From the NCBI GenBank assembly GCA_037481935.1, contig JBBFKQ010000006.1, forward strand, positions 1-64,000: a stretch of DNA of 64,000 nucleotides. Reading direction: 5' to 3'. Made by a program: the position numbers and the translations under genes. Below, in pieces: positions 1-64,000 of the stretch; position 1 is the stretch's first letter, and every line of letters starts with the position of its first letter. Source of the stretch: Aquificaceae bacterium (GTDB lineage: Bacteria; Aquificota; Aquificia; Aquificales; Aquificaceae). The notes under the pieces are model-generated. The model had not been told where the DNA came from and ran no database searches. It was given only the letters and a program-made list of their open reading frames with translations.

Positions 1-59
1 TCTACATGGCGGTAATTTCTTACAATCTCCATAGGCTCTGGAGTGCAGGGATGCTATAA
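1..59 (+). mobile_element. Possible C-terminal tail of a transposase (partial)
   Basis: The third forward frame is open from the window edge to a TAA at 57-59 and ends ...AVISYNLHRLWSAGML. A short tail with Y-N-L-x-R-L is reminiscent of the last residues of DDE transposases of the IS5/IS1182 type ('AYNLRRL'), which is recall and not a search result. It ends 8 bases before the first usable start of the restriction gene, whose N-terminus looks cut. Only about 19 codons are visible, so this is a weak call; another gene end is possible. Confidence 0.3.
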
Positions 60-67
60 CTTGCAAC

Positions 68-3000
68 TTGCGTTATACCTACTTTGTGGAGAGGGGAAAG
101 GGCTATTACACCCTGAGGAAGGCCCTCCTTGAACTTGAGCTGAAAGACCTTCAGAGCCTGCAGAGAGCCTTCAGCACCGAAAGGCTTACAGAGAAGTTTT
201 TCAACGCCTACCGCTCCGCGGTCAACAGAATAAGGTCAGCTCTGGATAGAAGGATTGACCCGGGCAAAGCCCACGCCTTTGCACAGCAACTTCTTTCAAG
301 GATTATGTTTGTTTACTTCCTGCAGAAGAAGGGATGGCTCAAATGGAAAGACTATGTGCCAGACAGGGAATATATGCTGGGCTTCTGGAAAAGATACAGG
401 GTGCATGTTGAAGATAGTCCCCACCAGAAAGACACCTTCTTTTCAAAGTGGTTATCCAGCCTCTTTTTTGGAGCCTTTAACAAAAGGCTCTCCTTGGTGG
501 ACCAGAGCCTTCCGGAGGACATAAGGGAGTCTCTGGCTCTTATGCCTTACCTGAACGGTGGTCTCTTTACAAAGAACGAGCTTGACCTTATGGTGGAAAG
601 CCTTCCCGATGAGGTTTTTGAGTGGCTTTTTGAGCCAGACCCAACGGGCAGGGACGAACAGAAGGGCTTTTTACAGCTTTACAACTTTACCGTGGACGAG
701 TCCATGCCTCTGGACGAGGAGGTGGCAGTTGACCCTGAAATGCTTGGCAAGGTCTACGAATCTTTAATCGCAGAGGAGGAACGCTCTGGCAGTGGAATTT
801 TTTACACTCCAAGGCTTGAGATAGACTTTATGTGCCGTCTTGCCCTTACGGGCTATCTTGAGGAAAAGACAGGCATTGAACGGCGAAGGCTTCTGGATTT
901 TGTCTACAATCCTGAAACTGCGTGGCTTAGCCATGACGAGCTCAGGTCAATAAGAAGGTCCCTTGAGGAGCTGAAGGTGGTGGACCCGGCGGTTGGCTCT
1001 GCCTCTTTTCTGGTTGGCATGCTCAACATACTGGTTTCCCTGAACTCTGCCCTTATCAGGAATCTGGAGGGGAAGGAGCCCAACCTCTTTGCCCTGAAAA
1101 GAAAGATAGTGCAGGACAACCTGTATGGCGTGGATGTCAAGGACTGGGCGGTGATGGTGGGAGAGCTAAGGCTCTGGCTCTCTCTCGTTATAGAGAGCGA
1201 CGAAAAGGAGATGGACATATACACAAAGCCCCTGCTTCCCAACTTTTCCTTCAAGCTCAGACAGGGGGATTCTCTCATTGAGGAGGTGGGTGGCACGCCC
1301 CTGCTTTTGAGGGCAGAAGGTGCCTTCATACCCTCCAGGATAAAGAAAAAACTGCAGGAGCTCATAGATAGAAAAAACAGGTTCTACTCTGGAGAGTTCA
1401 GCTCAGACCTCAGAGAGCTTGAACAGATACACGAGCTTGAAAGAGAAATACTCCTTGAGGTCCTGAAAGAAAAGCTCCAGAACATAGAAAAAGACCTTCA
1501 AAAGCTCAAAAGAGACATTGAGCTTCTTTCTCAAAAGGACATGTATGCAGCTTCTCATCAAAAGGAAAGCCTTAAGGAGCTAAGAGAAAAAGAGAAACTT
1601 CTCAAGCAGGAAAAGGAAGAATACCAGAGGCTTGTGTCTGAAGTGGGTAAGAGTAAGTCAAAGGATTACTTTCTGTGGGAGATAGATTTTGCAGAAGTCT
1701 TTGAGAAGGGGGGCTTTGACATAGTCATAGGAAACCCGCCCTATGTAAGGCAGGAAGAAATAGCACCACCCCTTGAAAAGATGGAGAGACACTCAGAAGA
1801 GAGCTGGAAAGCCCTAAAAGAGCAATACAAGGAAAAGCTCCTGCAGTCTGTAAAAAGGCTCTGGGGCCATATAAACCTCTCAAAAAGAAGCGACCTGTAT
1901 GTTTACTTTTTCCTACATGGGCTTTCGCTCCTGAGAGAGGGAGGAATCCTTTGCTTTATCACCTCAAACTCCTGGCTGGATGTGGGCTACGGTGCGGGGC
2001 TTCAGGAGTTTTTCCTCAATAAGGCAAGGCTTGAGTATGTTATAGACAATCTGGTAAAAAGGTCCTTCAAAGAGGCGGATGTGAACACGGTAATAACTCT
2101 CGCCAGAAGAAGGCAGGAAGAGGAGGACTACAGAGTGCGTTTTGTATCCTTCAGAAGACTCTTTGAAGAGGTTAACAACGCCCAGACCCTCAAAGAACTG
2201 CATGAACTCAGAGAGGACAGCTTTGACCATTCCACCTGCAGGCTCATAATAAGACAGAAAAGCCAGCTCCTTCAGGAGGGCACAGAAGAAGATAACAGAT
2301 ACACCGGTAGCAAATGGGGCGGCAAGTACCTGCGCGCGCCGGAGATCTTCTTCACCATTCTGGAAAAGGGCAAAGGCAAGCTCGTGCGTCTCGGCGACAT
2401 CGCCGAAGTGCGTCGCGGCTTCACGACCGGTGCCAACGAGTTTTTCTACCTGAAGCCCATGGGGCTCAGCGTGAAGGAGGTGGTGGAGCTCTCTAAAAGA
2501 GACCCGGATGCCCCTGTGGCGGTGAGGAACTCTGCAGGATGGGAGGGTGAAATACCCGCAAGGTTCTTAAAACCTGTGGTAAAAAGCCCGAGGGAGCTAA
2601 AAAGTCTTGTTGTTCGCCTGGAAGACCTGAGCCATCTTGTGTTTATGTGCCACGGAAGGGAAAAGGAACTGAAAGACACTGAGGTATGGAAATACATAAA
2701 GTGGGGAGAAAAGCAGGGATACCACAAAAGACCTACATGCAGTTCAAGGGAAAGGTGGTGGGATTTGGGGGAGAGGGGTCTTAGCACTGCACTCTGGACA
2801 ATGACATATAGGGAGAGATTTTTTATTCCTCTCAACAAGGTGGCATTCGCTGATGCCCGTTTATACGATATCTACTGTAGTGAAGAATTGCTTCCGACCC
2901 TTAACAGCGCATACTGCCTTTTGTGGATTGAACTGCAGGCAAGAGGCTATGGTGGAGGTGGTGGCCCAGTTGATGTGAAGGTTTATGAGGTTAATGAGAT

Positions 3001-3274
3001 GCTAATACCAAGCCCTGAATTTGTTGATAGCAAAGAGGTGTATGAGCATATTTTTACCAGTAATAGCTCAGAAAGATTGTCAATATTCACCGAACTTGGC
3101 TTTGACCCCAGCAAGCCCATAAGGGAGCAGGAGCCAAACCCACTGCCCGACCGCAAAGCCATTGACGATGTGGTTTTTGATGCCCTCGGTCTCACAGAGG
3201 ATGAGAGAAGAGAAGTCTACTATGCCGTTGCCGAGCTTGTCCAAGCAAGGCTGGAGAAGGCAAGGAGTGTGTAG
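68..3274 (+). CDS. Type IIG-like (Eco57I class) DNA N6-adenine methyltransferase, probably N-terminally truncated
   Basis: Restriction-modification enzyme expected to methylate adenine with S-adenosylmethionine. SAM motif I is DPAVGSASF at about residues 306-314 and catalytic motif IV NPPY at about 556-559. A charged, coiled-coil-like insertion lies between them (about 420-540), and the target-recognition region begins near residue 750 at the conserved 'YLRAPEIF...GDIAEVRRGFTTGANEFFYL'-type block. In family members as I remember them, the 'VERG..YYTLR.AL' segment is preceded by 100-150 residues containing a PD-(D/E)xK nuclease; here it is at the very N-terminus and the frame closes at a TAG (32-34). 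The enzyme may therefore be methylase-only. The start is uncertain: TTG 68 follows TATAAC by 7 nt, and GTG 86 is an alternative. Around 2305-2460 all arginine codons are CGN, unlike the AGA/AGG flanks. Confidence 0.85.
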   Translation: MRYTYFVERGKGYYTLRKALLELELKDLQSLQRAFSTERLTEKFFNAYRSAVNRIRSALDRRIDPGKAHAFAQQLLSRIMFVYFLQKKGWLKWKDYVPDREYMLGFWKRYRVHVEDSPHQKDTFFSKWLSSLFFGAFNKRLSLVDQSLPEDIRESLALMPYLNGGLFTKNELDLMVESLPDEVFEWLFEPDPTGRDEQKGFLQLYNFTVDESMPLDEEVAVDPEMLGKVYESLIAEEERSGSGIFYTPRLEIDFMCRLALTGYLEEKTGIERRRLLDFVYNPETAWLSHDELRSIRRSLEELKVVDPAVGSASFLVGMLNILVSLNSALIRNLEGKEPNLFALKRKIVQDNLYGVDVKDWAVMVGELRLWLSLVIESDEKEMDIYTKPLLPNFSFKLRQGDSLIEEVGGTPLLLRAEGAFIPSRIKKKLQELIDRKNRFYSGEFSSDLRELEQIHELEREILLEVLKEKLQNIEKDLQKLKRDIELLSQKDMYAASHQKESLKELREKEKLLKQEKEEYQRLVSEVGKSKSKDYFLWEIDFAEVFEKGGFDIVIGNPPYVRQEEIAPPLEKMERHSEESWKALKEQYKEKLLQSVKRLWGHINLSKRSDLYVYFFLHGLSLLREGGILCFITSNSWLDVGYGAGLQEFFLNKARLEYVIDNLVKRSFKEADVNTVITLARRRQEEEDYRVRFVSFRRLFEEVNNAQTLKELHELREDSFDHSTCRLIIRQKSQLLQEGTEEDNRYTGSKWGGKYLRAPEIFFTILEKGKGKLVRLGDIAEVRRGFTTGANEFFYLKPMGLSVKEVVELSKRDPDAPVAVRNSAGWEGEIPARFLKPVVKSPRELKSLVVRLEDLSHLVFMCHGREKELKDTEVWKYIKWGEKQGYHKRPTCSSRERWWDLGERGLSTALWTMTYRERFFIPLNKVAFADARLYDIYCSEELLPTLNSAYCLLWIELQARGYGGGGGPVDVKVYEVNEMLIPSPEFVDSKEVYEHIFTSNSSERLSIFTELGFDPSKPIREQEPNPLPDRKAIDDVVFDALGLTEDERREVYYAVAELVQARLEKARSV

Positions 3275-3316
3275 GGACTTGCACTGTCTGGTATAACCAC
3301 CCTTAGGGTAGGAAAA

Positions 3317-4072
3317 ATGGAAGTTTTAAGGACCGACCTTGAGAGGCTGGGAGATATTTGGCTTTTTCAGAAGGTTCAGAGGATGAAAAACCTCCTGAAA
3401 ATTGCAGAACCGGATGAAGCTCTTTACAGAGAGCTAATGGTATCTCTCGGGTATCCAAAAAACAGGGTCCAGTTTCTCAACCTTGCGCTCCTCCTTCCCT
3501 TCAAAGAAATCAGGCTTCTAAAGACAAAGGACCTGATAAGAAAGGCTCTCCTATACAGGGCTGGGTTTGAGGAGAATGTGGACGAACTTCCCCCCTTTTT
3601 TGACCTATCTCTGAGGATGGAGAGGTTCCAGTGGGTGGAAAAGGGAATAAGACCGGCCAACCATCCTCGCAGAAGGCTTGAGGGTGCGTCTCTTTTTCTT
3701 GAGGAGCTTGCAGGGATAGGTGCTGTTAATTTTTTCCTGAGCAGAATAAAAGGCTGGAAAAGAAAGATAGAAAATTCAGTTGATGCCTCCGCCTTTGTAA
3801 GAAGGGTAATGGAACTTTCTGGAGTTGGTATTCAGAGAAGGCAGGAATCCTTTTTCAATGTTATCCTCCCCTTCTTCCTTGCCCTCTTTCCACGGGAAGT
3901 GGAGAGCCAGCTCAGGGTGGTCTTTGAGCTCCATCCACCCCTTGCCTCCAACTTTCTCATCAAGAGTTTTCTTCAGAAATACCCCCACATCCTTCCAGCC
4001 AGCACAAGAGAACACTTTGGCATCATAATGCTGATGAAGAACTCCAGAGGAGGGTCTATCAATACCCCTTGA
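3317..4072 (+). CDS. DUF2851-like protein, short form
   Basis: The 251-residue protein has the 'LGYPKNRVQF..LA..LP' block (about 46-62), 'GIRPANHPRRRL' (about 111-122) and 'FFNVILPFFLALFP' (about 175-190), which I associate with the DUF2851 family. Family members are usually about 400 residues, so this is either a short version or lacks the N-terminal third. No function is known to me. It starts 43 nt after the methylase gene with only a weak Shine-Dalgarno (GGTAGGA). Its stop codon overlaps the -35 of the rubrerythrin promoter. Confidence 0.55.
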   Translation: MEVLRTDLERLGDIWLFQKVQRMKNLLKIAEPDEALYRELMVSLGYPKNRVQFLNLALLLPFKEIRLLKTKDLIRKALLYRAGFEENVDELPPFFDLSLRMERFQWVEKGIRPANHPRRRLEGASLFLEELAGIGAVNFFLSRIKGWKRKIENSVDASAFVRRVMELSGVGIQRRQESFFNVILPFFLALFPREVESQLRVVFELHPPLASNFLIKSFLQKYPHILPASTREHFGIIMLMKNSRGGSINTP

Positions 4073-4097
4073 CAAATGAAAAAAGTTTGCATATAAT
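4069..4097 (+). promoter_or_regulatory. Consensus sigma-70 promoter of the rubrerythrin gene
   Basis: TTGACA at 4069-4074, a 17-bp spacer, and TATAAT at 4092-4097. Both hexamers are perfect. The -35 overlaps the TGA stop of the upstream DUF2851 gene. The predicted transcript begins near 4104 and leaves a leader of about 30 nt with a strong AAAAGGAGGT Shine-Dalgarno. Confidence 0.88.
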
Positions 4098-4133
4098 ATA
4101 CATAACCAAAAACCTTAAAAGGAGGTGTTAACC

Positions 4134-4565
4134 ATGAGCAAGAGCCTGCAAGGCACAAAAACTCTTGAGAACCTCAAGCATGCCTTTGCCGGGGAATCCC
4201 AGGCAAACAGAAGGTATCTCTACTTTGCCAGAAAGGCGGACATTGAGGGATACCCAGACATAGCCAACATCTTCAGAGAAACAGCAGAGGGCGAGACAGG
4301 TCACGCCTTTGGCCACATTGAGTTCATGGAAAAGTATGGTGGCGGAGACCCTGCTACCGACATGCCCATAGGCACCATGGAGCAGAACCTTGAGGCTGCC
4401 ATAGCCGGCGAGACCTACGAATACACAGAGATGTATCCCGGCTTTGCAAGGGTTGCAAGAGAAGAGGGATTTGACGACATAGCGGAGTGGTTTGAGACCC
4501 TGGCAAGGGCAGAAAAGTCCCACGCAGGAAGGTTCCAGAAGGCTCTGGAGTCCCTGAAGGGATAA
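4134..4565 (+). CDS. Rubrerythrin, diiron domain only
   Basis: Ferritin-like diiron peroxidase expected to reduce hydrogen peroxide in the cytoplasm. The 143-residue protein has the metal-ligand helices: '[13 protein letters not shown]' near residue 20, '[13 protein letters not shown]' near 50, '[11 protein letters not shown]' near 90 and '[10 protein letters not shown]' near 127. The C-terminal rubredoxin domain of classical rubrerythrin is absent, as in sulerythrin-type proteins, so electrons must come from a separate partner. The start is ATG 4134, placed 7 nt after AGGAGG; an in-frame GTG at 4125 lies inside the Shine-Dalgarno. The next gene encodes an iron-sulfur oxidoreductase that could be the electron donor (inference from adjacency). 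Confidence 0.93.
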
Positions 4566-4581
4566 TCTTAGACCATATTTC

Positions 4582-4596
4582 GGGGGCTCTGCCCCC
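4582..4596 (+). other. GC hairpin between rubrerythrin and the GlpC-like gene
   Basis: GGGGGC-TCT-GCCCCC forms a 6-bp stem with a 3-nt loop, followed by ATTCCT and a run of A rather than U. It is therefore not a standard forward terminator; it could stabilise the 3' end of the rubrerythrin mRNA or attenuate read-through into the next gene. Confidence 0.55.
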
Positions 4597-4625
4597 CATT
4601 CCTAAAAAAACATAAGGAGTGAATC

Positions 4626-5915
4626 ATGCAAGAGTTTGCCCTCGGTGGAGTAAAGGATTTTGAGTTCAACATAAAAGACCCCAACTTCCTCAACGAACAG
4701 GCTCTATGGGAAGAGGCAAAGAGGGTTTATTCCAAGTGCAAAGACTGCAGGATGTGCGTCACTTACTGTCCCTCGTTCCCCGCTCTCTTTGATGCGGTGG
4801 ACAGACACGAGGATGACATAGAAAAGCTCTCAAAGGATGAGCTTGCCCTTCCCTTAGAGCTCTGTTTTCACTGCAAGCAGTGCTACTTTAAGTGTCCATA
4901 CACGCCACCCCATGAGTGGAGGATAGACTTTCCTCACCTTTCTTTGAGGTATAAGGTGTGGAAGTTCAAAAATAAGGGGGCAAAGCTCACCGATAAGCTC
5001 ATGCTAAACACGGACCTTGTGGGCAAGCTTTCAGTGCCCTTTGCACCCATAGTTAACAGAGTCAACAACATCCCCGCCTTCAGGGTAATCATGGAAGGCG
5101 TGATGGGTGTGGACAGAAGGGCGAAACTGCCACCCATAAACTCAGAGACCTTCACGAGCTGGTTCAGGAAAAACAGAAAGCCCGTGAAGGGAGAAAACGG
5201 CAAGGTGGCACTCTTTTACACATGCCTGCTCAACTACAACTACCTTGAGAGGGGAAAGGCACTTCTTAAAGTCTTTGAGAAGAACGACATTTATGTAGAG
5301 CTCCCAGAGCAGCAGTGCTGTGGCATCCCCTTCTTTGACATAGGGGACATAGATTCAGCCACCGAGAGGGCAAGGTATAATGTGCAGAGGCTAAAGCCCT
5401 ATGTGGATGCAGGCTTTGACATAGTGGTTCCAGTGCCTACATGTGCATTGCAGATAAAGTATGAATACCCTCTACTTCTGCCCGATGACCCGGATGTGAA
5501 AGCTGTATCAGAGAAGGTTTACGATGTGCACGAATACCTTTTCAAGCTCCACCAGGAAAAGAAGTTCAACAGGGACTTCAAGGTCTCCGTGGGAAGCATT
5601 GCCTATCACATACCTTGCCACCTCAAATCTCTGAACGTGGGATACAGGGCTCTGGCTCTTATGAGGCTCATACCCAACACAAAGGTCCAGCTAATTGAGA
5701 GATGCTCAGGGCATGACGGCACCTTTGGGGTTAGAAAGGAGACCTTTGACATGTCCATAAAAGTTGGCTCAAAGCTCTTTGAAGACATGAAAAACTCCAG
5801 TGCAGACCTCTATGTCTCCGACTGTCCCCTCTCGGGCAACCACATAGAGCTCATGACGGGCAAAAGGGTCTACCATCCCCTTGAAGTGCTTGCTATGGCA
5901 TACGGGGAGGACTAA
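4626..5915 (+). CDS. GlpC/HdrB-like iron-sulfur oxidoreductase
   Basis: A 429-residue (Fe-S)-binding protein of the GlpC / heterodisulfide-reductase group. The N-terminal part carries two 4Fe-4S motifs, C-x2-C-x2-C-x3-C beginning 'CKDCRMCVTYC' (about 37-47) and 'CFHCKQCYFKC' (about 80-90). The C-terminal half has two cysteine-rich CCG-type regions, including 'QQCCGIPFFD' (about 228) and 'PCHLKSL...CSGHDGTFG' (about 330-365). There is no flavin or signal sequence; it is likely cytoplasmic or peripheral. A good Shine-Dalgarno (AAGGAG) precedes ATG 4626. Adjacency to a rubredoxin-less rubrerythrin suggests an electron supply role for peroxide reduction, which is inference; a role in an anaerobic glycerol-3-phosphate or lactate dehydrogenase complex is the alternative, but no GlpA/B partner is nearby. 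Confidence 0.82.
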   Translation: MQEFALGGVKDFEFNIKDPNFLNEQALWEEAKRVYSKCKDCRMCVTYCPSFPALFDAVDRHEDDIEKLSKDELALPLELCFHCKQCYFKCPYTPPHEWRIDFPHLSLRYKVWKFKNKGAKLTDKLMLNTDLVGKLSVPFAPIVNRVNNIPAFRVIMEGVMGVDRRAKLPPINSETFTSWFRKNRKPVKGENGKVALFYTCLLNYNYLERGKALLKVFEKNDIYVELPEQQCCGIPFFDIGDIDSATERARYNVQRLKPYVDAGFDIVVPVPTCALQIKYEYPLLLPDDPDVKAVSEKVYDVHEYLFKLHQEKKFNRDFKVSVGSIAYHIPCHLKSLNVGYRALALMRLIPNTKVQLIERCSGHDGTFGVRKETFDMSIKVGSKLFEDMKNSSADLYVSDCPLSGNHIELMTGKRVYHPLEVLAMAYGED

Positions 5916-5924
5916 AATAGGAGT

Positions 5925-6299
5925 GTGGAAAGGGCTCAAATTCTCTCTCTGATTGGTATTGCGATAGAGGAAGTTCTGCAAAAAGATTGCCTTGTAGTTT
6001 TTTACGGTTCCGTGCTCAGTGAGAGGTTCAGCAGGAGCTCCGATGTGGATGTGGGCATATTCTGCAAAGACCAGATAGAAGGAAAGGAATACATGAGGCT
6101 TCTCTCCCGTCTTGAAGAGCTCCCACTTCTGAGGGATGTAGAGCTCATTGACCTCTGGAGGGTTAAATCTGCTGAGTTTCTGGATAAAATAATTCAGGAG
6201 GGCTATTTTTGGAAAAGCTCAAAAGAGCTTATGACGCTTTTGAGAAGGCGTTTAGAAGATTTGAAAAAGAGAGCTTGCTCGGTGAGCTCATATACCTGA
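5925..6299 (+). CDS. Minimal nucleotidyltransferase (MntA-like), paired with HEPN protein
   Basis: DNA polymerase beta-like nucleotidyltransferase of 124 residues starting at GTG 5925. The signature G-S-x10-D-x-D is visible ('GSVLSERFSRSSDVDVG', about residues 28-44), and a third acidic residue lies in 'VELIDLW'. Proteins like this pair with HEPN proteins. In MntA-HepT systems the MNT protein AMPylates and neutralises the HEPN toxin (family knowledge). Its last 30 codons overlap the HEPN frame, and that tail may be non-essential. It sits in an operon-like run 9 nt after the GlpC-like gene. Confidence 0.72.
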   Translation: MERAQILSLIGIAIEEVLQKDCLVVFYGSVLSERFSRSSDVDVGIFCKDQIEGKEYMRLLSRLEELPLLRDVELIDLWRVKSAEFLDKIIQEGYFWKSSKELMTLLRRRLEDLKKRACSVSSYT

Positions 6300-6415
6300 G
6301 AAACAGGCTTGTGCATGTCTATGATGAGATGGAGACAAAGGCTCTCAGAAAAGAGCTTCTGAAAGAAGAAGTCTACGAACTTTTTAAAGAAGTGCTTTTC
6401 AAGCTAAAGCCATGA
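6209..6415 (+). CDS. Short HEPN-domain protein (HepT-like)
   Basis: A 68-residue helical protein with the HEPN R-x4-H motif in 'RNRLVHVYDEM' (about residues 31-41). HEPN toxins of MNT/HEPN pairs are usually 110-140 residues, so this is a reduced version lacking the middle helices. It begins at TTG 6209 inside the nucleotidyltransferase gene (91-bp overlap, different frame) and ends with TGA overlapping the ATG of selB, so translation is probably coupled on both sides. A frameshifted fusion with the upstream gene is an alternative reading. Function as a toxin is inferred only from the motif and the partner. Confidence 0.6.
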   Translation: MEKLKRAYDAFEKAFRRFEKESLLGELIYLRNRLVHVYDEMETKALRKELLKEEVYELFKEVLFKLKP

Positions 6416-8124
6416 GATACTTCCCCCTTGGCATCGCCGGGCACGTGGACCATGGCAAGACCTCCCTTGTGAGAGCCCTCACTTCCATAGACACGGACAG
6501 GCTACCGGAGGAAAAGAGAAGGGGCATGAGCATAGACATAGGCTTTGCCTTTCTGGACTTTCCAGAGAAGAGCCTGAGGGTGGAGATAATAGACCTGCCT
6601 GGGCATGAGAGGTTCATAAAAAACGCCATATGCGGTCTTGCTCCCGTGTGGGGGCTTCTGCTCCTTGTGGATTCAGGGGAAGGTGTTATGCCCCAGACGG
6701 TGGAGCACACAAGGCTTGCAAAGAGCTTTGGTATAGAGGATGTGCTCCTTGTGCTTACAAAGGCTGACAGGGTGGACGAAGAAACCCTCGAGCTGGCAAG
6801 GGAAGAAGCCCTTCAGATGCTGAACCGTGAAGGTGTAAGGGTTTCCGGTGTTTTTCCCCTTTCCGCCGTCACCGGCTACGGGCTTGAAGAGCTCAAAAGT
6901 GGTATCCTTGAGTATGCGGAGAGAAACTTCAGAGACAAAGAAGGGGAGCTCTTCAGGTTTCTGGTGGATTCTGCCTTCAGCGTGAAGGGCTACGGGACCG
7001 TTTTGAGGGGGAGCTGTATATCTGGCAGGGTTCTGGAGGGTGATATTCTTACCCTTGAGCCTCTGGGAAAGACATGCAGGGTAAGGAGGATGCAGAACCA
7101 CGGAGTGTTTGTAAAAGAGGGCAGGGCGGGCGAGAGGCTTGCCCTTAACATTCCAGAGCTGGAGCCTCATGAGGTGGAGAGGGGATGCTTCCTGGTAAAG
7201 GGTATAAAGAGCTCAAAAAAGCTTCTGGTAAGGCTAAAGGGCAACCCGCCCAGAGGTCTGGGCTATGCCTTCTTCGGTATGAGGGAGGTCCCCGTCTACG
7301 TAAGTGGTATCTCTGAGGATGTGTGTATCTTCAGGCTCTCTGAGCCCGTGCCTGCAGTGAGGGGAGACAGGGGACCTCTTCTTAACTCTTCTGGTGAGCT
7401 GGTGGGAGGCTATGAAGTGCTCCATCCCTTTCCTGTGAGAGTTTCAAAGAGGTTTATCAGAGAAAACCTCTCCCTTCTCCAGAGTGAGCCACTTGAGTAT
7501 CTACTTTTAGAGAGTGGTCTGAAGGGATTGAGCCTTAAGGAGGTATTTTCCTTTTATGGAAAGCCCCTTCAGCCCCCAAGGGCTCCTGAGGTTGAGGGAA
7601 GGTTCTACCATCAGGAGGTGCTTGCACTACTTACCAAAAGACTTAAGGAGCTTCTCAGAGAGAAAGGTGGAGTTATTTCCCTTTCGGAGGCGGTGTCAAG
7701 GCTGAAGACCTCGGAGGGTTTGCTTGAGTTCATTTTGAAAAACGTAAAGGATATCAGGCTGATTGAGGGCTATGTGGTGGATGCAAAAGCTTCAGGACCG
7801 GAGGAGCTTGAGGGCTACAGAAGGCTCATAGAGCTTCTTTCGGAGGGCATAAGGGAAGAGAAAGAGCTTGAACCCTACAGGGAGTATCTATCTCTTGCAG
7901 TAAGAAAGGGTAGAGTCTACAGCCTTGGAGACTATCTTTATGTATCAAAAGAGCTCTTTGAGGAATACGTGAAAAGGCTAAGGGCTGTAGGTAGAGAGTT
8001 TACCCTGCAGGAGGCAAAGGAGGTTCTGGGTTTTACAAGAAAATACCTCATACCTCTGCTGGAACACATGGACAGGCTTGGCATAACAAGAAGAGAAGGA
8101 GAAAGGAGGGTCTTTCTGAGATGA
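6412..8124 (+). CDS. selB: Selenocysteine-specific elongation factor SelB
   Basis: GTPase that delivers selenocysteyl-tRNA to ribosomes at UGA codons followed by a SECIS hairpin. G1 is GHVDHGKT (about 10-17), then DRLPEEKRRGMSIDIGFAF, the SelB-type switch region; G3 is DLPGH (about 63-67) and G4 is TKAD (about 118). The C-terminal half, from about residue 340, is the winged-helix region that binds SECIS RNA; the last helix-turn-helix is near 'FTLQEAKEVLGFTRKYLIPLLEHMD'. At 570 residues it is slightly shorter than the E. coli protein (about 614). It overlaps selA by ATGA, so the two are translationally coupled. No selenoprotein, selC or selD gene is recognisable in the window. Confidence 0.95.
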   Translation: MRYFPLGIAGHVDHGKTSLVRALTSIDTDRLPEEKRRGMSIDIGFAFLDFPEKSLRVEIIDLPGHERFIKNAICGLAPVWGLLLLVDSGEGVMPQTVEHTRLAKSFGIEDVLLVLTKADRVDEETLELAREEALQMLNREGVRVSGVFPLSAVTGYGLEELKSGILEYAERNFRDKEGELFRFLVDSAFSVKGYGTVLRGSCISGRVLEGDILTLEPLGKTCRVRRMQNHGVFVKEGRAGERLALNIPELEPHEVERGCFLVKGIKSSKKLLVRLKGNPPRGLGYAFFGMREVPVYVSGISEDVCIFRLSEPVPAVRGDRGPLLNSSGELVGGYEVLHPFPVRVSKRFIRENLSLLQSEPLEYLLLESGLKGLSLKEVFSFYGKPLQPPRAPEVEGRFYHQEVLALLTKRLKELLREKGGVISLSEAVSRLKTSEGLLEFILKNVKDIRLIEGYVVDAKASGPEELEGYRRLIELLSEGIREEKELEPYREYLSLAVRKGRVYSLGDYLYVSKELFEEYVKRLRAVGREFTLQEAKEVLGFTRKYLIPLLEHMDRLGITRREGERRVFLR

Positions 8125-9458
8125 GCCTTTTGAGGCAGATACCGCAGGTCTCAAAACTTCTCGAAGAGTTTGGAGAATACCCTAAGGAGCTGGCAAAAAG
8201 AGCCATAAGGGAGATGCTCCAGAGGGTAAGGGAGGAAATACTTCAGGGCAGGAGGCAGTCCCTTGAGGACCTCAGGAGCCTCATAGAAGCAAGAATAAGA
8301 GAGCTGTCTTCTACGAGCCTCAGAAGGGTCATAAACGCCACTGGTGTGGTCATAAACACAAACCTTGGAAGGTCGCCTCTGGCGGAGGAGGTGGCGGAGT
8401 TTATAAAGGAAGTGGCAATGGGCTACTCAAACCTTGAGTATGACCTTTATGAGGGGAGAAGGGGCTCAAGACTGAGCCATTTAGAAGGGCTTTTGAAGGA
8501 CCTCACAGGTGCAGAGGCAGTGCATGTGGTAAACAACAACGCAGGAGCTGTTTATCTTGTGCTCAACAGCCTTGCCTGCGGCAAGGAGGTGGTGGTTTCG
8601 AGGGGTGAGCTGGTAGAGATAGGGGGAAGCTTTCGCATCCCTGATATCATGAGGGCGTCGGGCGCAAGGCTTGTGGAGGTGGGCACCACCAACAGAACAA
8701 GGCTCTCTGATTACGAGAAGGCAATAGGTCCGGACACTGCACTTCTTATGAAGGTGCACAGAAGCAACTTCTACATGGAAGGCTTTGTGGAAGAGGTTCA
8801 GCCAGAGGATCTTCTCAGCTCTGGACTTCCCGTATACTACGACATGGGGAGCGGAAGCCTTCTGAACCTGAAAGAGCTGGGTATAAAGACAGAAGAACCT
8901 AGCTTTTCAGAGTGTATAAAAAAGGGCATCCACATAGTATCCGGCAGCGGAGACAAGCTCCTCGGTGGACCTCAGGCGGGCATAATACTGGGAAAGAAGG
9001 AGCATGTGGAAAAGGTAAGAAAGAACCCCATGAGCAGAGCCCTCAGAATTGACAAGCTGACCCTTGCTGGGCTGGAGATGACCCTGAGGCTATACATGAG
9101 AGGAGAATACACAAAGATTCCCACCTTGCGTATGCTTCTGTCCAGCCCCGAAGAGCTCAGAAAAAAAGCCATTGCTCTGGCAAGAAGGCTCAGAAAACTC
9201 AGGAGGTTGAAGGTGGCAGTGCTGAAGGATTTCTCAAGATGTGGTGGTGGTGCACTTCCAGAGCTTCTTCTTGAGACATACTGCGTTGCTGTAAGGCACC
9301 AGGTGCTCAGCACTCCTGAGCTTGAAAAAAGGCTAAGAGGTTCAGAGCCCCCTGTGGTGGCAAGACTCAAAGAAGACATGCTCCTTCTTGATGTAAGGAC
9401 CCTTCAGGAAAGAGATTTTCCTGACATAGTAAGAGCCTTTGAGCGAATGGAGGAATGA
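8121..9458 (+). CDS. selA: L-seryl-tRNA(Sec) selenium transferase SelA
   Basis: PLP enzyme that converts seryl-tRNA(Sec) to selenocysteyl-tRNA(Sec) using selenophosphate. At 445 residues it matches bacterial SelA. Visible features are 'INATGVVINTNLGRSPL' (about 75-91), 'VNNNAGAVYLVLN' (about 137), and the PLP-lysine region 'SGSGDKLLGGPQAG' (about 274-287, K about 279). The start ATG 8121 overlaps the selB stop. The selB-before-selA order with ATGA overlap keeps the selenocysteine machinery together. Confidence 0.95.
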   Translation: MSLLRQIPQVSKLLEEFGEYPKELAKRAIREMLQRVREEILQGRRQSLEDLRSLIEARIRELSSTSLRRVINATGVVINTNLGRSPLAEEVAEFIKEVAMGYSNLEYDLYEGRRGSRLSHLEGLLKDLTGAEAVHVVNNNAGAVYLVLNSLACGKEVVVSRGELVEIGGSFRIPDIMRASGARLVEVGTTNRTRLSDYEKAIGPDTALLMKVHRSNFYMEGFVEEVQPEDLLSSGLPVYYDMGSGSLLNLKELGIKTEEPSFSECIKKGIHIVSGSGDKLLGGPQAGIILGKKEHVEKVRKNPMSRALRIDKLTLAGLEMTLRLYMRGEYTKIPTLRMLLSSPEELRKKAIALARRLRKLRRLKVAVLKDFSRCGGGALPELLLETYCVAVRHQVLSTPELEKRLRGSEPPVVARLKEDMLLLDVRTLQERDFPDIVRAFERMEE

Positions 9459-9459
9459 T

Positions 9460-10017
9460 ATGCCTTACTTTCCCATGTTCGTGAGCCTTGAGGGTAAGAA
9501 GGTGGTGGTGGCTGGGGGTGGAAGTGTGGCGAGCAGAAAGGTGGAGAAGCTCCTTCCCTTTGGTGCCAAAATCAAGGTGGTAGCACCGGAAGCCACGCCC
9601 TATCTACAGAGCCTTGCCGCGGAGAAAAAGATAGAGCTCCTGAAGAGAAGACTGAGACTGAAAGACCTCAGAGATGCCTTCATGGTTATTGTGGCTGTGG
9701 ATGATATCAAATTGCAGGAAAAGGTTTATAGCTTTTGTATAAGGAGGGGAATACACTGCAACGCTGTGGACAGCCCAGACTTTTGCACATTCCTCTTCCC
9801 GGCTTTAATAGTCAGGGGTGAGCTTGTGGTGGGTATCTCTACCTCTGGCAAAGTGCCAGCCCTTTCTGCAGGCGTAAGGGAGCTTCTTGAAAAGTGGCTC
9901 CCAGAAGACCTGGAAAGGCTTCTTTCAGAACTTGAAAAAATAAGGGAAAGCCTGCCAGAAGGCAGGGAAAGGCAGGAGAGACTGATAGACCTCGTAAGAC
10001 AGAGGCTTGGCTTATAA
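9460..10017 (+). CDS. Precorrin-2 dehydrogenase / siroheme synthase N-terminal (CysG-N/Met8-like)
   Basis: NAD-dependent oxidation of precorrin-2 to sirohydrochlorin, on the siroheme and heme d1 route. The 185-residue protein starts with the family's 'PYFPMFVSLEGKKVVVAGGGSVASRKVEKLL', with the Rossmann G-x-G-x-x-A at about 19-24. The single-domain length excludes a fused methyltransferase. ATG 9460 is chosen because GGAGG lies 6-7 nt upstream within the end of selA; an upstream in-frame TTG would overlap selA more. The neighbour cysM makes sense for sulfur assimilation, where siroheme serves sulfite reductase. Confidence 0.9.
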   Translation: MPYFPMFVSLEGKKVVVAGGGSVASRKVEKLLPFGAKIKVVAPEATPYLQSLAAEKKIELLKRRLRLKDLRDAFMVIVAVDDIKLQEKVYSFCIRRGIHCNAVDSPDFCTFLFPALIVRGELVVGISTSGKVPALSAGVRELLEKWLPEDLERLLSELEKIRESLPEGRERQERLIDLVRQRLGL

Positions 10018-10024
10018 TCTTTCT
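10013..10024 (+). promoter_or_regulatory. -10 element with 6-nt gap to the cysM start (leaderless-type)
   Basis: TATAAT at 10013-10018 overlaps the stop codon of the preceding gene, and the GTG start of cysM is at 10025, exactly 6 nt after the hexamer. There is no Shine-Dalgarno. This matches the same TANAAT-N6-start layout seen at seven other genes of the window. Confidence 0.6.
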
Positions 10025-10972
10025 GTGTGGGTTCTTGGTCAGCACGATGAACCATACAGAAAACTGAGAAACTCTATCCTCAGCCTTGTGGGCAACACGC
10101 CCCTTGTGAGGCTCAGAAAAATCGTCCCCACAGATGTCTCTCCAAAGGTGGAGATATACGCAAAGCTCGAGAGCTTCAACCCGGGAGGCTCTGTAAAGGA
10201 CAGACCGGCTTTGAGTATGTTTCTGGATGCCATGGAAAAGGGACTTCTCAAAGAAGGGAAAGTGGTCATAGATGCCACTTCTGGCAACACCGGTATAGCC
10301 CTCGCCATGGTGGGTGCATGTCTCGGTGTGCCTGTGGAGCTTGCCATGCCTGCAAATGTCAGCGAAGAGAGAAAAAGAATCATAAAGGCTTACGGTGCAG
10401 AGGTATACTTTACAGACCCCCTTGAGGGCACAGACGGTGCCATACTCTTTGTGAGGGAAAGGGTGAGCAAAGAGCCCGACAAATACCTTTACCTTGACCA
10501 GTATAACAACCCTGCCAACTGGAAGGCGCACTTTTATTCCACGGGCATAGAGATATGGAACCAGACGGGAGGAAGAATAACCCACCTTGTGGCTGGCATT
10601 GGCACTGGTGGGACCATAATGGGCACGGGAAGGAGGCTAAAGGTTTACAACCCCGACATTCAGATAGTTGGTGTTCAGCCCGCCTATCCCTTTCATGGCA
10701 TAGAAGGTCTCAAGCATATAGAGAGCTCCATAAAACCGGGCATCTTTGACGAGACCTTTCTTGACAGAACCATATTCGTAGAAACGGAGCCTGCCTATGA
10801 GATGACAAAAAGGCTTGCCAGAGAGGAAGGAATCCTTGCAGGTCAGTCATGTGGTGCAGCACTGCACGCAGCCCTTGAGCTGGCAAGGGAGCTGGAGGAG
10901 GGAGTTATAGTGGTGGTCTTCCCCGACGGGGGAGAAAAGTATCTTACCACCGCACCTTACAGGGACCTTTAA
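10025..10972 (+). CDS. cysM: O-acetylserine sulfhydrylase / cysteine synthase (CysM/CysK family)
   Basis: PLP enzyme making cysteine from O-acetylserine and sulfide or thiosulfate. Visible: 'LSLVGNTPLVRL' near the N-terminus, the PLP lysine in 'NPGGSVKDRPA' (about residue 50), the substrate loop 'ATSGNTGIALA' and the phosphate loop 'AGIGTGGTIMGTG'. The choice of GTG 10025 (315 residues) over an upstream TTG at 10007 rests on the TATAAT placed 6 nt before it. CysM versus CysK cannot be settled by eye. Its TAA overlaps the complementary stop of the convergent SYLF gene (TTAA). Confidence 0.88.
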   Translation: MWVLGQHDEPYRKLRNSILSLVGNTPLVRLRKIVPTDVSPKVEIYAKLESFNPGGSVKDRPALSMFLDAMEKGLLKEGKVVIDATSGNTGIALAMVGACLGVPVELAMPANVSEERKRIIKAYGAEVYFTDPLEGTDGAILFVRERVSKEPDKYLYLDQYNNPANWKAHFYSTGIEIWNQTGGRITHLVAGIGTGGTIMGTGRRLKVYNPDIQIVGVQPAYPFHGIEGLKHIESSIKPGIFDETFLDRTIFVETEPAYEMTKRLAREEGILAGQSCGAALHAALELARELEEGVIVVVFPDGGEKYLTTAPYRDL

Positions 10973-11640
10973 TCCCTGCCGGAGGCTATTTCTGTAAGGG
11001 TGCGTGAGAGTCTTATTGCAGACTCTGGCCTTCTCACCTTCCCAAACAGTATTTCCTTTGGGCTCAGTGTCTCTCCGTAGTAGGCTCTGATTCCCTCGCT
11101 ATTGAAGCTGAGCACAGCACCCTGCAGTGAAACACCCGCAAATACTCCCCTCGCCCTTGAGTAGGAGTATATGTCTGCCTTGAGAGCAATGTCCGTTCCC
11201 GCTGAGGCTCCTCTGCCCACTGGTCCAGCTGCCACAGAAACGTCTGCACCCAGCTTAACTTTGTTTCTTAAAAGGCTTTTCATCCCTCTGTCTGTGCCTA
11301 TTACAAGCAGCAGGTCAACAGATTCAACTCCTAACTGAAAGCCTATGGATGCCTGAGCAAGTGTATAGAAGGCAGGTGCACTCCATTCTCCGGTCTTCGG
11401 GTCTTTATAACTTACCACGCAATTTCCTGCACCAGCCCCAACTATAAAAGCACCTCTTAACATACTGGGGCAGATAACCACCCCTCTTGCCCTCCTGAGA
11501 AGGTCAGAAGGTATATCTTCCTTGCTTTTTCCAAGTTCTTTGAGCATGGCCACGGAGTCTTCTAAAAGTTTATCCATGTCCTCCTTTGTGGTCCCGAAGG
11601 ACAGGGTGATAATAAGTAAGAATAAAAGCAGGCTTTTCAT
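10969..11640 (-). CDS. Secreted SYLF-domain lipid-binding protein (Ysc84-like)
   Basis: A 223-residue protein with a signal peptide 'MKSLLLFLLIITLSFG' and a SYLF/Ysc84 body: 'ARGVVICPSMLRGAFIVGAGAGNCVVSY', 'SIGFQLGVESVDLLLVIGTDRGM' and 'LGADVSVAAGPVGRGA'. SYLF domains bind phospholipids. In Gram-negative bacteria these are periplasmic or outer-membrane-associated proteins of poorly defined role. The start is placed at the second methionine, complement of 11638-11640, because the signal peptide begins there. It is convergent with cysM, sharing 4 bp at the stops, and divergent from pheT. Confidence 0.85.
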   Translation of the reverse strand: MKSLLLFLLIITLSFGTTKEDMDKLLEDSVAMLKELGKSKEDIPSDLLRRARGVVICPSMLRGAFIVGAGAGNCVVSYKDPKTGEWSAPAFYTLAQASIGFQLGVESVDLLLVIGTDRGMKSLLRNKVKLGADVSVAAGPVGRGASAGTDIALKADIYSYSRARGVFAGVSLQGAVLSFNSEGIRAYYGETLSPKEILFGKVRRPESAIRLSRTLTEIASGRD

Positions 11641-11678
11641 ACCAATGCCTCCATTACTATGATAAAACAATCCTGCAT

Positions 11679-11690
11679 TAAAATATTTCT
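11679..11690 (+). promoter_or_regulatory. -10 element with 6-nt gap to the pheT start
   Basis: TAAAAT at 11679-11684 is followed by 6 nt and the ATG of pheT at 11691. No Shine-Dalgarno is present between them. This fits the recurrent leaderless-type layout. Confidence 0.5.
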
Positions 11691-13994
11691 ATGAAATTTC
11701 CCTTCTCCTGGCTTTCAGAATTTATAGATACGGAAGGTCTTGACCCACAGAGAGTTGCGGAAGAGCTCACTCTCAAGAGCGTTGAAGCTTCTCTAAGCAG
11801 GTGGGATTTTGACCTTGATGGTGTGGTCTTTGCAAAGGTGGTGGGAAAGAGGCCCCATCCCACAAAAAATCTCAGCGTTTACAGGGTTAAGGCGGGTGAA
11901 GAGCTTTTTTTTCAGGTAGTGTCTGCAGACCATTCACTAATGGTGGGCGATGGTGTGCTTCTTGCACTTCCCAACGCAAAGGTTGGAAGCATGTGCATAA
12001 CAGAAAGGGACTTTGAGGGTATTATCTCACAGGGTATGCTTTTATCCGCAGAAGAGCTTGGGCTTGAGGATAGTTCCAGAGGTGTGCTGGTGCTTGATGA
12101 AGACATAAAGCCAGGCACTTCAGCTTATGACCTTCTTGGCCTTGGGGAATACATCCTTGAGATAGAACCAACTCCCAACAGGGGAGACCTGCTCTCTGTA
12201 AAGGGTCTTGCCAGAGAAATATCCGCCATAATGGGTGTTAAAAAGAAGAAAAGAGAATACCCAGAATTTGAGGATTCTGGAAACCTTGACATAAGGCTTG
12301 AATCTCCGGACTGCAGAAGATACAGGGGTGCAGTCATAGAGGGTCTGAGAGTAAAACCCTCACCCCTCTGGCTCAGAAGGAGGCTCTGGCAGTGCGGTAT
12401 AAAGACCATAAACAATGTGGTGGACATCACCAACTATGTAATGCTTCTGGAAGGTCAGCCCCTGCATGCCTTTGACCTGAAAAGAGTGAACTTCCCAGTA
12501 GTTGTCAGGGATGCGGTGGAGGGAGAGAGTATAACTACCCTCATGGGAAGCGAGAGGGAGCTGAGCCCTGTAAACCTTCTCATAGCGGACACAGATGGGC
12601 CCCTTGCCCTTGCGGGCGTGGTGGGAGGGCTGGAAAGTGGCGTGAAGGAGGACACAGAAAGCATACTCCTTGAGTCCGCCTACTTTGACCCATACAGAAT
12701 AAGAAAGTCCGCAAAGTCTCTGAACCTTCAGACGGATAGCTCCTACAGGTTTGAAAGAAACGTGGACATAGAAGGAGTAAAGACCGCCCAGAACCTTGCC
12801 ATAAAGCTGGTTCTTGAGCTGGCAGGTGAAAGGCTTACAGCCCTGAAGGATGTCTATCCAGAGCCCTACCAACCCAAAAGGGTCTTTCTGAGTCTTGAAA
12901 AGTTCAGAAGATACTCAGGAAGAGACTTTGACAGAAATTTTGTCTCAGAGGCTCTCACAGCCCTTGAAATACCCCATCAGGTAATGAGGTGTGGTGTGGA
13001 GGTTCATATTCCGCCTCACAGGAGCTTTGACATGCAGGGTGATGTGGATGTGATAGAGGAGCTTCTCAGGATAGGGGGCTACTCGGAAGTGGGGTCTCCC
13101 ATCCTCAGGGAGCCCTCAAGACCTTCACAGGTGGAAAGTCTGGAGGAAAGGCTGAGGAGCCTTATGGTGAGCAGAGGCTTTACCGAGGTGATAACCTTCT
13201 CCTTTGAGGACTCTGAACTTTACGAACTTCTATCACTTCCACTGCCAAAGGTGGAGCTTGTCAACCCCCTAAACAAAACCCAGAGGTATATGAGAACCTC
13301 CCTTCTACCATCCCTTCTGAGAGTGTGTATTAATAATACAAGAAATTACAACTACAGCATGGCTATCTTTGAACTCGGAAAGGTTTTTCTTGAGGAGGAA
13401 GAGCCGAGGCTCGGATTTCTCATGACTGGCTACAGGAGGCTTTTTCCAGAGGAAGAATACAGCCCTTATGATGGACTGAGCCTTGTTCAGGACGTTCTCA
13501 GGAACTACTCAGAAAACTTCACCTCTGAGGCTTCTGCTCTACCTTTCCTTCACCCCGGCATTCAGAGGGTTTTCTATGCAGGCGGAAGGGAGGTTGGATA
13601 CTTTGGTCTTCTTAGCCCTGCTCTTCAGGACAGGCTGGGTATAAGACACAGGGTTATGGTGGGTGAGATAAGGCTAAGTCTTCTTAAAGAGAGAATAAGA
13701 ACCTATAAACCCTTTGCCCAGTATCCACCCGTGCTGAGGGACCTCACCCTACTTATGGACAAAGGGGTGAGTCTGGATAAATTAATATTCCATATCAGGG
13801 AAAAAGAGCTGGTGGAAGACATGAAGGTTTTTAGCCTTTATACAGACCCGAAGTTTGGGGAAGGCAAGAAGAGCGTTAGCTTCAGGCTGGTGTTTAGAAG
13901 CAGAGAAGGCACCCTTTCAGACCAGCAGGTTAACAGGCTCGTAGAAGAAATAGTAGCTGAGCTGGAAGAGAAGTTTGGGGCAAAGCTGAGATAG
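11691..13994 (+). CDS. pheT: Phenylalanyl-tRNA synthetase beta subunit
   Basis: Beta subunit of the alpha2-beta2 enzyme charging tRNA-Phe. The domain order is typical for about 790 residues: N-terminal 'MKFPFSWLSEFID', EMAP/tRNA-binding OB fold (about 38-150, 'FAKVVGKRPHPTKNLSVY'), B3/B4 editing region (about 210-370, 'NNVVDITNYVMLLEGQPLHAFD'), B5 (about 400-470), catalytic-like core (about 480-660) and the C-terminal ferredoxin-fold anticodon-binding domain ('YPPVLRDLTLLMDKGVSLDKL', from about 675). pheS is not in the window. 6S RNA follows directly. Confidence 0.96.
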   Translation: MKFPFSWLSEFIDTEGLDPQRVAEELTLKSVEASLSRWDFDLDGVVFAKVVGKRPHPTKNLSVYRVKAGEELFFQVVSADHSLMVGDGVLLALPNAKVGSMCITERDFEGIISQGMLLSAEELGLEDSSRGVLVLDEDIKPGTSAYDLLGLGEYILEIEPTPNRGDLLSVKGLAREISAIMGVKKKKREYPEFEDSGNLDIRLESPDCRRYRGAVIEGLRVKPSPLWLRRRLWQCGIKTINNVVDITNYVMLLEGQPLHAFDLKRVNFPVVVRDAVEGESITTLMGSERELSPVNLLIADTDGPLALAGVVGGLESGVKEDTESILLESAYFDPYRIRKSAKSLNLQTDSSYRFERNVDIEGVKTAQNLAIKLVLELAGERLTALKDVYPEPYQPKRVFLSLEKFRRYSGRDFDRNFVSEALTALEIPHQVMRCGVEVHIPPHRSFDMQGDVDVIEELLRIGGYSEVGSPILREPSRPSQVESLEERLRSLMVSRGFTEVITFSFEDSELYELLSLPLPKVELVNPLNKTQRYMRTSLLPSLLRVCINNTRNYNYSMAIFELGKVFLEEEEPRLGFLMTGYRRLFPEEEYSPYDGLSLVQDVLRNYSENFTSEASALPFLHPGIQRVFYAGGREVGYFGLLSPALQDRLGIRHRVMVGEIRLSLLKERIRTYKPFAQYPPVLRDLTLLMDKGVSLDKLIFHIREKELVEDMKVFSLYTDPKFGEGKKSVSFRLVFRSREGTLSDQQVNRLVEEIVAELEEKFGAKLR

Positions 13995-14160
13995 AGCCTG
14001 CCCTGTGCGTGGTGAAGGAGTTTATATTGGGGTCCACATGGTGAGGCAATAGGGAGCCCGGTCTCCGGAGGGGCCAGAAAGGCTTTCCGGGAGGGCACCC
14101 ACCTGTTATTGTTGGGGCCCACCGAAGGCTCCTTCCTCCACGGCATGGGCGGGTATTTCT
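13995..14160 (+). ncRNA. ssrS: 6S RNA (ssrS)
   Basis: This G/C-rich, gene-free stretch lies between pheT and the 5-formyl-THF cyclo-ligase gene. That position next to the cyclo-ligase is conserved for 6S RNA in many bacteria (family knowledge). The ends pair: CCTGCCC (13997-14003) with GGGCGGG (14147-14153), continued by CGTGG/CCACG after an internal loop. Inside, GGTG/CACC and CAATA/TATTG pairs flank a central bubble, and the apical arm GCCC..GGGC contains a GCC-AGAAA-GGC hairpin. The overall rod with a central bubble mimics an open promoter, which is how 6S RNA sequesters RNA polymerase. Exact ends are estimated. Confidence 0.75.
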
Positions 14161-14168
14161 TGCCTTCC

Positions 14169-14184
14169 CCTCCTGCAAAGGAGG
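14169..14184 (+). promoter_or_regulatory. Hairpin occluding the Shine-Dalgarno of the cyclo-ligase gene
   Basis: CCTCCT-GCAA-AGGAGG is a perfect 6-bp stem closed by a GNRA-type GCAA tetraloop. The 3' arm is the complete Shine-Dalgarno AGGAGG, 6 nt before ATG 14191, so the hairpin would hide the ribosome-binding site. There is no U tract, so it is not a simple terminator. Confidence 0.65.
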
Positions 14185-14190
14185 CGGAAG

Positions 14191-14760
14191 ATGAAGGTAG
14201 CTGACAAAAGGAATATAAGAAAGAAGTTCATACATAAGAGGGAAGCACTCACAGAGGAAGAGAGGAGAAGGCTATCAGAAGGTGTAGTCAGAAACCTGCT
14301 GAGCCTTGAGCAGTTGAGGGAGGCAAAGACAGTTCTTATGTTCTGCCCTCACAGGGGGGAGCCTGACATAACACTTCTCTTCTCCTGGGTGATAAGAGAA
14401 GGAAAATCCCTTCTTCTTCCAAAGGTAGAAGGGGATGGACTAAAGCTCATAAGAGTTGAGGAAGGTGTGGACCTGAGCCCGGGTGCCTTCTGCATACCTG
14501 AGCCCTCTGGGGGTGAGGAGGTAAACCCTGAAGAGGTGGATGTTTCTCTGGTGCCTGGTGTGGCCTTTGACAGGGAGGGATACCGCATAGGTTATGGGAA
14601 GGGATACTATGACAGGCTCTTAGAGAGGCTTGGGGGGCTAAAGGTGGGAGTGTGCTATCAATTTCAGCTTCTGGAGGAGGTGCCAAGGGATGACTGGGAC
14701 ATGCCTGTTGACCTTGTGGTCACGGAGGAAAAAATCTATCAAGGAGGTAAGGAAATATGA
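14191..14760 (+). CDS. 5-formyltetrahydrofolate cyclo-ligase
   Basis: Converts 5-formyl-THF to 5,10-methenyl-THF with ATP. It has 189 residues, typical length. Visible are the N-terminal 'RNIRKKFIHKREALTEEERRRLS', 'VLMFCPHRGEPDI' and the C-terminal substrate/Mg motif 'GYRIGYGKGYYDRLL' (about 130-144). It lies directly downstream of 6S RNA and overlaps rny by 4 nt. Its Shine-Dalgarno lies within a stable hairpin. Confidence 0.93.
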   Translation: MKVADKRNIRKKFIHKREALTEEERRRLSEGVVRNLLSLEQLREAKTVLMFCPHRGEPDITLLFSWVIREGKSLLLPKVEGDGLKLIRVEEGVDLSPGAFCIPEPSGGEEVNPEEVDVSLVPGVAFDREGYRIGYGKGYYDRLLERLGGLKVGVCYQFQLLEEVPRDDWDMPVDLVVTEEKIYQGGKEI

Positions 14761-16493
14761 GCGTGGAAGTGCTTCTTATTGTGAGTTTTTTGGCGCTGGT
14801 CATCGGGGGGCTTGTGGGTTTTATACTTTCAAAGAGGAGTGGAAGGGCACCCACTCAGATAGAGGCAGCCACGGATGTGGAAGAAAAAAAGAGAGAAGCA
14901 GAGCAGGTAATCTCCAGAGCCAGAGAAGAGGCTCAGGAAATACTTAAGAAGGCTCAGGAAGAGGTGAGAGAACTGAGGCTCAGCTCGGAAAGAGAGGCGG
15001 AGAAGATAGTCAGGCTTGCCCAGGAAGAGGCGGACAGGCTCAGAGCTACCCTTAAGGAAGAAACGGAAAAGATAAGAAAGGAGCTTGAGAAGAAGAGCAG
15101 GGAAATGGAGGAATACCTTGCAGAGAGGAAGCAGGAGATTCAGAAGCTGGAGCAGTCTCTCCAGCACCGTGAGGCAAACCTGGAAAGAAGGGTTCAGGCA
15201 CTTGAAAGGCGCGAGGAGGAGCTTTACAGGAGGGAAAAAGAAATAAGGGAGATGGAAAGGCACATAGACCAGGCTCAGAGAGAAGTGCAGGCGAGACTCA
15301 AAGAGCTTGAAGAAAGAGAAAGAGAGGTAGAATCCCTCAGGCACAGAGAAATTCTTGAACTTCAGAGGATAGCCAGCATGACCCTTGAGGAGGCCAGAAC
15401 AGAGCTCTTAAAGAGAGTAGAGGAGGAGGCAAGGGTGGAAGCCATAAGGGTTATGAAGCGTATAGAAGAAGAGGCAAGGGAAAGGGCAGAGTTTGAGGCA
15501 AAAAAGGTTATAACCACCGCAGTTCAGAGGCTCTCCTCTGAGATTGCCATAAACTACACCACGACCACCGTGGAACTTCCCAGCAACGAGTTCAAGGGAA
15601 GGATAATTGGGAGAGAAGGGAGAAACATAAGAACCTTTGAACTTCTCACTGGTGTTGACCTTATCATTGATGACACACCAGACATAGTCACTATTTCCTC
15701 CTTCGACCCAATGAGAAGAGAGCTTGCAAAGGATGCCCTTGAAAGGCTTATACAGGACGGAAGGATTCATCCTGCAAGGATAGAAGAGGTGGTTGCCGAG
15801 GTCAAAAAGGAAATGGACGAAAAGGTCAGAAAGATGGGAGAAGAGACCTGCATGGAACTGGGTCTTTATGATGTAAACCCGGGACTTTACTACTACATAG
15901 GCAAGCTCTACTACAGAACAAGCTACTCTCAGAACGTGCTTTTACACTCTAAAGAGGTTGCCTACATAGCGGGCATGATGGCAGAGGAGCTTGGGCTTGA
16001 TGCCAAAATGGCAAGAAGGGCAGGACTTTTGCACGATGTGGGCAAGTCCATATCCCACGAACTTGGAGGCTCGCACACGGACATAGGCATTGAGCTCTGC
16101 AAACGCTACGGAGAGCCAGACCCGGTTCTCAACGCCATAAAGGCTCACCACAACGAGGAACCCGTCCGATACCCTGAGGTTGCCCTCGTGTGCGCCGCAG
16201 ATGCCCTTTCTGCCGCAAGACCTGGAGCAAGAAGAGAAAGCCTTGAAGCCTACCTCAAGAGACTTGAGAAACTGGAAGAAATAGTCAGGTCCTTCAAGGG
16301 TGTGCAGAACGCCTATGCAGTGCAGGCAGGAAGGGAAGTAAGGGTTATAGTAAGTCCAGAGGAGATAAGCGACGAGGAAGCCTATATGCTCTCCAAGAAC
16401 ATAGCCAGAAAGATAGAGGAGGAGATGCAGTTTCCCGGTCAGATAAAGGTGGTGGTCATAAGAGAAACAAGGCACGTGGAATACGCCAAGTAA
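14757..16493 (+). CDS. rny: Ribonuclease Y
   Basis: Membrane-anchored endoribonuclease that starts mRNA decay. Domains: N-terminal transmembrane helix (about 4-25), a long charged coiled coil (about 40-260), a KH domain with the GRIIGREGRN motif (about 282-291) and an HD domain ('LHSKEVAYIAGMMAEELG', 'GLLHDVGKS', about 395-430, H-D at about 423-424). The 578 residues are somewhat longer than in Bacillus (about 520), through the coiled coil. It overlaps the cyclo-ligase by ATGA. Confidence 0.96.
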   Translation: MSVEVLLIVSFLALVIGGLVGFILSKRSGRAPTQIEAATDVEEKKREAEQVISRAREEAQEILKKAQEEVRELRLSSEREAEKIVRLAQEEADRLRATLKEETEKIRKELEKKSREMEEYLAERKQEIQKLEQSLQHREANLERRVQALERREEELYRREKEIREMERHIDQAQREVQARLKELEEREREVESLRHREILELQRIASMTLEEARTELLKRVEEEARVEAIRVMKRIEEEARERAEFEAKKVITTAVQRLSSEIAINYTTTTVELPSNEFKGRIIGREGRNIRTFELLTGVDLIIDDTPDIVTISSFDPMRRELAKDALERLIQDGRIHPARIEEVVAEVKKEMDEKVRKMGEETCMELGLYDVNPGLYYYIGKLYYRTSYSQNVLLHSKEVAYIAGMMAEELGLDAKMARRAGLLHDVGKSISHELGGSHTDIGIELCKRYGEPDPVLNAIKAHHNEEPVRYPEVALVCAADALSAARPGARRESLEAYLKRLEKLEEIVRSFKGVQNAYAVQAGREVRVIVSPEEISDEEAYMLSKNIARKIEEEMQFPGQIKVVVIRETRHVEYAK

Positions 16494-16496
16494 TCT

Positions 16497-16512
16497 GCCC
16501 GCTTCGGCGGGC
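16497..16512 (+). terminator. Terminator-like hairpin after rny
   Basis: GCCCGC-TTCG-GCGGGC is a perfect 6-bp GC stem with the very stable UUCG tetraloop, 3 nt after the rny stop. It is followed by TTATAATT, a weak U tract. The same TATAAT (16514-16519) sits 7 nt before ATG 16527 and could be the -10 of the next gene. Confidence 0.65.
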
Positions 16513-16526
16513 TTATAATTAATAGC

Positions 16527-16847
16527 ATGTGGTTTTTGGCCTTTCTGGTAATCCTGTTTTCTCTGGTAAGTGCGAAGGAAGTCCCCTTCACCCTTGAAGA
16601 CAGGGAGAGAATAATAAGGCTAGAAGAAGGCCAGAAGGCTCTTATGCAAAAGATAGAAGACACAAACAAGCGTATAGACGATGTGAGGGAAGAAATCAGA
16701 GACCTGAAGAACTTTATGCTCTGGGGTTTTGGGGTGCTGTTTGCTGGTATGATGACGCTGATAGGCTTTGTTATATGGGACAGAAGGACTGCACTTTCAC
16801 CCGCCATAAGAAGAACAGAGGATCTGAAAGAAGCAGGACTGCTCTGA
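16527..16847 (+). CDS. Small membrane protein with coiled coil (unknown function)
   Basis: 106 residues: an N-terminal signal or transmembrane segment ('MWFLAFLVILFSLVSA'), a charged heptad-like helix (about 24-67, with repeated I/L and E/K/D), and a second transmembrane helix (about 68-87, 'FMLWGFGVLFAGMMTLIGFVIW') with a basic tail. This resembles small coiled-coil membrane proteins common in thermophiles, but I know no function. There is no Shine-Dalgarno; TATAAT lies 7 nt upstream of the ATG. It ends 3 nt before mutS. Confidence 0.7.
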   Translation: MWFLAFLVILFSLVSAKEVPFTLEDRERIIRLEEGQKALMQKIEDTNKRIDDVREEIRDLKNFMLWGFGVLFAGMMTLIGFVIWDRRTALSPAIRRTEDLKEAGLL

Positions 16848-16850
16848 GCC

Positions 16851-19377
16851 ATGCAGGAAGACCTCACCCCTATGCTCTCTCAATATCATCACTTTAAAAG
16901 GCAGTATACGGACTGTCTGCTCTTTTTCAGACTGGGGGACTTTTACGAGCTTTTCTACGAGGATGCGGAGTTGGGCTCAAGGGAGCTGGGGCTTGTGCTT
17001 ACCTCAAGACCTGCAGGCAAGGGGAAAGAGAGGATACCCATGTGTGGTGTGCCTTACCACTCTGCCAGCTCTTATATTTCAAGGCTCGTCTCTAAAGGCT
17101 ACAGGATAGCCATATGCGAGCAGGTGGAGGATTCAGCTCAGGCTAAGGGGCTTGTAAGGAGGGATGTGGTAAGGGTTATAACCCCAGGCACATATTTTGA
17201 AAAGGAATCCTGTGGGCTTGCCGGCCTGTTGAGGCGTGGAAGTCTTTATATGTGTGCCTATCTCAATCCTGCCACCGGGGAGTTTGTAGGAGGTAGCTTT
17301 GAGCAGGGGGGGAGCAAGGGAGTTTATTCTCAAGTTCTCCCCCAGAGAGCTCTTGATTCCAGAAAGTCTGAATTTTGAAATCAGGGAGCTGGAGCTTTTC
17401 AGAAGCGCTGTGGCAGAAGAATACTTTTATGAAGGTCTAAAGATGCTCCTTGAAGATATGAACATATTCAGCGCAAAAGGCCTTGGCTTTGAAAGAGAGG
17501 AAGAGCTGTTGCCCTTTGGTGGACTCTATCTATACCTCAAACAGACCCAGAAATCTTTCTTTCCCTTTGTGGGAAGACCAAAGCCTTATACGGACGAGGG
17601 TTATGTAAGGATAGACTATAGAACTTGCAGAGGTCTGGAGCTTCTAGAGTCTTACGAGGGCTCAGAAAAGTATTCTCTCTTTGGGGTTTTGAACAAAACC
17701 CTTACTGGTATGGGAAGAAGAAGGCTGAGGTTTCATATAATGCACCCCTTCAGGGAAATAAGTTCAATTGAGAGGGTTCAGGATGCTGTAGAAGAGCTAA
17801 CAAGAAACAGAAGGCTTTTAGAGCAGTTGAGGGAGAGCCTCAAAAACATGCCAGACCTTGAAAGGCTCATAAGCAGGATTAGCGGGGGGCTTTCAACACC
17901 GAGGGACATAGTGCAGATAAAGAGGGCGCTGGAGTCTACAGAAAGGATTAAAAGAAGTCTTGAAGATGTGACTGTAGAGGTTCTGAGGGAGGTCTATGAT
18001 GGTCTTCTGGAGCTTTCTGACCTGAGAGAAGACATAGAGAGAACTCTAGTGGATGACCCCCCTCTGCATGTGAGAGAGGGAGGTCTTATAAGAGAAGGCG
18101 TGGACCCACAGCTGGACCAGCTCCGCTATTATAGGGACAACGCCCAGAAACTCATAGATGGGTATGAGGCAAAGCTAAGAAAGGAAACAGGCATTCAGAG
18201 CCTCAAAATTGGCTTTAACCGGGTAATGGGCTATTATGTGGAGGTGACAAAGCCCAATCTCAGGTATGTGCCTCCTTACTTCCGCAGGCGTCAGACCCTC
18301 TCAAACGCAGAAAGGTTTACCACCGATTACCTTCAAGAGCTTGAGGAAAAAATACTCTCTGCCCAGAGCAAGATAAACAGCCTTGAGTATGAGCTTTTTA
18401 TGTCTCTGAGAGAAAGAATTCTTAGAAGGCTGGAAGAGCTTGCCCATAACGCAAGACTTACAGGCTGGCTTGACTATCTTCAGTCTCTTGCCGCCGTGGC
18501 TATAGAGAAGGGATGGGTAAGACCGCAGATAGTGGAGGAAAAGGTCCTACACATAGAGGAGGGAAGACATCCCGTAATTGAGGAGTTTGTAAAGACATAC
18601 TCCCCCAATTCCACCCATATGGACGAGGAGAACTTTCTTTTCATCATAACCGGTCCCAACATGGCGGGAAAGTCCAGCTACATAAGGCAGACCGCACTGC
18701 TCACCCTCATGGCACACATGGGCTCTTTCCTTCCCTGTAAGTCTGCAAAAATCGGAATTGTGTCCTCAATCCATGCCCGCATAGGCTCTGGAGATATCCT
18801 TGCCCTTGGAGTATCCACCTTTATGAATGAAATGCTGGAAGTATCCAGTATACTCAACAACGCAGATAGCAGGAGCCTCATAGTGCTTGACGAGGTGGGA
18901 AGGGGAACATCCACCTATGATGGCATTGCCATAAGCAGAGCTATAGTGGAATACATACTGGAGCATATAAGGGCACGGACCCTGGTGGCAACACACTTTT
19001 TAGAGCTTACGGAGATAAACAGAAAAGGTATCAGAAACTACCACATGGCGGTAAGCAAAGATGGTGAAGACATAAACTTTCTTTATGTCCTTAGACCAGG
19101 GAGGGCTGAAGGGAGCTTCGGCATAAGGGTTGCAAAAAAGGCAGGACTGCCAGAAGAGGTTGTAAAAAGAGCCAAGGAGGTTCTTGCAGAGCTTACCACT
19201 TCAAAGACCCTTCCAGTTCTGGAGAAGGTCTATCAGGAAAGCCTAAGGGAGGAGGAAAGGGCACTACTTGAAGAATTACTCCAGCTTGACCTTGTCCATC
19301 TAACACCCCTTCAGGCACTTATGAAACTGGCAGAGTTGAAGGAAAAGCTTCTGTGCCTGAGAAAATCCAGGTCCTGA
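16851..19377 (+). pseudogene. mutS: DNA mismatch repair protein MutS, interrupted by a frameshift in a G7 tract
   Basis: Mismatch-recognition ATPase in two overlapping frames. The first (16851-17378) has the mismatch-contact motif 'GDFYELF' near residue 33 and domains I-II. The second (to 19377) has the lever/clamp, Walker A 'GPNMAGKSS' and Walker B 'VLDEVGRGTSTYDG'. The frames join at GGGGGGG (17306-17312). Removing one G gives a continuous ~841-residue protein reading [14 protein letters not shown], the normal domain II/III junction. The rest of both halves is well conserved, so decay is recent, or the break is a homopolymer sequencing error, phase variation, or is bridged by slippage. As written, translation from ATG 16851 stops at 17378. 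Confidence 0.9.
17306..17312 (+). repeat. Seven-G homopolymer at the mutS frame break
   Basis: The only place where the two mutS frames can be joined without losing conserved residues is this G7 run. G6 (or G9) restores one full-length frame. Confidence 0.85.
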
Positions 19378-19395
19378 GGTAAAATATTAGACTTA

Positions 19396-20988
19396 ATGAA
19401 AAAGGTCCTCATTCTTGGCAGTGGTCCAAACAGAATAGGTCAGGGAATAGAGTTTGACTATGCCTGCGTGCATGCAGTCTTTGCCCTCAGAGAGCAGGGT
19501 ATAAAAACCATCATGCTCAATTGCAACCCCGAGACAGTATCTACGGACTATGATACTGCAGATGCCCTCTACTTTGAGCCCGTTGTTCTTGAGAATGTGC
19601 TTGAGGTAATAAGAAGGGAAAAGCCCGATGGGGTGTTTTTGCAGTTTGGGGGTCAGACTCCCCTCAAACTTTCTCTGCCCCTGAAAAACCTTGGCATTAA
19701 CATACTTGGCACACCACCAGAAAGCATAGACATGGCTGAAGACAGGGAGCTTTTCAGAAGGCTCATAGAAAGCCTGGGAATAAAACAGCCTCCCAGCGGA
19801 ACAGCAAGGACAAATCAAGAGGCTCTGAGGATTGCAGAGGAACTCACCTTCCCCGTTCTTGTGAGGCCTTCCTATGTGCTGGGTGGAAGAGCCATGAGGA
19901 TAGTTTACGACAGGGATGAGCTTCTGCAGTATCTTGAAGAGGCGGTGAGCGTCAGCTTTGAAAGACCCATACTCATAGACAAGTATCTTTCCGACAGCGT
20001 GGAGGTGGACGTGGACGCCATAGGGGATGGTGAGGATTACCTCATAGGTGCTGTAATGGAACACATAGAAGAGGCTGGCGTCCACTCAGGAGACAGCGCC
20101 GCAAGCATCCCACCCTACACCCTCTCTGAGGAGGTGGTGGAGGAGATAAAAAGACAGTCAAAACTTATATCCAGAGCCCTCCGTGTGAAGGGTCTTGTAA
20201 ACCTTCAGTTTGCAGTCAAGGAGGGGGAAGTCTACGTGCTTGAGGTAAACCCCAGGGCTTCAAGGACGGTGCCCTTTGTGAGCAAGACCATAGGCTATCC
20301 TCTGGCGAAGCTCTCTGCCCTTGTAGGAGTTGGTAAGAAACTGAGAGAGCTTGTGCCTGAGGTTTTTGAAAGGCTCCAGAAGGGTAATGCGCACTTTGCC
20401 AGCGACTTCATGCCCTCAGGTAAGAGGATACACTCTATCAAAGAGGTGGTTTTCCCGTGGAACAGGTTTCCTGAGGAAGACCCTGTGCTTGGACCTGAGA
20501 TGAAGAGCACGGGAGAGGTTATGGGCATAGCGGAGGATTTTGGACTGGCTTACTACAAGGCACAGCTATCAGCCGGTAGCAGGCTTCCACTTGAAGGCAG
20601 GGTCTTTCTAAGCGTGGCAGACAGAGATAAGCCAAAAGTGGTTGACCTTTCAAGGGGATTTCTTGAGCTGGGCTTTGAAGTTTACGCCACGGGAGGGACC
20701 TACAGGTTCCTGAGAGAAAGGGGACTGGATGTAAAGCATGTTCTGAAGGTTTCTGAGGGAAGGCCAAACGTGGTGGACATGATAAAAAACCAGGAGATAA
20801 ACCTTATAATAAACACGCCAACTGGCAGGAAGGAAAGGAGCGATGCCTACCATATAAGAAGGTCTGCAGTGCAGTATAATATACCCTACACAACTACAGT
20901 GAGGGGGGGCTACGCCATGCTTGAGGCTATAAAGAGCTACATAAAACATGGAGGAAGGCTAAAGGTCTACGCCCTTCAGGACCTATGA
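19396..20988 (+). CDS. carB: Carbamoyl-phosphate synthase large subunit, C-terminal half (split CarB)
   Basis: Encodes only the second carboxy-phosphate/carbamate half of CarB: 'GSGPNRIGQGIEFDYACVHA' at the N-terminus, an ATP-grasp domain ('FPVLVRPSYVLGGRAM' near 153, 'VYVLEVNPRASRTVPFVSK' near 280) and the MGS-like allosteric domain (about 400-530, 'VYATGGTYRFLRERG'). A normal fused CarB is about 1070 residues; 530 residues starting at this glycine-rich motif means the N-terminal half is a separate gene elsewhere, as in Aquifex aeolicus. It overlaps the THEP1 gene by ATGA. Confidence 0.95.
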   Translation: MKKVLILGSGPNRIGQGIEFDYACVHAVFALREQGIKTIMLNCNPETVSTDYDTADALYFEPVVLENVLEVIRREKPDGVFLQFGGQTPLKLSLPLKNLGINILGTPPESIDMAEDRELFRRLIESLGIKQPPSGTARTNQEALRIAEELTFPVLVRPSYVLGGRAMRIVYDRDELLQYLEEAVSVSFERPILIDKYLSDSVEVDVDAIGDGEDYLIGAVMEHIEEAGVHSGDSAASIPPYTLSEEVVEEIKRQSKLISRALRVKGLVNLQFAVKEGEVYVLEVNPRASRTVPFVSKTIGYPLAKLSALVGVGKKLRELVPEVFERLQKGNAHFASDFMPSGKRIHSIKEVVFPWNRFPEEDPVLGPEMKSTGEVMGIAEDFGLAYYKAQLSAGSRLPLEGRVFLSVADRDKPKVVDLSRGFLELGFEVYATGGTYRFLRERGLDVKHVLKVSEGRPNVVDMIKNQEINLIINTPTGRKERSDAYHIRRSAVQYNIPYTTTVRGGYAMLEAIKSYIKHGGRLKVYALQDL

Positions 20989-21509
20989 AGATAGTCCTTA
21001 CCGGAGAGCCCGGCGTGGGCAAAACTACTCTCATAAAGAAACTTCTCAAGCATCTGGGGGATAGAGCTGTGGGCTTCTGGACGGAGGAGGTGAGAGACCC
21101 GCAGACCAGAAAACGCACCGGCTTCAAAATAGTCACCACGGAGGGCAAAAGTCTGCTCTTTGCAAGCAAAACTTTTACCTCAAAGCACCTGGTTGGCTCT
21201 TATGGAGTAAACGTGCAGAGGTTTGAAAGCCTTGCAATCCCGGTGCTTCAGAAAGCCCTGAGTGAAGACAGGATAGTGGTCATAGACGAAGTGGGCAAGA
21301 TGGAGCTTTTCTCAAAGACTTTTGTGGGGCTTGTGAGGAAGCTCATCCACGACCCCAGAAAGAGCATGGTGATAACCATACCCACAAGGGATGTTCATCC
21401 CCTTGTTGCAGAGATAAGAAGGTTAAAGGGCGCAGTCCTTATGGAGGTAACGAAAGAAAACAGAGATGCACTTGTGGAGAACATCCTGAACCTTCTTGAC
21501 ATAAACTGA
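20985..21509 (+). CDS. THEP1-family nucleoside triphosphatase
   Basis: The 174-residue P-loop NTPase has Walker A 'GEPGVGKTT' (about 7-15) and Walker B 'IVVIDEVGKMELFS' (about 96-109). It is the same family as the biochemically studied A. aeolicus THEP1 NTPase. The cellular role is unknown; members have been proposed to hydrolyse NTPs or act as nucleotide kinases. It overlaps the carB stop. Confidence 0.9.
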   Translation: MKIVLTGEPGVGKTTLIKKLLKHLGDRAVGFWTEEVRDPQTRKRTGFKIVTTEGKSLLFASKTFTSKHLVGSYGVNVQRFESLAIPVLQKALSEDRIVVIDEVGKMELFSKTFVGLVRKLIHDPRKSMVITIPTRDVHPLVAEIRRLKGAVLMEVTKENRDALVENILNLLDIN

Positions 21510-21531
21510 ATTTTTGGGGTATAGTTTTACC

Positions 21532-21546
21532 TGCCCCTCTGGGGCA
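21532..21546 (+). other. GC hairpin just upstream of a Shine-Dalgarno
   Basis: TGCCCC-TCT-GGGGCA is a 6-bp stem with a TCT loop, directly followed by AAGGAGGG and ATG 21560. It lies 20 nt after the THEP1 stop. It has the same stem-TCT-stem form as the hairpins at 4582 and, on the other strand, 49558. Confidence 0.5.
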
Positions 21547-21559
21547 AAGGAGGGTTGTT

Positions 21560-21826
21560 ATGAGGAAAATATTAATTTTTGCTTCTATTCTTTCAGTCCT
21601 TAGCCTTTCCGTGCCCACAGACCTTTCCTTTGCAGGCACGCAGCCAAAGAAGCAGACTGTGCAGGGAAAGGCTAAGAAGGAAGGGAAAAGCATAAAGGCA
21701 AAGAAGAAGGGTAAAAGGACCACAGCCAGCTACAAGCGCCCAAGGTATGCCAGCAATGTTAACCAGCCTCAGGAGGGGGATATGCTCAAGCTGGAGGGTA
21801 TGGTAAAAGACCTGAATGAACAGTGA
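21560..21826 (+). CDS. Small lysine-rich secreted protein (unknown)
   Basis: 88 residues: a signal peptide ending near '...LSFAG' (about 25), then a strongly basic segment (about 28-65, mostly K, G, A, R and T) and an acidic C-terminus. No family is recognised. A strong Shine-Dalgarno (AAGGAGGG) precedes the ATG. It overlaps the next gene by 11 bp. The composition suggests a periplasmic, polyanion-binding or cell-wall-binding protein, which is speculation. Confidence 0.65.
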   Translation: MRKILIFASILSVLSLSVPTDLSFAGTQPKKQTVQGKAKKEGKSIKAKKKGKRTTASYKRPRYASNVNQPQEGDMLKLEGMVKDLNEQ

Positions 21827-22565
21827 AGAGATAAGGCTCATAGAAGAGCTCAAGATAAAACAGGGTGATACTTGGCGAGTGCTCAAGATAATGAGCGAGT
21901 TTGTCCAAGGTTTTGATGGGCTGTCTTCTGTGGGACCAGCCATAACCTTCTTTGGAAGCTCAAGGCTCCCTGAAACAGACCCCTACTATAAGAAGGCTTA
22001 CAGGACTGCCTTCATGCTTGGAAGTCTTGGCTTTCACATAGTTACCGGTGGCGGTCCAGGCATAATGGAGGCCGCCAACAGAGGTGGGAAAGATGCAGGA
22101 ACGCTTTCTGTTGGTCTGAATATCCAGATACCCACAGAGCAGGTGCCCAACCCCTATCAGAACCTTTCCCTGAACTTTGATTACTTCTTTGTCCGGAAGG
22201 TGATGCTTCTCAGATACTCCACCGCCTATCTCATATTCCCTGGAGGCTTTGGCACCCTGGATGAGCTTTTCGAAGCCCTGACGCTCATACAGACAGGCAA
22301 AAGCCCGAGATTCCCCATAATCCTCTTTGGCTCTGAATACTGGAAGCCCCTTCTGGACTTTATGAAAAACACAATGGTTTCTTATGGCACCATTGACCAG
22401 GGAGACATAGGCCTCATATCTCTGTGCGACAGCCCGGAGGAGGCTGTTGAGCTTATAATTGATGAGATGCTGACCCTTTACAGAAGGCTTGAAAGGGAGG
22501 AGCCCTTCAACCCAGTGTTTGAAAGGTTAAGAACCATACTGGCGGGGGCGGGTGTCCTACCATGA
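21816..22565 (+). CDS. TIGR00730-type Rossmann protein (LOG-like)
   Basis: 249 residues with the two signature motifs 'GGGPGIMEAANRGG' (about 87-100) and 'PGGFGTLDELFEAL' (about 141-154). The family includes cytokinin riboside 5'-monophosphate phosphoribohydrolase (LOG) and nucleotide 5'-monophosphate nucleosidases (PpnN-like), often misnamed lysine decarboxylase. The likely activity is cleavage of a nucleoside monophosphate. It overlaps the preceding small gene by 11 bp and sbcD by 4 bp. Confidence 0.85.
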   Translation: MNSEEIRLIEELKIKQGDTWRVLKIMSEFVQGFDGLSSVGPAITFFGSSRLPETDPYYKKAYRTAFMLGSLGFHIVTGGGPGIMEAANRGGKDAGTLSVGLNIQIPTEQVPNPYQNLSLNFDYFFVRKVMLLRYSTAYLIFPGGFGTLDELFEALTLIQTGKSPRFPIILFGSEYWKPLLDFMKNTMVSYGTIDQGDIGLISLCDSPEEAVELIIDEMLTLYRRLEREEPFNPVFERLRTILAGAGVLP

Positions 22566-23713
22566 GGCTTCTTCACATTGCAGACCTTCATGCAGGTAAA
22601 AAGCTTTACGACAGGATAGGCAGGAACGAAGACCTCCTCTATGCCCTTGAGCAGGTGAAGCACATATGCAGAGATAACAGAGTAGATATACTCCTGATAG
22701 CCGGGGACATATTTGATAAGAGGAACCCCGACTTTGAATCTCAGGAATTAATCATGGACTTTCTCACTGAGATAAACACCCTTGGAACACATATACTTCT
22801 CATAGCAGGGAACCATGACAGCTATGATTTTATGAGGATATACAGGAATCTGAGAAGGCTTGCAAACATTCATGTTTTTGACAGACCTTCAAAAAAGCCT
22901 GAAGAAGCCATATTCCATTACCATGAGCTAAAAGTTGCCTGCCTTCCATATCCGGATGAGCGTGTTATAACCCACCTTGATGAAGAAAAGAGGAGGAGCT
23001 ACGCAGAAAAGGTGCAGCTATACATGAAAGCTCTTGCCAGGGAGCTGGAGGATGCACCATACAGGATACTCATGGCCCACCTGATGGTGGACAGGGCTCA
23101 GATAGCAGGTAGTGAACTCTACTCAAGCGTCAGCCCCTACTATGCGGTAAAAGCGGAATCCATCCCTGATACCTTTCAGTATGTGGCTCTGGGACATGTG
23201 CACAGAAACCAGAGGATAGAAGGAACAGCACCAAAGGTTTACTACTCTGGCAGTCTATACCAGATAGACTTTTCAGAGAAGGGGATGGATAAGTTTGTGA
23301 ACCTGGTGGTGCTTGAGGATGGAATGGCAAGAGTGGAGCCTGTAAGGCTTGACCTAAAAAGACAGCTGGTGGAGATAAGGCTCAGGGAGGGAGAGAGCAT
23401 AGAGGGCGTGCTCGAACCTATAGCTCTAAGGGATGTGCTGGTAAAGGTGCAGATGGAGGTCAGGATGGGGGACCCCTCCTTTCAGCTAAAGAAAGATTAC
23501 ATAAACAGAATCCTCGGGGATAAGCTCGCAAGGCTTGAGATGGAGCCAGTGGGCACCTCTGAAAGCAGGGAAAGTCTGGATGAAAAGCTTGACCTCATGA
23601 GCCTTTATGAGGAGTTCCACAGGGGCAAATACAGGGTAGAGCCAGCTGAGAGCTTGAAGTCTCTACTTCAAGACCTTATAGTCAGGGCCAGTCATGAGAC
23701 CCATAAGGCTTGA
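22562..23713 (+). CDS. sbcD: Exonuclease subunit SbcD (Mre11-like)
   Basis: Manganese-dependent nuclease subunit of SbcCD, acting on DNA hairpins and blocked ends. Phosphodiesterase motifs appear in order: DLHAG (about 8), AGDIFDK (about 47), AGNHDS (about 83), 'MAHLMVDRAQ' (about 170) and 'LGHVHRNQ' (about 212). 383 residues is standard. It overlaps sbcC by 20 bp, so the complex is co-translated. Confidence 0.95.
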   Translation: MRLLHIADLHAGKKLYDRIGRNEDLLYALEQVKHICRDNRVDILLIAGDIFDKRNPDFESQELIMDFLTEINTLGTHILLIAGNHDSYDFMRIYRNLRRLANIHVFDRPSKKPEEAIFHYHELKVACLPYPDERVITHLDEEKRRSYAEKVQLYMKALARELEDAPYRILMAHLMVDRAQIAGSELYSSVSPYYAVKAESIPDTFQYVALGHVHRNQRIEGTAPKVYYSGSLYQIDFSEKGMDKFVNLVVLEDGMARVEPVRLDLKRQLVEIRLREGESIEGVLEPIALRDVLVKVQMEVRMGDPSFQLKKDYINRILGDKLARLEMEPVGTSESRESLDEKLDLMSLYEEFHRGKYRVEPAESLKSLLQDLIVRASHETHKA

Positions 23714-26700
23714 AATTGAAAACTTTACCGTTTACAGAGGAAAGCACAGCCTGGACTTTTCACCCCTGAATTTCTTCGTTATAAAGGGAAGGACTGGGGC
23801 AGGAAAGACAAGCCTCATAGATGCCCTATGCTACGCCCTCTACGGAACTGTGCCCAGATATGGAGGTGAGAAAGCCCACAGGCATCTGATTTCAAGAGGT
23901 CAGAATTTTATGCGTGTGGCTCTGGAGTTTTCTGTGAGGGGCAGGAGATACAGGGTAGAAAGAGAATACGAAGCGGGGAAGAAAAGGGCTCAGTCGGACT
24001 TCAGGTTCTACGAGGAGGGAAAGCCAAAACCCTTCAAGGAAGAGGAGCTAAGGAGGCACATAAAGGATATCCTCAGACTTGACTACAATACCTTTACAAA
24101 GGTGATTCTCCTTCCACAGAACCAGTTTGACAGATTTCTAAAGCCTCAGGAGCAGAGGGAAAGAAGGGAGATACTCAACTCACTTTTAGGCTTTTCTGGG
24201 CTATTTTCCGCTTTAAAAGAGCTTGTGGGAGAGGAGTATAGAGGTCTTATGAGCAGGCTTCAGGCTCTGCAGCTGAGGCTTGAACAGCTTTCACACATAA
24301 GCCCTGAAGAAGTTGCCCGAAAGGAAGCGGAGGTCCGCAGGCTTGAGAAGGAGTATGAAAGGCTCCTTAGGGAAAAGTCTGAACTTGAAAAAACCCTTTC
24401 CCTCTGCAGAGAGAGGGACGGCCTGCTCAGGGAAAAGGAGGAGGTGCAGGAAAAGCTCGGCGAACTCATCTCTGAGGAAGAGACCATACAGGGAAAAAGG
24501 CAGACCCTTGAGCGTGCCCTTGAGATACTGCCCCACCTGCCAAAGATAGAGCACTACGAAAGGCTTTTGAAGGAAGAAGAAAGGCTCTTGAGGGAAAAAC
24601 AGGGCAGAGAACTTGACCTGAAGAAGTGCTCAGATGAAAGACAGATGGTGGAAGAGGAGTTCAGGAGGATACGTGAGGAGTTTGAAAGCCTTGAAGATTA
24701 TAACAAAAAAAGGCTTGAACTTGGCAGTCTTCTTCAAATCCTTCAGCAATATGCAAGCCTCAGGAGGGAAAGAGACAGCTTGGAGGAAGAAATAGGCACA
24801 GTGGAGAGGGAGATGGCTAAGCGAAGTGAGAAGGAAAAGGAGCTAAGAGAGAGGTTTTCAAAGGGGCTTGACATTACAAGACAGGTCAGTGAAGCCATCA
24901 GAGCCCTTGAAGAAAAGGGCGTGGAGGATGGAATGATAAGAGTGGAGGAGCTCAGGGGGAAAATCAGGAAACTTGAGGAGATGAAAGAAGAGGAGGACAG
25001 GCTAAGAGAGGAAAAGGGCATCCTGCAGAAAGAGCTTGATAAAAAAAGGGAAGAACTCAGAGCAAAACTGGATGAGCAGAACAGTCTGACGGAAGAGATA
25101 GAGGAGTTTGAAAGGGAGCTGGAGGCCCTCAGGCTATCTCTGAGTGTGGAAGGAGAACTTCTTCAGGAGGAGGCAAGGCTGAGAGACCTGCATGCAAGGG
25201 CTGTAGAGCTCAGGGACTTCAGGAATAAGAAAAAGCTCTATCAGAGCAGGGTGCTGGAGCTGGAGGAGGGCCTGAGACTCTTAGAAAGTGAGAGGGAAAA
25301 GCTTCAGGAGAAGAGGCTTGATGTCTACGCACTTGAGATAAGGGCAGGTCTCAGAGAGGGAGATACATGTCCCGTATGTGGTGGAACCGTTGGACATCTT
25401 GTATCTGAGAAATCTGAGGAGGACCTGCAGGAGATTTTGCATAGACTGAAAGAGCTTGAGGAGGAAAGGGAGAGGCTAAAGAAAGAGCTTTCAGAAGCCC
25501 ATGCCAACATATCCTTCCTTGAAAGGAAGGAGGAAGAGCTTTCAGGCCTCTTGGGTGGACTTTCCGAGGAAGAAATTGAAAAGAGGCTTTCTGAAGTGCA
25601 GAAGAGCCTGAAAGAAATGCAGGAAAAAAGGAAAACTGTCCAGAAAAAGGAGCAAGAGCTTAACATTCTCAGAAAAAGACACGGAGAGCTTTCAAAGCAA
25701 ATTGACCTGCTCAGGTCTCAGGAGGCAGAGCTCAGGGAAAAGGTCTCTGCGAGTTTGACTCTTCTTAAAAGGCTTGAGGAGGAAGAGCAGTCCATACTTA
25801 CCTCGCTGGGTGGAGATGTTGAGGCTGTGCTTGAGGAGGTTCAGAGAGTTGAAAAGGAGTATGCGGAGCTCAGGTCCCTTAGAGAGAAGGAAAGAAAGTT
25901 CATGCAGAAGCTGGAGGAGATACAGAAAGAACTATCAGAGGTGGAAAAAGGGCTTGCAGAACTCAATGAAAAGGTCAGAGGACTCCAGTCTCAGAAGGCT
26001 TCTGTAGAAGAAAAGCTCATAAAGATAGAGGAGGAGGTGGTAAAAATAACAGGGGAAAAACCCTCTGAGCTTTTAGCCCAGAGACTGAAGAGGAAGATGG
26101 AGGAGCTTGAAAAAAAGGTCAGGGAGGTGCAGAAGGAATACCAGAATACAGTATCATACCTGCAGAAAGTAAGAGCGGAAGAGGCAAGGCTTGTCTCAGA
26201 CATACAGAACATGGAGAAGTTCATATCCTCACTTCAGAAGCAGAGGGCAAGCTTATCCGTTGAGCTCTACCAGCTTCAGGAGAGGTTCGGAAGCCTTGAA
26301 GAGGCAATAAAATGCGCCCTCAGTCAGGAGGAGATAAGGGCAATTCAGAAGCATATAGAGGACTACGAGAAGGAGAGACACAATCTCCAGAGCAGGCTTG
26401 AGAGCCTAGAAAAGAGACTTGAAGCCCTCAAACACCTTCCCGAAACCCACTATGTGGAAGAAAGGCTCAGAGAGCTGAGCTCAGAGCTATATCAGAACAG
26501 GGAAACATACGGAAGCCTTCAGGGTGAGATAGAGAAGCTCAAGAGGGAACTCCTTGAGAGGGAAGAGCTCGAAAAGGTCCTGACCGAGCTCCAGTGGCAG
26601 GTAAGCCTGTATGAGAGGCTAAAGAATGACCTTGCAGACAATCAGTTTCCTGAGTTTGTAAGCCAGCTCATGCTGAGAAGAATCACAGAAAGGGCAAGCT

Positions 26701-27089
26701 ACTACCTTTTCAAGTTTACAGCCGGACAGTTTACCTTTGACCTGCTTGATGGAGACCTTCATGTTTACGACCACACCACCGACCATCATAGAATAGTGTC
26801 AAGCCTGAGTGGTGGTGAGACATTCCTTGCAAGCCTTTCCCTTGCCTTTGCGGTTGCGGACATACTTTCCCAGAATGCACCCCTTGAAAGTCTTTTCATC
26901 GACGAGGGCTTTGGCTCTCTTGACAGGGAAACGAGAGAGTCCCTATCGGAGTTTTTTGACCTCATAAGGCAGTCCACAGACAGGCTTGTAGGCATAATAA
27001 CCCATGTGGAGGACATAGCGGAGAAGTTCTCGCAGCGTATTGAGGTGGAAAAAAGCGGTGGCTCTGCAAGGCTGAAGGTCATATATTAA
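23694..27089 (+). CDS. sbcC: Exonuclease subunit SbcC (Rad50-like ATPase)
   Basis: SMC-like partner of SbcD. N-terminal Walker A 'GRTGAGKTS' is at about 33-41, followed by a long coiled coil with the zinc hook CPVC at residues 559-562 (exact middle of the 1131-residue protein), a returning coiled coil, and the C-terminal signature 'SLSGGETFLASLSLAFA' (about 1035) with Walker B 'LFIDEGFGSLD' (about 1063). All ATPase elements are intact. Confidence 0.96.
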   Translation: MRPIRLEIENFTVYRGKHSLDFSPLNFFVIKGRTGAGKTSLIDALCYALYGTVPRYGGEKAHRHLISRGQNFMRVALEFSVRGRRYRVEREYEAGKKRAQSDFRFYEEGKPKPFKEEELRRHIKDILRLDYNTFTKVILLPQNQFDRFLKPQEQRERREILNSLLGFSGLFSALKELVGEEYRGLMSRLQALQLRLEQLSHISPEEVARKEAEVRRLEKEYERLLREKSELEKTLSLCRERDGLLREKEEVQEKLGELISEEETIQGKRQTLERALEILPHLPKIEHYERLLKEEERLLREKQGRELDLKKCSDERQMVEEEFRRIREEFESLEDYNKKRLELGSLLQILQQYASLRRERDSLEEEIGTVEREMAKRSEKEKELRERFSKGLDITRQVSEAIRALEEKGVEDGMIRVEELRGKIRKLEEMKEEEDRLREEKGILQKELDKKREELRAKLDEQNSLTEEIEEFERELEALRLSLSVEGELLQEEARLRDLHARAVELRDFRNKKKLYQSRVLELEEGLRLLESEREKLQEKRLDVYALEIRAGLREGDTCPVCGGTVGHLVSEKSEEDLQEILHRLKELEEERERLKKELSEAHANISFLERKEEELSGLLGGLSEEEIEKRLSEVQKSLKEMQEKRKTVQKKEQELNILRKRHGELSKQIDLLRSQEAELREKVSASLTLLKRLEEEEQSILTSLGGDVEAVLEEVQRVEKEYAELRSLREKERKFMQKLEEIQKELSEVEKGLAELNEKVRGLQSQKASVEEKLIKIEEEVVKITGEKPSELLAQRLKRKMEELEKKVREVQKEYQNTVSYLQKVRAEEARLVSDIQNMEKFISSLQKQRASLSVELYQLQERFGSLEEAIKCALSQEEIRAIQKHIEDYEKERHNLQSRLESLEKRLEALKHLPETHYVEERLRELSSELYQNRETYGSLQGEIEKLKRELLEREELEKVLTELQWQVSLYERLKNDLADNQFPEFVSQLMLRRITERASYYLFKFTAGQFTFDLLDGDLHVYDHTTDHHRIVSSLSGGETFLASLSLAFAVADILSQNAPLESLFIDEGFGSLDRETRESLSEFFDLIRQSTDRLVGIITHVEDIAEKFSQRIEVEKSGGSARLKVIY

Positions 27090-27095
27090 AAAGCT

Positions 27096-27590
27096 ATGAA
27101 GACCATAAGCAAAGAAGAGTTAAGAGAACTCTACGAAAAGGACTTCCCCCTGTGGGCTCAGATAAACCTTGAACTTCTGAAGGAAAAAGCCTTTGAGCTC
27201 GTGGACTGGGAGAACCTGCTGGAGGAGATAGAGGACATGGCTCAGAAGCACCTTGATAGTTGCATAAGTCAGCTGGCAAGAATTCTTGAGCATATGTATA
27301 AATGGGACCATTTTAGAGAGCTGGCAGGTGGACAGACTGCAGGAAAGGGATGGATAAAAAGCGTGGAAAATGCAAGAGATGAGATTGAAACCATTCTGGA
27401 AGAATACCCAAGCCTGAAGAAGAAAATACCTCAGGAGATAGAAAGGGCGTGGAGGCGTGCCAGAAAAAACCTGAGAGTGTGGCTCAGAAACAATGACTAC
27501 GACCCTGAAAAATTCCGCATTCCAGAGAAGTGCCCCTATACCTACGATATGGCAATGAATAGAAACATAGGCGAGGTTATAAGCTCATGA
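27096..27590 (+). CDS. DUF29 protein, copy 1
   Basis: 164-residue DUF29 family protein of unknown function, with the family's 'YEKDFPLWAQ', 'DWENLLEEIEDM', 'LARILEHMYKWDH' and 'CPYTYDMAM' blocks. It is all-helical in appearance, with no signal peptide. It is the first of two tandem copies; the 5' ~145 nt are almost identical in nucleotides to copy 2, and the rest diverges. It starts 6 nt after sbcC. Confidence 0.88.
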   Translation: MKTISKEELRELYEKDFPLWAQINLELLKEKAFELVDWENLLEEIEDMAQKHLDSCISQLARILEHMYKWDHFRELAGGQTAGKGWIKSVENARDEIETILEEYPSLKKKIPQEIERAWRRARKNLRVWLRNNDYDPEKFRIPEKCPYTYDMAMNRNIGEVISS

Positions 27591-28075
27591 AAACCCTGAG
27601 CAAAGAAGAGTTAAGAGAACTCTACGAAAAGGACTTCCCCCTGTGGGCGCAGATAAACTATGAACTTCTGAGAGAAAGGCTCTACGAGCTCGTGGACTGG
27701 GAGAACCTGCTGGAGGAGATAGAAGATATGGCACGCTCTGACCTGAAAACCTGTATAAGCCAGCTGGCAAGAATACTGGATCACATGTATAAGTGGGACC
27801 ATTTCAGGAGCCTTATTGGTGGAGAGACTGGTGGTATAGGATGGCTCAAGAGTATAAGGTCAGCAAGAAGCAAAATACTTGACGCCTTTGACATGGCACC
27901 CAGTTTGAAGAAGAAACTACCGCTGGGGATTGAGCTGGCATGGGGCTCCGCAAGAAGGAAGATAGAAAACTGGCTCGAAGACAATGGCTATAACCCAGAG
28001 GACTTCCACATTCGCAAAGAGTGTCCCTACACCTATGAAGAAGCCATGACCAGAAACCTGAGAAAGGGGCAATGA
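27587..28075 (+). CDS. DUF29 protein, copy 2
   Basis: 162-residue tandem paralogue of the preceding gene, overlapping it by 4 nt (ATGA). It has the same conserved blocks ('DWENLLEEIEDMA', 'LARILDHMYKWDHF', 'ECPYTYEEAM'). The 5' identity with 3' divergence suggests gene conversion of the 5' part or selection on it. It overlaps the following peptidase gene by ATGA. Confidence 0.88.
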   Translation: MKTLSKEELRELYEKDFPLWAQINYELLRERLYELVDWENLLEEIEDMARSDLKTCISQLARILDHMYKWDHFRSLIGGETGGIGWLKSIRSARSKILDAFDMAPSLKKKLPLGIELAWGSARRKIENWLEDNGYNPEDFHIRKECPYTYEEAMTRNLRKGQ

Positions 28076-29361
28076 AACTATTTTTAATATTTCTGGAGGT
28101 GTTTTTTATGGCTACAGCAGTTTTTGCCGGAGAACTCAAAACCTATAAACTACCTAACGGTGCAAAGCTAATCGTAAACCGCAGGGATGATACAGAAGCG
28201 GTAGCCCTCCATGTGTGGTTCAGGGTAGGCTCTGTATACGAGGACTATCAGCAAAAAGGCATGGCTCACTTTCTTGAGCATATGCTCTTTAACGGCTCAG
28301 AAAAGTATCCTTATGGTCAGATAGACTACATGGTGGAAAGTCTTGGTGGTAATCTGAACGCCGGCACATCAAAGGAATACACCTTCTACCATATAACCAT
28401 AGCCAAGCCCTACTGGAGGCAGGCACTGGATGTGCTTTATCAGCTTACCCAGAAGCCCCTATTACTTGAGGACATGGTAGAAAAGGAAAAGCCTATAGTC
28501 ATAGAAGAGCTCAGGCGCGGCAAAGACAACCCCACAACGGTCCTCTGGGAAGAATTTGAAAAGCTACTTTACAAGGTCTCACCCTATCGCCATCCCATAA
28601 TAGGCTACGAAGAAACCATTCAGAAGTTTACAAGGGATATGCTCCTTGACTTTTACAGAAACTTCTACCAGCCAAGGAACATGTATGTGGTGGTGGTTGG
28701 GGATGTGGAGCCGGAGGAGGTCTATCAGGAGGTGCTCAAAACCTTCGGGAAGGAGGAGGGAAAGCCCGTGCCACGCGTTGAGCTAATCCCTGAGCCAGAA
28801 CAGTTAGAAAGCAGAAGCAAAACCATAAAAGACAGAAGGGTTGAAAAAACCTACTGGCTCATAGGCTGGAGAGTGCCTGCCATAGGCACAAAGGAATACT
28901 ATGCCCTTGTGGTGCTTGACCAGATACTGGGCAACGGCAGGACATCCTTACTTTACAGGGAGCTGAGAGAGAAGGGACTTGTATACAGCATATCCACCGG
29001 AGACTTTGGAAGACCAAGGGATAATATCTTCTTTGTATCTGCAACTCTTGACCAGAATAGGCTTGAGGAAGTCAAGTCAAAGGTGTTTGATTTGATGAAC
29101 TCTTTGAAGGAAAGGTTAACAGAGGAAGAGCTCCAGAAGGCAAAAGAGAGGGTAATAAACTCTGAAGCCTTTGCCCTTGAAAGGGTTGAAAGAGACGCCT
29201 TCTACATAGGCTACTCCCTCACTGTGGTTGGTCTTCTTGACTACTACCTTTATTTTGAGAACAACATAAGAAGCGTGCGAAGAGAGGATGTGCTGAGGGT
29301 TCTGGAAAAGTATATCCTCAGCAAGCCCTATAGCGAAGTTATCATGGTGCCAGAAAGATGA
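28072..29361 (+). CDS. M16 zinc peptidase, catalytic subunit (secreted)
   Basis: Pitrilysin/processing-peptidase family protein of 429 residues. A signal peptide ends near 'VFAG' (about 19). The inverted zinc motif H-x-x-E-H is 'HFLEH' at residues 66-70, and the third ligand is expected in 'VIEELRRGKDNP' (about 143-154). It is probably periplasmic. The following gene encodes the non-catalytic partner, as in heterodimeric M16B peptidases such as YmxG-type or mitochondrial-type pairs. Confidence 0.93.
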   Translation: MKLFLIFLEVFFMATAVFAGELKTYKLPNGAKLIVNRRDDTEAVALHVWFRVGSVYEDYQQKGMAHFLEHMLFNGSEKYPYGQIDYMVESLGGNLNAGTSKEYTFYHITIAKPYWRQALDVLYQLTQKPLLLEDMVEKEKPIVIEELRRGKDNPTTVLWEEFEKLLYKVSPYRHPIIGYEETIQKFTRDMLLDFYRNFYQPRNMYVVVVGDVEPEEVYQEVLKTFGKEEGKPVPRVELIPEPEQLESRSKTIKDRRVEKTYWLIGWRVPAIGTKEYYALVVLDQILGNGRTSLLYRELREKGLVYSISTGDFGRPRDNIFFVSATLDQNRLEEVKSKVFDLMNSLKERLTEEELQKAKERVINSEAFALERVERDAFYIGYSLTVVGLLDYYLYFENNIRSVRREDVLRVLEKYILSKPYSEVIMVPER

Positions 29362-30611
29362 GGTTTATAATACTCTTGCTTTTGCTTTTCAGCTTTTCCT
29401 CTGGAGGTGCAAAGGTGCAGGAATACACTCTTGAGAACGGAGTAAAACTCATAATTAAGGAGACAAAGGGTAGGGGTATAGTGTCTGGAGTTATCTTCAT
29501 AAAGTCGGGAACTCACGGAGAGTATAAGAGGGGTCTTACAAATCTGACTGCCACCCTTCTTACAAAGGGCACAAAAAGCTATGACGCTTACCAAGTCGCC
29601 AGTGCCTTTGAAGACTATGGAGGGAGCATATATGCCTCCACGGGGGATGACTATGTGGAGATAGGCTTTTCCACAAAGGTGGATGGTCTGGAAAAGGGTC
29701 TGAAGGTTATAAAAAGCATGCTTCTTGAGCCCCTCTTTTCTCAGGAGGACCTTGAGAGAGAAAGGCAGAATGCCCTTCAGGCAATAAAGTCAAGAAGAGA
29801 AAGGGGGCATGAGCTTGCCATGGATGCCCTCAGAAGGCTAACCTACAGGGGCTCAAACTATCAGGTGGTTCCGCTTGGACTGGAAGAGGATATCAAAGCC
29901 ATAAGCAGGGAGGATGTGATAAAAAGGTGGCATGAGGTTCTTAAGTCCAGAAATATGGTGGTAGCCCTTGTGGGAGATTTCAAAGGGGAGGAGGTCCTGC
30001 CTCTTCTGAAGGAGGTCTTTTCTGCAATTCCTGAGGGCGCTTACTGGATAAACCCTACAGATGTGCCTATGAAGGAAGACCTTCTTGAGAGGGTAAAAAG
30101 ACCGGGCTCTCAGGCAACCGTTTTCTGTGCCTTTGATGCACCTGAGTTCAGGGGTGAAGAATACTTCGCCTTTAAGGTGCTGGACTCTGTTCTTGGAGAT
30201 GGAATGACTTCAAAGCTCTTTAAAGAGCTCAGGGAGAAAAGGGGCTACGCCTATGCTGTTTACTCTACCTATCCCACTCGCCTTGCCTCCCCAAGGCTCA
30301 TAGCCTACATAGGCACATCCCCGGAAAAAAGAGAGGACGCTCTGAGAGACATGGTGGAAGTGGTCAAAAAGGCGGACATTAAGCCCGAAGACGTGGAACT
30401 GGCAAAAAATAAGATAATCGGCGACTTTTTATTGGCTCATCAGACAAGGGCAAGGCAGGCCTGGTATCTGGGATTTTTTGAGGTGATGGGCTTTGGCTGG
30501 AAAGCGGATGAAGAGTATCCAGAAAGGATAAAGGCTGTTCGCTTTGAAGATGTGCAGAAGCTTAGGGAAAAATACCTTAAAATTCATCACTGCGTGGTGG
30601 TGGAACCCTGA
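29358..30611 (+). CDS. M16 peptidase-like, non-catalytic subunit (secreted)
   Basis: 417 residues with a signal peptide ('MRFIILLLLLFSFSSGG'). The M16 fold is recognisable ('YTLENGVKLIIKET', 'YQVVPLGLEEDIKAISREDVIKRWHEVL', 'VLDSVLGDGMTSKLFKELREKRG'), but where the zinc motif should be the sequence is 'GLTNLTATLLTKGTK', so H-x-x-E-H is missing. It overlaps the catalytic partner by ATGA, so a heterodimer is likely. Confidence 0.9.
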   Translation: MRFIILLLLLFSFSSGGAKVQEYTLENGVKLIIKETKGRGIVSGVIFIKSGTHGEYKRGLTNLTATLLTKGTKSYDAYQVASAFEDYGGSIYASTGDDYVEIGFSTKVDGLEKGLKVIKSMLLEPLFSQEDLERERQNALQAIKSRRERGHELAMDALRRLTYRGSNYQVVPLGLEEDIKAISREDVIKRWHEVLKSRNMVVALVGDFKGEEVLPLLKEVFSAIPEGAYWINPTDVPMKEDLLERVKRPGSQATVFCAFDAPEFRGEEYFAFKVLDSVLGDGMTSKLFKELREKRGYAYAVYSTYPTRLASPRLIAYIGTSPEKREDALRDMVEVVKKADIKPEDVELAKNKIIGDFLLAHQTRARQAWYLGFFEVMGFGWKADEEYPERIKAVRFEDVQKLREKYLKIHHCVVVEP

Positions 30612-30910
30612 TGGCTGACCTTACAAAGGCCGGGCTTGACAGAGGTGACCTGCAGAAAGAGCTTGAACACACTCTCTTATCTGCAAAGATGCTCTACAGG
30701 ACATATTCTGTAAGCATTGATGACCTTACAGAGGAAGAGATGAAAGCTGACTTTGAGGAGTATTCAGACCAGCTGAGCAGAGTTGTTATACCTCTTGTAA
30801 AAAGGGCAGAGGCCTCAAGAGACTCAAAGCTGGTGAGCATGGCCTATGAGCTGAGATACACTTATGAGAAGCTACTTGAGCTTATCCAGCAGAGGTTAAA
30901 TACTTCTTGA
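30611..30910 (+). CDS. Small helical protein (unknown)
   Basis: 99 residues, all-helical and charged, with no signal or membrane segment. The start overlaps the M16 stop (TGATG). The last 29 bp overlap the convergent fliA gene. I do not recognise a family; it ends the long forward operon-like run. Confidence 0.65.
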   Translation: MADLTKAGLDRGDLQKELEHTLLSAKMLYRTYSVSIDDLTEEEMKADFEEYSDQLSRVVIPLVKRAEASRDSKLVSMAYELRYTYEKLLELIQQRLNTS

Positions 30911-31568
30911 GCTTTTCAATGGCACCAGCCTTTATCTGAGAGACCCTTGCCATAGATATTCCCAGCAACCCTGCCACCTCTTTCACTGGCAGTTCTTCAT
31001 AGTAGAGAAGCTGGAGCACCAGTTTTTCTCTTTCATCAAGGCTTTCAACAGCCCTGAGCAACCTCTCCCTCATGTCTCTTTTTATAACAGCCTCCTCAGG
31101 CCCCTCCTCCTTGCTTTCAAAGAGCTCCTCATAGCTTCTGCCCTCCTGAAAGATCTCGTCAAGGCTCAGAAGGTATGAAAAGCTTATAGCCTGCAGGTCT
31201 TCCTTCAATTTTGCTGGACTTTCGCCAAGATACTGTGCCAGGTCCTCGTCGCTCACCTCACCGCCCTTTTCCATACTTAGCTTCTCCATTGCCTCTCTTA
31301 TTGCCTTTTCCTTTGACCTGAGACTTCTGCTGACAAAGTCAAGACTCCTCAGATAATCATACATGGCCCCCTTTATGCGCAACTTCAGGTAGGCAGCCGG
31401 GTTTTTTGTCCTGTCCAGCTTTGGTAGAGCCTCCACGAGAGCCAGCACCCCATATCCTATAAGGTCTCTCACATCCACTGAGGCTGGCAGGTGTCTGTGA
31501 ATTCGGTAGGCTATCTGCTGGATTAGGGGAAGGTAAGACAGCACCAAATCTTTTTCCTCTGAGGTCAT
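30882..31568 (-). CDS. fliA: RNA polymerase sigma factor FliA (sigma-28)
   Basis: 228 residues of the FliA/WhiG group. Region 2 is 'YGVLALVEALPKLDRTKNPAAYLKLRIKGAMYDYLR' (key residues about 38-75, written in parts), region 3 is about 85-125, and the region 4 helix-turn-helix is 'LPVKEVAGLLGISMARVSQIKAGA' (recognition helix about 204-214). It drives late flagellar genes in relatives such as A. aeolicus. No flagellar gene is in the window. TAAAAT lies exactly 6 nt upstream of the ATG. Confidence 0.9.
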   Translation of the reverse strand: MTSEEKDLVLSYLPLIQQIAYRIHRHLPASVDVRDLIGYGVLALVEALPKLDRTKNPAAYLKLRIKGAMYDYLRSLDFVSRSLRSKEKAIREAMEKLSMEKGGEVSDEDLAQYLGESPAKLKEDLQAISFSYLLSLDEIFQEGRSYEELFESKEEGPEEAVIKRDMRERLLRAVESLDEREKLVLQLLYYEELPVKEVAGLLGISMARVSQIKAGAIEKLKKYLTSAG

Positions 31569-31580
31569 GGGAATATTTTA
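31569..31580 (-). promoter_or_regulatory. -10 element with 6-nt gap to the fliA start
   Basis: On the reverse strand TAAAAT (31575-31580) is followed by 6 nt and the fliA ATG. No Shine-Dalgarno is present. It has the same layout as the pheT and cysM starts. Confidence 0.5.
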
Positions 31581-31614
31581 GCGGTTATGAGCCTTATCAG
31601 GGTAGCGCAGAAGA

Positions 31615-31636
31615 TTTAAGTATATATTTACTTAAA
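31615..31636 (+). promoter_or_regulatory. Inverted repeat at the hemerythrin promoter
   Basis: TTTAAGTA (31615-31622) and TACTTAAA (31629-31636) form an 8-bp perfect inverted repeat around TATATT (31623-31628), which could itself be the -10. The Shine-Dalgarno AGGAGG follows at 31643. A dimeric regulator bound here would block RNA polymerase. The regulator is unknown. Confidence 0.55.
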
Positions 31637-31654
31637 AACTCAGGAGGTATGACC

Positions 31655-32047
31655 ATGCTTGAGCTTAAGGACCTGCCAAAAGTTGCCAATGAACTCTTCA
31701 ACACCCTTCACGAGGAGGAGCTGGAGATAATAAGGGAGCTATATTCTGCCTGCGAGAAGGGTAAGAGGGATGAAGTGGACAGACTGATGGATATACTCCT
31801 ATACGATGTGGAAGACCACTTTTCTACAGAGGAAGATTTGATGAAGGAGGCAGAGTTTTTTGCCTATCCAATGCACAAGGCAGAGCATGACAGCATGAGA
31901 AAAGACCTGAAAGCCCTCTACCTCAGCTGGAAATCTTCAGGAGACATGAGGGAGGTGAAAGACTTTATAGAAGAAAGGCTCATACCATGGCTCCTGCTCC
32001 ACATATCCCGCTGGGATTCAGTGACCGCCGTGCACATAGGGGATTAA
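31655..32047 (+). CDS. Hemerythrin-like protein
   Basis: About 130 residues with the non-heme diiron, O2-binding hemerythrin pattern: 'HEEELEIIREL', then 'DHFSTEEDLM' (HF-x3-E), 'YPMHKAEHDSM' (H-x3-H) and 'WLLLHISRWDS' (H-x4-D). It probably senses, stores or delivers oxygen, or handles NO. ATG 31655 is preferred because the upstream ATG 31649 abuts the AGGAGG with no spacing. The last 30 bp overlap the convergent CPBP protease gene. Confidence 0.88.
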   Translation: MLELKDLPKVANELFNTLHEEELEIIRELYSACEKGKRDEVDRLMDILLYDVEDHFSTEEDLMKEAEFFAYPMHKAEHDSMRKDLKALYLSWKSSGDMREVKDFIEERLIPWLLLHISRWDSVTAVHIGD

Positions 32048-32503
32048 AAAGCTCAGCCACAGCACATTGCTGGCAAGGTGAAGAAGGAATGCAAAGCCCA
32101 GAGATCTTGTCTTCTGGTATACGTATCCATAAAAGAGTGAAGGGAAAAAGGTAAGCACTGACCAGATGTCTGTGTAGAGAATAATGTGTGGAAGGGCAAA
32201 AAGAACTGAAACTGCAAGGTTTGAAAACCTCTGCATAAGATAGGCTCTGAAGAAAAGCTCTTCTGCAAAAGCCTGAAGAGCAAGGCTGAAAAAACCCTGA
32301 GGGTAAAGAATATACAGAAATGGCAGTAAAAGAAGACTTGCATTCCACCTACTCCTCAGTCCAAACCTTTCAGAGGGCAGAAAGGCAAGGGGAAGGAGAA
32401 GAAGGGCGGTGCTCAGGTTTGGGAAACCGTATAACCTGTGAAGGGTCAGGTTTATAAGAAGAAGTCCATAAAGTAAAAGCTCAGTAGACCCTTTTATAGA
32501 CAA
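32018..32503 (-). CDS. CPBP-family intramembrane glutamic protease, candidate sorting protease
   Basis: 161-residue polytopic membrane protein with the CPBP/Abi motifs: E81-E82-x3-R86 ('EELFFR'), H106 ('LFALPH') and H142-x3-N146 ('HLASN'), in hydrophobic segments. The fold is that of Rce1 and of the myxosortases that process MYXO-CTERM-type tails. It overlaps gspK by 23 bp at the end of the gspE-L-M-K run, so it is made together with secretion proteins. Two window proteins carry a Cys-containing C-terminal signal of the type such proteases cut (see findings). Other CPBP roles, such as prenyl-protein processing or immunity-type functions, remain possible. Confidence 0.78.
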   Translation of the reverse strand: MSIKGSTELLLYGLLLINLTLHRLYGFPNLSTALLLLPLAFLPSERFGLRSRWNASLLLLPFLYILYPQGFFSLALQAFAEELFFRAYLMQRFSNLAVSVLFALPHIILYTDIWSVLTFFPSLFYGYVYQKTRSLGFAFLLHLASNVLWLSFLIPYVHGGH

Positions 32504-33329
32504 TCCTCCCCTCCTGCCTGTCGTAGATGGCAGAAAAGCTCACGCTGTAGCCACCGCTTTTGAGGTCCATAACTATGTGAAAAAACCTGCTTTTTGTATC
32601 TATGTAGTTTTTCATCCTGTAAAGCATGTCAAAGGTAAAGCCTTCCACGAGCACCAGGTCTTCTGGTCTTTTGAAGGACTCTTTAGCTCTTCTTTCCATT
32701 ATCCTGCTTGCAAGGGTCTGGTCTATGCGAGGGTCAAGGGCAGTAAGGACCTGAAGGGGTGCGGTGTTTACGTTTACCCTTCCAGAAGAGAAGGTGGTGG
32801 TCAAGCTCCATAGCCCCGGGTAGAAGCTGTTTCCTACTGTCTTGCCCTGCAGGTCTTCTGGCTTGAAGCCCACATAAAGGAGCTCTTCCTTTGAACTCAG
32901 GGGTGCCCTCTTTATGGGATACTGGCTGTCAAAGCTACCATCCTTCTTACCAATCCATATAAGGAGCCTGTCCAAATACTGGGGGTCAATTCTGAGGGAG
33001 GAAAAGAGATGCCTGAAAAGCTCTGGGTTTTCGCCTGCGGTGTTGAGGTTTATGAACCTATCCTCGTCGTAGATGCTTATGGTCAGCTCTCCCTTCTCCG
33101 TTTTGAAGCTTATGGGGAAGGCCCATCTTTCCTGCAGATGGTCCACAGAAGGGTCATCAGACCTTATTATAGCGAGGGCAAGGGGCAGAGCAGATTTAAA
33201 GACATAAAGAGCCTGAGTGCGTGCATAGACCTGCTGGACTGCAATCTGAGTGCTCCTGACTGTGCTGTAGAGGTCAAGAACAAGGACGCTGGCGCTGATA
33301 AAAAGTATGAGGGCAAGAACAACTGTCAT
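32481..33329 (-). CDS. gspK: Type II secretion minor pseudopilin GspK
   Basis: 282 residues. After an N-terminal hydrophobic helix ('VVLALILFISASVLVLDLY'), it has the GspK body: 'INLNTAGENPELFRHLF' (SAM-like alpha domain, about 92-108) and 'GRVNVNTAPLQVLTALDPRID' (about 183). GspK caps the pseudopilus tip. Oddly, the N-terminus is MTVVLA with no basic leader and no G/F prepilin cleavage site; in frame upstream there are only four codons before a stop. It overlaps gspM by 4 bp and the protease by 23 bp. Confidence 0.88.
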   Translation of the reverse strand: MTVVLALILFISASVLVLDLYSTVRSTQIAVQQVYARTQALYVFKSALPLALAIIRSDDPSVDHLQERWAFPISFKTEKGELTISIYDEDRFINLNTAGENPELFRHLFSSLRIDPQYLDRLLIWIGKKDGSFDSQYPIKRAPLSSKEELLYVGFKPEDLQGKTVGNSFYPGLWSLTTTFSSGRVNVNTAPLQVLTALDPRIDQTLASRIMERRAKESFKRPEDLVLVEGFTFDMLYRMKNYIDTKSRFFHIVMDLKSGGYSVSFSAIYDRQEGRIVYKRVY

Positions 33330-33718
33330 CTTATGGTCATATCAACCTCATAAATTCCCTGACCAGTGTTGTCCACAGACCTGAGCTTGAGTATTTCCAC
33401 ACCCGAATTTTCCAGAGAATACACAAGCCTTGGCAAGTTCTCACCTCTCAGGTTTCTCGCCTTTACTTCATAGCCCACATCCACCTGTTTGAAAGAAACA
33501 AAGTCTGCACCCACTTCTGATAGCTTCTGACGGACAAAGTTTTCGTCAATATTAGCCTTTTGACGGGTCTGGTAGTTTTTCAAAAGTAGCATAACCTCCT
33601 TATACCTCAAATACTCAGCATAGTAGCCGTCCCTTAGCCTGTAGTAGCGGTCAAGGAGAAGGGCAAGCAGGACAAGCGTCAGCAAGAAGAATATGAGGTT
33701 TAGCCTGCTCATACTCAT
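33326..33718 (-). CDS. gspM: GspM-like assembly protein
   Basis: 130 residues: an N-terminal transmembrane helix (about 6-23), a short coiled coil and a ferredoxin-like fold ending 'SLENSGVEILKLRSV..GQGIYEVDMTI', as in GspM/PilO. It bridges GspL and the pseudopilus platform. It overlaps gspL and gspK by 4 bp each. The family assignment rests on topology and position. Confidence 0.75.
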   Translation of the reverse strand: MSMSRLNLIFFLLTLVLLALLLDRYYRLRDGYYAEYLRYKEVMLLLKNYQTRQKANIDENFVRQKLSEVGADFVSFKQVDVGYEVKARNLRGENLPRLVYSLENSGVEILKLRSVDNTGQGIYEVDMTIR

Positions 33719-34872
33719 GGCACTCTCAGCTCAAATTCTACCTTTCCAGTGGGTGTTTCCTTTATTGACTGCAGTTTAAGACCCTCAAGGGTATTCCTGT
33801 CTGCCTCACCTTTTATGGTGAGCCTTCCATCCGCATACTCAAAGCTGTATAGCTTCATGCCCGGTCTGAGACTCTCCTGAGCCCTTGAGAAGAGCTTTGT
33901 AAGCCTGTATTCTTCACCGGTAGATACCTTTGCCCGGACCTGCTCCTGAAGGGAAACTATGGGCTCTCTTGGAAATAGCTTTTTGAACTCAGTCCTCTGA
34001 GCATCTCTCAGGGTCTCCACCGAGTAGACCCTGTGCATGGCAAACAGGCTAAGCATAAAAGCTATACCCATACCTGCGCCCACATAGGCCAGTCTTTTCA
34101 TGCCCTGGGGTGTCAGCTCCCTCTGGACAAAGTCCGGGTATGAGTTTTTTAAAACTTCCCTTAGACATGCTCCGAGACAGACTGCATATTCTGGCTCACA
34201 ATGCCTCAGTTCCAGAGCCTCAGGGAAAAGACCTCTCAGCCCCCTTAGCCTTGAGCCTCCACCCGTAAGAAGCACCCTTTTGCCTTCAAAGTTGTAGCCA
34301 GAGAGTTCAAGGATTTCCTTAACTGCTTCTTCCACCTCTCTGAGGGTAATGCCTTCAAGCCTTTTGAGCCTTTCCCCTTCTTCATGGGATATACCTCTGA
34401 CCTCTGAGAGCTTACGGCTTATGTAGTCTCCACCCCTCATCACAACCCTGAAGGACTGAAGCACACTATCCCTAAGTTCTACAAAGACCGTCTTCCTCCT
34501 GCCCCAGTCTATGACAAAAATCTCGTCGCCGTAGAGACTTCCAAGTCTTGCAAGGGCAAAGGGTTCAAGCTCAATGGCTTCACAGTCCTCACAGCTTCTG
34601 CAGAGAGCAAGATAAGCCCTGCCCTCGGAGAGTCTTATATCGTGTCTGCTTTCCGGAAACTTTTCCCTTGCGTAATTCTTAAGTTCAGAGAGCTTTGTCT
34701 TTTTATCTTCCTGAGTATAACTTTCAACCTTTATGAAAACCCTGTCAGATGGCACACAACAAAGAACTCTTCCAGACTTTTGAGAGGTCCTCCACTCTTT
34801 TGAAAGCGAGCTATATTCAATGCTTAAACTCTTCTCTCCATCCTTTGCGGTTACAACTTTTTTAAGCATCAC
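33715..34872 (-). CDS. gspL: GspL-like protein (PilM/PilN fusion architecture)
   Basis: 385 residues: a cytoplasmic actin-like region (about 1-250) with 'FVIDWGRRKTVFVEL' and 'KRVLLTGGGSRLRGL' nucleotide-site-like motifs, one transmembrane helix (about 262-280, 'VGAGMGIAFMLSLFAMHRV'), and a periplasmic domain. It couples the GspE ATPase to the inner-membrane platform. It lies 12 nt after gspE and overlaps gspM by 4 bp. Confidence 0.83.
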   Translation of the reverse strand: MMLKKVVTAKDGEKSLSIEYSSLSKEWRTSQKSGRVLCCVPSDRVFIKVESYTQEDKKTKLSELKNYAREKFPESRHDIRLSEGRAYLALCRSCEDCEAIELEPFALARLGSLYGDEIFVIDWGRRKTVFVELRDSVLQSFRVVMRGGDYISRKLSEVRGISHEEGERLKRLEGITLREVEEAVKEILELSGYNFEGKRVLLTGGGSRLRGLRGLFPEALELRHCEPEYAVCLGACLREVLKNSYPDFVQRELTPQGMKRLAYVGAGMGIAFMLSLFAMHRVYSVETLRDAQRTEFKKLFPREPIVSLQEQVRAKVSTGEEYRLTKLFSRAQESLRPGMKLYSFEYADGRLTIKGEADRNTLEGLKLQSIKETPTGKVEFELRVP

Positions 34873-34884
34873 TTCAACCCTACA

Positions 34885-36300
34885 TCAATCCTCTGCCCTT
34901 ACAGCCCTGAGCACCTCTTCAGGTGTGGTTATGCCTGCAAGCACCTTCCTTATGCCATCCTCCAGCATACTTTTAAAACCACCCGCTCTTGCAGAGTTTC
35001 TGAGCTCCACCGCATCCTGCATTTTTAGTATAACCCTCTTTATCTCCTCGTCCACCTCCAGCACCTCGTATATGCCCGTCCTTCCCCTGTAGCCCGTTCC
35101 CATACAGTGCTCGCAGCCCCTACCCCTGTAAAAGGTGAATTCCCCAGAAAGACCCAGCTCCAGAAGTTCTTCCTCAGTGGGTCTGTATTCCTCTCTGCAG
35201 TGTGGACATATCTTTCTTACAAGCCTCTGAGCCACAACCCCCTCAAGGGCTGAAGCTATGAGAAAGGGCTCTATGCCAAGGTCAAAGAGCCTTGTTATGG
35301 CGGAGGGTGCATCGTTTGTATGGAGGGTGGAAAGCACCAGGTGCCCCGTTAGGGCGGACTGCACCGCTATTTCTGCGGTCTCTGCGTCCCTTATCTCCCC
35401 CACCATGATAACATCCGGGTCCTGACGCAGGATGGCTCTTAGCCCCACCGCAAAGGTAAGACCCACTTTTGGGTTTACCTGTATCTGGCTCACCCCTTCT
35501 ATCTGATACTCGGGCGGGTCTTCTATGGTGATGATGTTTCTGGTGGGGCTTTTAATCTCCAGTATCATGGCATAGAGGGTGGTGCTTTTGCCCGCACCTG
35601 TTGGACCTGTGGCAAGCACTATGCCGTAGGGCTTCTGAGAGAGCCTTCTGAGCCTTATGAGGTCTTCCTCCCAGAGCCCCAGGTCCTCAAGCCTGAGAAG
35701 CCTTCCACCCTTTTCCAGAAGCCTGAGAACCACCCTCTCCCCAAAGACGGTGGGGACAACCGATACCCTTATGTCAAGGTGTCTCCTGCCAACTCTTACT
35801 GCAATCTTTCCATCCTGAGGCACCCTTCTCTCTGCCACATTCAGGTTTGCCAGCACCTTTATGCGGGAGACCACCTGCTCGTGCAGGGAAAGGGGTATGC
35901 GCGTGTATTCATGCAGCACACCATCAAGCCTTATCCGGACCACAGACTGCCCTTCGTAGGGTTCTATATGAACGTCTGACGCAGAGACATTCACTGCTCT
36001 GATGAGCGTCTGGTTTACAAAGCTCACTGCAGGGCTTGTCTCCTCTTCGTAGAGGATATCTCTGACCTCCTGCTCCTGCCCCTCTTCGGTCTCTATACGC
36101 ACCTCTTCCTGAGCCAGCACCTCCTGAAGCCTCTGGGAAAACTCCTCCTCAGACACAAAAAGGGGCACCACCTCCTTTCCAAGAGAAAAACGAAGCTCCT
36201 CAAAGAGGAGAGGGTCTGCTCCCCTCGGTGCAAGAACTTTCACAAGGGAGTCATTTTCCTCAACTGGAATGAGCCTGTAGCTTTTTACTATGTCAACCAT
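34885..36300 (-). CDS. gspE: Type II secretion ATPase GspE (copy 1)
   Basis: 471-residue hexameric ATPase. It has an N-terminal GspL-interacting region, Walker A GPTGAGKS at 232-239, Asp and His boxes, Walker B '[12 protein letters not shown]' (about 294-305), and the tetracysteine zinc site C365-x2-C368...C396-x2-C399. It heads the gspE-L-M-K-protease run. Its ATG is only 23 bp from the divergent subtilase ATG. A second GspE-like ATPase lies at 54343-55770. Confidence 0.93.
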
Positions 36301-36305
36301 CTCTG

Positions 36306-36317
36306 TTAAAATTTTAA
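36306..36317. promoter_or_regulatory. Palindromic divergent -10 region between gspE and subtilase 1
   Basis: TTAAAATTTTAA is a 12-bp perfect palindrome containing TAAAAT on both strands (36307-36312 forward, 36311-36316 reverse). The hexamers end 11 and 10 nt from the two start codons. All -35 sequences would lie inside the opposite gene. Confidence 0.45.
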
Positions 36318-36323
36318 ACCACC

Positions 36324-38195
36324 ATGTGGCTTTTGATTTTCTTTTTATTGAGCTTTGCTCTGGGAGGGGAGCTAAAGGTTCTCTATCACGATGGCAGGGT
36401 GGGCGTGGTTTCAGAGCAGGCTCTGAAAAGTCTCAAGTCTCAGCTTGTATACACAGAAAAGCCCAAGAGGCTATGGCTAAAGGATGAAATACTCAGGAGT
36501 TCCTCCATTGGCATATGGGTCAGGGGCTCAAAAAGCTACAGCCTTCCAGTGAGGGCAGGACAGACCATAGGCTTTTCCACCATAAACGCATCGGTGAGCT
36601 TTTCAGGTCCCTGCTCCCAGTCTGGCAATATCCTCAGCTGTTTTTCTGACGGAAGCCTTAACATAAGCGCCAGCTCCTCCGATGGCAGGCTTTTGCTCTG
36701 GAGTGAGACCCATCCTTTAAGCCTTCTGCCAGACTCTTACTGGCTTGGCACATCTGCGAGGCTCTCTGGCAGGACGGGGAGGGGTGTGCTGGCGGTAGTA
36801 GTGGACACGGGTATAGACCTGTGCCATCCCGAGTTTGAAGACAGGATAGTGCTTTTTTATGATGCAACCTCTGGGCTGGAGCTGGACCAGAACGCCATAA
36901 GACAGAGGCGTCAGTCTGGAGACTGCGACTACGACTTTGGGGGGCACGGCACTGCGGTTGCTGGAGTGCTGGCGGGCAAAAACGGCATTGCACCCGGGGC
37001 CAGCATAGTGGCGGTAAAAGTTGTTAGTTCTATAGGCGCCATTGACGACGCCACCGTAATGAGGGCACTTGAATACATAAAAAGCAAAAGACAACAGCTT
37101 GGTATGCCCATGGTGGTGAACATATCCCTTGGCAATACCCTTGGACCTGCCGACGGCACCTCACTCCTTGACCTTTTCATAGACCAGAACTCTGGTCCTG
37201 GAACCATCGTAGTAGCTGCCGCAGGAAACGAGGGACACCTGCCCTTAAGGGCGGTCATTCAGGAGGCTACTTTTGTGAGCGTTCCCGTCAGCCTTAGCCC
37301 TGGCATACCCTTTGAGGTCTGGTATGGAGGAAGTTCTTCTTATCGGGTGGAGCTCTGCGACAGCTCTGGAAGGTGTGCAGTCTCTCAGAGGGGCAGTCCT
37401 CCGACCCTTAACCTGTCCTGCGTCAACTCCATAACCCACCAGAGTTATCCTCTCAATGGAAAGGTCTATGTGGAGTTTGACCACAACTGCTCTGGAAGCT
37501 ATACTCTCAAGCTCACACTCACCTCAGGTGGTCCCTCAAGAGTGGACCTCTTTGGAGGTTTTGAGGGCAACTCCTTTGGAGCCTACACGGTCTCTGACGG
37601 ACAAGGTGGATACCTCTACACAGTTGCCCAGCCGGCTACCGCAAGGAGGGCTATAGCGGTGGGTGCCTTTACCTCAAAGGCTCTCAGTAGTGGCTCTCCA
37701 GCCTTCAACAGCCTTGGAATGCTTGCCTTTTTCTCTTCGAGGGGTCCCACCGTGGACGGAAGGACAAAGCCAGACATAAGCGCAGGGGGTTATGTGGTAT
37801 ATGTGCCGCAGGAAATGGGGGGTTATGCCTATGAGGCGGGCACCTCCTTCTCTACACCTGCAGTGGCGGGGCTTGTTGCCCTCATGCTGGAAGCAAACCC
37901 GAGCCTTATCCCAGAACAGGCGAAGGAGCTTCTCTGTCAGAACGCCCTGAGGGACTCAGCAGTGGGCAGTGTGCCTAACAACTTCTTTGGCTGTGGAAAG
38001 GCACAGGCGGTCATGAGCGTCTCCCCCGGTTCTGGAGGTCAGACACCACCCTCTGGTGGCACTCTCACAACTTCTGGCGGGGGTGGGGGTTGCAGCACTG
38101 GCTCTGCTCAGTATCTGTGGGTGTATGGCTTTGTTGCCCTACTGCTTGTCCTCAGAAGGTTCAAGGGCAAGCCTGACCGCATGGAGGGCGCTTGA
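36324..38195 (+). CDS. Secreted subtilase (S8) with [10 protein letters not shown]-terminal sorting signal
   Basis: 623-residue serine protease. A signal peptide is followed by a propeptide region, then the catalytic triad: Asp161 ('VVVDTGID'), His208 ('[13 protein letters not shown]') and Ser508 ('[11 protein letters not shown]'), with the oxyanion Asn in 'VAAAGNEG'. A beta-sandwich insert lies between Asn and Ser. After a Gly/Thr/Ser linker the tail is GGGGGCSTG (Cys590), a hydrophobic helix '[14 protein letters not shown]' and RRFKGK, with seven more residues. This is a tripartite anchor signal, so the mature enzyme is probably attached to the cell surface. It overlaps the convergent second subtilase by 57 bp. 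Confidence 0.9.
38077..38175 (+). other. C-terminal sorting signal (Cys-CTERM type) of subtilase 1
   Basis: This stretch codes the GGGGG-C-STG block, the hydrophobic stretch and the RRFKGK basic end. The same order and nearly the same residues end the protein encoded at 55767-57479. The layout equals MYXO-CTERM/Synergist-CTERM-type signals with an invariant Cys (family knowledge). Confidence 0.7.
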
Positions 38196-39203
38196 GAAAG
38201 AGGTACCCACAAAGAGCCTTTCCATACCACCCACTCCCAGAGCCTTTACCCTGTAGGGCTCTCTGGGAAAGTTTTCACACAGCCCTCTTGGAAAGCAAGG
38301 GTCTCCTGCCACCTTTACAACTGCCGGATGCCTTGCGGGAAAGGGTAGAACCCTTGATGGCTCGTTGCCTACGGGCGCAACCACCCTGAAGCCAGCCCTT
38401 GATATTCCAGAAATTATCAGTCCTGCCAGCCTGTCCTCCCCATACATGCCAAAGGGCGTGTTTATCACCCTCACTCCCTCTCTGAAGCACTCCACCAGAG
38501 CCTTCGCAAAGGCAAAGGAGGTGCACCTGCCCTCAGAGCAGACCCTGTGGAGGTAAACACCCGCTCCCCCTGAACCTATGAGGTAGGCGCTGGCAGTGCC
38601 GTGGTCTTCTGGAGCGTATGGACTTCTCAGATGGTTTTCAACCCTCAGTAAAAATCCACCCACTGCCTTCTGGTCTGCGCCCGTATCCAGAAGGCATACG
38701 CCAGCCTTCAGCCCGCCCTCTCTTCCCTCACCAGACCTTACTTGGGCTGTGGCTTCGCCAAAGAGCTCGTATATAAAGTTTGGCTGAACAAAGAGCACAC
38801 TATCCTTCAGGCTCTCCTCCAGCTCCCTCTGGCTCTTCTCCCACCGCACAAGGGAGAAGTTTATATCTTCAAAAATTCCCCTTTCTATCACCTCAAGCCC
38901 CTCCAGAAGCCCTCTGTGAACCACTATAAACTCAAAGGGAACAAAGGCTGGCATTTTCTGGTCTTTCCCACCCTTACCTTCAGCGGGCTTTGCAGGCACA
39001 GCCTTTGAGAAGATAAGGCTCAGAATCAGACCGCCCACCACTGAACCCACTACCAAACCTAGCCCCGCACCACCACCGCTGGAGGATTGTGGTGTCTGGA
39101 TAGGTTGTGGCGTTTGCTCCCTTGGTTGACCTGGTATGGGAACTACAATTGTCTGAGAGAGTGCCAGGTTTATGCTCATGAAGAAGGCTAATAGCCGTAT
39201 CAT
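38139..39203 (-). CDS. Second subtilase-like (S8) protein, membrane-anchored
   Basis: About 354 residues. The triad is recognisable in a compact domain: Asp in 'CLLDTGAD', His in 'DHGTASAYLIG', Asn in 'VAPVGNEP' and Ser in '[11 protein letters not shown]'. The N-terminus has a signal peptide ('LLAFFMSINLALSQ'), a Pro/Gln-rich linker and a Gly-rich transmembrane helix ('GLGLVVGSVVGGLILSLIF', about 50-70). It has no C-terminal sorting signal. It is shorter and more diverged than subtilase 1. The start is set at the third codon (complement of 39201-39203) because TATAAT lies 6 nt before it. It is tail-to-tail with subtilase 1. Confidence 0.78.
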   Translation of the reverse strand: MIRLLAFFMSINLALSQTIVVPIPGQPREQTPQPIQTPQSSSGGGAGLGLVVGSVVGGLILSLIFSKAVPAKPAEGKGGKDQKMPAFVPFEFIVVHRGLLEGLEVIERGIFEDINFSLVRWEKSQRELEESLKDSVLFVQPNFIYELFGEATAQVRSGEGREGGLKAGVCLLDTGADQKAVGGFLLRVENHLRSPYAPEDHGTASAYLIGSGGAGVYLHRVCSEGRCTSFAFAKALVECFREGVRVINTPFGMYGEDRLAGLIISGISRAGFRVVAPVGNEPSRVLPFPARHPAVVKVAGDPCFPRGLCENFPREPYRVKALGVGGMERLFVGTSFSSALHAVRLALEPSEDKQ

Positions 39204-39215
39204 GCACAAATTATA
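39204..39215 (-). promoter_or_regulatory. -10 element with 6-nt gap to the subtilase 2 start
   Basis: Reverse-strand TATAAT (39210-39215), 6 nt, then ATG. There is no Shine-Dalgarno. It decides the start codon of this gene. Confidence 0.58.
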
Positions 39216-39253
39216 ACTTGAACTGCGTTAAAATATTCAGAGCGTGAAACTCC

Positions 39254-40402
39254 ATGACCGTCTCAGAACTTGGGAACAGGAATATTCTAATCAATGCACT
39301 TTTTATACATAAAAAACCCACTGGTCTTGGAATTTACACAGATGAAGTGGTTAAATCCCTTCTTAATCTGAACAGGGAACTGGCATTTCTGCTACCAGAA
39401 TCACATTCTCGTAATTACCAAGGAAATTTCTCTGCAAGGTTCTTCGGGGTGTCTGACATTGTGATGCCGGGAAGAAGTTTATTGAACAGCATTGCGAGAA
39501 TAGCCTGGTTACAGTTAAGACTTCCTTTCATTCTGAAAAAAAACAGCGTGGGAGTTTTCTATTCAACAGTTCCAGAGGGTATGATATACACATTAAGTGG
39601 CGTAAGGCAGATTATAACAATTCATGACTTTCTTCCTCTAATATTCTGGGGTGAATATCCAAGAATGAGATATTATTTCAAGTACGTGTTACCACTCGTA
39701 ATAAAGAGCTCATCGTGTATAGTCTGCGTTTCTGAAAGCACAAGAAAGGACTTGTATAAATATTTTCCATCAAACTCTCAAAGGGTGGAGACCATTTATC
39801 CGGGTGTGGATACAGATACCTTCAAAAGGCTGTCCTACGAAGAGGTGTATCAGGAGAAGCTTGTCTATGGGGATTATGTTCTCTTTGTGAGTGCGGTCAG
39901 AAGATACAAAAACCTTCATAGACTGGTGAGGGCTTTTGGAAAACTTAACCATGGTCATGTAAAGCTTTTGGTTGTGGGAGAAAGGTCCGGCGAATACTAT
40001 GAAGAAGTCTACAGGGAAGTGAGGCAGATGGGGCTTGAGAAGAGGGTATACTTTCTGGATTACGTAGACAGGCAAAAGCTTGTCAAGCTATATAATGGAG
40101 CAATAGCACTCATATTCCCCTCTCTGTATGAAGGTTTTGGTCTTCCGCTCCTTGAAGCCATGGCCTGTGGCTGTCCAGTGGTTGCTTCAGACAGGGCTTC
40201 CATACCTGAAGTATGTGGTGATGCGGCTGTTTATTTTGACCCAGAAGATGTGGAAGATATGGCCACAAAGATATCAACAGTAATCAGGAACGAGAGCTTG
40301 AGGCTCAGTATGAGTATGAAAGGACTGGAAAGAGCAAGATTCTTTACGTGGAAGAATACTGCCAGAAAGACGATGGACTTGCTTGATTCCATGTTAGAAT
40401 AA
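39254..40402 (+). CDS. Glycosyltransferase family 4
   Basis: 382-residue GT-B retaining glycosyltransferase (GT4). The C-terminal donor-binding block is clear: 'SLYEGFGLPLLEAMACGCPVVASDRASIPEVCGDAA' (E-x7-E motif, about residues 293-328, written in parts). The N-terminal half has 'GLGIYTDEVVKSLL'. It probably builds a surface polysaccharide or LPS core. The sequence is AT-richer than the housekeeping block, as are the next genes. Substrate unknown. Confidence 0.88.
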   Translation: MTVSELGNRNILINALFIHKKPTGLGIYTDEVVKSLLNLNRELAFLLPESHSRNYQGNFSARFFGVSDIVMPGRSLLNSIARIAWLQLRLPFILKKNSVGVFYSTVPEGMIYTLSGVRQIITIHDFLPLIFWGEYPRMRYYFKYVLPLVIKSSSCIVCVSESTRKDLYKYFPSNSQRVETIYPGVDTDTFKRLSYEEVYQEKLVYGDYVLFVSAVRRYKNLHRLVRAFGKLNHGHVKLLVVGERSGEYYEEVYREVRQMGLEKRVYFLDYVDRQKLVKLYNGAIALIFPSLYEGFGLPLLEAMACGCPVVASDRASIPEVCGDAAVYFDPEDVEDMATKISTVIRNESLRLSMSMKGLERARFFTWKNTARKTMDLLDSMLE

Positions 40403-40409
40403 AAGTATC

Positions 40410-40835
40410 ATGGATCTGTCTCTCTGCTTCCAGCAGGCATCTGAAGTTTATGACATTCCCAAGAAGTTGATGGTGGTCATAGCTTATGTGGAGAGTGGTC
40501 TGAACCCGAAGGCATATAACAGAAACAAAAATGGAACTTACGACATAGGAATAATGCAGGTTAACTCATCCAATATCCCCTTGCTAATGAGAAAAGGCAT
40601 TATAGGAGGAGAACAGGACCTGTGGCATCCCTGTAAAAACATAATGGCAGGTGGATACATCTTGCGAGAGTGTATTCTAAAAAACGGAGTAAGCTGGAAG
40701 GCTGTAGACTGTTACAACAAGGGGAAAAATGCCAGAGAGACCAGCAAGTATGTCTGGAAAGTATACAGGACCCTCGAAATGGTAAACCTTTACGCTTCAG
40801 GGAGAAACTCTGAGGTTACAGGAAACGAGTTTTAG
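40410..40835 (+). CDS. Lytic transglycosylase (SLT domain)
   Basis: 141 residues of the SLT/IagB-VirB1 type: 'CFQQASEVYDIPKKLMVVIAYVESGLNP' (key catalytic Glu in V-E-S at about 29, written from residues 6-33 in the gene), 'DIGIMQVNSSNI' and 'AVDCYNKGK'. Such enzymes open peptidoglycan for secretion machines. No signal peptide is visible from ATG 40410, so export is unexplained, or the true start is missed. It overlaps the convergent PilO/GspM-like gene by 39 bp. Confidence 0.85.
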   Translation: MDLSLCFQQASEVYDIPKKLMVVIAYVESGLNPKAYNRNKNGTYDIGIMQVNSSNIPLLMRKGIIGGEQDLWHPCKNIMAGGYILRECILKNGVSWKAVDCYNKGKNARETSKYVWKVYRTLEMVNLYASGRNSEVTGNEF

Positions 40836-41369
40836 ATTTACCAGTAGGGTTACGGGGTTATTTGGGTCTTCAACCTTTATCTCAAGTGATTCTACAAGAA
40901 CGTTGCCTGACTTTTCCATCTTTTCAAGAAAAAGCAAAAAAGGTTTTATATCCACTATCCTTCCACTTATATTCATAGTGAAAATATCCACATCGCCATA
41001 AGTTTCTGTTGCAGGTTCCTGTAAGTTTAGATTCATGTTTTGAGTTTCCGAAGATACCATCTGGAAAAACTTTGATTTTGCCTCTTCCGAATTTTTTTCC
41101 CTAAAACATATCCTCGTAGCTTCTTCAGTTCTTTCCCGTAGTGCCTTCAACTCCTCCTTTAACCTTGGGATTTCTTCTACACGTTCTCTGTATCTCCTGA
41201 GAAGTTCCTTTTTTTCTTTGTGCTCTTCTTTGAGCTTGTTTATGTGCTCCATGTATGGTCTGTAGCCAAGGGCTATTATAAGAAAGATTATGATTAATGG
41301 ACCAGGCAAGATAAGCGCCTGTCTCCTGTATTTTGCAAGTCTCCTCAGATTTTCTCCGATTGGCTTCAT
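40797..41369 (-). CDS. PilO/GspM-like inner-membrane protein
   Basis: 190 residues: a short cytoplasmic N-terminus, one transmembrane helix (about 19-37, 'LILPGPLIIIFLIIALGY'), a coiled coil (about 40-90) and a ferredoxin-like domain ('FTMNISGRIVDIKPFLLFLEKM'), the PilO/GspM architecture. It follows the secretin gene with an ATGA overlap. Together with the GspM-like protein at 33326-33718 this is a second member of the class in the window. Confidence 0.7.
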   Translation of the reverse strand: MKPIGENLRRLAKYRRQALILPGPLIIIFLIIALGYRPYMEHINKLKEEHKEKKELLRRYRERVEEIPRLKEELKALRERTEEATRICFREKNSEEAKSKFFQMVSSETQNMNLNLQEPATETYGDVDIFTMNISGRIVDIKPFLLFLEKMEKSGNVLVESLEIKVEDPNNPVTLLVNLKLVSCNLRVSP

Positions 41370-43453
41370 TCTTCTCTTATAAGCTCTCTCAGTTTTCTGG
41401 TCTTTTCAAGAAATTCTCCCTTGTAGGTTGTATTTTCCGCAGGTGTGTTTATCACATTTGCCTTTATTAACACTATTAGCTCCGTGTTGGATGTGCTTTC
41501 CTTTTGATTTCTGAAAAGAATGCCCAGTCCCGGTATATCAGATAGAAGAGGGACACCGCTCGTGTCCTTTGTTGTCCTGCTCTGTATTATTCCCCCGAGC
41601 AGGGCCACCTGATTACCATCGGTTATAAGTGTAGTGGAAGAAGACCTCTTGGTAATTATGGGAGACTGAAGCTGAGGAGTTATGGTGTTGGAAACTGCAT
41701 CGCTTACCTCCTGATATATCCTGAGTGTCACCCTGTTATCAGTGCTTATGGTGGGGACCACCCTGAGGATTATGCCGGTGTTTCTGTATTGAACCTGATT
41801 CTGAACGCTTGGAAGACCTCCTGTGCTTACAGCCAGCTGTTGACTGAGGATAGGCACTTCTGCACCAACCTGTATGGTGGCTTCTTCGTTGTCCCTGACT
41901 ATAATATGCGGTGCTGAAAGCACCCTTACAGAAGTTTTTGTTGATAGAAAATTAAGTATTGCCCTTAAATCTCCAGCGTTGTTAAAAATGGCTACATTCA
42001 AACCCTGCAGGTTCTGGGCATTTGGAATGAGCCCAAAGGATGTGGATATGTTGAACATCTTGCTGTCTATAAAGCCTTTTATAAGACCTTCAAAGCCAAG
42101 CTGAAGGGAATCACCTAGAGATACCTCAGCCACAACCATCTCAATGAGCACCTGCCTGGGGACCCTGTCAAGCTCCGAAAGAAGGGCCTTGATAACCTGA
42201 TGTTGTAGAGGCGTAGCCCTTACTATAAGTGAGTTGCTCTTTGGGTCTGCTATTATGTTGCCAAAGGTTGTCAGCTTTTCCTCTTTTCTCTCTTCCCTTA
42301 TGGTTGTAGGTTCAGCGGGTCGTTGAAGCTGCTGAGCGGGTTGCTGAGCTGGCTGCTGTTCCTGAGCCTGTCTCTGAGGTGTTCTTGCTCTTGTCTCGGC
42401 AGGAGTTTCCACTCTTTCTGGCTGTGCCTGCTGTTGAGTTCTTTGCTCACTCGCAACTTTCTCTGTAGTTGTTGTTATGGTGAGGGTTTCCTGAAGAAGA
42501 GCCAGACTGGATATTATCTCAGCAACTGTCTTTGCCTCCACAAAGTTGAGCCTGTATATGGCAACCTCCTGTCTTTCTCTCTTTGAGTATTCTTCTATTA
42601 TCCTGACCCAACCCTTTATCTCCTCAAAGAGGTTCTTGTCGGAGGACACTACCACAAGAAGTCCCTCCCTCCTCAGGGCCTCCACCACCTGTGGTGTGTC
42701 CGCCTTTCCAAGGAGCCTAAGTATCTTCTCAAGGCTTTCCTTAACCTGCTCCGGCGGAAGGGCTGTTCTTATGAAAGCTATATTCGTGGAGCTATAGAGA
42801 GAGCTGTCCACGCCCTGAATAAGACCTCTTATTCTTGCTATCCTGGCCCCTTCATCTATGACTACAATCGCCTGTCCGCTTACAAAGGACTTACCTATAG
42901 GAGAAAGAAGCCCCTTTATGGCTTCGTTGAGTGTCTGTGGGGCTATGTAGGTAGGTCTGTAGACCAGAAAGCCGAGCCCCTGAGCTGTAGTAGCCTTCTG
43001 AGGAACCACCCTAAGAACTCTGTCTTCTTTTAACACCCCATAGCCAGCCATCTCTAAAAGGCTCTTTACATACTCATAGGCTTCTTCTTTTGATATCTTG
43101 TCTGCATGAATGGTAACCCTTTGAGTAAGCTCTGCAGGTGCCACGTAGGAAAGCCCAAGTATCTTGTAGAAGACCTCATTCAGAAGCTCCTGAAGGCTTA
43201 TGTCCTCAAAGTGGAGGGAGATTTTTCCACCCTTCTGGATTTCTTTTTCTTCAGCAGCCTCTCTCGCAGGCTTTTCATAAACCACTGGATTGACCTTTTC
43301 CTCTCTCTCTGACTTTAATTCGCTGATGGATGTTTGAGGCACTTCCTCCTGTTTCTGGATTTTTTCAGTTTTTATGGTGTAATGCTCCTGAACTACCTGA
43401 CCGCATGAAAAGACCATTATGGCTACTGTGCAAAAAATGGCTATACTTTTCAT
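41366..43453 (-). CDS. gspD: Secretin GspD with its own lipobox
   Basis: 695-residue outer-membrane channel. The N-terminal signal ends in a lipobox ('IMVFSC', Cys16), so the secretin appears to be a lipoprotein itself. Then come N0 ('SLHFEDISLQELLNEVFYKI'), N1-N3 domains (about 150-410) with a Q/P/A/R-rich, probably disordered insertion (about 335-380), and the secretin core with 'VGAEVPILSQQ' and 'VPLLSDIPGLGILFR' (about 635-650). The final blocks fit GspD better than PilQ. It has a normal Shine-Dalgarno, with TATAAT 15 nt upstream of the ATG. Confidence 0.88.
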   Translation of the reverse strand: MKSIAIFCTVAIMVFSCGQVVQEHYTIKTEKIQKQEEVPQTSISELKSEREEKVNPVVYEKPAREAAEEKEIQKGGKISLHFEDISLQELLNEVFYKILGLSYVAPAELTQRVTIHADKISKEEAYEYVKSLLEMAGYGVLKEDRVLRVVPQKATTAQGLGFLVYRPTYIAPQTLNEAIKGLLSPIGKSFVSGQAIVVIDEGARIARIRGLIQGVDSSLYSSTNIAFIRTALPPEQVKESLEKILRLLGKADTPQVVEALRREGLLVVVSSDKNLFEEIKGWVRIIEEYSKRERQEVAIYRLNFVEAKTVAEIISSLALLQETLTITTTTEKVASEQRTQQQAQPERVETPAETRARTPQRQAQEQQPAQQPAQQLQRPAEPTTIREERKEEKLTTFGNIIADPKSNSLIVRATPLQHQVIKALLSELDRVPRQVLIEMVVAEVSLGDSLQLGFEGLIKGFIDSKMFNISTSFGLIPNAQNLQGLNVAIFNNAGDLRAILNFLSTKTSVRVLSAPHIIVRDNEEATIQVGAEVPILSQQLAVSTGGLPSVQNQVQYRNTGIILRVVPTISTDNRVTLRIYQEVSDAVSNTITPQLQSPIITKRSSSTTLITDGNQVALLGGIIQSRTTKDTSGVPLLSDIPGLGILFRNQKESTSNTELIVLIKANVINTPAENTTYKGEFLEKTRKLRELIREE

Positions 43454-43503
43454 GTTTCTCCATAAGAATTATAACACAAAAAGGCCTCTTGAACACTTCT
43501 ATT

Positions 43504-44517
43504 TCATTGACATGGATAGAGACATTCTCCAGTTTTTCTGTAATGCAATAAGGTTCTCAATGTGTACTCCACATCCCTTTTTATGCTTTCTTCAGAGTTG
43601 TATGCATTATGCGGTGTTATTATCACGTTGGGGAATTTTGCTATATCATTGATTATCTGAATTTTGGAGGGGCTATCGCTTGACTTCCCTCTTATAAAAT
43701 AACTCTCGCCCTCAAAACAATCCAGAGCACAGCCTGCTATTATGCCATTTCTTAGTCCTTCATAGATAGCCTCAAGTTCTATGAGCCCTCCTCTTGCAGT
43801 GTTAACTATGTATACACCAGGTTTTACAATTCTCAGAGAACCTCTGTTGAAGATATAGCGGGTTTTTTCAGACAGGGACAGGTGAAAGGTCAATACATCC
43901 GCTGACCTGTATAGCTCTTCAAGGTCAACATACCTTATTCCGAGCCCTTCAAGCTCCTCTTTCCTTCTGAAACTCCAGTAGAAGACCTTAGCACCAAGGC
44001 ATTTTAAAAGCTTTGCTACTGTTGTGCCCACCAGGCCAGTGCCCACAACCCCCACAATCTTACCATGGAGGTCTGCGCCAGTTTCCCTTTCAAACCTTCC
44101 CTTCTGCACTTTCAGTATAGTACTTTTCAGCTTTCTCAACAGTGAAAAAATAAGAGATATGGTGTATTCAGCGGTTGATATGGTGCTGTAACCTCTTATG
44201 GAGCATACCTTTATACCCTTATTATTACAATATTCTAAATTTATGTGTTCACAGCCGGTTGATCTCGTAACTATGAGCTGAAGACGCTTAAAGTTGTCAA
44301 TAATATACTTATCAATGGTTGTGTTTACAGAAGAGAAAACTATGACGTCTATAGCATCCTTCCATTCAAGATTTATAATCTCTCGGTTATCAAGAGACAG
44401 TTTGGTGCCATACACGTAAAATCCTTCTGTCTCAAGGTTTTTTAATATCTCTAAATCTTCCCCGTAAATATTTAGCCATAAGACATTTAGACCGCCCTTC
44501 TGCTCATCCTTCGGCAT
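43504..44517 (-). CDS. D-isomer-specific 2-hydroxyacid dehydrogenase
   Basis: 337 residues. NAD-binding 'GVVGTGLVGTTVAKLL' is at about 156-171. The catalytic residues are Arg in 'NTARGGLIE', Glu in 'DCFEGE' and His in 'TPHNAYN'. The helical elements resemble D-lactate dehydrogenase. It reduces a 2-keto acid or oxidises a D-2-hydroxy acid in the cytoplasm. Its start lies inside the preceding ATP-grasp gene (14-bp overlap), so the two act together. AT-rich compared with the core genes. Confidence 0.87.
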   Translation of the reverse strand: MPKDEQKGGLNVLWLNIYGEDLEILKNLETEGFYVYGTKLSLDNREIINLEWKDAIDVIVFSSVNTTIDKYIIDNFKRLQLIVTRSTGCEHINLEYCNNKGIKVCSIRGYSTISTAEYTISLIFSLLRKLKSTILKVQKGRFERETGADLHGKIVGVVGTGLVGTTVAKLLKCLGAKVFYWSFRRKEELEGLGIRYVDLEELYRSADVLTFHLSLSEKTRYIFNRGSLRIVKPGVYIVNTARGGLIELEAIYEGLRNGIIAGCALDCFEGESYFIRGKSSDSPSKIQIINDIAKFPNVIITPHNAYNSEESIKRDVEYTLRTLLHYRKTGECLYPCQ

Positions 44518-45511
44518 TTTTGAATATCAGTTCTCTAACGGCTTTCTTTATAGATGTGACAAAGGGTGCCTGGTAAGAGTATTTTGGATCCGTTCCCGAA
44601 TATGCCTGGTATTTAAAACAGGGTGAAGCTTCAAACAAAACTATACTACCGTCCTGTAAAATGCCAAAATCTACGATAAATACGTCTAATTTTATTCTCT
44701 TGTAAATTTCTACAAGAGGTTTATACTCCTTTCCATCAAAACACTCTAACCATTTCCTTTCCTCATGCCTATACTTTTCGTACTTATCCATAACTCTTTC
44801 TCTATCCCTGCCGTGAATATTCCAATAATCAGAGACTATCATTGTCCTCGGGTATAGTTTGCCATCAATAATGAATACTCTATATTTCCTGTATAGACCG
44901 TCCTTGGACTTATAGTCTACAAACTTTACGAGGTAATATTCCTCTCCTCTGAAAGGATACCTCTCAAGCAAACTTACATCTTTGTAACTCTTCACAAGGA
45001 CCGCTTCGTGATATGTGTGTACCCCAACCTCCCTGAAAATAAATGGATACATTGCCTCTTTATCCGCAATCTCCTTTATGAATTTTAAGGAATCTGGTTT
45101 TATTCTCAAAACTTTAGGAACTATTAAACCATCAATACCCTTAAGAATTTCGTAGACTGTGTCCCGTGACAGTTTCATAACATACTGAGGATGATTTATT
45201 ATAGGTTTATTAACATTATTTTTCAAAAGTTCTATAGCAGACTTTAAAGCGTTCTTACATATGTCCGGCTCACATATAGCGTTAAAAATTACATTAAACG
45301 GTCTAAAATCTACATATATATTCTCAATATCTAGATCGGTATTTACTAAAAATGGTAGAACAAGAGGGGTTATTTCGAGTCCTTCAATATCTATCCTGTC
45401 TACTGCCTCGGAAACACCGTCAAAATCAAATTCCAATCTGCCAGGTTTGTAGTAGGACACAGTCAGCTTCCTGTCATCTCTTATACACATGATTTTTAAA
45501 ACTTTTATCAT
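44504..45511 (-). CDS. ATP-grasp-like ligase of unknown specificity
   Basis: 335 residues. ATP-grasp traits: 'INHPQYVMKLSRDTVYEIL' (about 100-118), 'YPFIFREVGVHTYHEAVLV' (nucleotide-binding strand, about 153-171), 'YYLVKFVDYKSKDGLYRKYR', 'YPRTMIVSDYWNIHG', and the metal-binding end 'LDVFIVDFGILQDGSIVLFEAS' (D...E-x-S, about 290). The 'FVDY-x-S-x-DG-x-YRKYR' and 'SDxWxxH' blocks are what I recall from ATP-grasp proteins linked to peptide or TPR-protein gene clusters; this is memory, not a search. It is translated with a D-2-hydroxyacid dehydrogenase. Product unknown. Confidence 0.68.
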   Translation of the reverse strand: MIKVLKIMCIRDDRKLTVSYYKPGRLEFDFDGVSEAVDRIDIEGLEITPLVLPFLVNTDLDIENIYVDFRPFNVIFNAICEPDICKNALKSAIELLKNNVNKPIINHPQYVMKLSRDTVYEILKGIDGLIVPKVLRIKPDSLKFIKEIADKEAMYPFIFREVGVHTYHEAVLVKSYKDVSLLERYPFRGEEYYLVKFVDYKSKDGLYRKYRVFIIDGKLYPRTMIVSDYWNIHGRDRERVMDKYEKYRHEERKWLECFDGKEYKPLVEIYKRIKLDVFIVDFGILQDGSIVLFEASPCFKYQAYSGTDPKYSYQAPFVTSIKKAVRELIFKNAEG

Positions 45512-45524
45512 GAACTATTAATTG

Positions 45525-45573
45525 TATCATACTCGTATAATCGATGAACTAAGTCTTGTATGATATAAATCAT
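45525..45573. promoter_or_regulatory. Inverted repeats in the divergent ATP-grasp / twin-domain protein intergenic region
   Basis: TATCATAC (45525-45532) and GTATGATA (45558-45565) are inverted copies 25 nt apart. ATGAT-ATAA-ATCAT (45560-45573) is a compact palindrome with the spacing of FNR/CRP-like boxes but not their consensus. Two TATAAT hexamers follow (45597-45602, 45605-45610) before ATG 45616. The region holds no gene. Confidence 0.4.
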
Positions 45574-45615
45574 GCACCTCTTCCTATGCTAAGTTCTATA
45601 ATCGTATAATGTGCC

Positions 45616-46155
45616 ATGGAAAGAGTATATTACCTTACCGATAGGTTCATGGGCTGGTTAGCGGGTAGAGATAGAGTTCTGTATGAGAAGCTAATTAAAC
45701 AGGCTGAAGTTGCAAAGGCTGAAAGGTATGGTGATTCCCTAAGCTTTGAAAGAGGAATTGCTCTAAGGTTTAGGAATGAAGATGATAGCCAGACATTTGG
45801 AGCCATACTGCAAGAAGCAACCCTTCTGTGGGTTAATCAGGAAAACAACTTTGGCTTTCCAGAAATACCTAAGAAAGCCACTTCAGGAGAATATATTTTC
45901 CTTTCTGATAATTTTTTAAGATGGTTACAGTTAAACAAACCGGAGGTAATCAAAGAGATTGAATCGCATATAGAGGACATGGGCATAGATAAGGTAAATT
46001 TTGGAATAAAAAGTTCTCCTCTGGACACTGGCTACTATCTTTTATTTTCCAAAAATGAAGATAGAGAATTAATCGGAGCTATACTGCACAGAGCTGTATT
46101 AGACGCACTTACATACATAAAAGAAACACGTAACACAATTAATTTTAACGTTTAA
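45616..46155 (+). CDS. Twin-domain protein P1, novel family associated with secretion genes
   Basis: 179 residues with no signal peptide or membrane helix. It consists of two divergent copies of an ~80-residue domain: 'YYLTDRFMGWL...AERYGD...GIALRF...FGAILQEA' (about 5-73) and 'YIFLSDNFLRWL...GYYLLFS...IGAILHRAV' (about 92-167). The protein at 53807 has the same length and layout. I do not know the family. It is followed 14 nt later by gspI-K-J on the same strand, suggesting a role in pseudopilus or secretion function. No Shine-Dalgarno is present; TATAAT ends 5 nt before the ATG. Confidence 0.72.
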   Translation: MERVYYLTDRFMGWLAGRDRVLYEKLIKQAEVAKAERYGDSLSFERGIALRFRNEDDSQTFGAILQEATLLWVNQENNFGFPEIPKKATSGEYIFLSDNFLRWLQLNKPEVIKEIESHIEDMGIDKVNFGIKSSPLDTGYYLLFSKNEDRELIGAILHRAVLDALTYIKETRNTINFNV

Positions 46156-46169
46156 AAAGTTGAACGAAT

Positions 46170-46547
46170 ATGCGAGGCTATACTTTAATTGAAATCTTAG
46201 TCGCCTTTTCTATAGCCATTATTGCTATACCCGTTATTTATCAAACCCTTTCAACCCTCAGTTCAAGACTCTACTATCTTGATAAAATTTCCCGTGAGAT
46301 AGATTATCTTCAGAGATACAACAACTCAGTAGTAGGAGAATTGACAAACCAGAGTAGCATTATCAGAAGCTTCTACTTTGAACTTGAAAGCATAAAGGGG
46401 GAATGTGAAGAAAAAGGCTCAGAAGAGAGATATATATCATGTCCATACAAGGACTTTTCGCCCCTTAATCCTTATCTCGATACACCAGTTGACGGTGTAA
46501 GAGTCATAGTTTTTAGCAGTGGTTTTTATTTCTTAATACCAAAATGA
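46170..46547 (+). CDS. gspI: Minor pseudopilin, GspI-like
   Basis: 125 residues. Prepilin leader MRG is followed by YTLIEILVAFSIAIIA (Glu at +5 after cleavage), the class III signal processed by GspO/PilD. The short body with an early 'LSSRLYYLDKISREIDYL' helix fits GspI or PilV-like tips. It overlaps gspK2 by 4 bp. Confidence 0.8.
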   Translation: MRGYTLIEILVAFSIAIIAIPVIYQTLSTLSSRLYYLDKISREIDYLQRYNNSVVGELTNQSSIIRSFYFELESIKGECEEKGSEERYISCPYKDFSPLNPYLDTPVDGVRVIVFSSGFYFLIPK

Positions 46548-47305
46548 AGCACAAAAAAAGTGGGTTTGTCACGATTTATGTCTTATGGATGATGAGTGCA
46601 ATGTTTGTTATTCTATTCGTTGCATCTGCTTCAGTTCAGAACATTTATCTTGGAGAGAGTAGAGACAGGGATAAATTGGCTTTCACTTTTGAATCACAGG
46701 CAGTTGCACGCATTGCACTCTGGAAATTGTTGAACAGCTATCCACCTACCTACGCAGGAATACTCACTCTACCATATGAGATGGAGCTAAAGGTAATGAA
46801 TAGAGTTTACAATGTTAGAATTGAAGCAGAGGATTCGAAAGTGCCGGTAAATCGTCTTAATCTCAATGAACTTATGAACCTCACAGATATTTTTCTTGGT
46901 GATAGGAATAAAGGTAGGCTAATTTTCACTTATTTGCAGCTGAACGGACGCATGAATTCAGTCAATGAGCTATACAACATAATAGGAAGCAATGGATTTG
47001 GTAAGCTCAAAGACCATGTAACTGCATACTCACCACGATTAAATCTCAATTATGCAGATGAAAAATCCATAAGAGTTATCGGATTGGGGAGAGGTGACAT
47101 AGAAGCTATAATTTCTCGAAGAAAAGATGGTGTGGTAAACATAATGGATATAACCAATACATTTAATGAGACAATTCTCTTAAAATATGCAACGTCAACA
47201 CCTAGACCTGCATATTACAGAATAAAAGTCAGGATGGCAAAGCCCTTTTATTCCGAGGCTGAATATATTCTTTCTCCAGACATGCAGATTCTTGATAGAC
47301 TATGA
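46544..47305 (+). CDS. gspK: Minor pseudopilin GspK-like (copy 2)
   Basis: 253 residues with a normal prepilin site (MKHKKSG before FVTIYVLWMMSAM) and GspK body traits: 'VPVNRLNLNELMNLTDIFL', 'LIFTYLQLNGRMNSVNELY' and 'PRLNLNYADEKSIRVIGLG' (the two alpha-domain entries of GspK). It is sandwiched between gspI and gspJ with 4-bp overlaps. It is a second GspK beside the one at 32481-33329. Confidence 0.82.
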   Translation: MKHKKSGFVTIYVLWMMSAMFVILFVASASVQNIYLGESRDRDKLAFTFESQAVARIALWKLLNSYPPTYAGILTLPYEMELKVMNRVYNVRIEAEDSKVPVNRLNLNELMNLTDIFLGDRNKGRLIFTYLQLNGRMNSVNELYNIIGSNGFGKLKDHVTAYSPRLNLNYADEKSIRVIGLGRGDIEAIISRRKDGVVNIMDITNTFNETILLKYATSTPRPAYYRIKVRMAKPFYSEAEYILSPDMQILDRL

Positions 47306-47778
47306 AGGCACAGAAAAAATACGGATTTACCCTCATTGAACTTCTCGTCTCTGTGCTCATAGCCATGTTCCTGTTAACCATGCTTTATGCAACCTTTGGG
47401 AGTCTAACGAGTTTTCAGAGCAGGTGGCTATCCTTAAGGAGAACATACGAAGTGAATGGTTTTTTTACAAAAATACAGGAGCAGATGCTTTTCTGTAGAA
47501 ACTTCAGATTAGTGGAAAACAGAAGTGGCAAAACTCTTGAATACTACACCACGGCGGGTTACACTTCGCCGTATGTAAAGGTAAAAGTAGTTATAAGTTC
47601 AGAAGGTATTGTGTACGAGGAAATAAATCCTGTCAATATGCAGACCCTTTATGAGAAAAGGCTTGATATGAGGGTAGAGAGGATAGAGGCTAATAAAAAC
47701 TATATAGAGATATACGTGAAAGGGCAAAAATTCATTCTGATAGTAAGGGAGGCAAGTAGCCCTCCCTTCCTGTTCTGA
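47302..47778 (+). CDS. gspJ: Minor pseudopilin GspJ-like
   Basis: 158 residues with prepilin leader MKAQKKYG before FTLIELLVSVLIAMFL, then a beta-rich body ('FQSRWLSLRRTYEVNGFFTKIQEQ'). Gene order I-K-J and co-translation support a tip-complex role. It ends 3 bp from the convergent lipoprotein gene. Confidence 0.8.
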   Translation: MKAQKKYGFTLIELLVSVLIAMFLLTMLYATFGSLTSFQSRWLSLRRTYEVNGFFTKIQEQMLFCRNFRLVENRSGKTLEYYTTAGYTSPYVKVKVVISSEGIVYEEINPVNMQTLYEKRLDMRVERIEANKNYIEIYVKGQKFILIVREASSPPFLF

Positions 47779-47781
47779 AAA

Positions 47782-49530
47782 TTACCACCTTATGAAGAAA
47801 TCTCCCACAGGGGCTTCCACTGCATAGTACCAGGAGCCATTTATGTAAAGCCATATGTGGGTAAACTTGTATTTCCTCTCACCTGCCTGTTGTATAGGTT
47901 TACCCATTATTTGCTCAGGTAGCTGGACCGTCATCTCACCCTTAGCTACTGCTAACGGTGTATTTTCTATGAGTTTAACACTATCGTATTTGAATTCCTT
48001 AACCTTTAGATTTAACTGTCTATTCATCTCCTTCTGCCTTTCTAAGGATACAAAAGTTTTGTATCTTGGGTCAAAGTACTTATATATGCACTCTACGTCG
48101 TCCTTTATCTGACACCTTGAAAAGTTTTCAGTAGCTTCCTTTAATGTCTTTTCCATGTCTCTAGATCTGGGTAAGCTGTGGTTTTTGCTTATTTTACTCC
48201 CAAGAACGTCCACTACCTTCATATTCCATCTGTTTTTGTCTCTGTCAAAGTTCTGGAAGAATATTCTGTAGAGGTCTTCCTTTATATGGACTATTTTGGG
48301 AACGCCCAAATTTTCTGAAGGTTTATTGATTAATCCGTTTTTATAAACCTTTCCATCCTTTGTTATATACGCTACCATGAGACTGGGGAATATGTATCTG
48401 TTGTCGGAGTAAACCAAAAAAGTCGCCCCATCAGTTGAGTAAACAGACTGGACCTGTTGAGTGAAAAAGTATTCGGGAACATCATCTGTGAGGGGCACAC
48501 CTTTTCCTTTCTCACTCAGGAATATGTTGGCTCTGGAGCTCACTGGAAAGCCTTCCAGCTTTATGGGTTCCGTCTGGCTTCTGTGGAAAAGAGATCCGTA
48601 GCCATCTTTGAAGGCAAATGGATAGTAATTTGTTCCGTAATAGTACTTCTTTACCTCTTCTGGACTGTAGGAGGCGAGCTTTCGCAGTTTGTCGGGTCCT
48701 TCAATTTTAAATACCTCTATGTTACCTCCCACAGCCGGGTCATACCAGCCTGTAACAATATAGGAATTTTTAGGAAAGCTGTATAGATGATATATTGTCC
48801 TGTTATCACGTTCCAAGAGTGTCCTGTCTTCCCTTCTGTCTACAAGATAGGATTTGATAAAATCCTTACCACCAGACATGGCATAGATGATGTAAAAACC
48901 AGCCCCCTCCGCATAAGCTGGCATGAACTTTTCGTATAGTGTTTGCCCTTGGAAATGTATAAACTCTTCCTTTTCAGGGACTTTTTCCCCGTAGTTTTCA
49001 AGAACCAGGTAGGCGATGGAGTATCCCACGAGATGTTCATCATACCAGGCAAGAAGCAGTCTCCCTTTTCCATCTGTTGCCATGTGGGCGGGGCTGAGAG
49101 CCTGCTTTGTGGTAGAGAAGTATCTGGTCAGTATCTTTCCATCCTTGAGGTCGTATCTTGTAAACACAACCTGCTTATCGTTGGCTTCCTTTATCCAGTA
49201 AGACACATACAGATACTTCCCATCGTAAAGGTAGGAGAGCCTGCCATAGATTGCTCTTGGATGCTCTTTTACCACATCCTCGTTTATTACCACGTCCCTG
49301 CCATCCACCCAGAGGTGTATCCTGCCGGTAGGGTCGTAATAGAGAAAGGCAATTCTGTCTTCTGAATTCATTTCTCTAATGGGTTCATACTGGGAATCAT
49401 CAAACCTTATGGGGATTTCTATGGTCCTTATCTCTTTCTCCGACTTGATAAAAGACTGAGCCTTTCTTTCACAGGAAAGGAAGCCGAGACCAATCAAAAC
49501 CACAGAGAAAAATAAAAACAACCGTGACAT
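47782..49530 (-). CDS. Large lipoprotein with beta-propeller-like body and NTF2-like C-terminus
   Basis: 582 residues. The signal peptide ends in a lipobox 'LGFLSC' (Cys19). The middle (about 60-420) consists of repeated 'YLYVSYW', 'LLLAWYDE', 'FYIIYAMSGG' and 'TFLVYSDNR' strands, compatible with a beta-propeller of fewer than seven clear blades. The end (about 450-580: 'LKEATENFSRCQIKDDVECIY', 'RKYKFTHIWLYINGSWYYAVEA') looks like an NTF2/SnoaL-like fold. Function unknown; surface or periplasmic lipoprotein. The Shine-Dalgarno AAGGAG precedes the ATG. Confidence 0.65.
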   Translation of the reverse strand: MSRLFLFFSVVLIGLGFLSCERKAQSFIKSEKEIRTIEIPIRFDDSQYEPIREMNSEDRIAFLYYDPTGRIHLWVDGRDVVINEDVVKEHPRAIYGRLSYLYDGKYLYVSYWIKEANDKQVVFTRYDLKDGKILTRYFSTTKQALSPAHMATDGKGRLLLAWYDEHLVGYSIAYLVLENYGEKVPEKEEFIHFQGQTLYEKFMPAYAEGAGFYIIYAMSGGKDFIKSYLVDRREDRTLLERDNRTIYHLYSFPKNSYIVTGWYDPAVGGNIEVFKIEGPDKLRKLASYSPEEVKKYYYGTNYYPFAFKDGYGSLFHRSQTEPIKLEGFPVSSRANIFLSEKGKGVPLTDDVPEYFFTQQVQSVYSTDGATFLVYSDNRYIFPSLMVAYITKDGKVYKNGLINKPSENLGVPKIVHIKEDLYRIFFQNFDRDKNRWNMKVVDVLGSKISKNHSLPRSRDMEKTLKEATENFSRCQIKDDVECIYKYFDPRYKTFVSLERQKEMNRQLNLKVKEFKYDSVKLIENTPLAVAKGEMTVQLPEQIMGKPIQQAGERKYKFTHIWLYINGSWYYAVEAPVGDFFIRW

Positions 49531-49557
49531 CTTTTCTCCTTCACCTTTTGTTGAAGA

Positions 49558-49574
49558 GGCGGGCAGAGCCCGCC
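49558..49574 (-). terminator. Terminator-like hairpin after the abundant secreted-protein gene
   Basis: On the reverse strand GGCGGGC-TCT-GCCCGCC (7-bp stem, TCT loop) lies 10 nt after the stop of the 49585-50802 gene, followed by TCTTCAAC. The U tract is weak, so termination may be partial and allow read-through into the 582-residue lipoprotein gene. Confidence 0.55.
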
Positions 49575-49584
49575 ACGGGATAGA

Positions 49585-50802
49585 TTATCTGATATAGATG
49601 AGCTGATGGAGAGGTGTTATGGCAAAGCCGTAGGCGGGGTTTACTTCCACTTTGAAGGCTATGATGCCGTCTCCAAGCTCAGCAGCCCTGTTTTCTTGGG
49701 GCAGGGTGTTGCACGCTGCAGGAGTGCCGGCAGGATCTTGACAGTATGCCACTGGCCTGAGGTTAAACCATGCACCATGTCTCCTTATGACGGGGTCAAG
49801 TGGAACAAGACCGGGTGTTCCCTCTTCGGAGGCAGCCCTTATCTCTGCTGCACACCTGAAGTCTATGGTTCTCACAGCAGACAGCCTCTGCTCGTCACGC
49901 AGGTAGTAACCCTGTATTGGGTTGCCGGGTATGAAGTCGTTGTTTCTTCCCTCTGTTATTGCGGTGAGCCTTATGGCAGCGGCGTAGTTTACACTGCTGA
50001 AGTTGACCGTGGAGCCGGGCTGATTGTTATTACTACCGGGATTAAAGCGGTCTCGATTGACGGCTATGGCGTAGACGAATGTGTCGGCAACGTCAGTAGG
50101 AAGGAAAGCAAAGTATCCAACGTTAGGAGCGGAATCGGTGTTGGCATATCTGTGATCCACAGGTTCCGTAGTGCCAACAGTTGCCGCTATCGTGTTGTGG
50201 TTACCTCCTCCTGCTTCCCAGAGCTCTCTCACATCGCCAAAGCCTCTATGGTGCATCTCTATTGCCCTTTGGGAGTAGAGGAATCTGGATGTGAGATTAA
50301 AGACGATCGCCTCTGCGGCGAGGGTCTGGCAGTTGGCAGTGGTGCCTTCAGTAGCATCGCAGTCTTCCACTGTTATGGGCTGTGTAGAAGCCACGTTTTC
50401 AAGGACTGCAAAGCCCTGCATGGGTATGCCAGGGTCGTATCCACCGCCCACAGTTCCTATGAGACCGCCCTCAAATATGGGTGGCTTTGGAACGGGGGAT
50501 ACGGTGGCATCCACTATGAAGGTGGTGAGGTCGTTTGTGGAGGATGGAACAAGCAGGTTCCTCTCAGAGCAGGCAGTCATGGCTGGTGCCAGGCTGGACT
50601 TGAACTGATAGGTTATGTGGACGCCGGGTGCACCCAGGACGTTAGGAAGACTGGGTGTAGTTGTTATGTAGGACAGAACGGTTACCCACCCACCTCCAGA
50701 CTTAATGGCGGGTATCATCACCGCAGATGCCTTTGCCTGCTGGCTGGCACCAAAGAGTGCCATTGCTGTCAGAGCTGAGGCTGCGATAGCCTTCTTCTTC
50801 AT
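49585..50802 (-). CDS. Secreted protein of unknown function, probably abundant
   Basis: 405 residues: a classic signal peptide ('KKKAIAASALTAMALFGASQQAKA', cut near residue 26, given here by its parts), then a Ser/Thr/Gly/Asn-rich mature protein with scattered Cys pairs ('EDCDATEG..NCQTL', 'YCQDPAGTPAACN') typical of extracytoplasmic beta-rich proteins. No C-terminal sorting motif. A consensus promoter and strong Shine-Dalgarno (AAGGAGG) suggest high expression. Candidate surface-layer protein or type II substrate (inference). Confidence 0.72.
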   Translation of the reverse strand: MKKKAIAASALTAMALFGASQQAKASAVMIPAIKSGGGWVTVLSYITTTPSLPNVLGAPGVHITYQFKSSLAPAMTACSERNLLVPSSTNDLTTFIVDATVSPVPKPPIFEGGLIGTVGGGYDPGIPMQGFAVLENVASTQPITVEDCDATEGTTANCQTLAAEAIVFNLTSRFLYSQRAIEMHHRGFGDVRELWEAGGGNHNTIAATVGTTEPVDHRYANTDSAPNVGYFAFLPTDVADTFVYAIAVNRDRFNPGSNNNQPGSTVNFSSVNYAAAIRLTAITEGRNNDFIPGNPIQGYYLRDEQRLSAVRTIDFRCAAEIRAASEEGTPGLVPLDPVIRRHGAWFNLRPVAYCQDPAGTPAACNTLPQENRAAELGDGIIAFKVEVNPAYGFAITPLHQLIYIR

Positions 50803-50837
50803 GGTTCTACCCTCCTTAAAGGTTTTAGTTGCTTACA

Positions 50838-50866
50838 AGTATAGCAAAAAATTTTTTGCTTGTCAA
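50838..50866 (-). promoter_or_regulatory. Consensus promoter with perfect spacer palindrome (secreted-protein gene)
   Basis: On the reverse strand TTGACA (50861-50866), a 17-bp spacer and TATACT (50838-50843). AGCAAAAAATTTTTTGCT (50843-50860) is an 18-bp perfect palindrome that fills the spacer and touches the -10, an ideal repressor site, or an intrinsically bent A-tract/T-tract. Confidence 0.8.
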
Positions 50867-50911
50867 GGGTTTTTTGTTTTCCCCTGACATTTCACTCAGT
50901 GGGTGTATAGG

Positions 50912-50945
50912 TTTTAACCAGTGGTTCACGGGTTAAAATTTTTTC
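50912..50945 (+). promoter_or_regulatory. -10 element and overlapping inverted repeat upstream of a lipoprotein gene
   Basis: TTTTAACC (50912-50919) and GGTTAAAA (50931-50938) form an 8-bp inverted repeat with an 11-nt spacer. The right arm overlaps TAAAAT (50934-50939), which is followed by exactly 6 nt and ATG 50946. There is no Shine-Dalgarno, so this is a regulated leaderless-type start. Confidence 0.5.
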
Positions 50946-52424
50946 ATGGTATTTGCATGGTTTCTCCTGTTCTTTGTTTTTGTTCTATCCTGTGGAGGGG
51001 GTGGTGAGCCTGTCAGCCTTCAGCTCAGGCTCTCTTCTTCCTCTGAGCCCTATTACACGGGCGTATGGGTCAGGGTTTCAGGAAGGGACTTTGAGCCTGT
51101 TTTCTTGCAGAGGTCAGGAGTTTTCTACCCCGGGGACAGGGTGGTCTTTGAGCTTCAGCTCCCACCGGGCAGGGAAAGGCACATAGAGGCGGTCATACTT
51201 GACCCCAGTGGAAGGCCTGCCTTCTATGGGAGAAGGACCCTTGACCTCTTGGGTGGCGTGGTGGTTATGGATATGCAGGAGAGCTTTCTCAGGGTAAGAC
51301 TGGAGGAGAGGTTTCTGGATAGTGCGGTGCCTGTGGATGGAAGGATACTTTACCTTTTTTCTGAAGACTTTTATAGCCTGAATTACTCCACAGTTTCAGA
51401 GCCCTTCTGGGTTGGCTCCTATTTAGCCTTTCAGGACTCTTCTGGCTGGCGTTTTAACTACCTGCCTGCTCCCGGGGAGTATGCCTTTGCATACTCAGGG
51501 CTTTACGAGATTCCCTTTTCTCTTCCTGAGGGAGAAAGCAGGCTGGAGCTTTATGGCTCCTATGTGGGGGAGCTGGGCAAGGAGGACAAAATCATAAAAA
51601 TTAGCTCAGAGCGTCTGCTCTCTGGGGGCATACCTCTTCTGGCAGGTGTGGGCAGAAGGCTTTACCTTTATGCGGATGGCTCTTTCAAGCCCGCCTGTGA
51701 GCTGTTTGAATGCATATCTCTGAACCTTTCCATCTCAGCACCGGAGCTGGAGAACTACGGACTTTTTGTAAGACCATACGGGCTTGATATCCCCGTGCAG
51801 GAAGGGGAGAGGTTTGTTTTGTTCAGAGGCATTCCCTACTGGCTCAGGCTGGAGGGAAGTGTGAAAACTCCCTGCAGGATGGACTACAGGCTGTGGGTAA
51901 ATCTTGGGGAGAACTTCTCTGGTGAGGCAAAGGTGGAGGTCAGAACGAAGAGGGTAAGGCTTGAGGGCGTCCACCCCAGCGCCCAGATAAGGGTCTATTC
52001 GGAAAACCTTCAGATGGAGGGGCGTTGCGAGAGCTCCGCAAGGGAGGGTCTTGAGGTTCCCTATGCGATGGAAGAAGACCTGTGGGTAGAAGCCAGATAT
52101 CCAGACGGGCTTGTGGTAGGGGTCCTGCTCAGGGCGGGTCAGGAGGCTGTCAATCTGCCAGAAATTGACCTGAAGGTCAGTCTTGAACTTCGGAAGGATA
52201 TTTTGACTTTTAGCTTTGAAAGGGTGGGTTTTGCTGGCTGGTGCTCCCTTGAGCTCTGGGAAGGAGAAAAGAGGGTCCATATTGACCGCATACCGCCATG
52301 GAGAAGTTACATAAAACTCAAAAACACGGGCTACTTCCAGAGAGAGCCAGAATACAGGCTAAGATGCCAGTGGCAAGGTGGCTATGTGGAGAGGAGTTCA
52401 GTCAAGGGCTCTGAGGTTTTTTGA
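50946..52424 (+). CDS. Lipoprotein of unknown function
   Basis: 492 residues. Signal peptide with lipobox 'FVLSC' (Cys16) followed by Gly residues. The body is beta-rich ('GVWVRVSGRDFEPVFL', 'IEAVILDPSGRPAFYG') and looks like several immunoglobulin-like or carboxypeptidase-regulatory-like sandwiches, with five or six Cys in the second half. No family recognised. The last 27 bp overlap the convergent anti-sigma-like gene. Confidence 0.65.
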   Translation: MVFAWFLLFFVFVLSCGGGGEPVSLQLRLSSSSEPYYTGVWVRVSGRDFEPVFLQRSGVFYPGDRVVFELQLPPGRERHIEAVILDPSGRPAFYGRRTLDLLGGVVVMDMQESFLRVRLEERFLDSAVPVDGRILYLFSEDFYSLNYSTVSEPFWVGSYLAFQDSSGWRFNYLPAPGEYAFAYSGLYEIPFSLPEGESRLELYGSYVGELGKEDKIIKISSERLLSGGIPLLAGVGRRLYLYADGSFKPACELFECISLNLSISAPELENYGLFVRPYGLDIPVQEGERFVLFRGIPYWLRLEGSVKTPCRMDYRLWVNLGENFSGEAKVEVRTKRVRLEGVHPSAQIRVYSENLQMEGRCESSAREGLEVPYAMEEDLWVEARYPDGLVVGVLLRAGQEAVNLPEIDLKVSLELRKDILTFSFERVGFAGWCSLELWEGEKRVHIDRIPPWRSYIKLKNTGYFQREPEYRLRCQWQGGYVERSSVKGSEVF

Positions 52425-52781
52425 CTTGCTGAGAAACTCCCTTACCCTACTCTCCTCGCCCTTTAGGATGAACACGTCCCCTTCGTATGGACCTTCAATA
52501 GTGAGCTGATGGCTTCTGAGCTCATCCGAGAGTTTTTTGATGCCTACGTCCTCAACAATTTTTACTGGAATACCGGCGGAGAAGGTCTGATATTCTGTGT
52601 TTTTCAGTGGCTGATAAAAATATAATCCCAAAAGCACCAGCATGAGAAAAGCCTCAAGGACCGCAACCTTGAGGAGCCTTTTTCTTTTTTCCCTTTCCAG
52701 CCTGAGGGCGACCTTGAAGTCCATGGCTTCCGGTGGCTTCAAAGAGCCGTAGTATTCTTCAAAGGCTTTCCTTATGCTCAT
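52398..52781 (-). CDS. Single-pass membrane protein, putative anti-sigma factor
   Basis: 127 residues: a basic cytoplasmic N-terminus (about 1-38), a transmembrane helix (about 39-56, 'VAVLEAFLMLVLLGLYFY') and a small periplasmic domain. It overlaps the ECF sigma gene by 23 bp, the usual place of an anti-sigma factor. The zinc motif H-x3-C-x2-C of ZAS anti-sigma domains is absent, so it would belong to a non-ZAS class. Confidence 0.55.
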   Translation of the reverse strand: MSIRKAFEEYYGSLKPPEAMDFKVALRLEREKRKRLLKVAVLEAFLMLVLLGLYFYQPLKNTEYQTFSAGIPVKIVEDVGIKKLSDELRSHQLTIEGPYEGDVFILKGEESRVREFLSKSKNLRALD

Positions 52782-53298
52782 TTTTAAGCTCCTCCATAGC
52801 CTTCAGCAGCTTTTTCTTTGCGTTAAAGACCCTAGTCTTAACCGTGTTGACGGGCACGCCCAGCACTCTTGCTATTTCCTCGTAGGGCATGTCCTCGTAG
52901 TAGGCAAGATGGAGGACCTCCCTGTGTATGGCCGGTAGTCTGTCAAGAGCCTTTGCTATCAGTTCCACCTCCATGGGTTCTATTTCTTCTTCTACCACCG
53001 CATCCTCTTCTCTTATCTCAAGCATAAATGGGTGCCTCCTGTTTTTCCTTAGCATATTCCTTATCACGTTCCTGCAGATTCCAAAGAGCCATGTGCTTAC
53101 CCTTGAGTCACCTCTGAAGTTCCTGGCTGACCTCCATATCTGATAGAAGGTCTCAGCCACAGCCTCTTCTGCGTCCTCGTAGTTCTGGAGTATTCCGTAG
53201 GCGTAGGAAAAGAGCCTTGAGTTATACATGAGTATGAGGGTCTTCAGTGCCTGCTGGTCGCCTCTTGCAATTCGGGCTATCAACTCCTCCTCTCTCAT
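52759..53298 (-). CDS. ECF sigma factor (RpoE-like)
   Basis: About 179 residues from the chosen start (MREEELIARIARGDQQAL). Sigma region 2 is 'NYEDAEEAVAETFYQIWR..FRGDSRVSTWLFGICRN' (parts, about 47-85), and region 4 is 'PAIHREVLHLAYYEDMPYEEIA' with recognition helix 'GVPVNTVKTRVFNAKKKL'. The frame extends upstream to 53400, but that would overlap gspH and add non-conserved residues. It is likely to control envelope or secretion genes; its own target promoters are not identified. Confidence 0.87.
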   Translation of the reverse strand: MREEELIARIARGDQQALKTLILMYNSRLFSYAYGILQNYEDAEEAVAETFYQIWRSARNFRGDSRVSTWLFGICRNVIRNMLRKNRRHPFMLEIREEDAVVEEEIEPMEVELIAKALDRLPAIHREVLHLAYYEDMPYEEIARVLGVPVNTVKTRVFNAKKKLLKAMEELKNEHKESL

Positions 53299-53353
53299 GA
53301 GAGAGATTTTACTACCTTCTACTGAGTTTGTGTATGAAGAATAGCGTCTGGTT

Positions 53354-53686
53354 TTATAGGTCAAATACCGTATAATACTTTCTCTCTCCCCTCTTCTCAA
53401 ACCAGCAGTATCTCAGTTCTCCGCTGGGGTATGCGTAGCACTGCCCCCTGTAAGGAAGGTCAATGGTCTCACCTTCTGAGTTTTTTATCTTGCTTCCGTC
53501 CCCCGCTATCTCCACTACTTTCCCCTTTTTCATAGACTGGTTTAAGCTCCTCATTAAAAAAGCCCTCAGGACATCTTCTTCCCCAAAGAAGGTCCTGTTT
53601 ATGGCAGGAATGACAAGCGTCAGCGTTAGGGCGGATATGGCAAGGACGATTATCAACTCCAGAAGGCTGAAGCCGTTTGCTTTCAT
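53354..53686 (-). CDS. gspH: Minor pseudopilin, GspH-like
   Basis: 110 residues with prepilin leader MKANG before FSLLELIIVLAISALTL (Glu at +5). The short C-terminal body carries one Cys pair (QCYAYPSGELRYCWF). It lies upstream of the ECF sigma factor gene on the same strand (56 nt). TATAAT ends 9 nt before its ATG with no Shine-Dalgarno. Confidence 0.78.
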   Translation of the reverse strand: MKANGFSLLELIIVLAISALTLTLVIPAINRTFFGEEDVLRAFLMRSLNQSMKKGKVVEIAGDGSKIKNSEGETIDLPYRGQCYAYPSGELRYCWFEKRGERKYYTVFDL

Positions 53687-53745
53687 GTATGAATAATTAT
53701 AGCCTTACCAACTCAATAGAAGGTTTTTAAATCATGTTTGTATGC

Positions 53746-53774
53746 TTGACAAAGTTATAATGTTTGATTATATT
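53746..53774 (+). promoter_or_regulatory. Strong sigma-70 promoter of twin-domain gene P2
   Basis: TTGACA (53746-53751), a 17-bp spacer and TATATT (53769-53774). A Shine-Dalgarno GGGAGG (53794-53799 region) precedes ATG 53807. High expression is expected. Confidence 0.8.
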
Positions 53775-53806
53775 TATAAGCATGATAAACTAAGGGAGGT
53801 TGAAGA

Positions 53807-54346
53807 ATGAACACAGTCAACACATCCTACACTTTCTTTGTGAGCGACGACATGAGGGCGTGGCTTCAGACCAACTTTTCTGAGGTTTACTATCAGGCTC
53901 TTAACCTTGCCAGATATGCCAGAGCAGAAAGATACGGAGAGGACAATCCACTTCCCGACGGCACAGCCCTGACCTTTACAGACCCGGTAAAGGCCTTTCA
54001 GTTTCAACAGCTTCTCGAGAGGGCTAATATGGTCTATCTTCAGTCCCTTTCTAAAAATCCTCCCAAAGTGCCGGCCCCTCCTGCCAGCAGCGCCGGCTAC
54101 TTCTACATAACCGACGACCTTAGGTTCTGGGCAAAGGAAAACCTCCCAGATCTCTACAGACAGGCTGAGGAGCTTGTGAAGCAGGACAGAGCAAGCGTTC
54201 AGAGATATGGGGATGGCATGCCCACCTCCAAGGGGCTTCTGATATCCTTCAACGACCCTCAGGGAGCAAGTCAGTTTGAGGAGCTGGTAAAGAGAGCTCT
54301 TCTTTCCATGAACTGGGGAAATAACCTCATGTCTCTTTCTGCCTAA
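53807..54346 (+). CDS. Twin-domain protein P2, paralogue of the 45616 gene
   Basis: 179 residues, soluble, no signal peptide. It has two ~80-residue repeats: 'YTFFVSDDMRAWL...AERYGEDNPLPDGTALTF...FQQLLERA' (about 8-75) and 'YFYITDDLRFWA...QRYGDGMPTSKGLLISF...FEELVKRA' (about 99-170), joined by a Pro/Ala linker. The pattern 'Y-x-x-(T/S)D-x-x-x-x-W' at the start and '(R)YGD...G-x-x-(I/L)-x-F' in the middle recurs in three or four of the four copies. Family unknown. Its stop overlaps the convergent gspE2 by 4 bp. Confidence 0.75.
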   Translation: MNTVNTSYTFFVSDDMRAWLQTNFSEVYYQALNLARYARAERYGEDNPLPDGTALTFTDPVKAFQFQQLLERANMVYLQSLSKNPPKVPAPPASSAGYFYITDDLRFWAKENLPDLYRQAEELVKQDRASVQRYGDGMPTSKGLLISFNDPQGASQFEELVKRALLSMNWGNNLMSLSA

Positions 54347-55770
54347 TCCTTGTAGACTCTCAGGACTTCTTCTACAGAGGTGATTCCCTCTTTTGCCTTC
54401 TTCAGACCATCAACGAGGAGGGGGGTCATACCCTCCTTTATTGCCTGTTCTCTTATACGGACTGCGTCCGCCCTCTTTACTATAAGCTCCCTTATGCTGT
54501 CAGAGACCTCAAGCACTTCGCCTATTACAGTCCTACCCGAGTAGCCTGTGCGGTTGCACTCCTCACAGCCCATACCTCTGTAAAGTCTATCGGGAAGCTC
54601 AAGGCCATTCCTCTCAAAGAGTGCCAGCTCTGCAGAATTGGGTCTGTGCTCTTCCTTACAGAAGGGGCATATTTTTCTCACCAGCCTCTGGGAAAGGACG
54701 CCTATGACGGAAGAGGCTATTAAAAATTCTTCTATTTCCATATCCATGAGCCTTGCAAAGGCACCGGCAGCGTCGTTGGTGTGCAGGGTTGCCAGCACCA
54801 GGTGCCCCGTCAGAGATGCCTGTATGCCTATCTCTGCAGTTTCTCTGTCTCTTATCTCCCCTATCATTATAATGTCCGGGTCCTGACGCAGAATGCTTCT
54901 GAGGGCTGTGGCAAAGGTTAGACCTACCTTTGGGTTTACCTGCACCTGCACCAGACCCCTCAGGTTGTATTCTACAGGGTCTTCCACCGTGATTATCTTT
55001 CTGTCTCCTGTGTTTATCTCCTTTATGCTGGCATACAAAGTAGTAGTCTTGCCAGAGCCAGTGGGTCCTGTCACCAACACCATACCATAGGGCTTTCTTA
55101 TGAACCTTCTTATCTTTTTAGTGTCTTCTACAGAAAAACCAAGGTTGTCAAGATTAAGAGACACCTCACCCCTTGTGAGTATCCTCATCACCACCCCCTC
55201 ACCATGAACGGAGGGGAGGGTTGAAACCCTTATGTCATAGTCCTGCCCTGCGTAAGAAAAGGAAAACTTCCCATCCTGAGGAAGCCTCTTTTCTGCTATG
55301 TTCAGTTTTGCCATTATCTTTATGCGTGAAACTATGGGTGGTGCAGCGTATTTTGGAAGCTTTCTTATGGTATGAAGCACCCCATCAATCCTGTAGCGAA
55401 CCTCCACATCTTCTGAAAACTGTTCTATATGAACATCGGTTGCCTTCTTCCTTATGGCCTCTACAAGGGTGTCGTTAACGAACTTTACTATGGGAGCTTC
55501 CGAGGCTATATTCTCAAGTTTTTTTTCGTCCAGAAAGTCGGACTCTATTATATCCCTCTCTGCCTCAAGGGTCAGCACAGGGTCTTTGAGGAGCTCCTCT
55601 ATCCTTTCAGGTGTTGTTATCTCATACTCAACCCTTTTACCATAGACTCTTTCCAGAATTTCTATGAGGTATGGGTCCTCTTCAGCAAGGGCAATTCTGA
55701 TATAATCCTCGCCCTCCTCAAGGAGGGCAACTCTGTTGCTGCGGAGAAAGTTGTATGATAGACCTCTCAT
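54343..55770 (-). CDS. gspE: GspE/PilB-type secretion ATPase (copy 2)
   Basis: 475 residues from the start overlapping the upstream stop (ATGA at 55767-55770); a longer frame to 55821 would overlap the preceding gene. Visible: 'PIVKFVNDTLVEAIRKKATDVHIEQ', Walker A 'GPTGSGKTTT', Walker B 'DPDIIMIGEIRD', and tetracysteine 'CPFC...CEEC'. It is translationally coupled to the gene of a C-terminally sorted protein. It could drive the second pseudopilus set (gspI-K-J) or a type IV pilus; the partner is not decided. Confidence 0.9.
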   Translation of the reverse strand: MRGLSYNFLRSNRVALLEEGEDYIRIALAEEDPYLIEILERVYGKRVEYEITTPERIEELLKDPVLTLEAERDIIESDFLDEKKLENIASEAPIVKFVNDTLVEAIRKKATDVHIEQFSEDVEVRYRIDGVLHTIRKLPKYAAPPIVSRIKIMAKLNIAEKRLPQDGKFSFSYAGQDYDIRVSTLPSVHGEGVVMRILTRGEVSLNLDNLGFSVEDTKKIRRFIRKPYGMVLVTGPTGSGKTTTLYASIKEINTGDRKIITVEDPVEYNLRGLVQVQVNPKVGLTFATALRSILRQDPDIIMIGEIRDRETAEIGIQASLTGHLVLATLHTNDAAGAFARLMDMEIEEFLIASSVIGVLSQRLVRKICPFCKEEHRPNSAELALFERNGLELPDRLYRGMGCEECNRTGYSGRTVIGEVLEVSDSIRELIVKRADAVRIREQAIKEGMTPLLVDGLKKAKEGITSVEEVLRVYKD

Positions 55771-57479
55771 CTCTTTCTGAACCTTCTGAGAAGTGCAAGG
55801 GCAGGCAGTATTGAAAGCCATGCCATGCTACTGCCGCCTGTAGAACAACCACCTCCGCCACCCGACCCTATGGAGGGAGCTGGCTGAGACATTGGAGGAG
55901 GTGGAACATCCATCCTTGCTGACATGGGAACGGTTACCACCTGAGCCTGCGTGTCTATTATAACAGCACCATTCATGTTGCCTGTTGATGTGAGAGGCGG
56001 GCTGAATTCCACCACTGCACTGCAGACCTCACCGGGTCTTAGACGGTAGGCACGGCTGGAGGTTGGTATAGGTAGAGGCGTAAGAGTTGGAAAGCTGGGA
56101 TCACGCAATAAATTTTCATATGGTGGAACACACGGTCCACCGCCTGGTGCTGTCACATAACCAGTATTACACGTGCAGCTTATGGACTTCAGCACCAGCC
56201 CACTGCCTGCGACTGAGAGGTTAAACTCAAGGTCTGAACCGCTGGTGTTTCTGATAATGAGTGTCTGGGCATAGGTGTTGAGCCTTTTTACAGCTCCAAA
56301 ATCTATGTATGTGGGGCTCACGTATATGTAGTTTCCTGTAAGAGAACCAGCCACGCCTACGAAAGACCTCCGGACAGGCTCTGCTCCTATTATGGGTATT
56401 ATAATACTACCGGGAAAGACGCCGGGCGTCTGTGGAGCAAAACCAATTATGGCAGTGCAGTCAACGGTCGTATTTTCCCTGCAGGTGTCGGGGCATGAGT
56501 AGTTTATCAGCCTGAAGTATGTTCCCACAACCGAGGGAGTTCCTATTTGAATAGTTCCATTCTGGGGGTTAGGTGGAACAGTAGCGGGGTCATCTGGACA
56601 AGTAAAGGTTACCCTGACCGCCTCTTGAGCTTGCCCACCCACTGGAGCGTATATATACTGCCCCAGCTGAGACCTTCCGCTAAGATAAATCGTTGCATTG
56701 GAAGGTCCACCTCCTGGACCACTGTTAAGGTCTCTTAACCTCAAATAACCGTAGTAGAGTTCTTTTTCTGGACCGCCTATACCTCCCTGTGGAGAGAAAG
56801 AGACGCTTATCTGGCAGAAGTTTTTAGAGCAGTCAGCGTTATCCGTGGCATACTGAAGCACTGCATCGTTGCAGGTGGTTGCAGTTATTCCAAAAGAGGC
56901 GTAGTCTGGACTGTCCTGTGAAAGAATTACTGCAGGGGAGGAAAACCTGAGGGGGTCACCGCTGGCATTGCATATGCGAAGGGTCATGTTTCTCTGCTCG
57001 TAGTAGGCTGTTGATGGAAACTCAAAGGCAAAGCCTGTCTGATATGGGTTTGTATCTATTCTGACGACCCTCAGCGCGGTCCCACTTCCTATCAATTGCT
57101 GCACATAGGTTTTCTGGGTGTTGCAGACTGTTCCGTCTCCATCATCGTCGTAAACTATGGCGATATTTCCCGAATAGTTCTGCTTGAACCTTGGAGTAAA
57201 CCTGACGGTAAACCTGCAGTCCTGTCCATAGTTGAGGCTTGTGCTGTTGCAGGAGTTGGATATGATATCAAAGTCCGGGTAGCCGGAGCTTACATTAACA
57301 GAACATATCCTCAACACTGCATCACCCACATTGGTTATGGCAAACTCCGCCTGACTGGTGGAATCTATGGTCACAGTTCTGAAATCGTAGGGGCTTGAAG
57401 GGAAAACCCTTATTTGTGGAGCGGAAAAAACCGCAGAGCTCAGAATTGACGTTGTCAGAATAATGCCTTTCACTTTCAT
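55767..57479 (-). CDS. Secreted choice-of-anchor D-type protein with [10 protein letters not shown]-terminal sorting signal
   Basis: 570 residues: a signal peptide, then three or four ~110-residue Ig-like domains of the ASPM-SPD2-Hydin / 'choice-of-anchor D' kind ('FAITNVGDAVLRI', 'QTLIIRNTSGSDLEFNL', 'IDFGAVKRL'), a Pro/Ser linker, then GGGGGCSTG (Cys545), a hydrophobic stretch 'MAWLSILPALALL' and RRFRKR at the very end. This is the same tail as subtilase 1. Domains of this type are known mainly on proteins with interchangeable C-terminal anchors. It is followed by gspE2 with an ATGA overlap and preceded by a lipoprotein (12 nt gap). Confidence 0.85.
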   Translation of the reverse strand: MKVKGIILTTSILSSAVFSAPQIRVFPSSPYDFRTVTIDSTSQAEFAITNVGDAVLRICSVNVSSGYPDFDIISNSCNSTSLNYGQDCRFTVRFTPRFKQNYSGNIAIVYDDDGDGTVCNTQKTYVQQLIGSGTALRVVRIDTNPYQTGFAFEFPSTAYYEQRNMTLRICNASGDPLRFSSPAVILSQDSPDYASFGITATTCNDAVLQYATDNADCSKNFCQISVSFSPQGGIGGPEKELYYGYLRLRDLNSGPGGGPSNATIYLSGRSQLGQYIYAPVGGQAQEAVRVTFTCPDDPATVPPNPQNGTIQIGTPSVVGTYFRLINYSCPDTCRENTTVDCTAIIGFAPQTPGVFPGSIIIPIIGAEPVRRSFVGVAGSLTGNYIYVSPTYIDFGAVKRLNTYAQTLIIRNTSGSDLEFNLSVAGSGLVLKSISCTCNTGYVTAPGGGPCVPPYENLLRDPSFPTLTPLPIPTSSRAYRLRPGEVCSAVVEFSPPLTSTGNMNGAVIIDTQAQVVTVPMSARMDVPPPPMSQPAPSIGSGGGGGCSTGGSSMAWLSILPALALLRRFRKR

Positions 57480-57491
57480 ATCAACCCCTCC

Positions 57492-58208
57492 TTACTGACA
57501 TGGTGTATCTGTAAAGGAACCATAAGGACTACCCTTAGGGAAATCTGCAAATTGCACTGTAAAGGGCACCCTGACAACTTTCTCTTTTCCACTGTAAAGC
57601 TCCCTTCCGTAGAATTCTATCACACCGTTGTACAGGCAGTTGTCCAGTACAGTGGTGCAGTAGTTGACCAGAGTGTTAGATTTCCATGAAGAGGGGACAA
57701 CCGTGATTTCCTGAATTGACTCTCCTTTCTTGATCTCTATCCTGACCTCATCACCGTTTGCGTATTGTCTTTCAAATCTGCCTTCCGGAGATTCCGGATG
57801 AACGCTAAAACCCACGAGTCCCTCATAACCACCTGCCATTAACTGTCTGCAGTCCGGATATCTCTCGCAGTTGTTTGTGGGGGAGGCGGAAAGAAATGAT
57901 ACTTTATAGCGGGTAAAGGCTACAGGCGAGGGATTTTGAGTTACTGGGTTGCCCAGAGCATCTTTTATGGTCTCCGCTTTAAACTTTATAAGGACTGTGT
58001 CAGTCTGAAAGTTGTATACATCTCTCCCATTACTGCATGTGAGAAAGAAAATATCGCTCTGTAAAGCAGAGCCCGTTCTGGTCTCAAAACCCAAAACATA
58101 AACTAAAGTGCTTCCATAGACCCCGCCTATGCTTGAACCGCCACCTCCTCCTCCACATCCCGCCAGTGCCATTACTATGAGTCCAACTGGAAGCAAGAGC
58201 CTATTCAT
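57492..58208 (-). CDS. Lipoprotein (unknown)
   Basis: 238 residues. The signal peptide ends in the lipobox 'MALAGC' (Cys18) followed by a poly-Gly/Ser stretch. The mature part is beta-rich ('VRIEIKKGESIQEITVVPSSW', 'VRVPFTVQFADFP') with several Cys. Good Shine-Dalgarno (AAGGAGGGG). It sits between the PilP-like and the CTERM gene, all on one strand. Function unknown; it may help assemble or anchor the pseudopilus or the sorted protein. Confidence 0.65.
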   Translation of the reverse strand: MNRLLLPVGLIVMALAGCGGGGGGSSIGGVYGSTLVYVLGFETRTGSALQSDIFFLTCSNGRDVYNFQTDTVLIKFKAETIKDALGNPVTQNPSPVAFTRYKVSFLSASPTNNCERYPDCRQLMAGGYEGLVGFSVHPESPEGRFERQYANGDEVRIEIKKGESIQEITVVPSSWKSNTLVNYCTTVLDNCLYNGVIEFYGRELYSGKEKVVRVPFTVQFADFPKGSPYGSFTDTPCQ

Positions 58209-58251
58209 ATTCCCCTCCTTGCATTGTTATAGTTATTATAATCATAAACCA

Positions 58252-58683
58252 TTATTTCCCCTCCTGCAAGAGTTCCATGAGTTTTTTCGGTGGTTGTCTT
58301 ATGGGCTCGTCACCTCTTCCTGCTGGAGCTTCCGCAGGTTTGGCGACACCTTGACCTTTCTCCCAGCTAATTTTAATCCTCTTTACGCCTTCCTCATCCC
58401 TAGCAAGGATAAAACCCCTCTGCACCCCCAGTATTTTCATACCCATGAACTCATCACCTCTTCTTAACCTCTTTACCTTGCCCTCCTCTCTCACCAATAC
58501 GTAAAGCTCATTTTCTGAACTCACGTATCCCAGTATTTGCACCTTATCAATCTGAGGTTTATCGCCTTTTATCTGTGTAGGAGGATACCTTCTCTGTGGA
58601 GAAAAGGGATAGTTTTCAAGTATGGCCTGAACAGATGCAAAGCCATGAAAACTAATCAGTAGGCAGGCAATGAAAGCCCTCAT
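58252..58683 (-). CDS. PilP/GspC-like periplasmic protein
   Basis: 143 residues: a signal peptide ('MRAFIACLLISFHGFASVQA'), a linker, then a small beta domain ('VQILGYVSSENELYVLVREE', 'LRRGDEFMGMKILGVQRGFILAR') typical of the homology region of GspC and PilP, which contacts the secretin N0 domain. The start is set at complement 58681-58683 because TATAAT is 6 nt upstream and the signal peptide begins there. Confidence 0.75.
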   Translation of the reverse strand: MRAFIACLLISFHGFASVQAILENYPFSPQRRYPPTQIKGDKPQIDKVQILGYVSSENELYVLVREEGKVKRLRRGDEFMGMKILGVQRGFILARDEEGVKRIKISWEKGQGVAKPAEAPAGRGDEPIRQPPKKLMELLQEGK

Positions 58684-58695
58684 ACAAAAATTATA
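58684..58695 (-). promoter_or_regulatory. -10 element with 6-nt gap to the PilP/GspC-like start
   Basis: Reverse-strand TATAAT (58690-58695), 6 nt, ATG. No Shine-Dalgarno. It lies just before and inside the end of the upstream methyltransferase gene (stop at 58698). Confidence 0.58.
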
Positions 58696-58697
58696 AC

Positions 58698-59501
58698 TCA
58701 ATCCCTAAGTCGCATAAGAACAATGAAGTAGCCAATAGTTCCATCCTCATACATGTTACTATGAATCCTCCATCTGTATATGAATTCTTTTAAAGTGTCC
58801 TCATGAATATGTTTAATGACTTTATCATACTGAGCAGCCAAGGCATCGTAGAAAACATACCTTGTTTTTATCACATTTTGAGTTATTTCCTGCAGGACCA
58901 TAATCTCAAAACCTTCTCTTTCCGCATAGCCAATAAAATCTGATACGATATGAAAATTTGCTCTTTCGTCGAACCTCTTTAAAAACTCATCACACAGGAG
59001 TGTATATCCTCCAAGCCTTAACAAGTTTTTGGCTCTGCTAAAGAGAACTTGTTTATCTTTTATGTACTGAGCAGATTCACAGAAGAGCAAGAGGTCATAT
59101 TGTTTTTCCCTCTTATATTCTTCAAATGTGGTTATGTAAAATCTGTCTGCACATTTTTTGTGTGTAGCCTTAGCGTAGTTTACAAGACCTTCATCTGGTG
59201 ATATGCCCTCTGGGTCGTATCCCCTGTGCAGAAGCTCGCATACGCTTGTTCCCAGACCACATCCAACGTCAAGTATGCTATGAACCCCCTGTGGTATTAA
59301 GCCATATAGCCTTTCCGCCAATCGTTCCTGGGCGGTAAGTATAGATATGTCTGAATCACTATCCCAGAAACCATAATGCAGGTATCTAACCTCTCCATAC
59401 TTACTGAGAAGTAGAGCATAGAAATTAAACGGGAATTCAAGCAGCCGGTAAGCCTTCTCTGAACCTTTCCTGCCAAAAAGCATCTTTAATCTCTTGAACA
59501 T
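58698..59501 (-). CDS. SAM-dependent methyltransferase (class I)
   Basis: About 267 residues from the chosen start (MFKRLKMLFGRKG). SAM motif I is 'ILDVGCGLGTSVCELL' (about 80-95), followed by 'GISPDEGLVNYA' and 'YDLLLFCESAQYI'. It resembles small-molecule or lipid methyltransferases of the cyclopropane-synthase/UbiE kind; substrate unknown. A longer frame to 59702 would run through the divergent dehydrogenase gene, so the start 6 nt after TATAAT is preferred. AT-rich. Confidence 0.8.
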   Translation of the reverse strand: MFKRLKMLFGRKGSEKAYRLLEFPFNFYALLLSKYGEVRYLHYGFWDSDSDISILTAQERLAERLYGLIPQGVHSILDVGCGLGTSVCELLHRGYDPEGISPDEGLVNYAKATHKKCADRFYITTFEEYKREKQYDLLLFCESAQYIKDKQVLFSRAKNLLRLGGYTLLCDEFLKRFDERANFHIVSDFIGYAEREGFEIMVLQEITQNVIKTRYVFYDALAAQYDKVIKHIHEDTLKEFIYRWRIHSNMYEDGTIGYFIVLMRLRD

Positions 59502-59522
59502 GATAGCATTATAATAAAGCAC
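59502..59522. promoter_or_regulatory. Divergent promoters with overlapping -10 elements
   Basis: The two ATGs (complement 59499-59501 and 59523) are separated by 21 bp. The shared core ATTATAAT (59508-59515) supplies TATAAT to the left gene (59508-59513, 6 nt from its ATG) and to the right gene (59510-59515, 7 nt from its ATG). Neither gene has a Shine-Dalgarno. Confidence 0.6.
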
Positions 59523-60554
59523 ATGCGTGCAGTTATAATTGAAAACTTTGGGGGTCATGAAAATCTTAAATATGTTGAGGATTTTCCAGAACCACATATA
59601 AGGGAAGATGAAGTCCTCATAAGGGTAGAGGCTGTAGCCCTCAATCACCTTGACATATGGGTCAGAACTGGAGCCCTTGCGGTGAAGCCAGAGCTTCCGC
59701 ACATACTCGGCTCTGATGTGAGCGGTGTGGTGGAAAAGGTGGGAAGCCTCGTAAGGGACATAAAGGAGGGGGATGAGGTGGTAGTGGCTCCAGGTCTTTC
59801 CTGTGGGGTGTGTTACGAGTGCCAGTCAGGGCACGACAACCACTGCAGGCACTACGACATTCTTGGTCTGAAGTCCAGAGGAGGCTACGCCCAGTATGTG
59901 AGCGTGCCTGCAAGGAATGTGATAAAAAAGCCCTCAAACCTGAGCTTTGAGGAGGCAAGCTCTTATCCCCTTACATTCCTCACTGTTTGGAATGCCTTTG
60001 TGAACAAGGCACGGATAAAGCCTTACCACAGAGTTTTAATATGGGGAGGCTCTTCTGGCGTGGGGGTGGCGGGCATCCAGCTTGCAAAGCTCTTTGGTGC
60101 CTTTGTTATAGCCACCGCAGGCTCAGAGGAGAAGGCAAGAAGGTGCAGAGAGCTTGGAGCGGATGTGGTCATAAATCACTATGAAGAGGATGTGGTCAGA
60201 AGGGTCAGGGAGCTCTTCAAAGAAGGTGTGGACATAGTTATGGACCACGTGGGGAGCAAGACCTTCTGGAAGAGCGTGGAGTGCCTCAGAAGGGGTGGAA
60301 GGCTTGTCTTTTTTGGAACCACTACCGGCTCAGAGGCTCGTATAGATATAAGACATATCTTTGTCAGGGAGATTGAGCTTCTCGGAGTATACATGGGACC
60401 AAGGGCTGACCTTTTTAAAATAACGGAGCTCTTTGAAAGGGGTCTTTTAAAGCCCGTTGTTAGCAGGGTTTTTAAGCTTGAGGAGTCTCAGGAGGCCCAC
60501 AGATACTTGGAGGAGTCAAAGCACTTTGGAAAGGTGGTGCTGAGAGTGGAGTGA
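59523..60554 (+). CDS. Zinc-dependent alcohol dehydrogenase / quinone reductase family (MDR)
   Basis: 343 residues. GroES-like N-terminal domain ('DEVLIRVEAVALNHLDIWVRTG'), structural zinc cysteines in 'CGVCYECQSGHDNHC' (about 97-111), the NADP-binding 'IWGGSSGVGVAGIQLAKLFGA' (about 176) and 'VIDHVGSKTF'-like region. The catalytic-zinc Cys seen in true ADHs at about residue 40 is replaced ('LNHLDIW'), closer to quinone-oxidoreductase-like members. The end overlaps the convergent CobW gene by 39 bp. Confidence 0.87.
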   Translation: MRAVIIENFGGHENLKYVEDFPEPHIREDEVLIRVEAVALNHLDIWVRTGALAVKPELPHILGSDVSGVVEKVGSLVRDIKEGDEVVVAPGLSCGVCYECQSGHDNHCRHYDILGLKSRGGYAQYVSVPARNVIKKPSNLSFEEASSYPLTFLTVWNAFVNKARIKPYHRVLIWGGSSGVGVAGIQLAKLFGAFVIATAGSEEKARRCRELGADVVINHYEEDVVRRVRELFKEGVDIVMDHVGSKTFWKSVECLRRGGRLVFFGTTTGSEARIDIRHIFVREIELLGVYMGPRADLFKITELFERGLLKPVVSRVFKLEESQEAHRYLEESKHFGKVVLRVE

Positions 60555-61844
60555 TGGGTTCCTAATTATAGCCTTTAAGGCGTTTACACGAGCGGCATCT
60601 ATTCTGAGTGAGATTTTCGCTTTTGAAAGAACGAAGTACCTACCCACGTGAAACACAGTTTTATCTGGCAATTTCTTTATGATGTAAGAGGCAAAGCCAT
60701 CTGGTATATCCCATAAAATGATATTTTCTGTATTAATATTTTTCAATAAATTTACCAGACTATATATATCCTCAAAGTTAAGCTGAACTATTAGAGAGGA
60801 TTTGAAGTTAATCGGACATTCTAAACTACAACTTGAGGTAATCAGCACAGAATCGCTCAGATCTTGTGTAATCAACCACTCAACCGCAGTAATTTCTGGA
60901 ACAGGATTTCCATCCAGGTAGGCTATGCCGTATCTTCTGTCAAACTCCCCTAGGGGGAGCATTTTTTGCCAATCCAGATCCTTTTTCTCGGGAAAGGGTG
61001 GTAGTAAAAGGCTACCGTATCCTATAAAGGTTATAAAGTTCTGTGAAACGTATTCTACAGCACTCCAACTCATATGATTTCTGGTCCAGTTTATGCCTAC
61101 AGGAAACGGACTTTCAACTACCTTGAGGAAACCTTTAGCCCTTATTACATTTCTTGGGAGTTTATTCAAAAAAACCTCAATATCGTACATGGAATAATAT
61201 CCGCTCAGGTATAATGTTGTCTGAGAAAACCTATTTCTGGCACTTTCTGACAGCCTATTCTTGAATTTATCGGTTCTTCTCATGGGTATTGCTTCAACAA
61301 AGTTAAAAAAGTTGTCTTCCACTACACCCTCGCAGCACAGGAAAGCTGGTTTTTCGTCAAGAGCTTCCATGAGCTCTTTTAGTTCCCTGTTAGTTACCGT
61401 ATCACATTTAGTTATAACTATGCAGTCTGCATACTGAAGCTGTGCTGTAAATACGGGCTCGTTTCGTAAATCGCACCAATTATCTGCAGGTACCACACAT
61501 ATAACTATGTAGGAATTAAAGCCCGATAACTCCATAGCTTCCATAACAGGGAAAGGGTCAGAAAGCCCAGATGTTTCAATTATGAGTGCCTCCGCAGTAT
61601 TTCTTACTCTATACAGAGCTTCAAGTAGCTCTCCAGAACCATCACAACAAAAACACTTACCCTCAATCCCCATTACTGGGAGGCTTTCCAGATAGAATCT
61701 TATCCTGTCGTAACTAACATCCCCAAAGTCGTTTACTATGATAGCAGGTTTTCTGTCCTTATACTGAGCCAATAAACTGTTAAGTATGAATGTGGTTTTA
61801 CCACTACCTAAAAACCCTGTTACTAAGAAGGCAGAAGCATTCAT
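60516..61844 (-). CDS. CobW/G3E-family GTPase, putative metallochaperone
   Basis: 442 residues. Walker A is 'GFLGSGKTT' (about 9-17), the metal-binding C-x-C-C is 'GKCFCCDG' (about 63-70), Walker B-like 'LIIETSGLSDP' (about 91) and 'TKCD' (about 145). The C-terminal CobW domain is about 240-330, followed by an unusual ~100-residue extension. It inserts a metal into a client protein in the cytoplasm. ATGA overlap with the upstream beta-propeller gene points to that protein or its pathway as a client; metal unknown. AT-rich. Confidence 0.85.
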   Translation of the reverse strand: MNASAFLVTGFLGSGKTTFILNSLLAQYKDRKPAIIVNDFGDVSYDRIRFYLESLPVMGIEGKCFCCDGSGELLEALYRVRNTAEALIIETSGLSDPFPVMEAMELSGFNSYIVICVVPADNWCDLRNEPVFTAQLQYADCIVITKCDTVTNRELKELMEALDEKPAFLCCEGVVEDNFFNFVEAIPMRRTDKFKNRLSESARNRFSQTTLYLSGYYSMYDIEVFLNKLPRNVIRAKGFLKVVESPFPVGINWTRNHMSWSAVEYVSQNFITFIGYGSLLLPPFPEKKDLDWQKMLPLGEFDRRYGIAYLDGNPVPEITAVEWLITQDLSDSVLITSSCSLECPINFKSSLIVQLNFEDIYSLVNLLKNINTENIILWDIPDGFASYIIKKLPDKTVFHVGRYFVLSKAKISLRIDAARVNALKAIIRNPSLHSQHHLSKVL

Positions 61845-63112
61845 ATTAAGAAGGCTCTCGCTACCCTTTCAAATACTTGATAAAAGTCTCTCACCACCTG
61901 CCCCTGAGCCTGTCCAGATGCAGCAGTCTGAATCCTTTTGATTATTTCCCAGTTAATTGTATCTACTACAAATACGCTGTCAGCCAATCTGTTCGTTATA
62001 TACATTTTGTTTCCAACAAAAACAGCATGCCCCATGTGCCTGCCAACACCAGTATCCACAACTTTAACTGTTCTCCTCTGATTCAAATCAATAACCTCAA
62101 ACTTAGTATCTCCATACTGTGTTATAACAGCATACCTGTTATTCGGTGTCACGTAAGCATGTCCCACACCTTTTACAGCCGAGTTTATTTTCGCAAGTTC
62201 CAGTCTCGTATCGGAGTCATATATAGCTATTGTTGTACCTTCAAAGGGACTTGCCCCTCTATTGCACAGAATAAATAGCTTTCCATCGTTTGTAAAATTG
62301 CCATGATGTCCCTCTATCCTCTGGATATTTTCTGTCTCTGGTGGACTTAAGGATGGAGCAAGTATGGTTAACAGAGATGGTGATGCATAATTCGTTACGT
62401 TGAAAATATATACATAGGGGACAGACGTTGTAACCTTAGGCTCGTTAAACTCAACAGTGACCCAGAGCTCCTTTCCTCTCCAGTCAAAGTAGTGTGGATT
62501 TCCTGCTACGTTAACCTCTGCAAGAACATCCCCATTTCTGCTGATAAGATAAAACTTATTATCTGCGTAGTTGCCGATAGCGTATACTGCACCGTCTGGT
62601 GACCAGGAACCATGCATTGTAAAATCGCCAGTATGAGTCGTATTTTGAACTGGTAGGTCTACAGTTCTCACAATCCTATTATCGGAAGTTCTTATAAAGA
62701 CTACCCTCGTAGCATTACCGTCCAGACCAGAGTGATTTACAGCAACTAAAGCTCCGTCCGGGGACACAACAGGATGTTTTGGTCTGTTGCCTGTTTCCAC
62801 GTTTGAAATTAATTGAAGTCTTTCTGTATCTATAATACTGACGGTTCTATTGCTAGGTGAATTGTTTGCTACATATAAAAACTTACTATCCTTTGATACA
62901 GAACCCAACGTGCCACCAGCACCATTAGTTTCTATGACTCTTATGATTTCATCAATATCTGGGTCAATAACTACAACTTTACCATCTCCCCTTAATGCAA
63001 AAACTGGAAGTTTTCCGCCTCCATTGCCCCCACATGATACAGCGTTAATACTGAGTAAGAGATAGGCACCGCTGAAACCTGCTGTCACCAAAAGCTGTCT
63101 TCTAGTAACCAT
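61841..63112 (-). CDS. Exported YVTN-type beta-propeller lipoprotein
   Basis: 423 residues. The N-terminus has a twin-arginine (R4-R5 in MVTRRQLL), a hydrophobic core and a lipobox 'NAVSC' with Gly after it, so it may be a Tat-exported lipoprotein folded in the cytoplasm. The body has about seven repeats with 'DPDIDEIIRVIETNG', 'SIIDTERLQLISNVETGNRPKHPVVSPDG', 'IDLNQRRTVKVVDTGVGRHMGHAVF' (parts), a YVTN / cytochrome-d1-like propeller. Several conserved His lie in 'HSGLDGN', 'TTHTGDFTMHGSW', 'RIEGHHGN' and 'GRHMGHAV', positions suited to metal or heme. Coupled to the CobW GTPase. Confidence 0.82.
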   Translation of the reverse strand: MVTRRQLLVTAGFSGAYLLLSINAVSCGGNGGGKLPVFALRGDGKVVVIDPDIDEIIRVIETNGAGGTLGSVSKDSKFLYVANNSPSNRTVSIIDTERLQLISNVETGNRPKHPVVSPDGALVAVNHSGLDGNATRVVFIRTSDNRIVRTVDLPVQNTTHTGDFTMHGSWSPDGAVYAIGNYADNKFYLISRNGDVLAEVNVAGNPHYFDWRGKELWVTVEFNEPKVTTSVPYVYIFNVTNYASPSLLTILAPSLSPPETENIQRIEGHHGNFTNDGKLFILCNRGASPFEGTTIAIYDSDTRLELAKINSAVKGVGHAYVTPNNRYAVITQYGDTKFEVIDLNQRRTVKVVDTGVGRHMGHAVFVGNKMYITNRLADSVFVVDTINWEIIKRIQTAASGQAQGQVVRDFYQVFERVARAFLI

Positions 63113-63143
63113 GCTTTTTACCTCCTGGAATTTTGTGAATTGA

Positions 63144-63172
63144 AGTATACATAATTATGTATGTAATGTCAA
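63144..63172 (-). promoter_or_regulatory. Consensus promoter with spacer palindrome (beta-propeller / CobW operon)
   Basis: On the reverse strand TTGACA (63167-63172), a 17-bp spacer and TATACT (63144-63149). ATACATAATTATGTAT (63147-63162) is a perfect 16-bp palindrome overlapping the -10. AGGAGG follows before the ATG. A metal- or redox-responsive repressor would fit this operon (inference). Confidence 0.8.
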
Positions 63173-63251
63173 TAATTTTTGATTATAGGACCTAAACCTT
63201 GTATTATATAGTAAATTCAAAATATTTGTATAAATAATTTTCTTTAGATAA

Positions 63252-63285
63252 TTGACCTTTAAAATGTTTATATTATAATATTTAA
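63252..63285 (+). promoter_or_regulatory. Promoter of the 63286 gene, leaderless-type
   Basis: TTGACC (63252-63257), a 16-bp spacer, TATAAT (63274-63279), then 6 nt and ATG 63286. The +1 predicted from the -10 falls on the A of the ATG. No Shine-Dalgarno. The remaining intergenic stretch 63173-63251 is AT-rich with no recognised element. Confidence 0.65.
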
Positions 63286-63702
63286 ATGCCCATACAGGAA
63301 AGCTACAGGCAGGTGGCTCTTGAGAGGCTTGAAAATCTATGTGGTGAGCTGAAAAGCAGGCTAAAGAGCCTGATTGAGGAAGTTGACCCAGAAGACCTTG
63401 AGTTTGGCGTAAGGCTTGAGCTGGAGGCACCGGAGCTGGAGGAGCTCTGGAGGCTGGCGGTGGAAGAAAACAACTACATGGAGGTGGTTTTTACAGAAGT
63501 CATGGAGCATCACGACGGGGCTTATCTGAAGGCTACTTTCAGAAATTCTTTAGAGGGATGTTATTCGGAGAGATATGTGAACATCTGGAGCTCCGGCAGA
63601 GTGGAACTCTCTCATGCCTTATTTATGGAGCTTGAGGGTATTAGGGTAAGGATTGAAAAGAAGGGAGAAGGCATCTTCAGCGTGTTTGCCCAGTCTGAAT
63701 GA
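63286..63702 (+). CDS. Conserved-looking small protein (unknown)
   Basis: 138 residues, soluble, acidic, no signal. Helical N-terminus (about 1-50) and a beta-rich rest ('YMEVVFTEVMEHHDGAYLKATFRNSLE', parts). I recognise no family. Its stop overlaps the start of lpxB, so it is cotranslated with lipid A synthesis. Confidence 0.65.
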   Translation: MPIQESYRQVALERLENLCGELKSRLKSLIEEVDPEDLEFGVRLELEAPELEELWRLAVEENNYMEVVFTEVMEHHDGAYLKATFRNSLEGCYSERYVNIWSSGRVELSHALFMELEGIRVRIEKKGEGIFSVFAQSE

Positions 63703-64000
63703 ATGTTTTTGTATCTATTGGTGAGAGGTCAGCCAGCAACTACGTGTATGAGATATTCAGGGATGTAGAGGGTATACACTTCACGGGCATAACGGATGAA
63801 AGGCTGGAAGCCATAGGCTTCAAGAGCATTGCCCGTATAGAGGACCTTTCAGTGGTGGGTATAGTGGAAGCACTGCCAAAAATCCCTCAGGTCCTGAGTC
63901 TCTGGAAGAGAATAGAAAACATACTTCCACAGATGGATGCCCTTATTCTGTGCGATGCTCCAGCTTTTAACCTTCCACTTCTAAAAAGGGCAAGGGGAAA
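63699..64000 (+). CDS. lpxB: Lipid-A-disaccharide synthase, N-terminal part (runs off the window)
   Basis: About 100 codons are visible, starting at ATG 63699 (ATGA overlap). 'MNVFVSIGERSASNY' matches the LpxB start ('..I.I.AGE.SGD.Y'), and 'LPQMDALILCDAPAFNLPLLKRA' matches its 'D.P.FN..LAK.A' block. It condenses UDP-2,3-diacylglucosamine with lipid X, implying an LPS-bearing outer membrane. Note Ser-Ala-Ser in place of the usual Ser-Gly-Asp. Truncated only by the window edge. Confidence 0.8.
   Translation, partial: MNVFVSIGERSASNYVYEIFRDVEGIHFTGITDERLEAIGFKSIARIEDLSVVGIVEALPKIPQVLSLWKRIENILPQMDALILCDAPAFNLPLLKRARG

Follow-up and report, generated by a model that had tools for sequence, protein, structure and literature searches.

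Two genes, P1 and P2, in the 64,000-nucleotide stretch of DNA that we analysed (the window) encode proteins of a new family in which a predicted KH-like domain occurs twice. The two proteins are homologous, internally duplicated and under purifying selection, and the family is associated with genes of a second T2SS (T2SS-2) in four genomes of two genera (one of them through a remote homologue). We think it quite possible, though somewhat short of probable, that P1 and P2 serve T2SS-2 as accessory adaptors, soluble, acidic and located in the cytoplasm, in which tandem KH folds that lack the GXXG loop bind protein and help to assemble or gate the system.

P1, P2 and the genes around them

A preliminary description of this DNA had listed P1 and P2 as paralogues of equal length with two copies of one module each, and we found both open reading frames with the following repeats:

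45616–46155, + strand: P1, tandem-repeat protein of 179 aa, pI 5.2, opening the gspI2-gspK2-gspJ2 run
45616–45852, + strand: P1 repeat 1, predicted KH-like domain (profile match)
45883–46131, + strand: P1 repeat 2, predicted KH-like domain (profile match), RYGD motif lost
53807–54346, + strand: P2, tandem-repeat protein of 179 aa, pI 5.0
53819–54064, + strand: P2 repeat 1, predicted KH-like domain (profile match)
54089–54328, + strand: P2 repeat 2, predicted KH-like domain, modelled at pLDDT 90.7

P1 and P2 are homologous with 23% identity across 160 aa (BLASTP, E 2e-14). The duplication of a module of about 80 residues within each protein was equally clear. The N-terminal and C-terminal halves of P2 aligned with a Smith-Waterman score of 136 (z 24) and those of P1 with z 8.4, and in both cases none of 500 shuffles scored as well. 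We then compared the halves of P1, P2 and their orthologues in genome G009 all against all (eight repeats): the profile of the four N-terminal halves matched that of the four C-terminal halves with an hhalign probability of 98.8% (E 8e-17, 71 columns). The columns that are invariant over the eight repeats are a W and the G preceding the third strand. Thus the W of the motif proposed earlier holds throughout, whereas (R)YGD is not universal: RYGD is present in several repeats, but P2 repeat 1 has RYGE and P1 repeat 2 has NFGI. Several repeats have an N-x-P type of link from helix 1 to helix 2.

P1, P2 and the G009 orthologues are acidic (pI 5.0–5.6; 4.4–5.6 for the wider set) and contain no cysteine. 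We detected no hydrophobic segment in them (maximum Kyte-Doolittle value over 19 residues 0.91), and inspection of P1 and P2 revealed no apparent signal peptide, as had been reported before. Both proteins look cytoplasmic. Between the window genome (G000) and G009 we measured pS 0.78 and pN 0.18 for P2 and pS 0.77 and pN 0.48 for P1, with no internal stops in either gene, which indicates purifying selection.

Parts of two T2SS are interleaved on contig C6 of G000 at 32–36 kb, 40–58 kb and 66–72 kb, with two copies each of gspD, gspE, gspK and gspG. The first system comprises gspK/L/E-type genes at 32.5–36.3 kb and gspD, gspC-like, gspG and gspF genes at 66–72 kb. T2SS-2 has its own secretin, gspM-like, gspI2/K2/J2, gspH2 and gspE2 genes, with gspG2 beyond the window at C6:71687; the two secretins were assigned to the two systems by position. 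The features of the T2SS-2 locus are:

40797–41369, − strand: gspM-like protein, adjoining the gspD-like secretin
41366–43453, − strand: gspD-like secretin, probably of T2SS-2 (another gspD is found outside the window, near C6:66.5–68.5 kb)
46170–46547, + strand: gspI2-like minor pseudopilin, starting 14 bp past P1
46544–47305, + strand: gspK2, the marker for locating T2SS-2 in other genomes
47302–47778, + strand: gspJ2-like pseudopilin
47782–50802, − strand: 582-aa lipoprotein-like and 405-aa surface-type protein, kept in the T2SS-2 loci of G009 and genus g7
52398–53400, − strand: ECF sigma factor and the membrane protein behind it (anti-sigma-like), kept in the T2SS-2 loci of G009 and g7
53354–53686, − strand: gspH2-like pseudopilin, divergent from P2
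53746–53774, + strand: predicted sigma-70-type promoter of P2, TTGACA-N17-TATATT, kept in G009
54343–55821, − strand: gspE2 ATPase, convergent with P2 (4-bp overlap)

As the preliminary description had it, both genes are immediate neighbours of pseudopilin or gspE genes: the gspI2-like gene follows P1, and P2 is flanked by gspE2 and the gspH2-like gene. P2 is oriented opposite to both of these neighbours and forms a transcription unit of its own. Its predicted promoter is the sole exact match to TTGACA-N17-TATATT within the window (0.03 expected).

To identify the family we searched P1, P2 and their orthologues with hmmscan against Pfam, NCBIfam and PHROGs, which gave zero significant matches, and with HMMER against the PDB sequences, where no natural family matched significantly. 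Among the PDB sequences, a low E-value was obtained for a designed repeat protein only; we rejected this match and one to LINE-1 ORF1p, as both cover part of the domain only. The Gsp families (GspC–GspO) showed no sequence match to P1, P2 or their relatives, and P1 and P2 did not match Secretin_N (PF03958). One member matched a pilotin-related model (YacC) at chance level (E 0.083). The family is therefore new to all the libraries that we searched (Pfam, NCBIfam, PHROGs and PDB sequences), in keeping with its earlier description as undescribed, and these searches gave no confident sequence match to a known unrelated family.

Some other genes of the window are recorded here for completeness. 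Between the secretin and P1 there are a D-2-hydroxyacid dehydrogenase and an ATP-grasp gene in tandem (43504–45511, − strand; the latter R2K-like, below the cut-off), and an ATP-grasp-like frame, read by eye, also adjoins the P1 orthologue in G009. A CPBP intramembrane protease gene (32018–32503, − strand) adjoins gspK and matches the myxosortase models Mrt_core (E 3e-13) and MrtJ (E 7e-12), all below the curated cut-offs. The C-termini of a subtilase (36324–38195, + strand) and a choice-of-anchor-D protein (55767–57479, − strand) consist of GGGGCSTG, a hydrophobic stretch and a basic tail, an arrangement reminiscent of a MYXO-CTERM-type sorting tag; in Myxococcus MYXO-CTERM proteins pass through a myxosortase and the T2SS (PMC11980579). 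The mutS gene appears to be split into two overlapping open reading frames (16851–17378 and 17299–19377, + strand, different frames), a frameshift or sequencing error. At 27096–28075 (+ strand) there are two overlapping tandem paralogues of about 163 aa (MKT(I/L)SKEELRELYEKDFPLWAQ...), which we take to be DUF29-like.

Predicted fold and comparison with KH domains

The domain, at first called unrecognised, is predicted to be less featureless than that, as structure prediction, one of the checks proposed at the outset, gave a confident KH-like model of the single domain. This AlphaFold2 model of P2 repeat 2 was built with 11 diverse repeats and reached pLDDT 90.7 and pTM 0.79. Its elements are E5-9, H10-19, H21-34, E37-41, E50-54 and H58-81 (beta-alpha-alpha-beta-beta-alpha). 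The leading PDB matches were type I KH domains with Foldseek probabilities of 0.92–0.98, TM-scores of 0.45–0.60 and E-values of at least 0.03; both the TM-scores and the E-values are borderline and the likeness is by fold only. For the whole of P2 we used its three full-length relatives as the alignment. In the resulting model (pLDDT 79) the order of the elements is equal in both repeats, and the best PDB fold match was the tandem KH protein 2jzx (PCBP2; E 5e-4), with an overall TM-score of 0.26. Such a low value can be expected where two domains orient differently.

In the order of their elements the models of P1 and P2 agree with type I KH domains (Pfam KH_1; PCBP2 KH3 2p2r, FUBP1 KH2 6y2d and the PCBP2 tandem 2jzx). 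They differ from these in having no detectable sequence similarity, in their acidity and in the GXXG loop, which we looked for and found nowhere in P1, P2 or the G009 orthologues. None of the Pfam KH models was matched by P1, P2 or the orthologues up to E 1, nor by P0003 and P0004 up to E 0.1. As the domain has neither the loop nor a match in sequence, we call it KH-like by predicted topology and do not assign it to the KH family. In the literature our searches for KH proteins that lack GXXG turned up nothing helpful.

The predicted topology could also mean that P1 and P2 regulate the T2SS-2 genes by binding RNA or DNA through their tandem KH domains, and divergent promoters and the ECF sigma/anti-sigma-like pair do adjoin the two genes. 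We consider this quite improbable. The absence of GXXG together with the acidic pI makes binding of RNA, and of nucleic acid in general, unlikely; further points against a regulator are the lack of a Pfam KH match and the occurrence of a relative of the domain in a virion protein (see below).

A KH-related fold inside a T2SS protein has a precedent in the secretin GspD: its N1 domain and type I KH domains are related in structure (PMC3169554). The N1/N2 domains of GspD are periplasmic parts of the secretin, whereas P1 and P2 show no export signal and no Secretin_N match, and a secretin N domain was absent among the 50 best fold matches listed for the P1/P2 domain.

Relatives in other genomes and in a prophage

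The family is narrow in range. Among 136 genomes of the phylum, full-length relatives of both P1 and P2 were found only in G000 and G009, and in G009 both orthologues occupy the corresponding positions within a T2SS-2 locus that is syntenic over 17 kb. (The public title of the G009 contig, 'Acidobacteria bacterium isolate J001', looks wrong; the genome collection assigns G009 and the window genome to one genus.) Both genes have thus been kept in place although, in the genes that we compared, silent sites have reached or nearly reached saturation between the two genomes. We compared the protein identities between G000 and G009 across the locus and detected the following values: 69% for P2, 80% for GspE2, 75% for the surface protein and 63% for the lipoprotein, and 30% for P1, 30% for GspJ2, 41% for GspK2 and 46% for GspI2. 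These values suggest that P1 has evolved in step with the minor pseudopilins, and P2 in step with the conserved part.

We searched the 136 genomes with an 11-row profile, which gave strong matches only in G000, G009, G021, G028 and a prophage of G080; the rows of the profile include all five carriers, so their scores arise by construction and the informative part is the absence elsewhere. The four cellular carriers all possess T2SS-2 genes. All six cellular genes that we found, spread over four genomes, are immediate neighbours of gsp genes of T2SS-2, a co-occurrence that rests on two genera and was partly found by inspecting the surroundings of gspK2. Relatives of gspK2 are present in G009, four g7 genomes, G028 and G063, and the gspG2 type in G000, g7 and g9. 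Beside T2SS-2-type genes we found no copy of the domain in the g7 genomes G034, G019, G079 and G080 (outside the prophage) or in G063, some of the contigs being short. The domain is hence not essential to such systems, and P1 and P2 are not a T2SS core component (GspC–GspO), given the lack of any Gsp match and their absence from some T2SS-2 genomes. The earlier claim that the family is tied to this secretion system stands for all six cellular copies, but not in the sense of a general component, as the four g7 genomes have no copy.

Several weaker matches were discarded. A match in Kroppenstedtia (L027) is a 45-residue helical match in a small phage-like open reading frame, and one of P0004 in genus g3 (G015, L060) is a hemerythrin-like protein and was rejected as chance. 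The P0004 matches at 16-58 that recur in frames of about 290 aa in many genomes (E 0.01–0.1) probably reflect one conserved unrelated protein. Weak A2/A5 matches in G040, G084, G085 and others were treated as noise, the one in G085 being a TetR-type regulator. In IMG/VR, phages and plasmids no relatives were found with scans sensitive to near relatives only.

The g7 locus (G034 and G080) keeps gspI2/K2/J2 and gspH2 as well as the ECF sigma pair and the genes for both exported proteins, and P1 and P2 are absent from it. This bears on the possibility that P1 and P2 are cytoplasmic chaperones or cargo handlers for the exported surface protein or lipoprotein encoded between them, which we regard as fairly improbable. 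The 582-aa and 405-aa exported proteins do lie between P1 and P2 in both G000 and G009, and P2 has diverged at a rate close to theirs. However, g7 encodes close relatives of both proteins with P1 and P2 absent. T2SS cargo, moreover, normally folds in the periplasm following Sec or Tat export, so that a cytoplasmic cargo chaperone is not expected. In g7 we also noted two Maf-type (Maf_flag10_N and MptE-like) glycosyltransferases, encoded in tandem in the interval that separates gspH2 from the gene for the surface protein (L055:2283-6168 and L054:13428-17337); they may glycosylate this exported protein.

The cellular copies in genus g9 are more distant:

L057:8945-9589 and L081:9400-10134: uncharacterised gspK2-adjacent g9 proteins, putative remote homologues of the repeat

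The proteins have 244 aa in G021 and 214 aa in G028. Their genes are convergent to gspK2 at a distance of 1–3 bp, and in G028 the gene also directly follows gspG2. Against a nine-row profile the g9 pair gave an hhalign probability of 79% and a score of 33.5, compared to a maximum of 20.8 for 150 column-shuffled controls. The g9 orthologues rank first of 3,328 locus ORFs, among ORFs not chosen via the profile itself. In a scan of the whole G021 genome with the repeat profile the g9 gene was the sole match (E 0.23), and this was before the gene itself had drawn our attention. Homology to the P1/P2 repeat is likely on these sequence comparisons. A possible second half-repeat can be seen by eye, while the g9 proteins differ from P1 and P2 by a shorter loop between strands 2 and 3, a low-complexity Gly/Ser/Pro-rich linker and a C-terminal segment. 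If the homology is true, the domain has remained next to gspK2 in two genera even though the locus has been rearranged, and this adjacency would be the strongest argument for a functional connection with T2SS-2.

The fifth carrier is of a different kind. In G080 the genome-wide profile search gave a clear repeat match (E 4e-6) to the N-terminus of a prophage protein:

L038:8933-9871 (G080 C1, 528.9–529.9 kb): prophage virion protein of 312 aa, one P1/P2-type domain followed by a glycine-rich linker

The match was also seen against P2 (BLASTP, E 2e-6) and against the repeat profile (hhalign, 96.5%). The protein shares the homologous repeat with P1 and P2 and differs from them in having a single N-terminal copy, the linker and a further region, and in its phage structural context with portal, major head, tail and internal-virion-type genes. 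In G021 and G090 the rest of this type of virion protein is present, and the domain is not recognisable. The domain is thus not confined to secretion contexts. Mapping the neighbours of all homologues, as had been suggested, gave gsp genes beside every cellular copy and none beside the prophage copy.

The main rival explanation follows from this prophage relative: P1 and P2 may be lineage-specific passengers, perhaps a domesticated phage virion gene, with no role in secretion. We consider this somewhat unlikely. A clear single-copy relative in a virion protein, the lack of the family in other T2SS-2 genomes, and the orientation and predicted promoter of P2 are all in agreement with a passenger. 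Against it, two paralogues have been kept under purifying selection at two gsp positions in two diverged genomes, and the remote homologue again occurs by gspK2 in a second genus, where the locus is rearranged. It is the prophage relative together with the absence from g7 that leaves this explanation some probability.

Proposed role in T2SS-2

If P1 and P2 are instead the T2SS-2 adaptors proposed above, each would carry two KH-fold domains that lack GXXG and contact protein in place of nucleic acid; we infer such protein binding, direct binding to the T2SS included. Judged by gene position and evolutionary rate, P2 would most likely partner the conserved motor side, that is GspE2 and the assembly platform, and P1 the fast-evolving minor pseudopilins GspI2, GspK2 and GspJ2 encoded downstream of it. 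Together the two proteins would then help to assemble or gate T2SS-2. A further conjecture, which we hold to be unlikely, is that a protein-binding domain with a GXXG-less KH fold is common to a phage virion protein of the ejection type and to cytoplasmic T2SS-2 regulators, and would be a machine-docking module exchanged between phage and secretion motor.

The T2SS is usually described by a fixed set of Gsp parts. In one survey the T2SS of Aquificae were recognised only via relaxed models (PMC6668835). We see in P1 and P2 a new accessory variant of a machine of known type, the possible link to phage being its most unusual feature. As both proteins are small, apparently soluble and free of cysteine, their structure and partners should be easy to test. 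If they do act on the motor or on the pseudopilin tip, they would constitute a lineage-specific cytoplasmic control layer of the T2SS and a use of the tandem KH fold free of nucleic acid.
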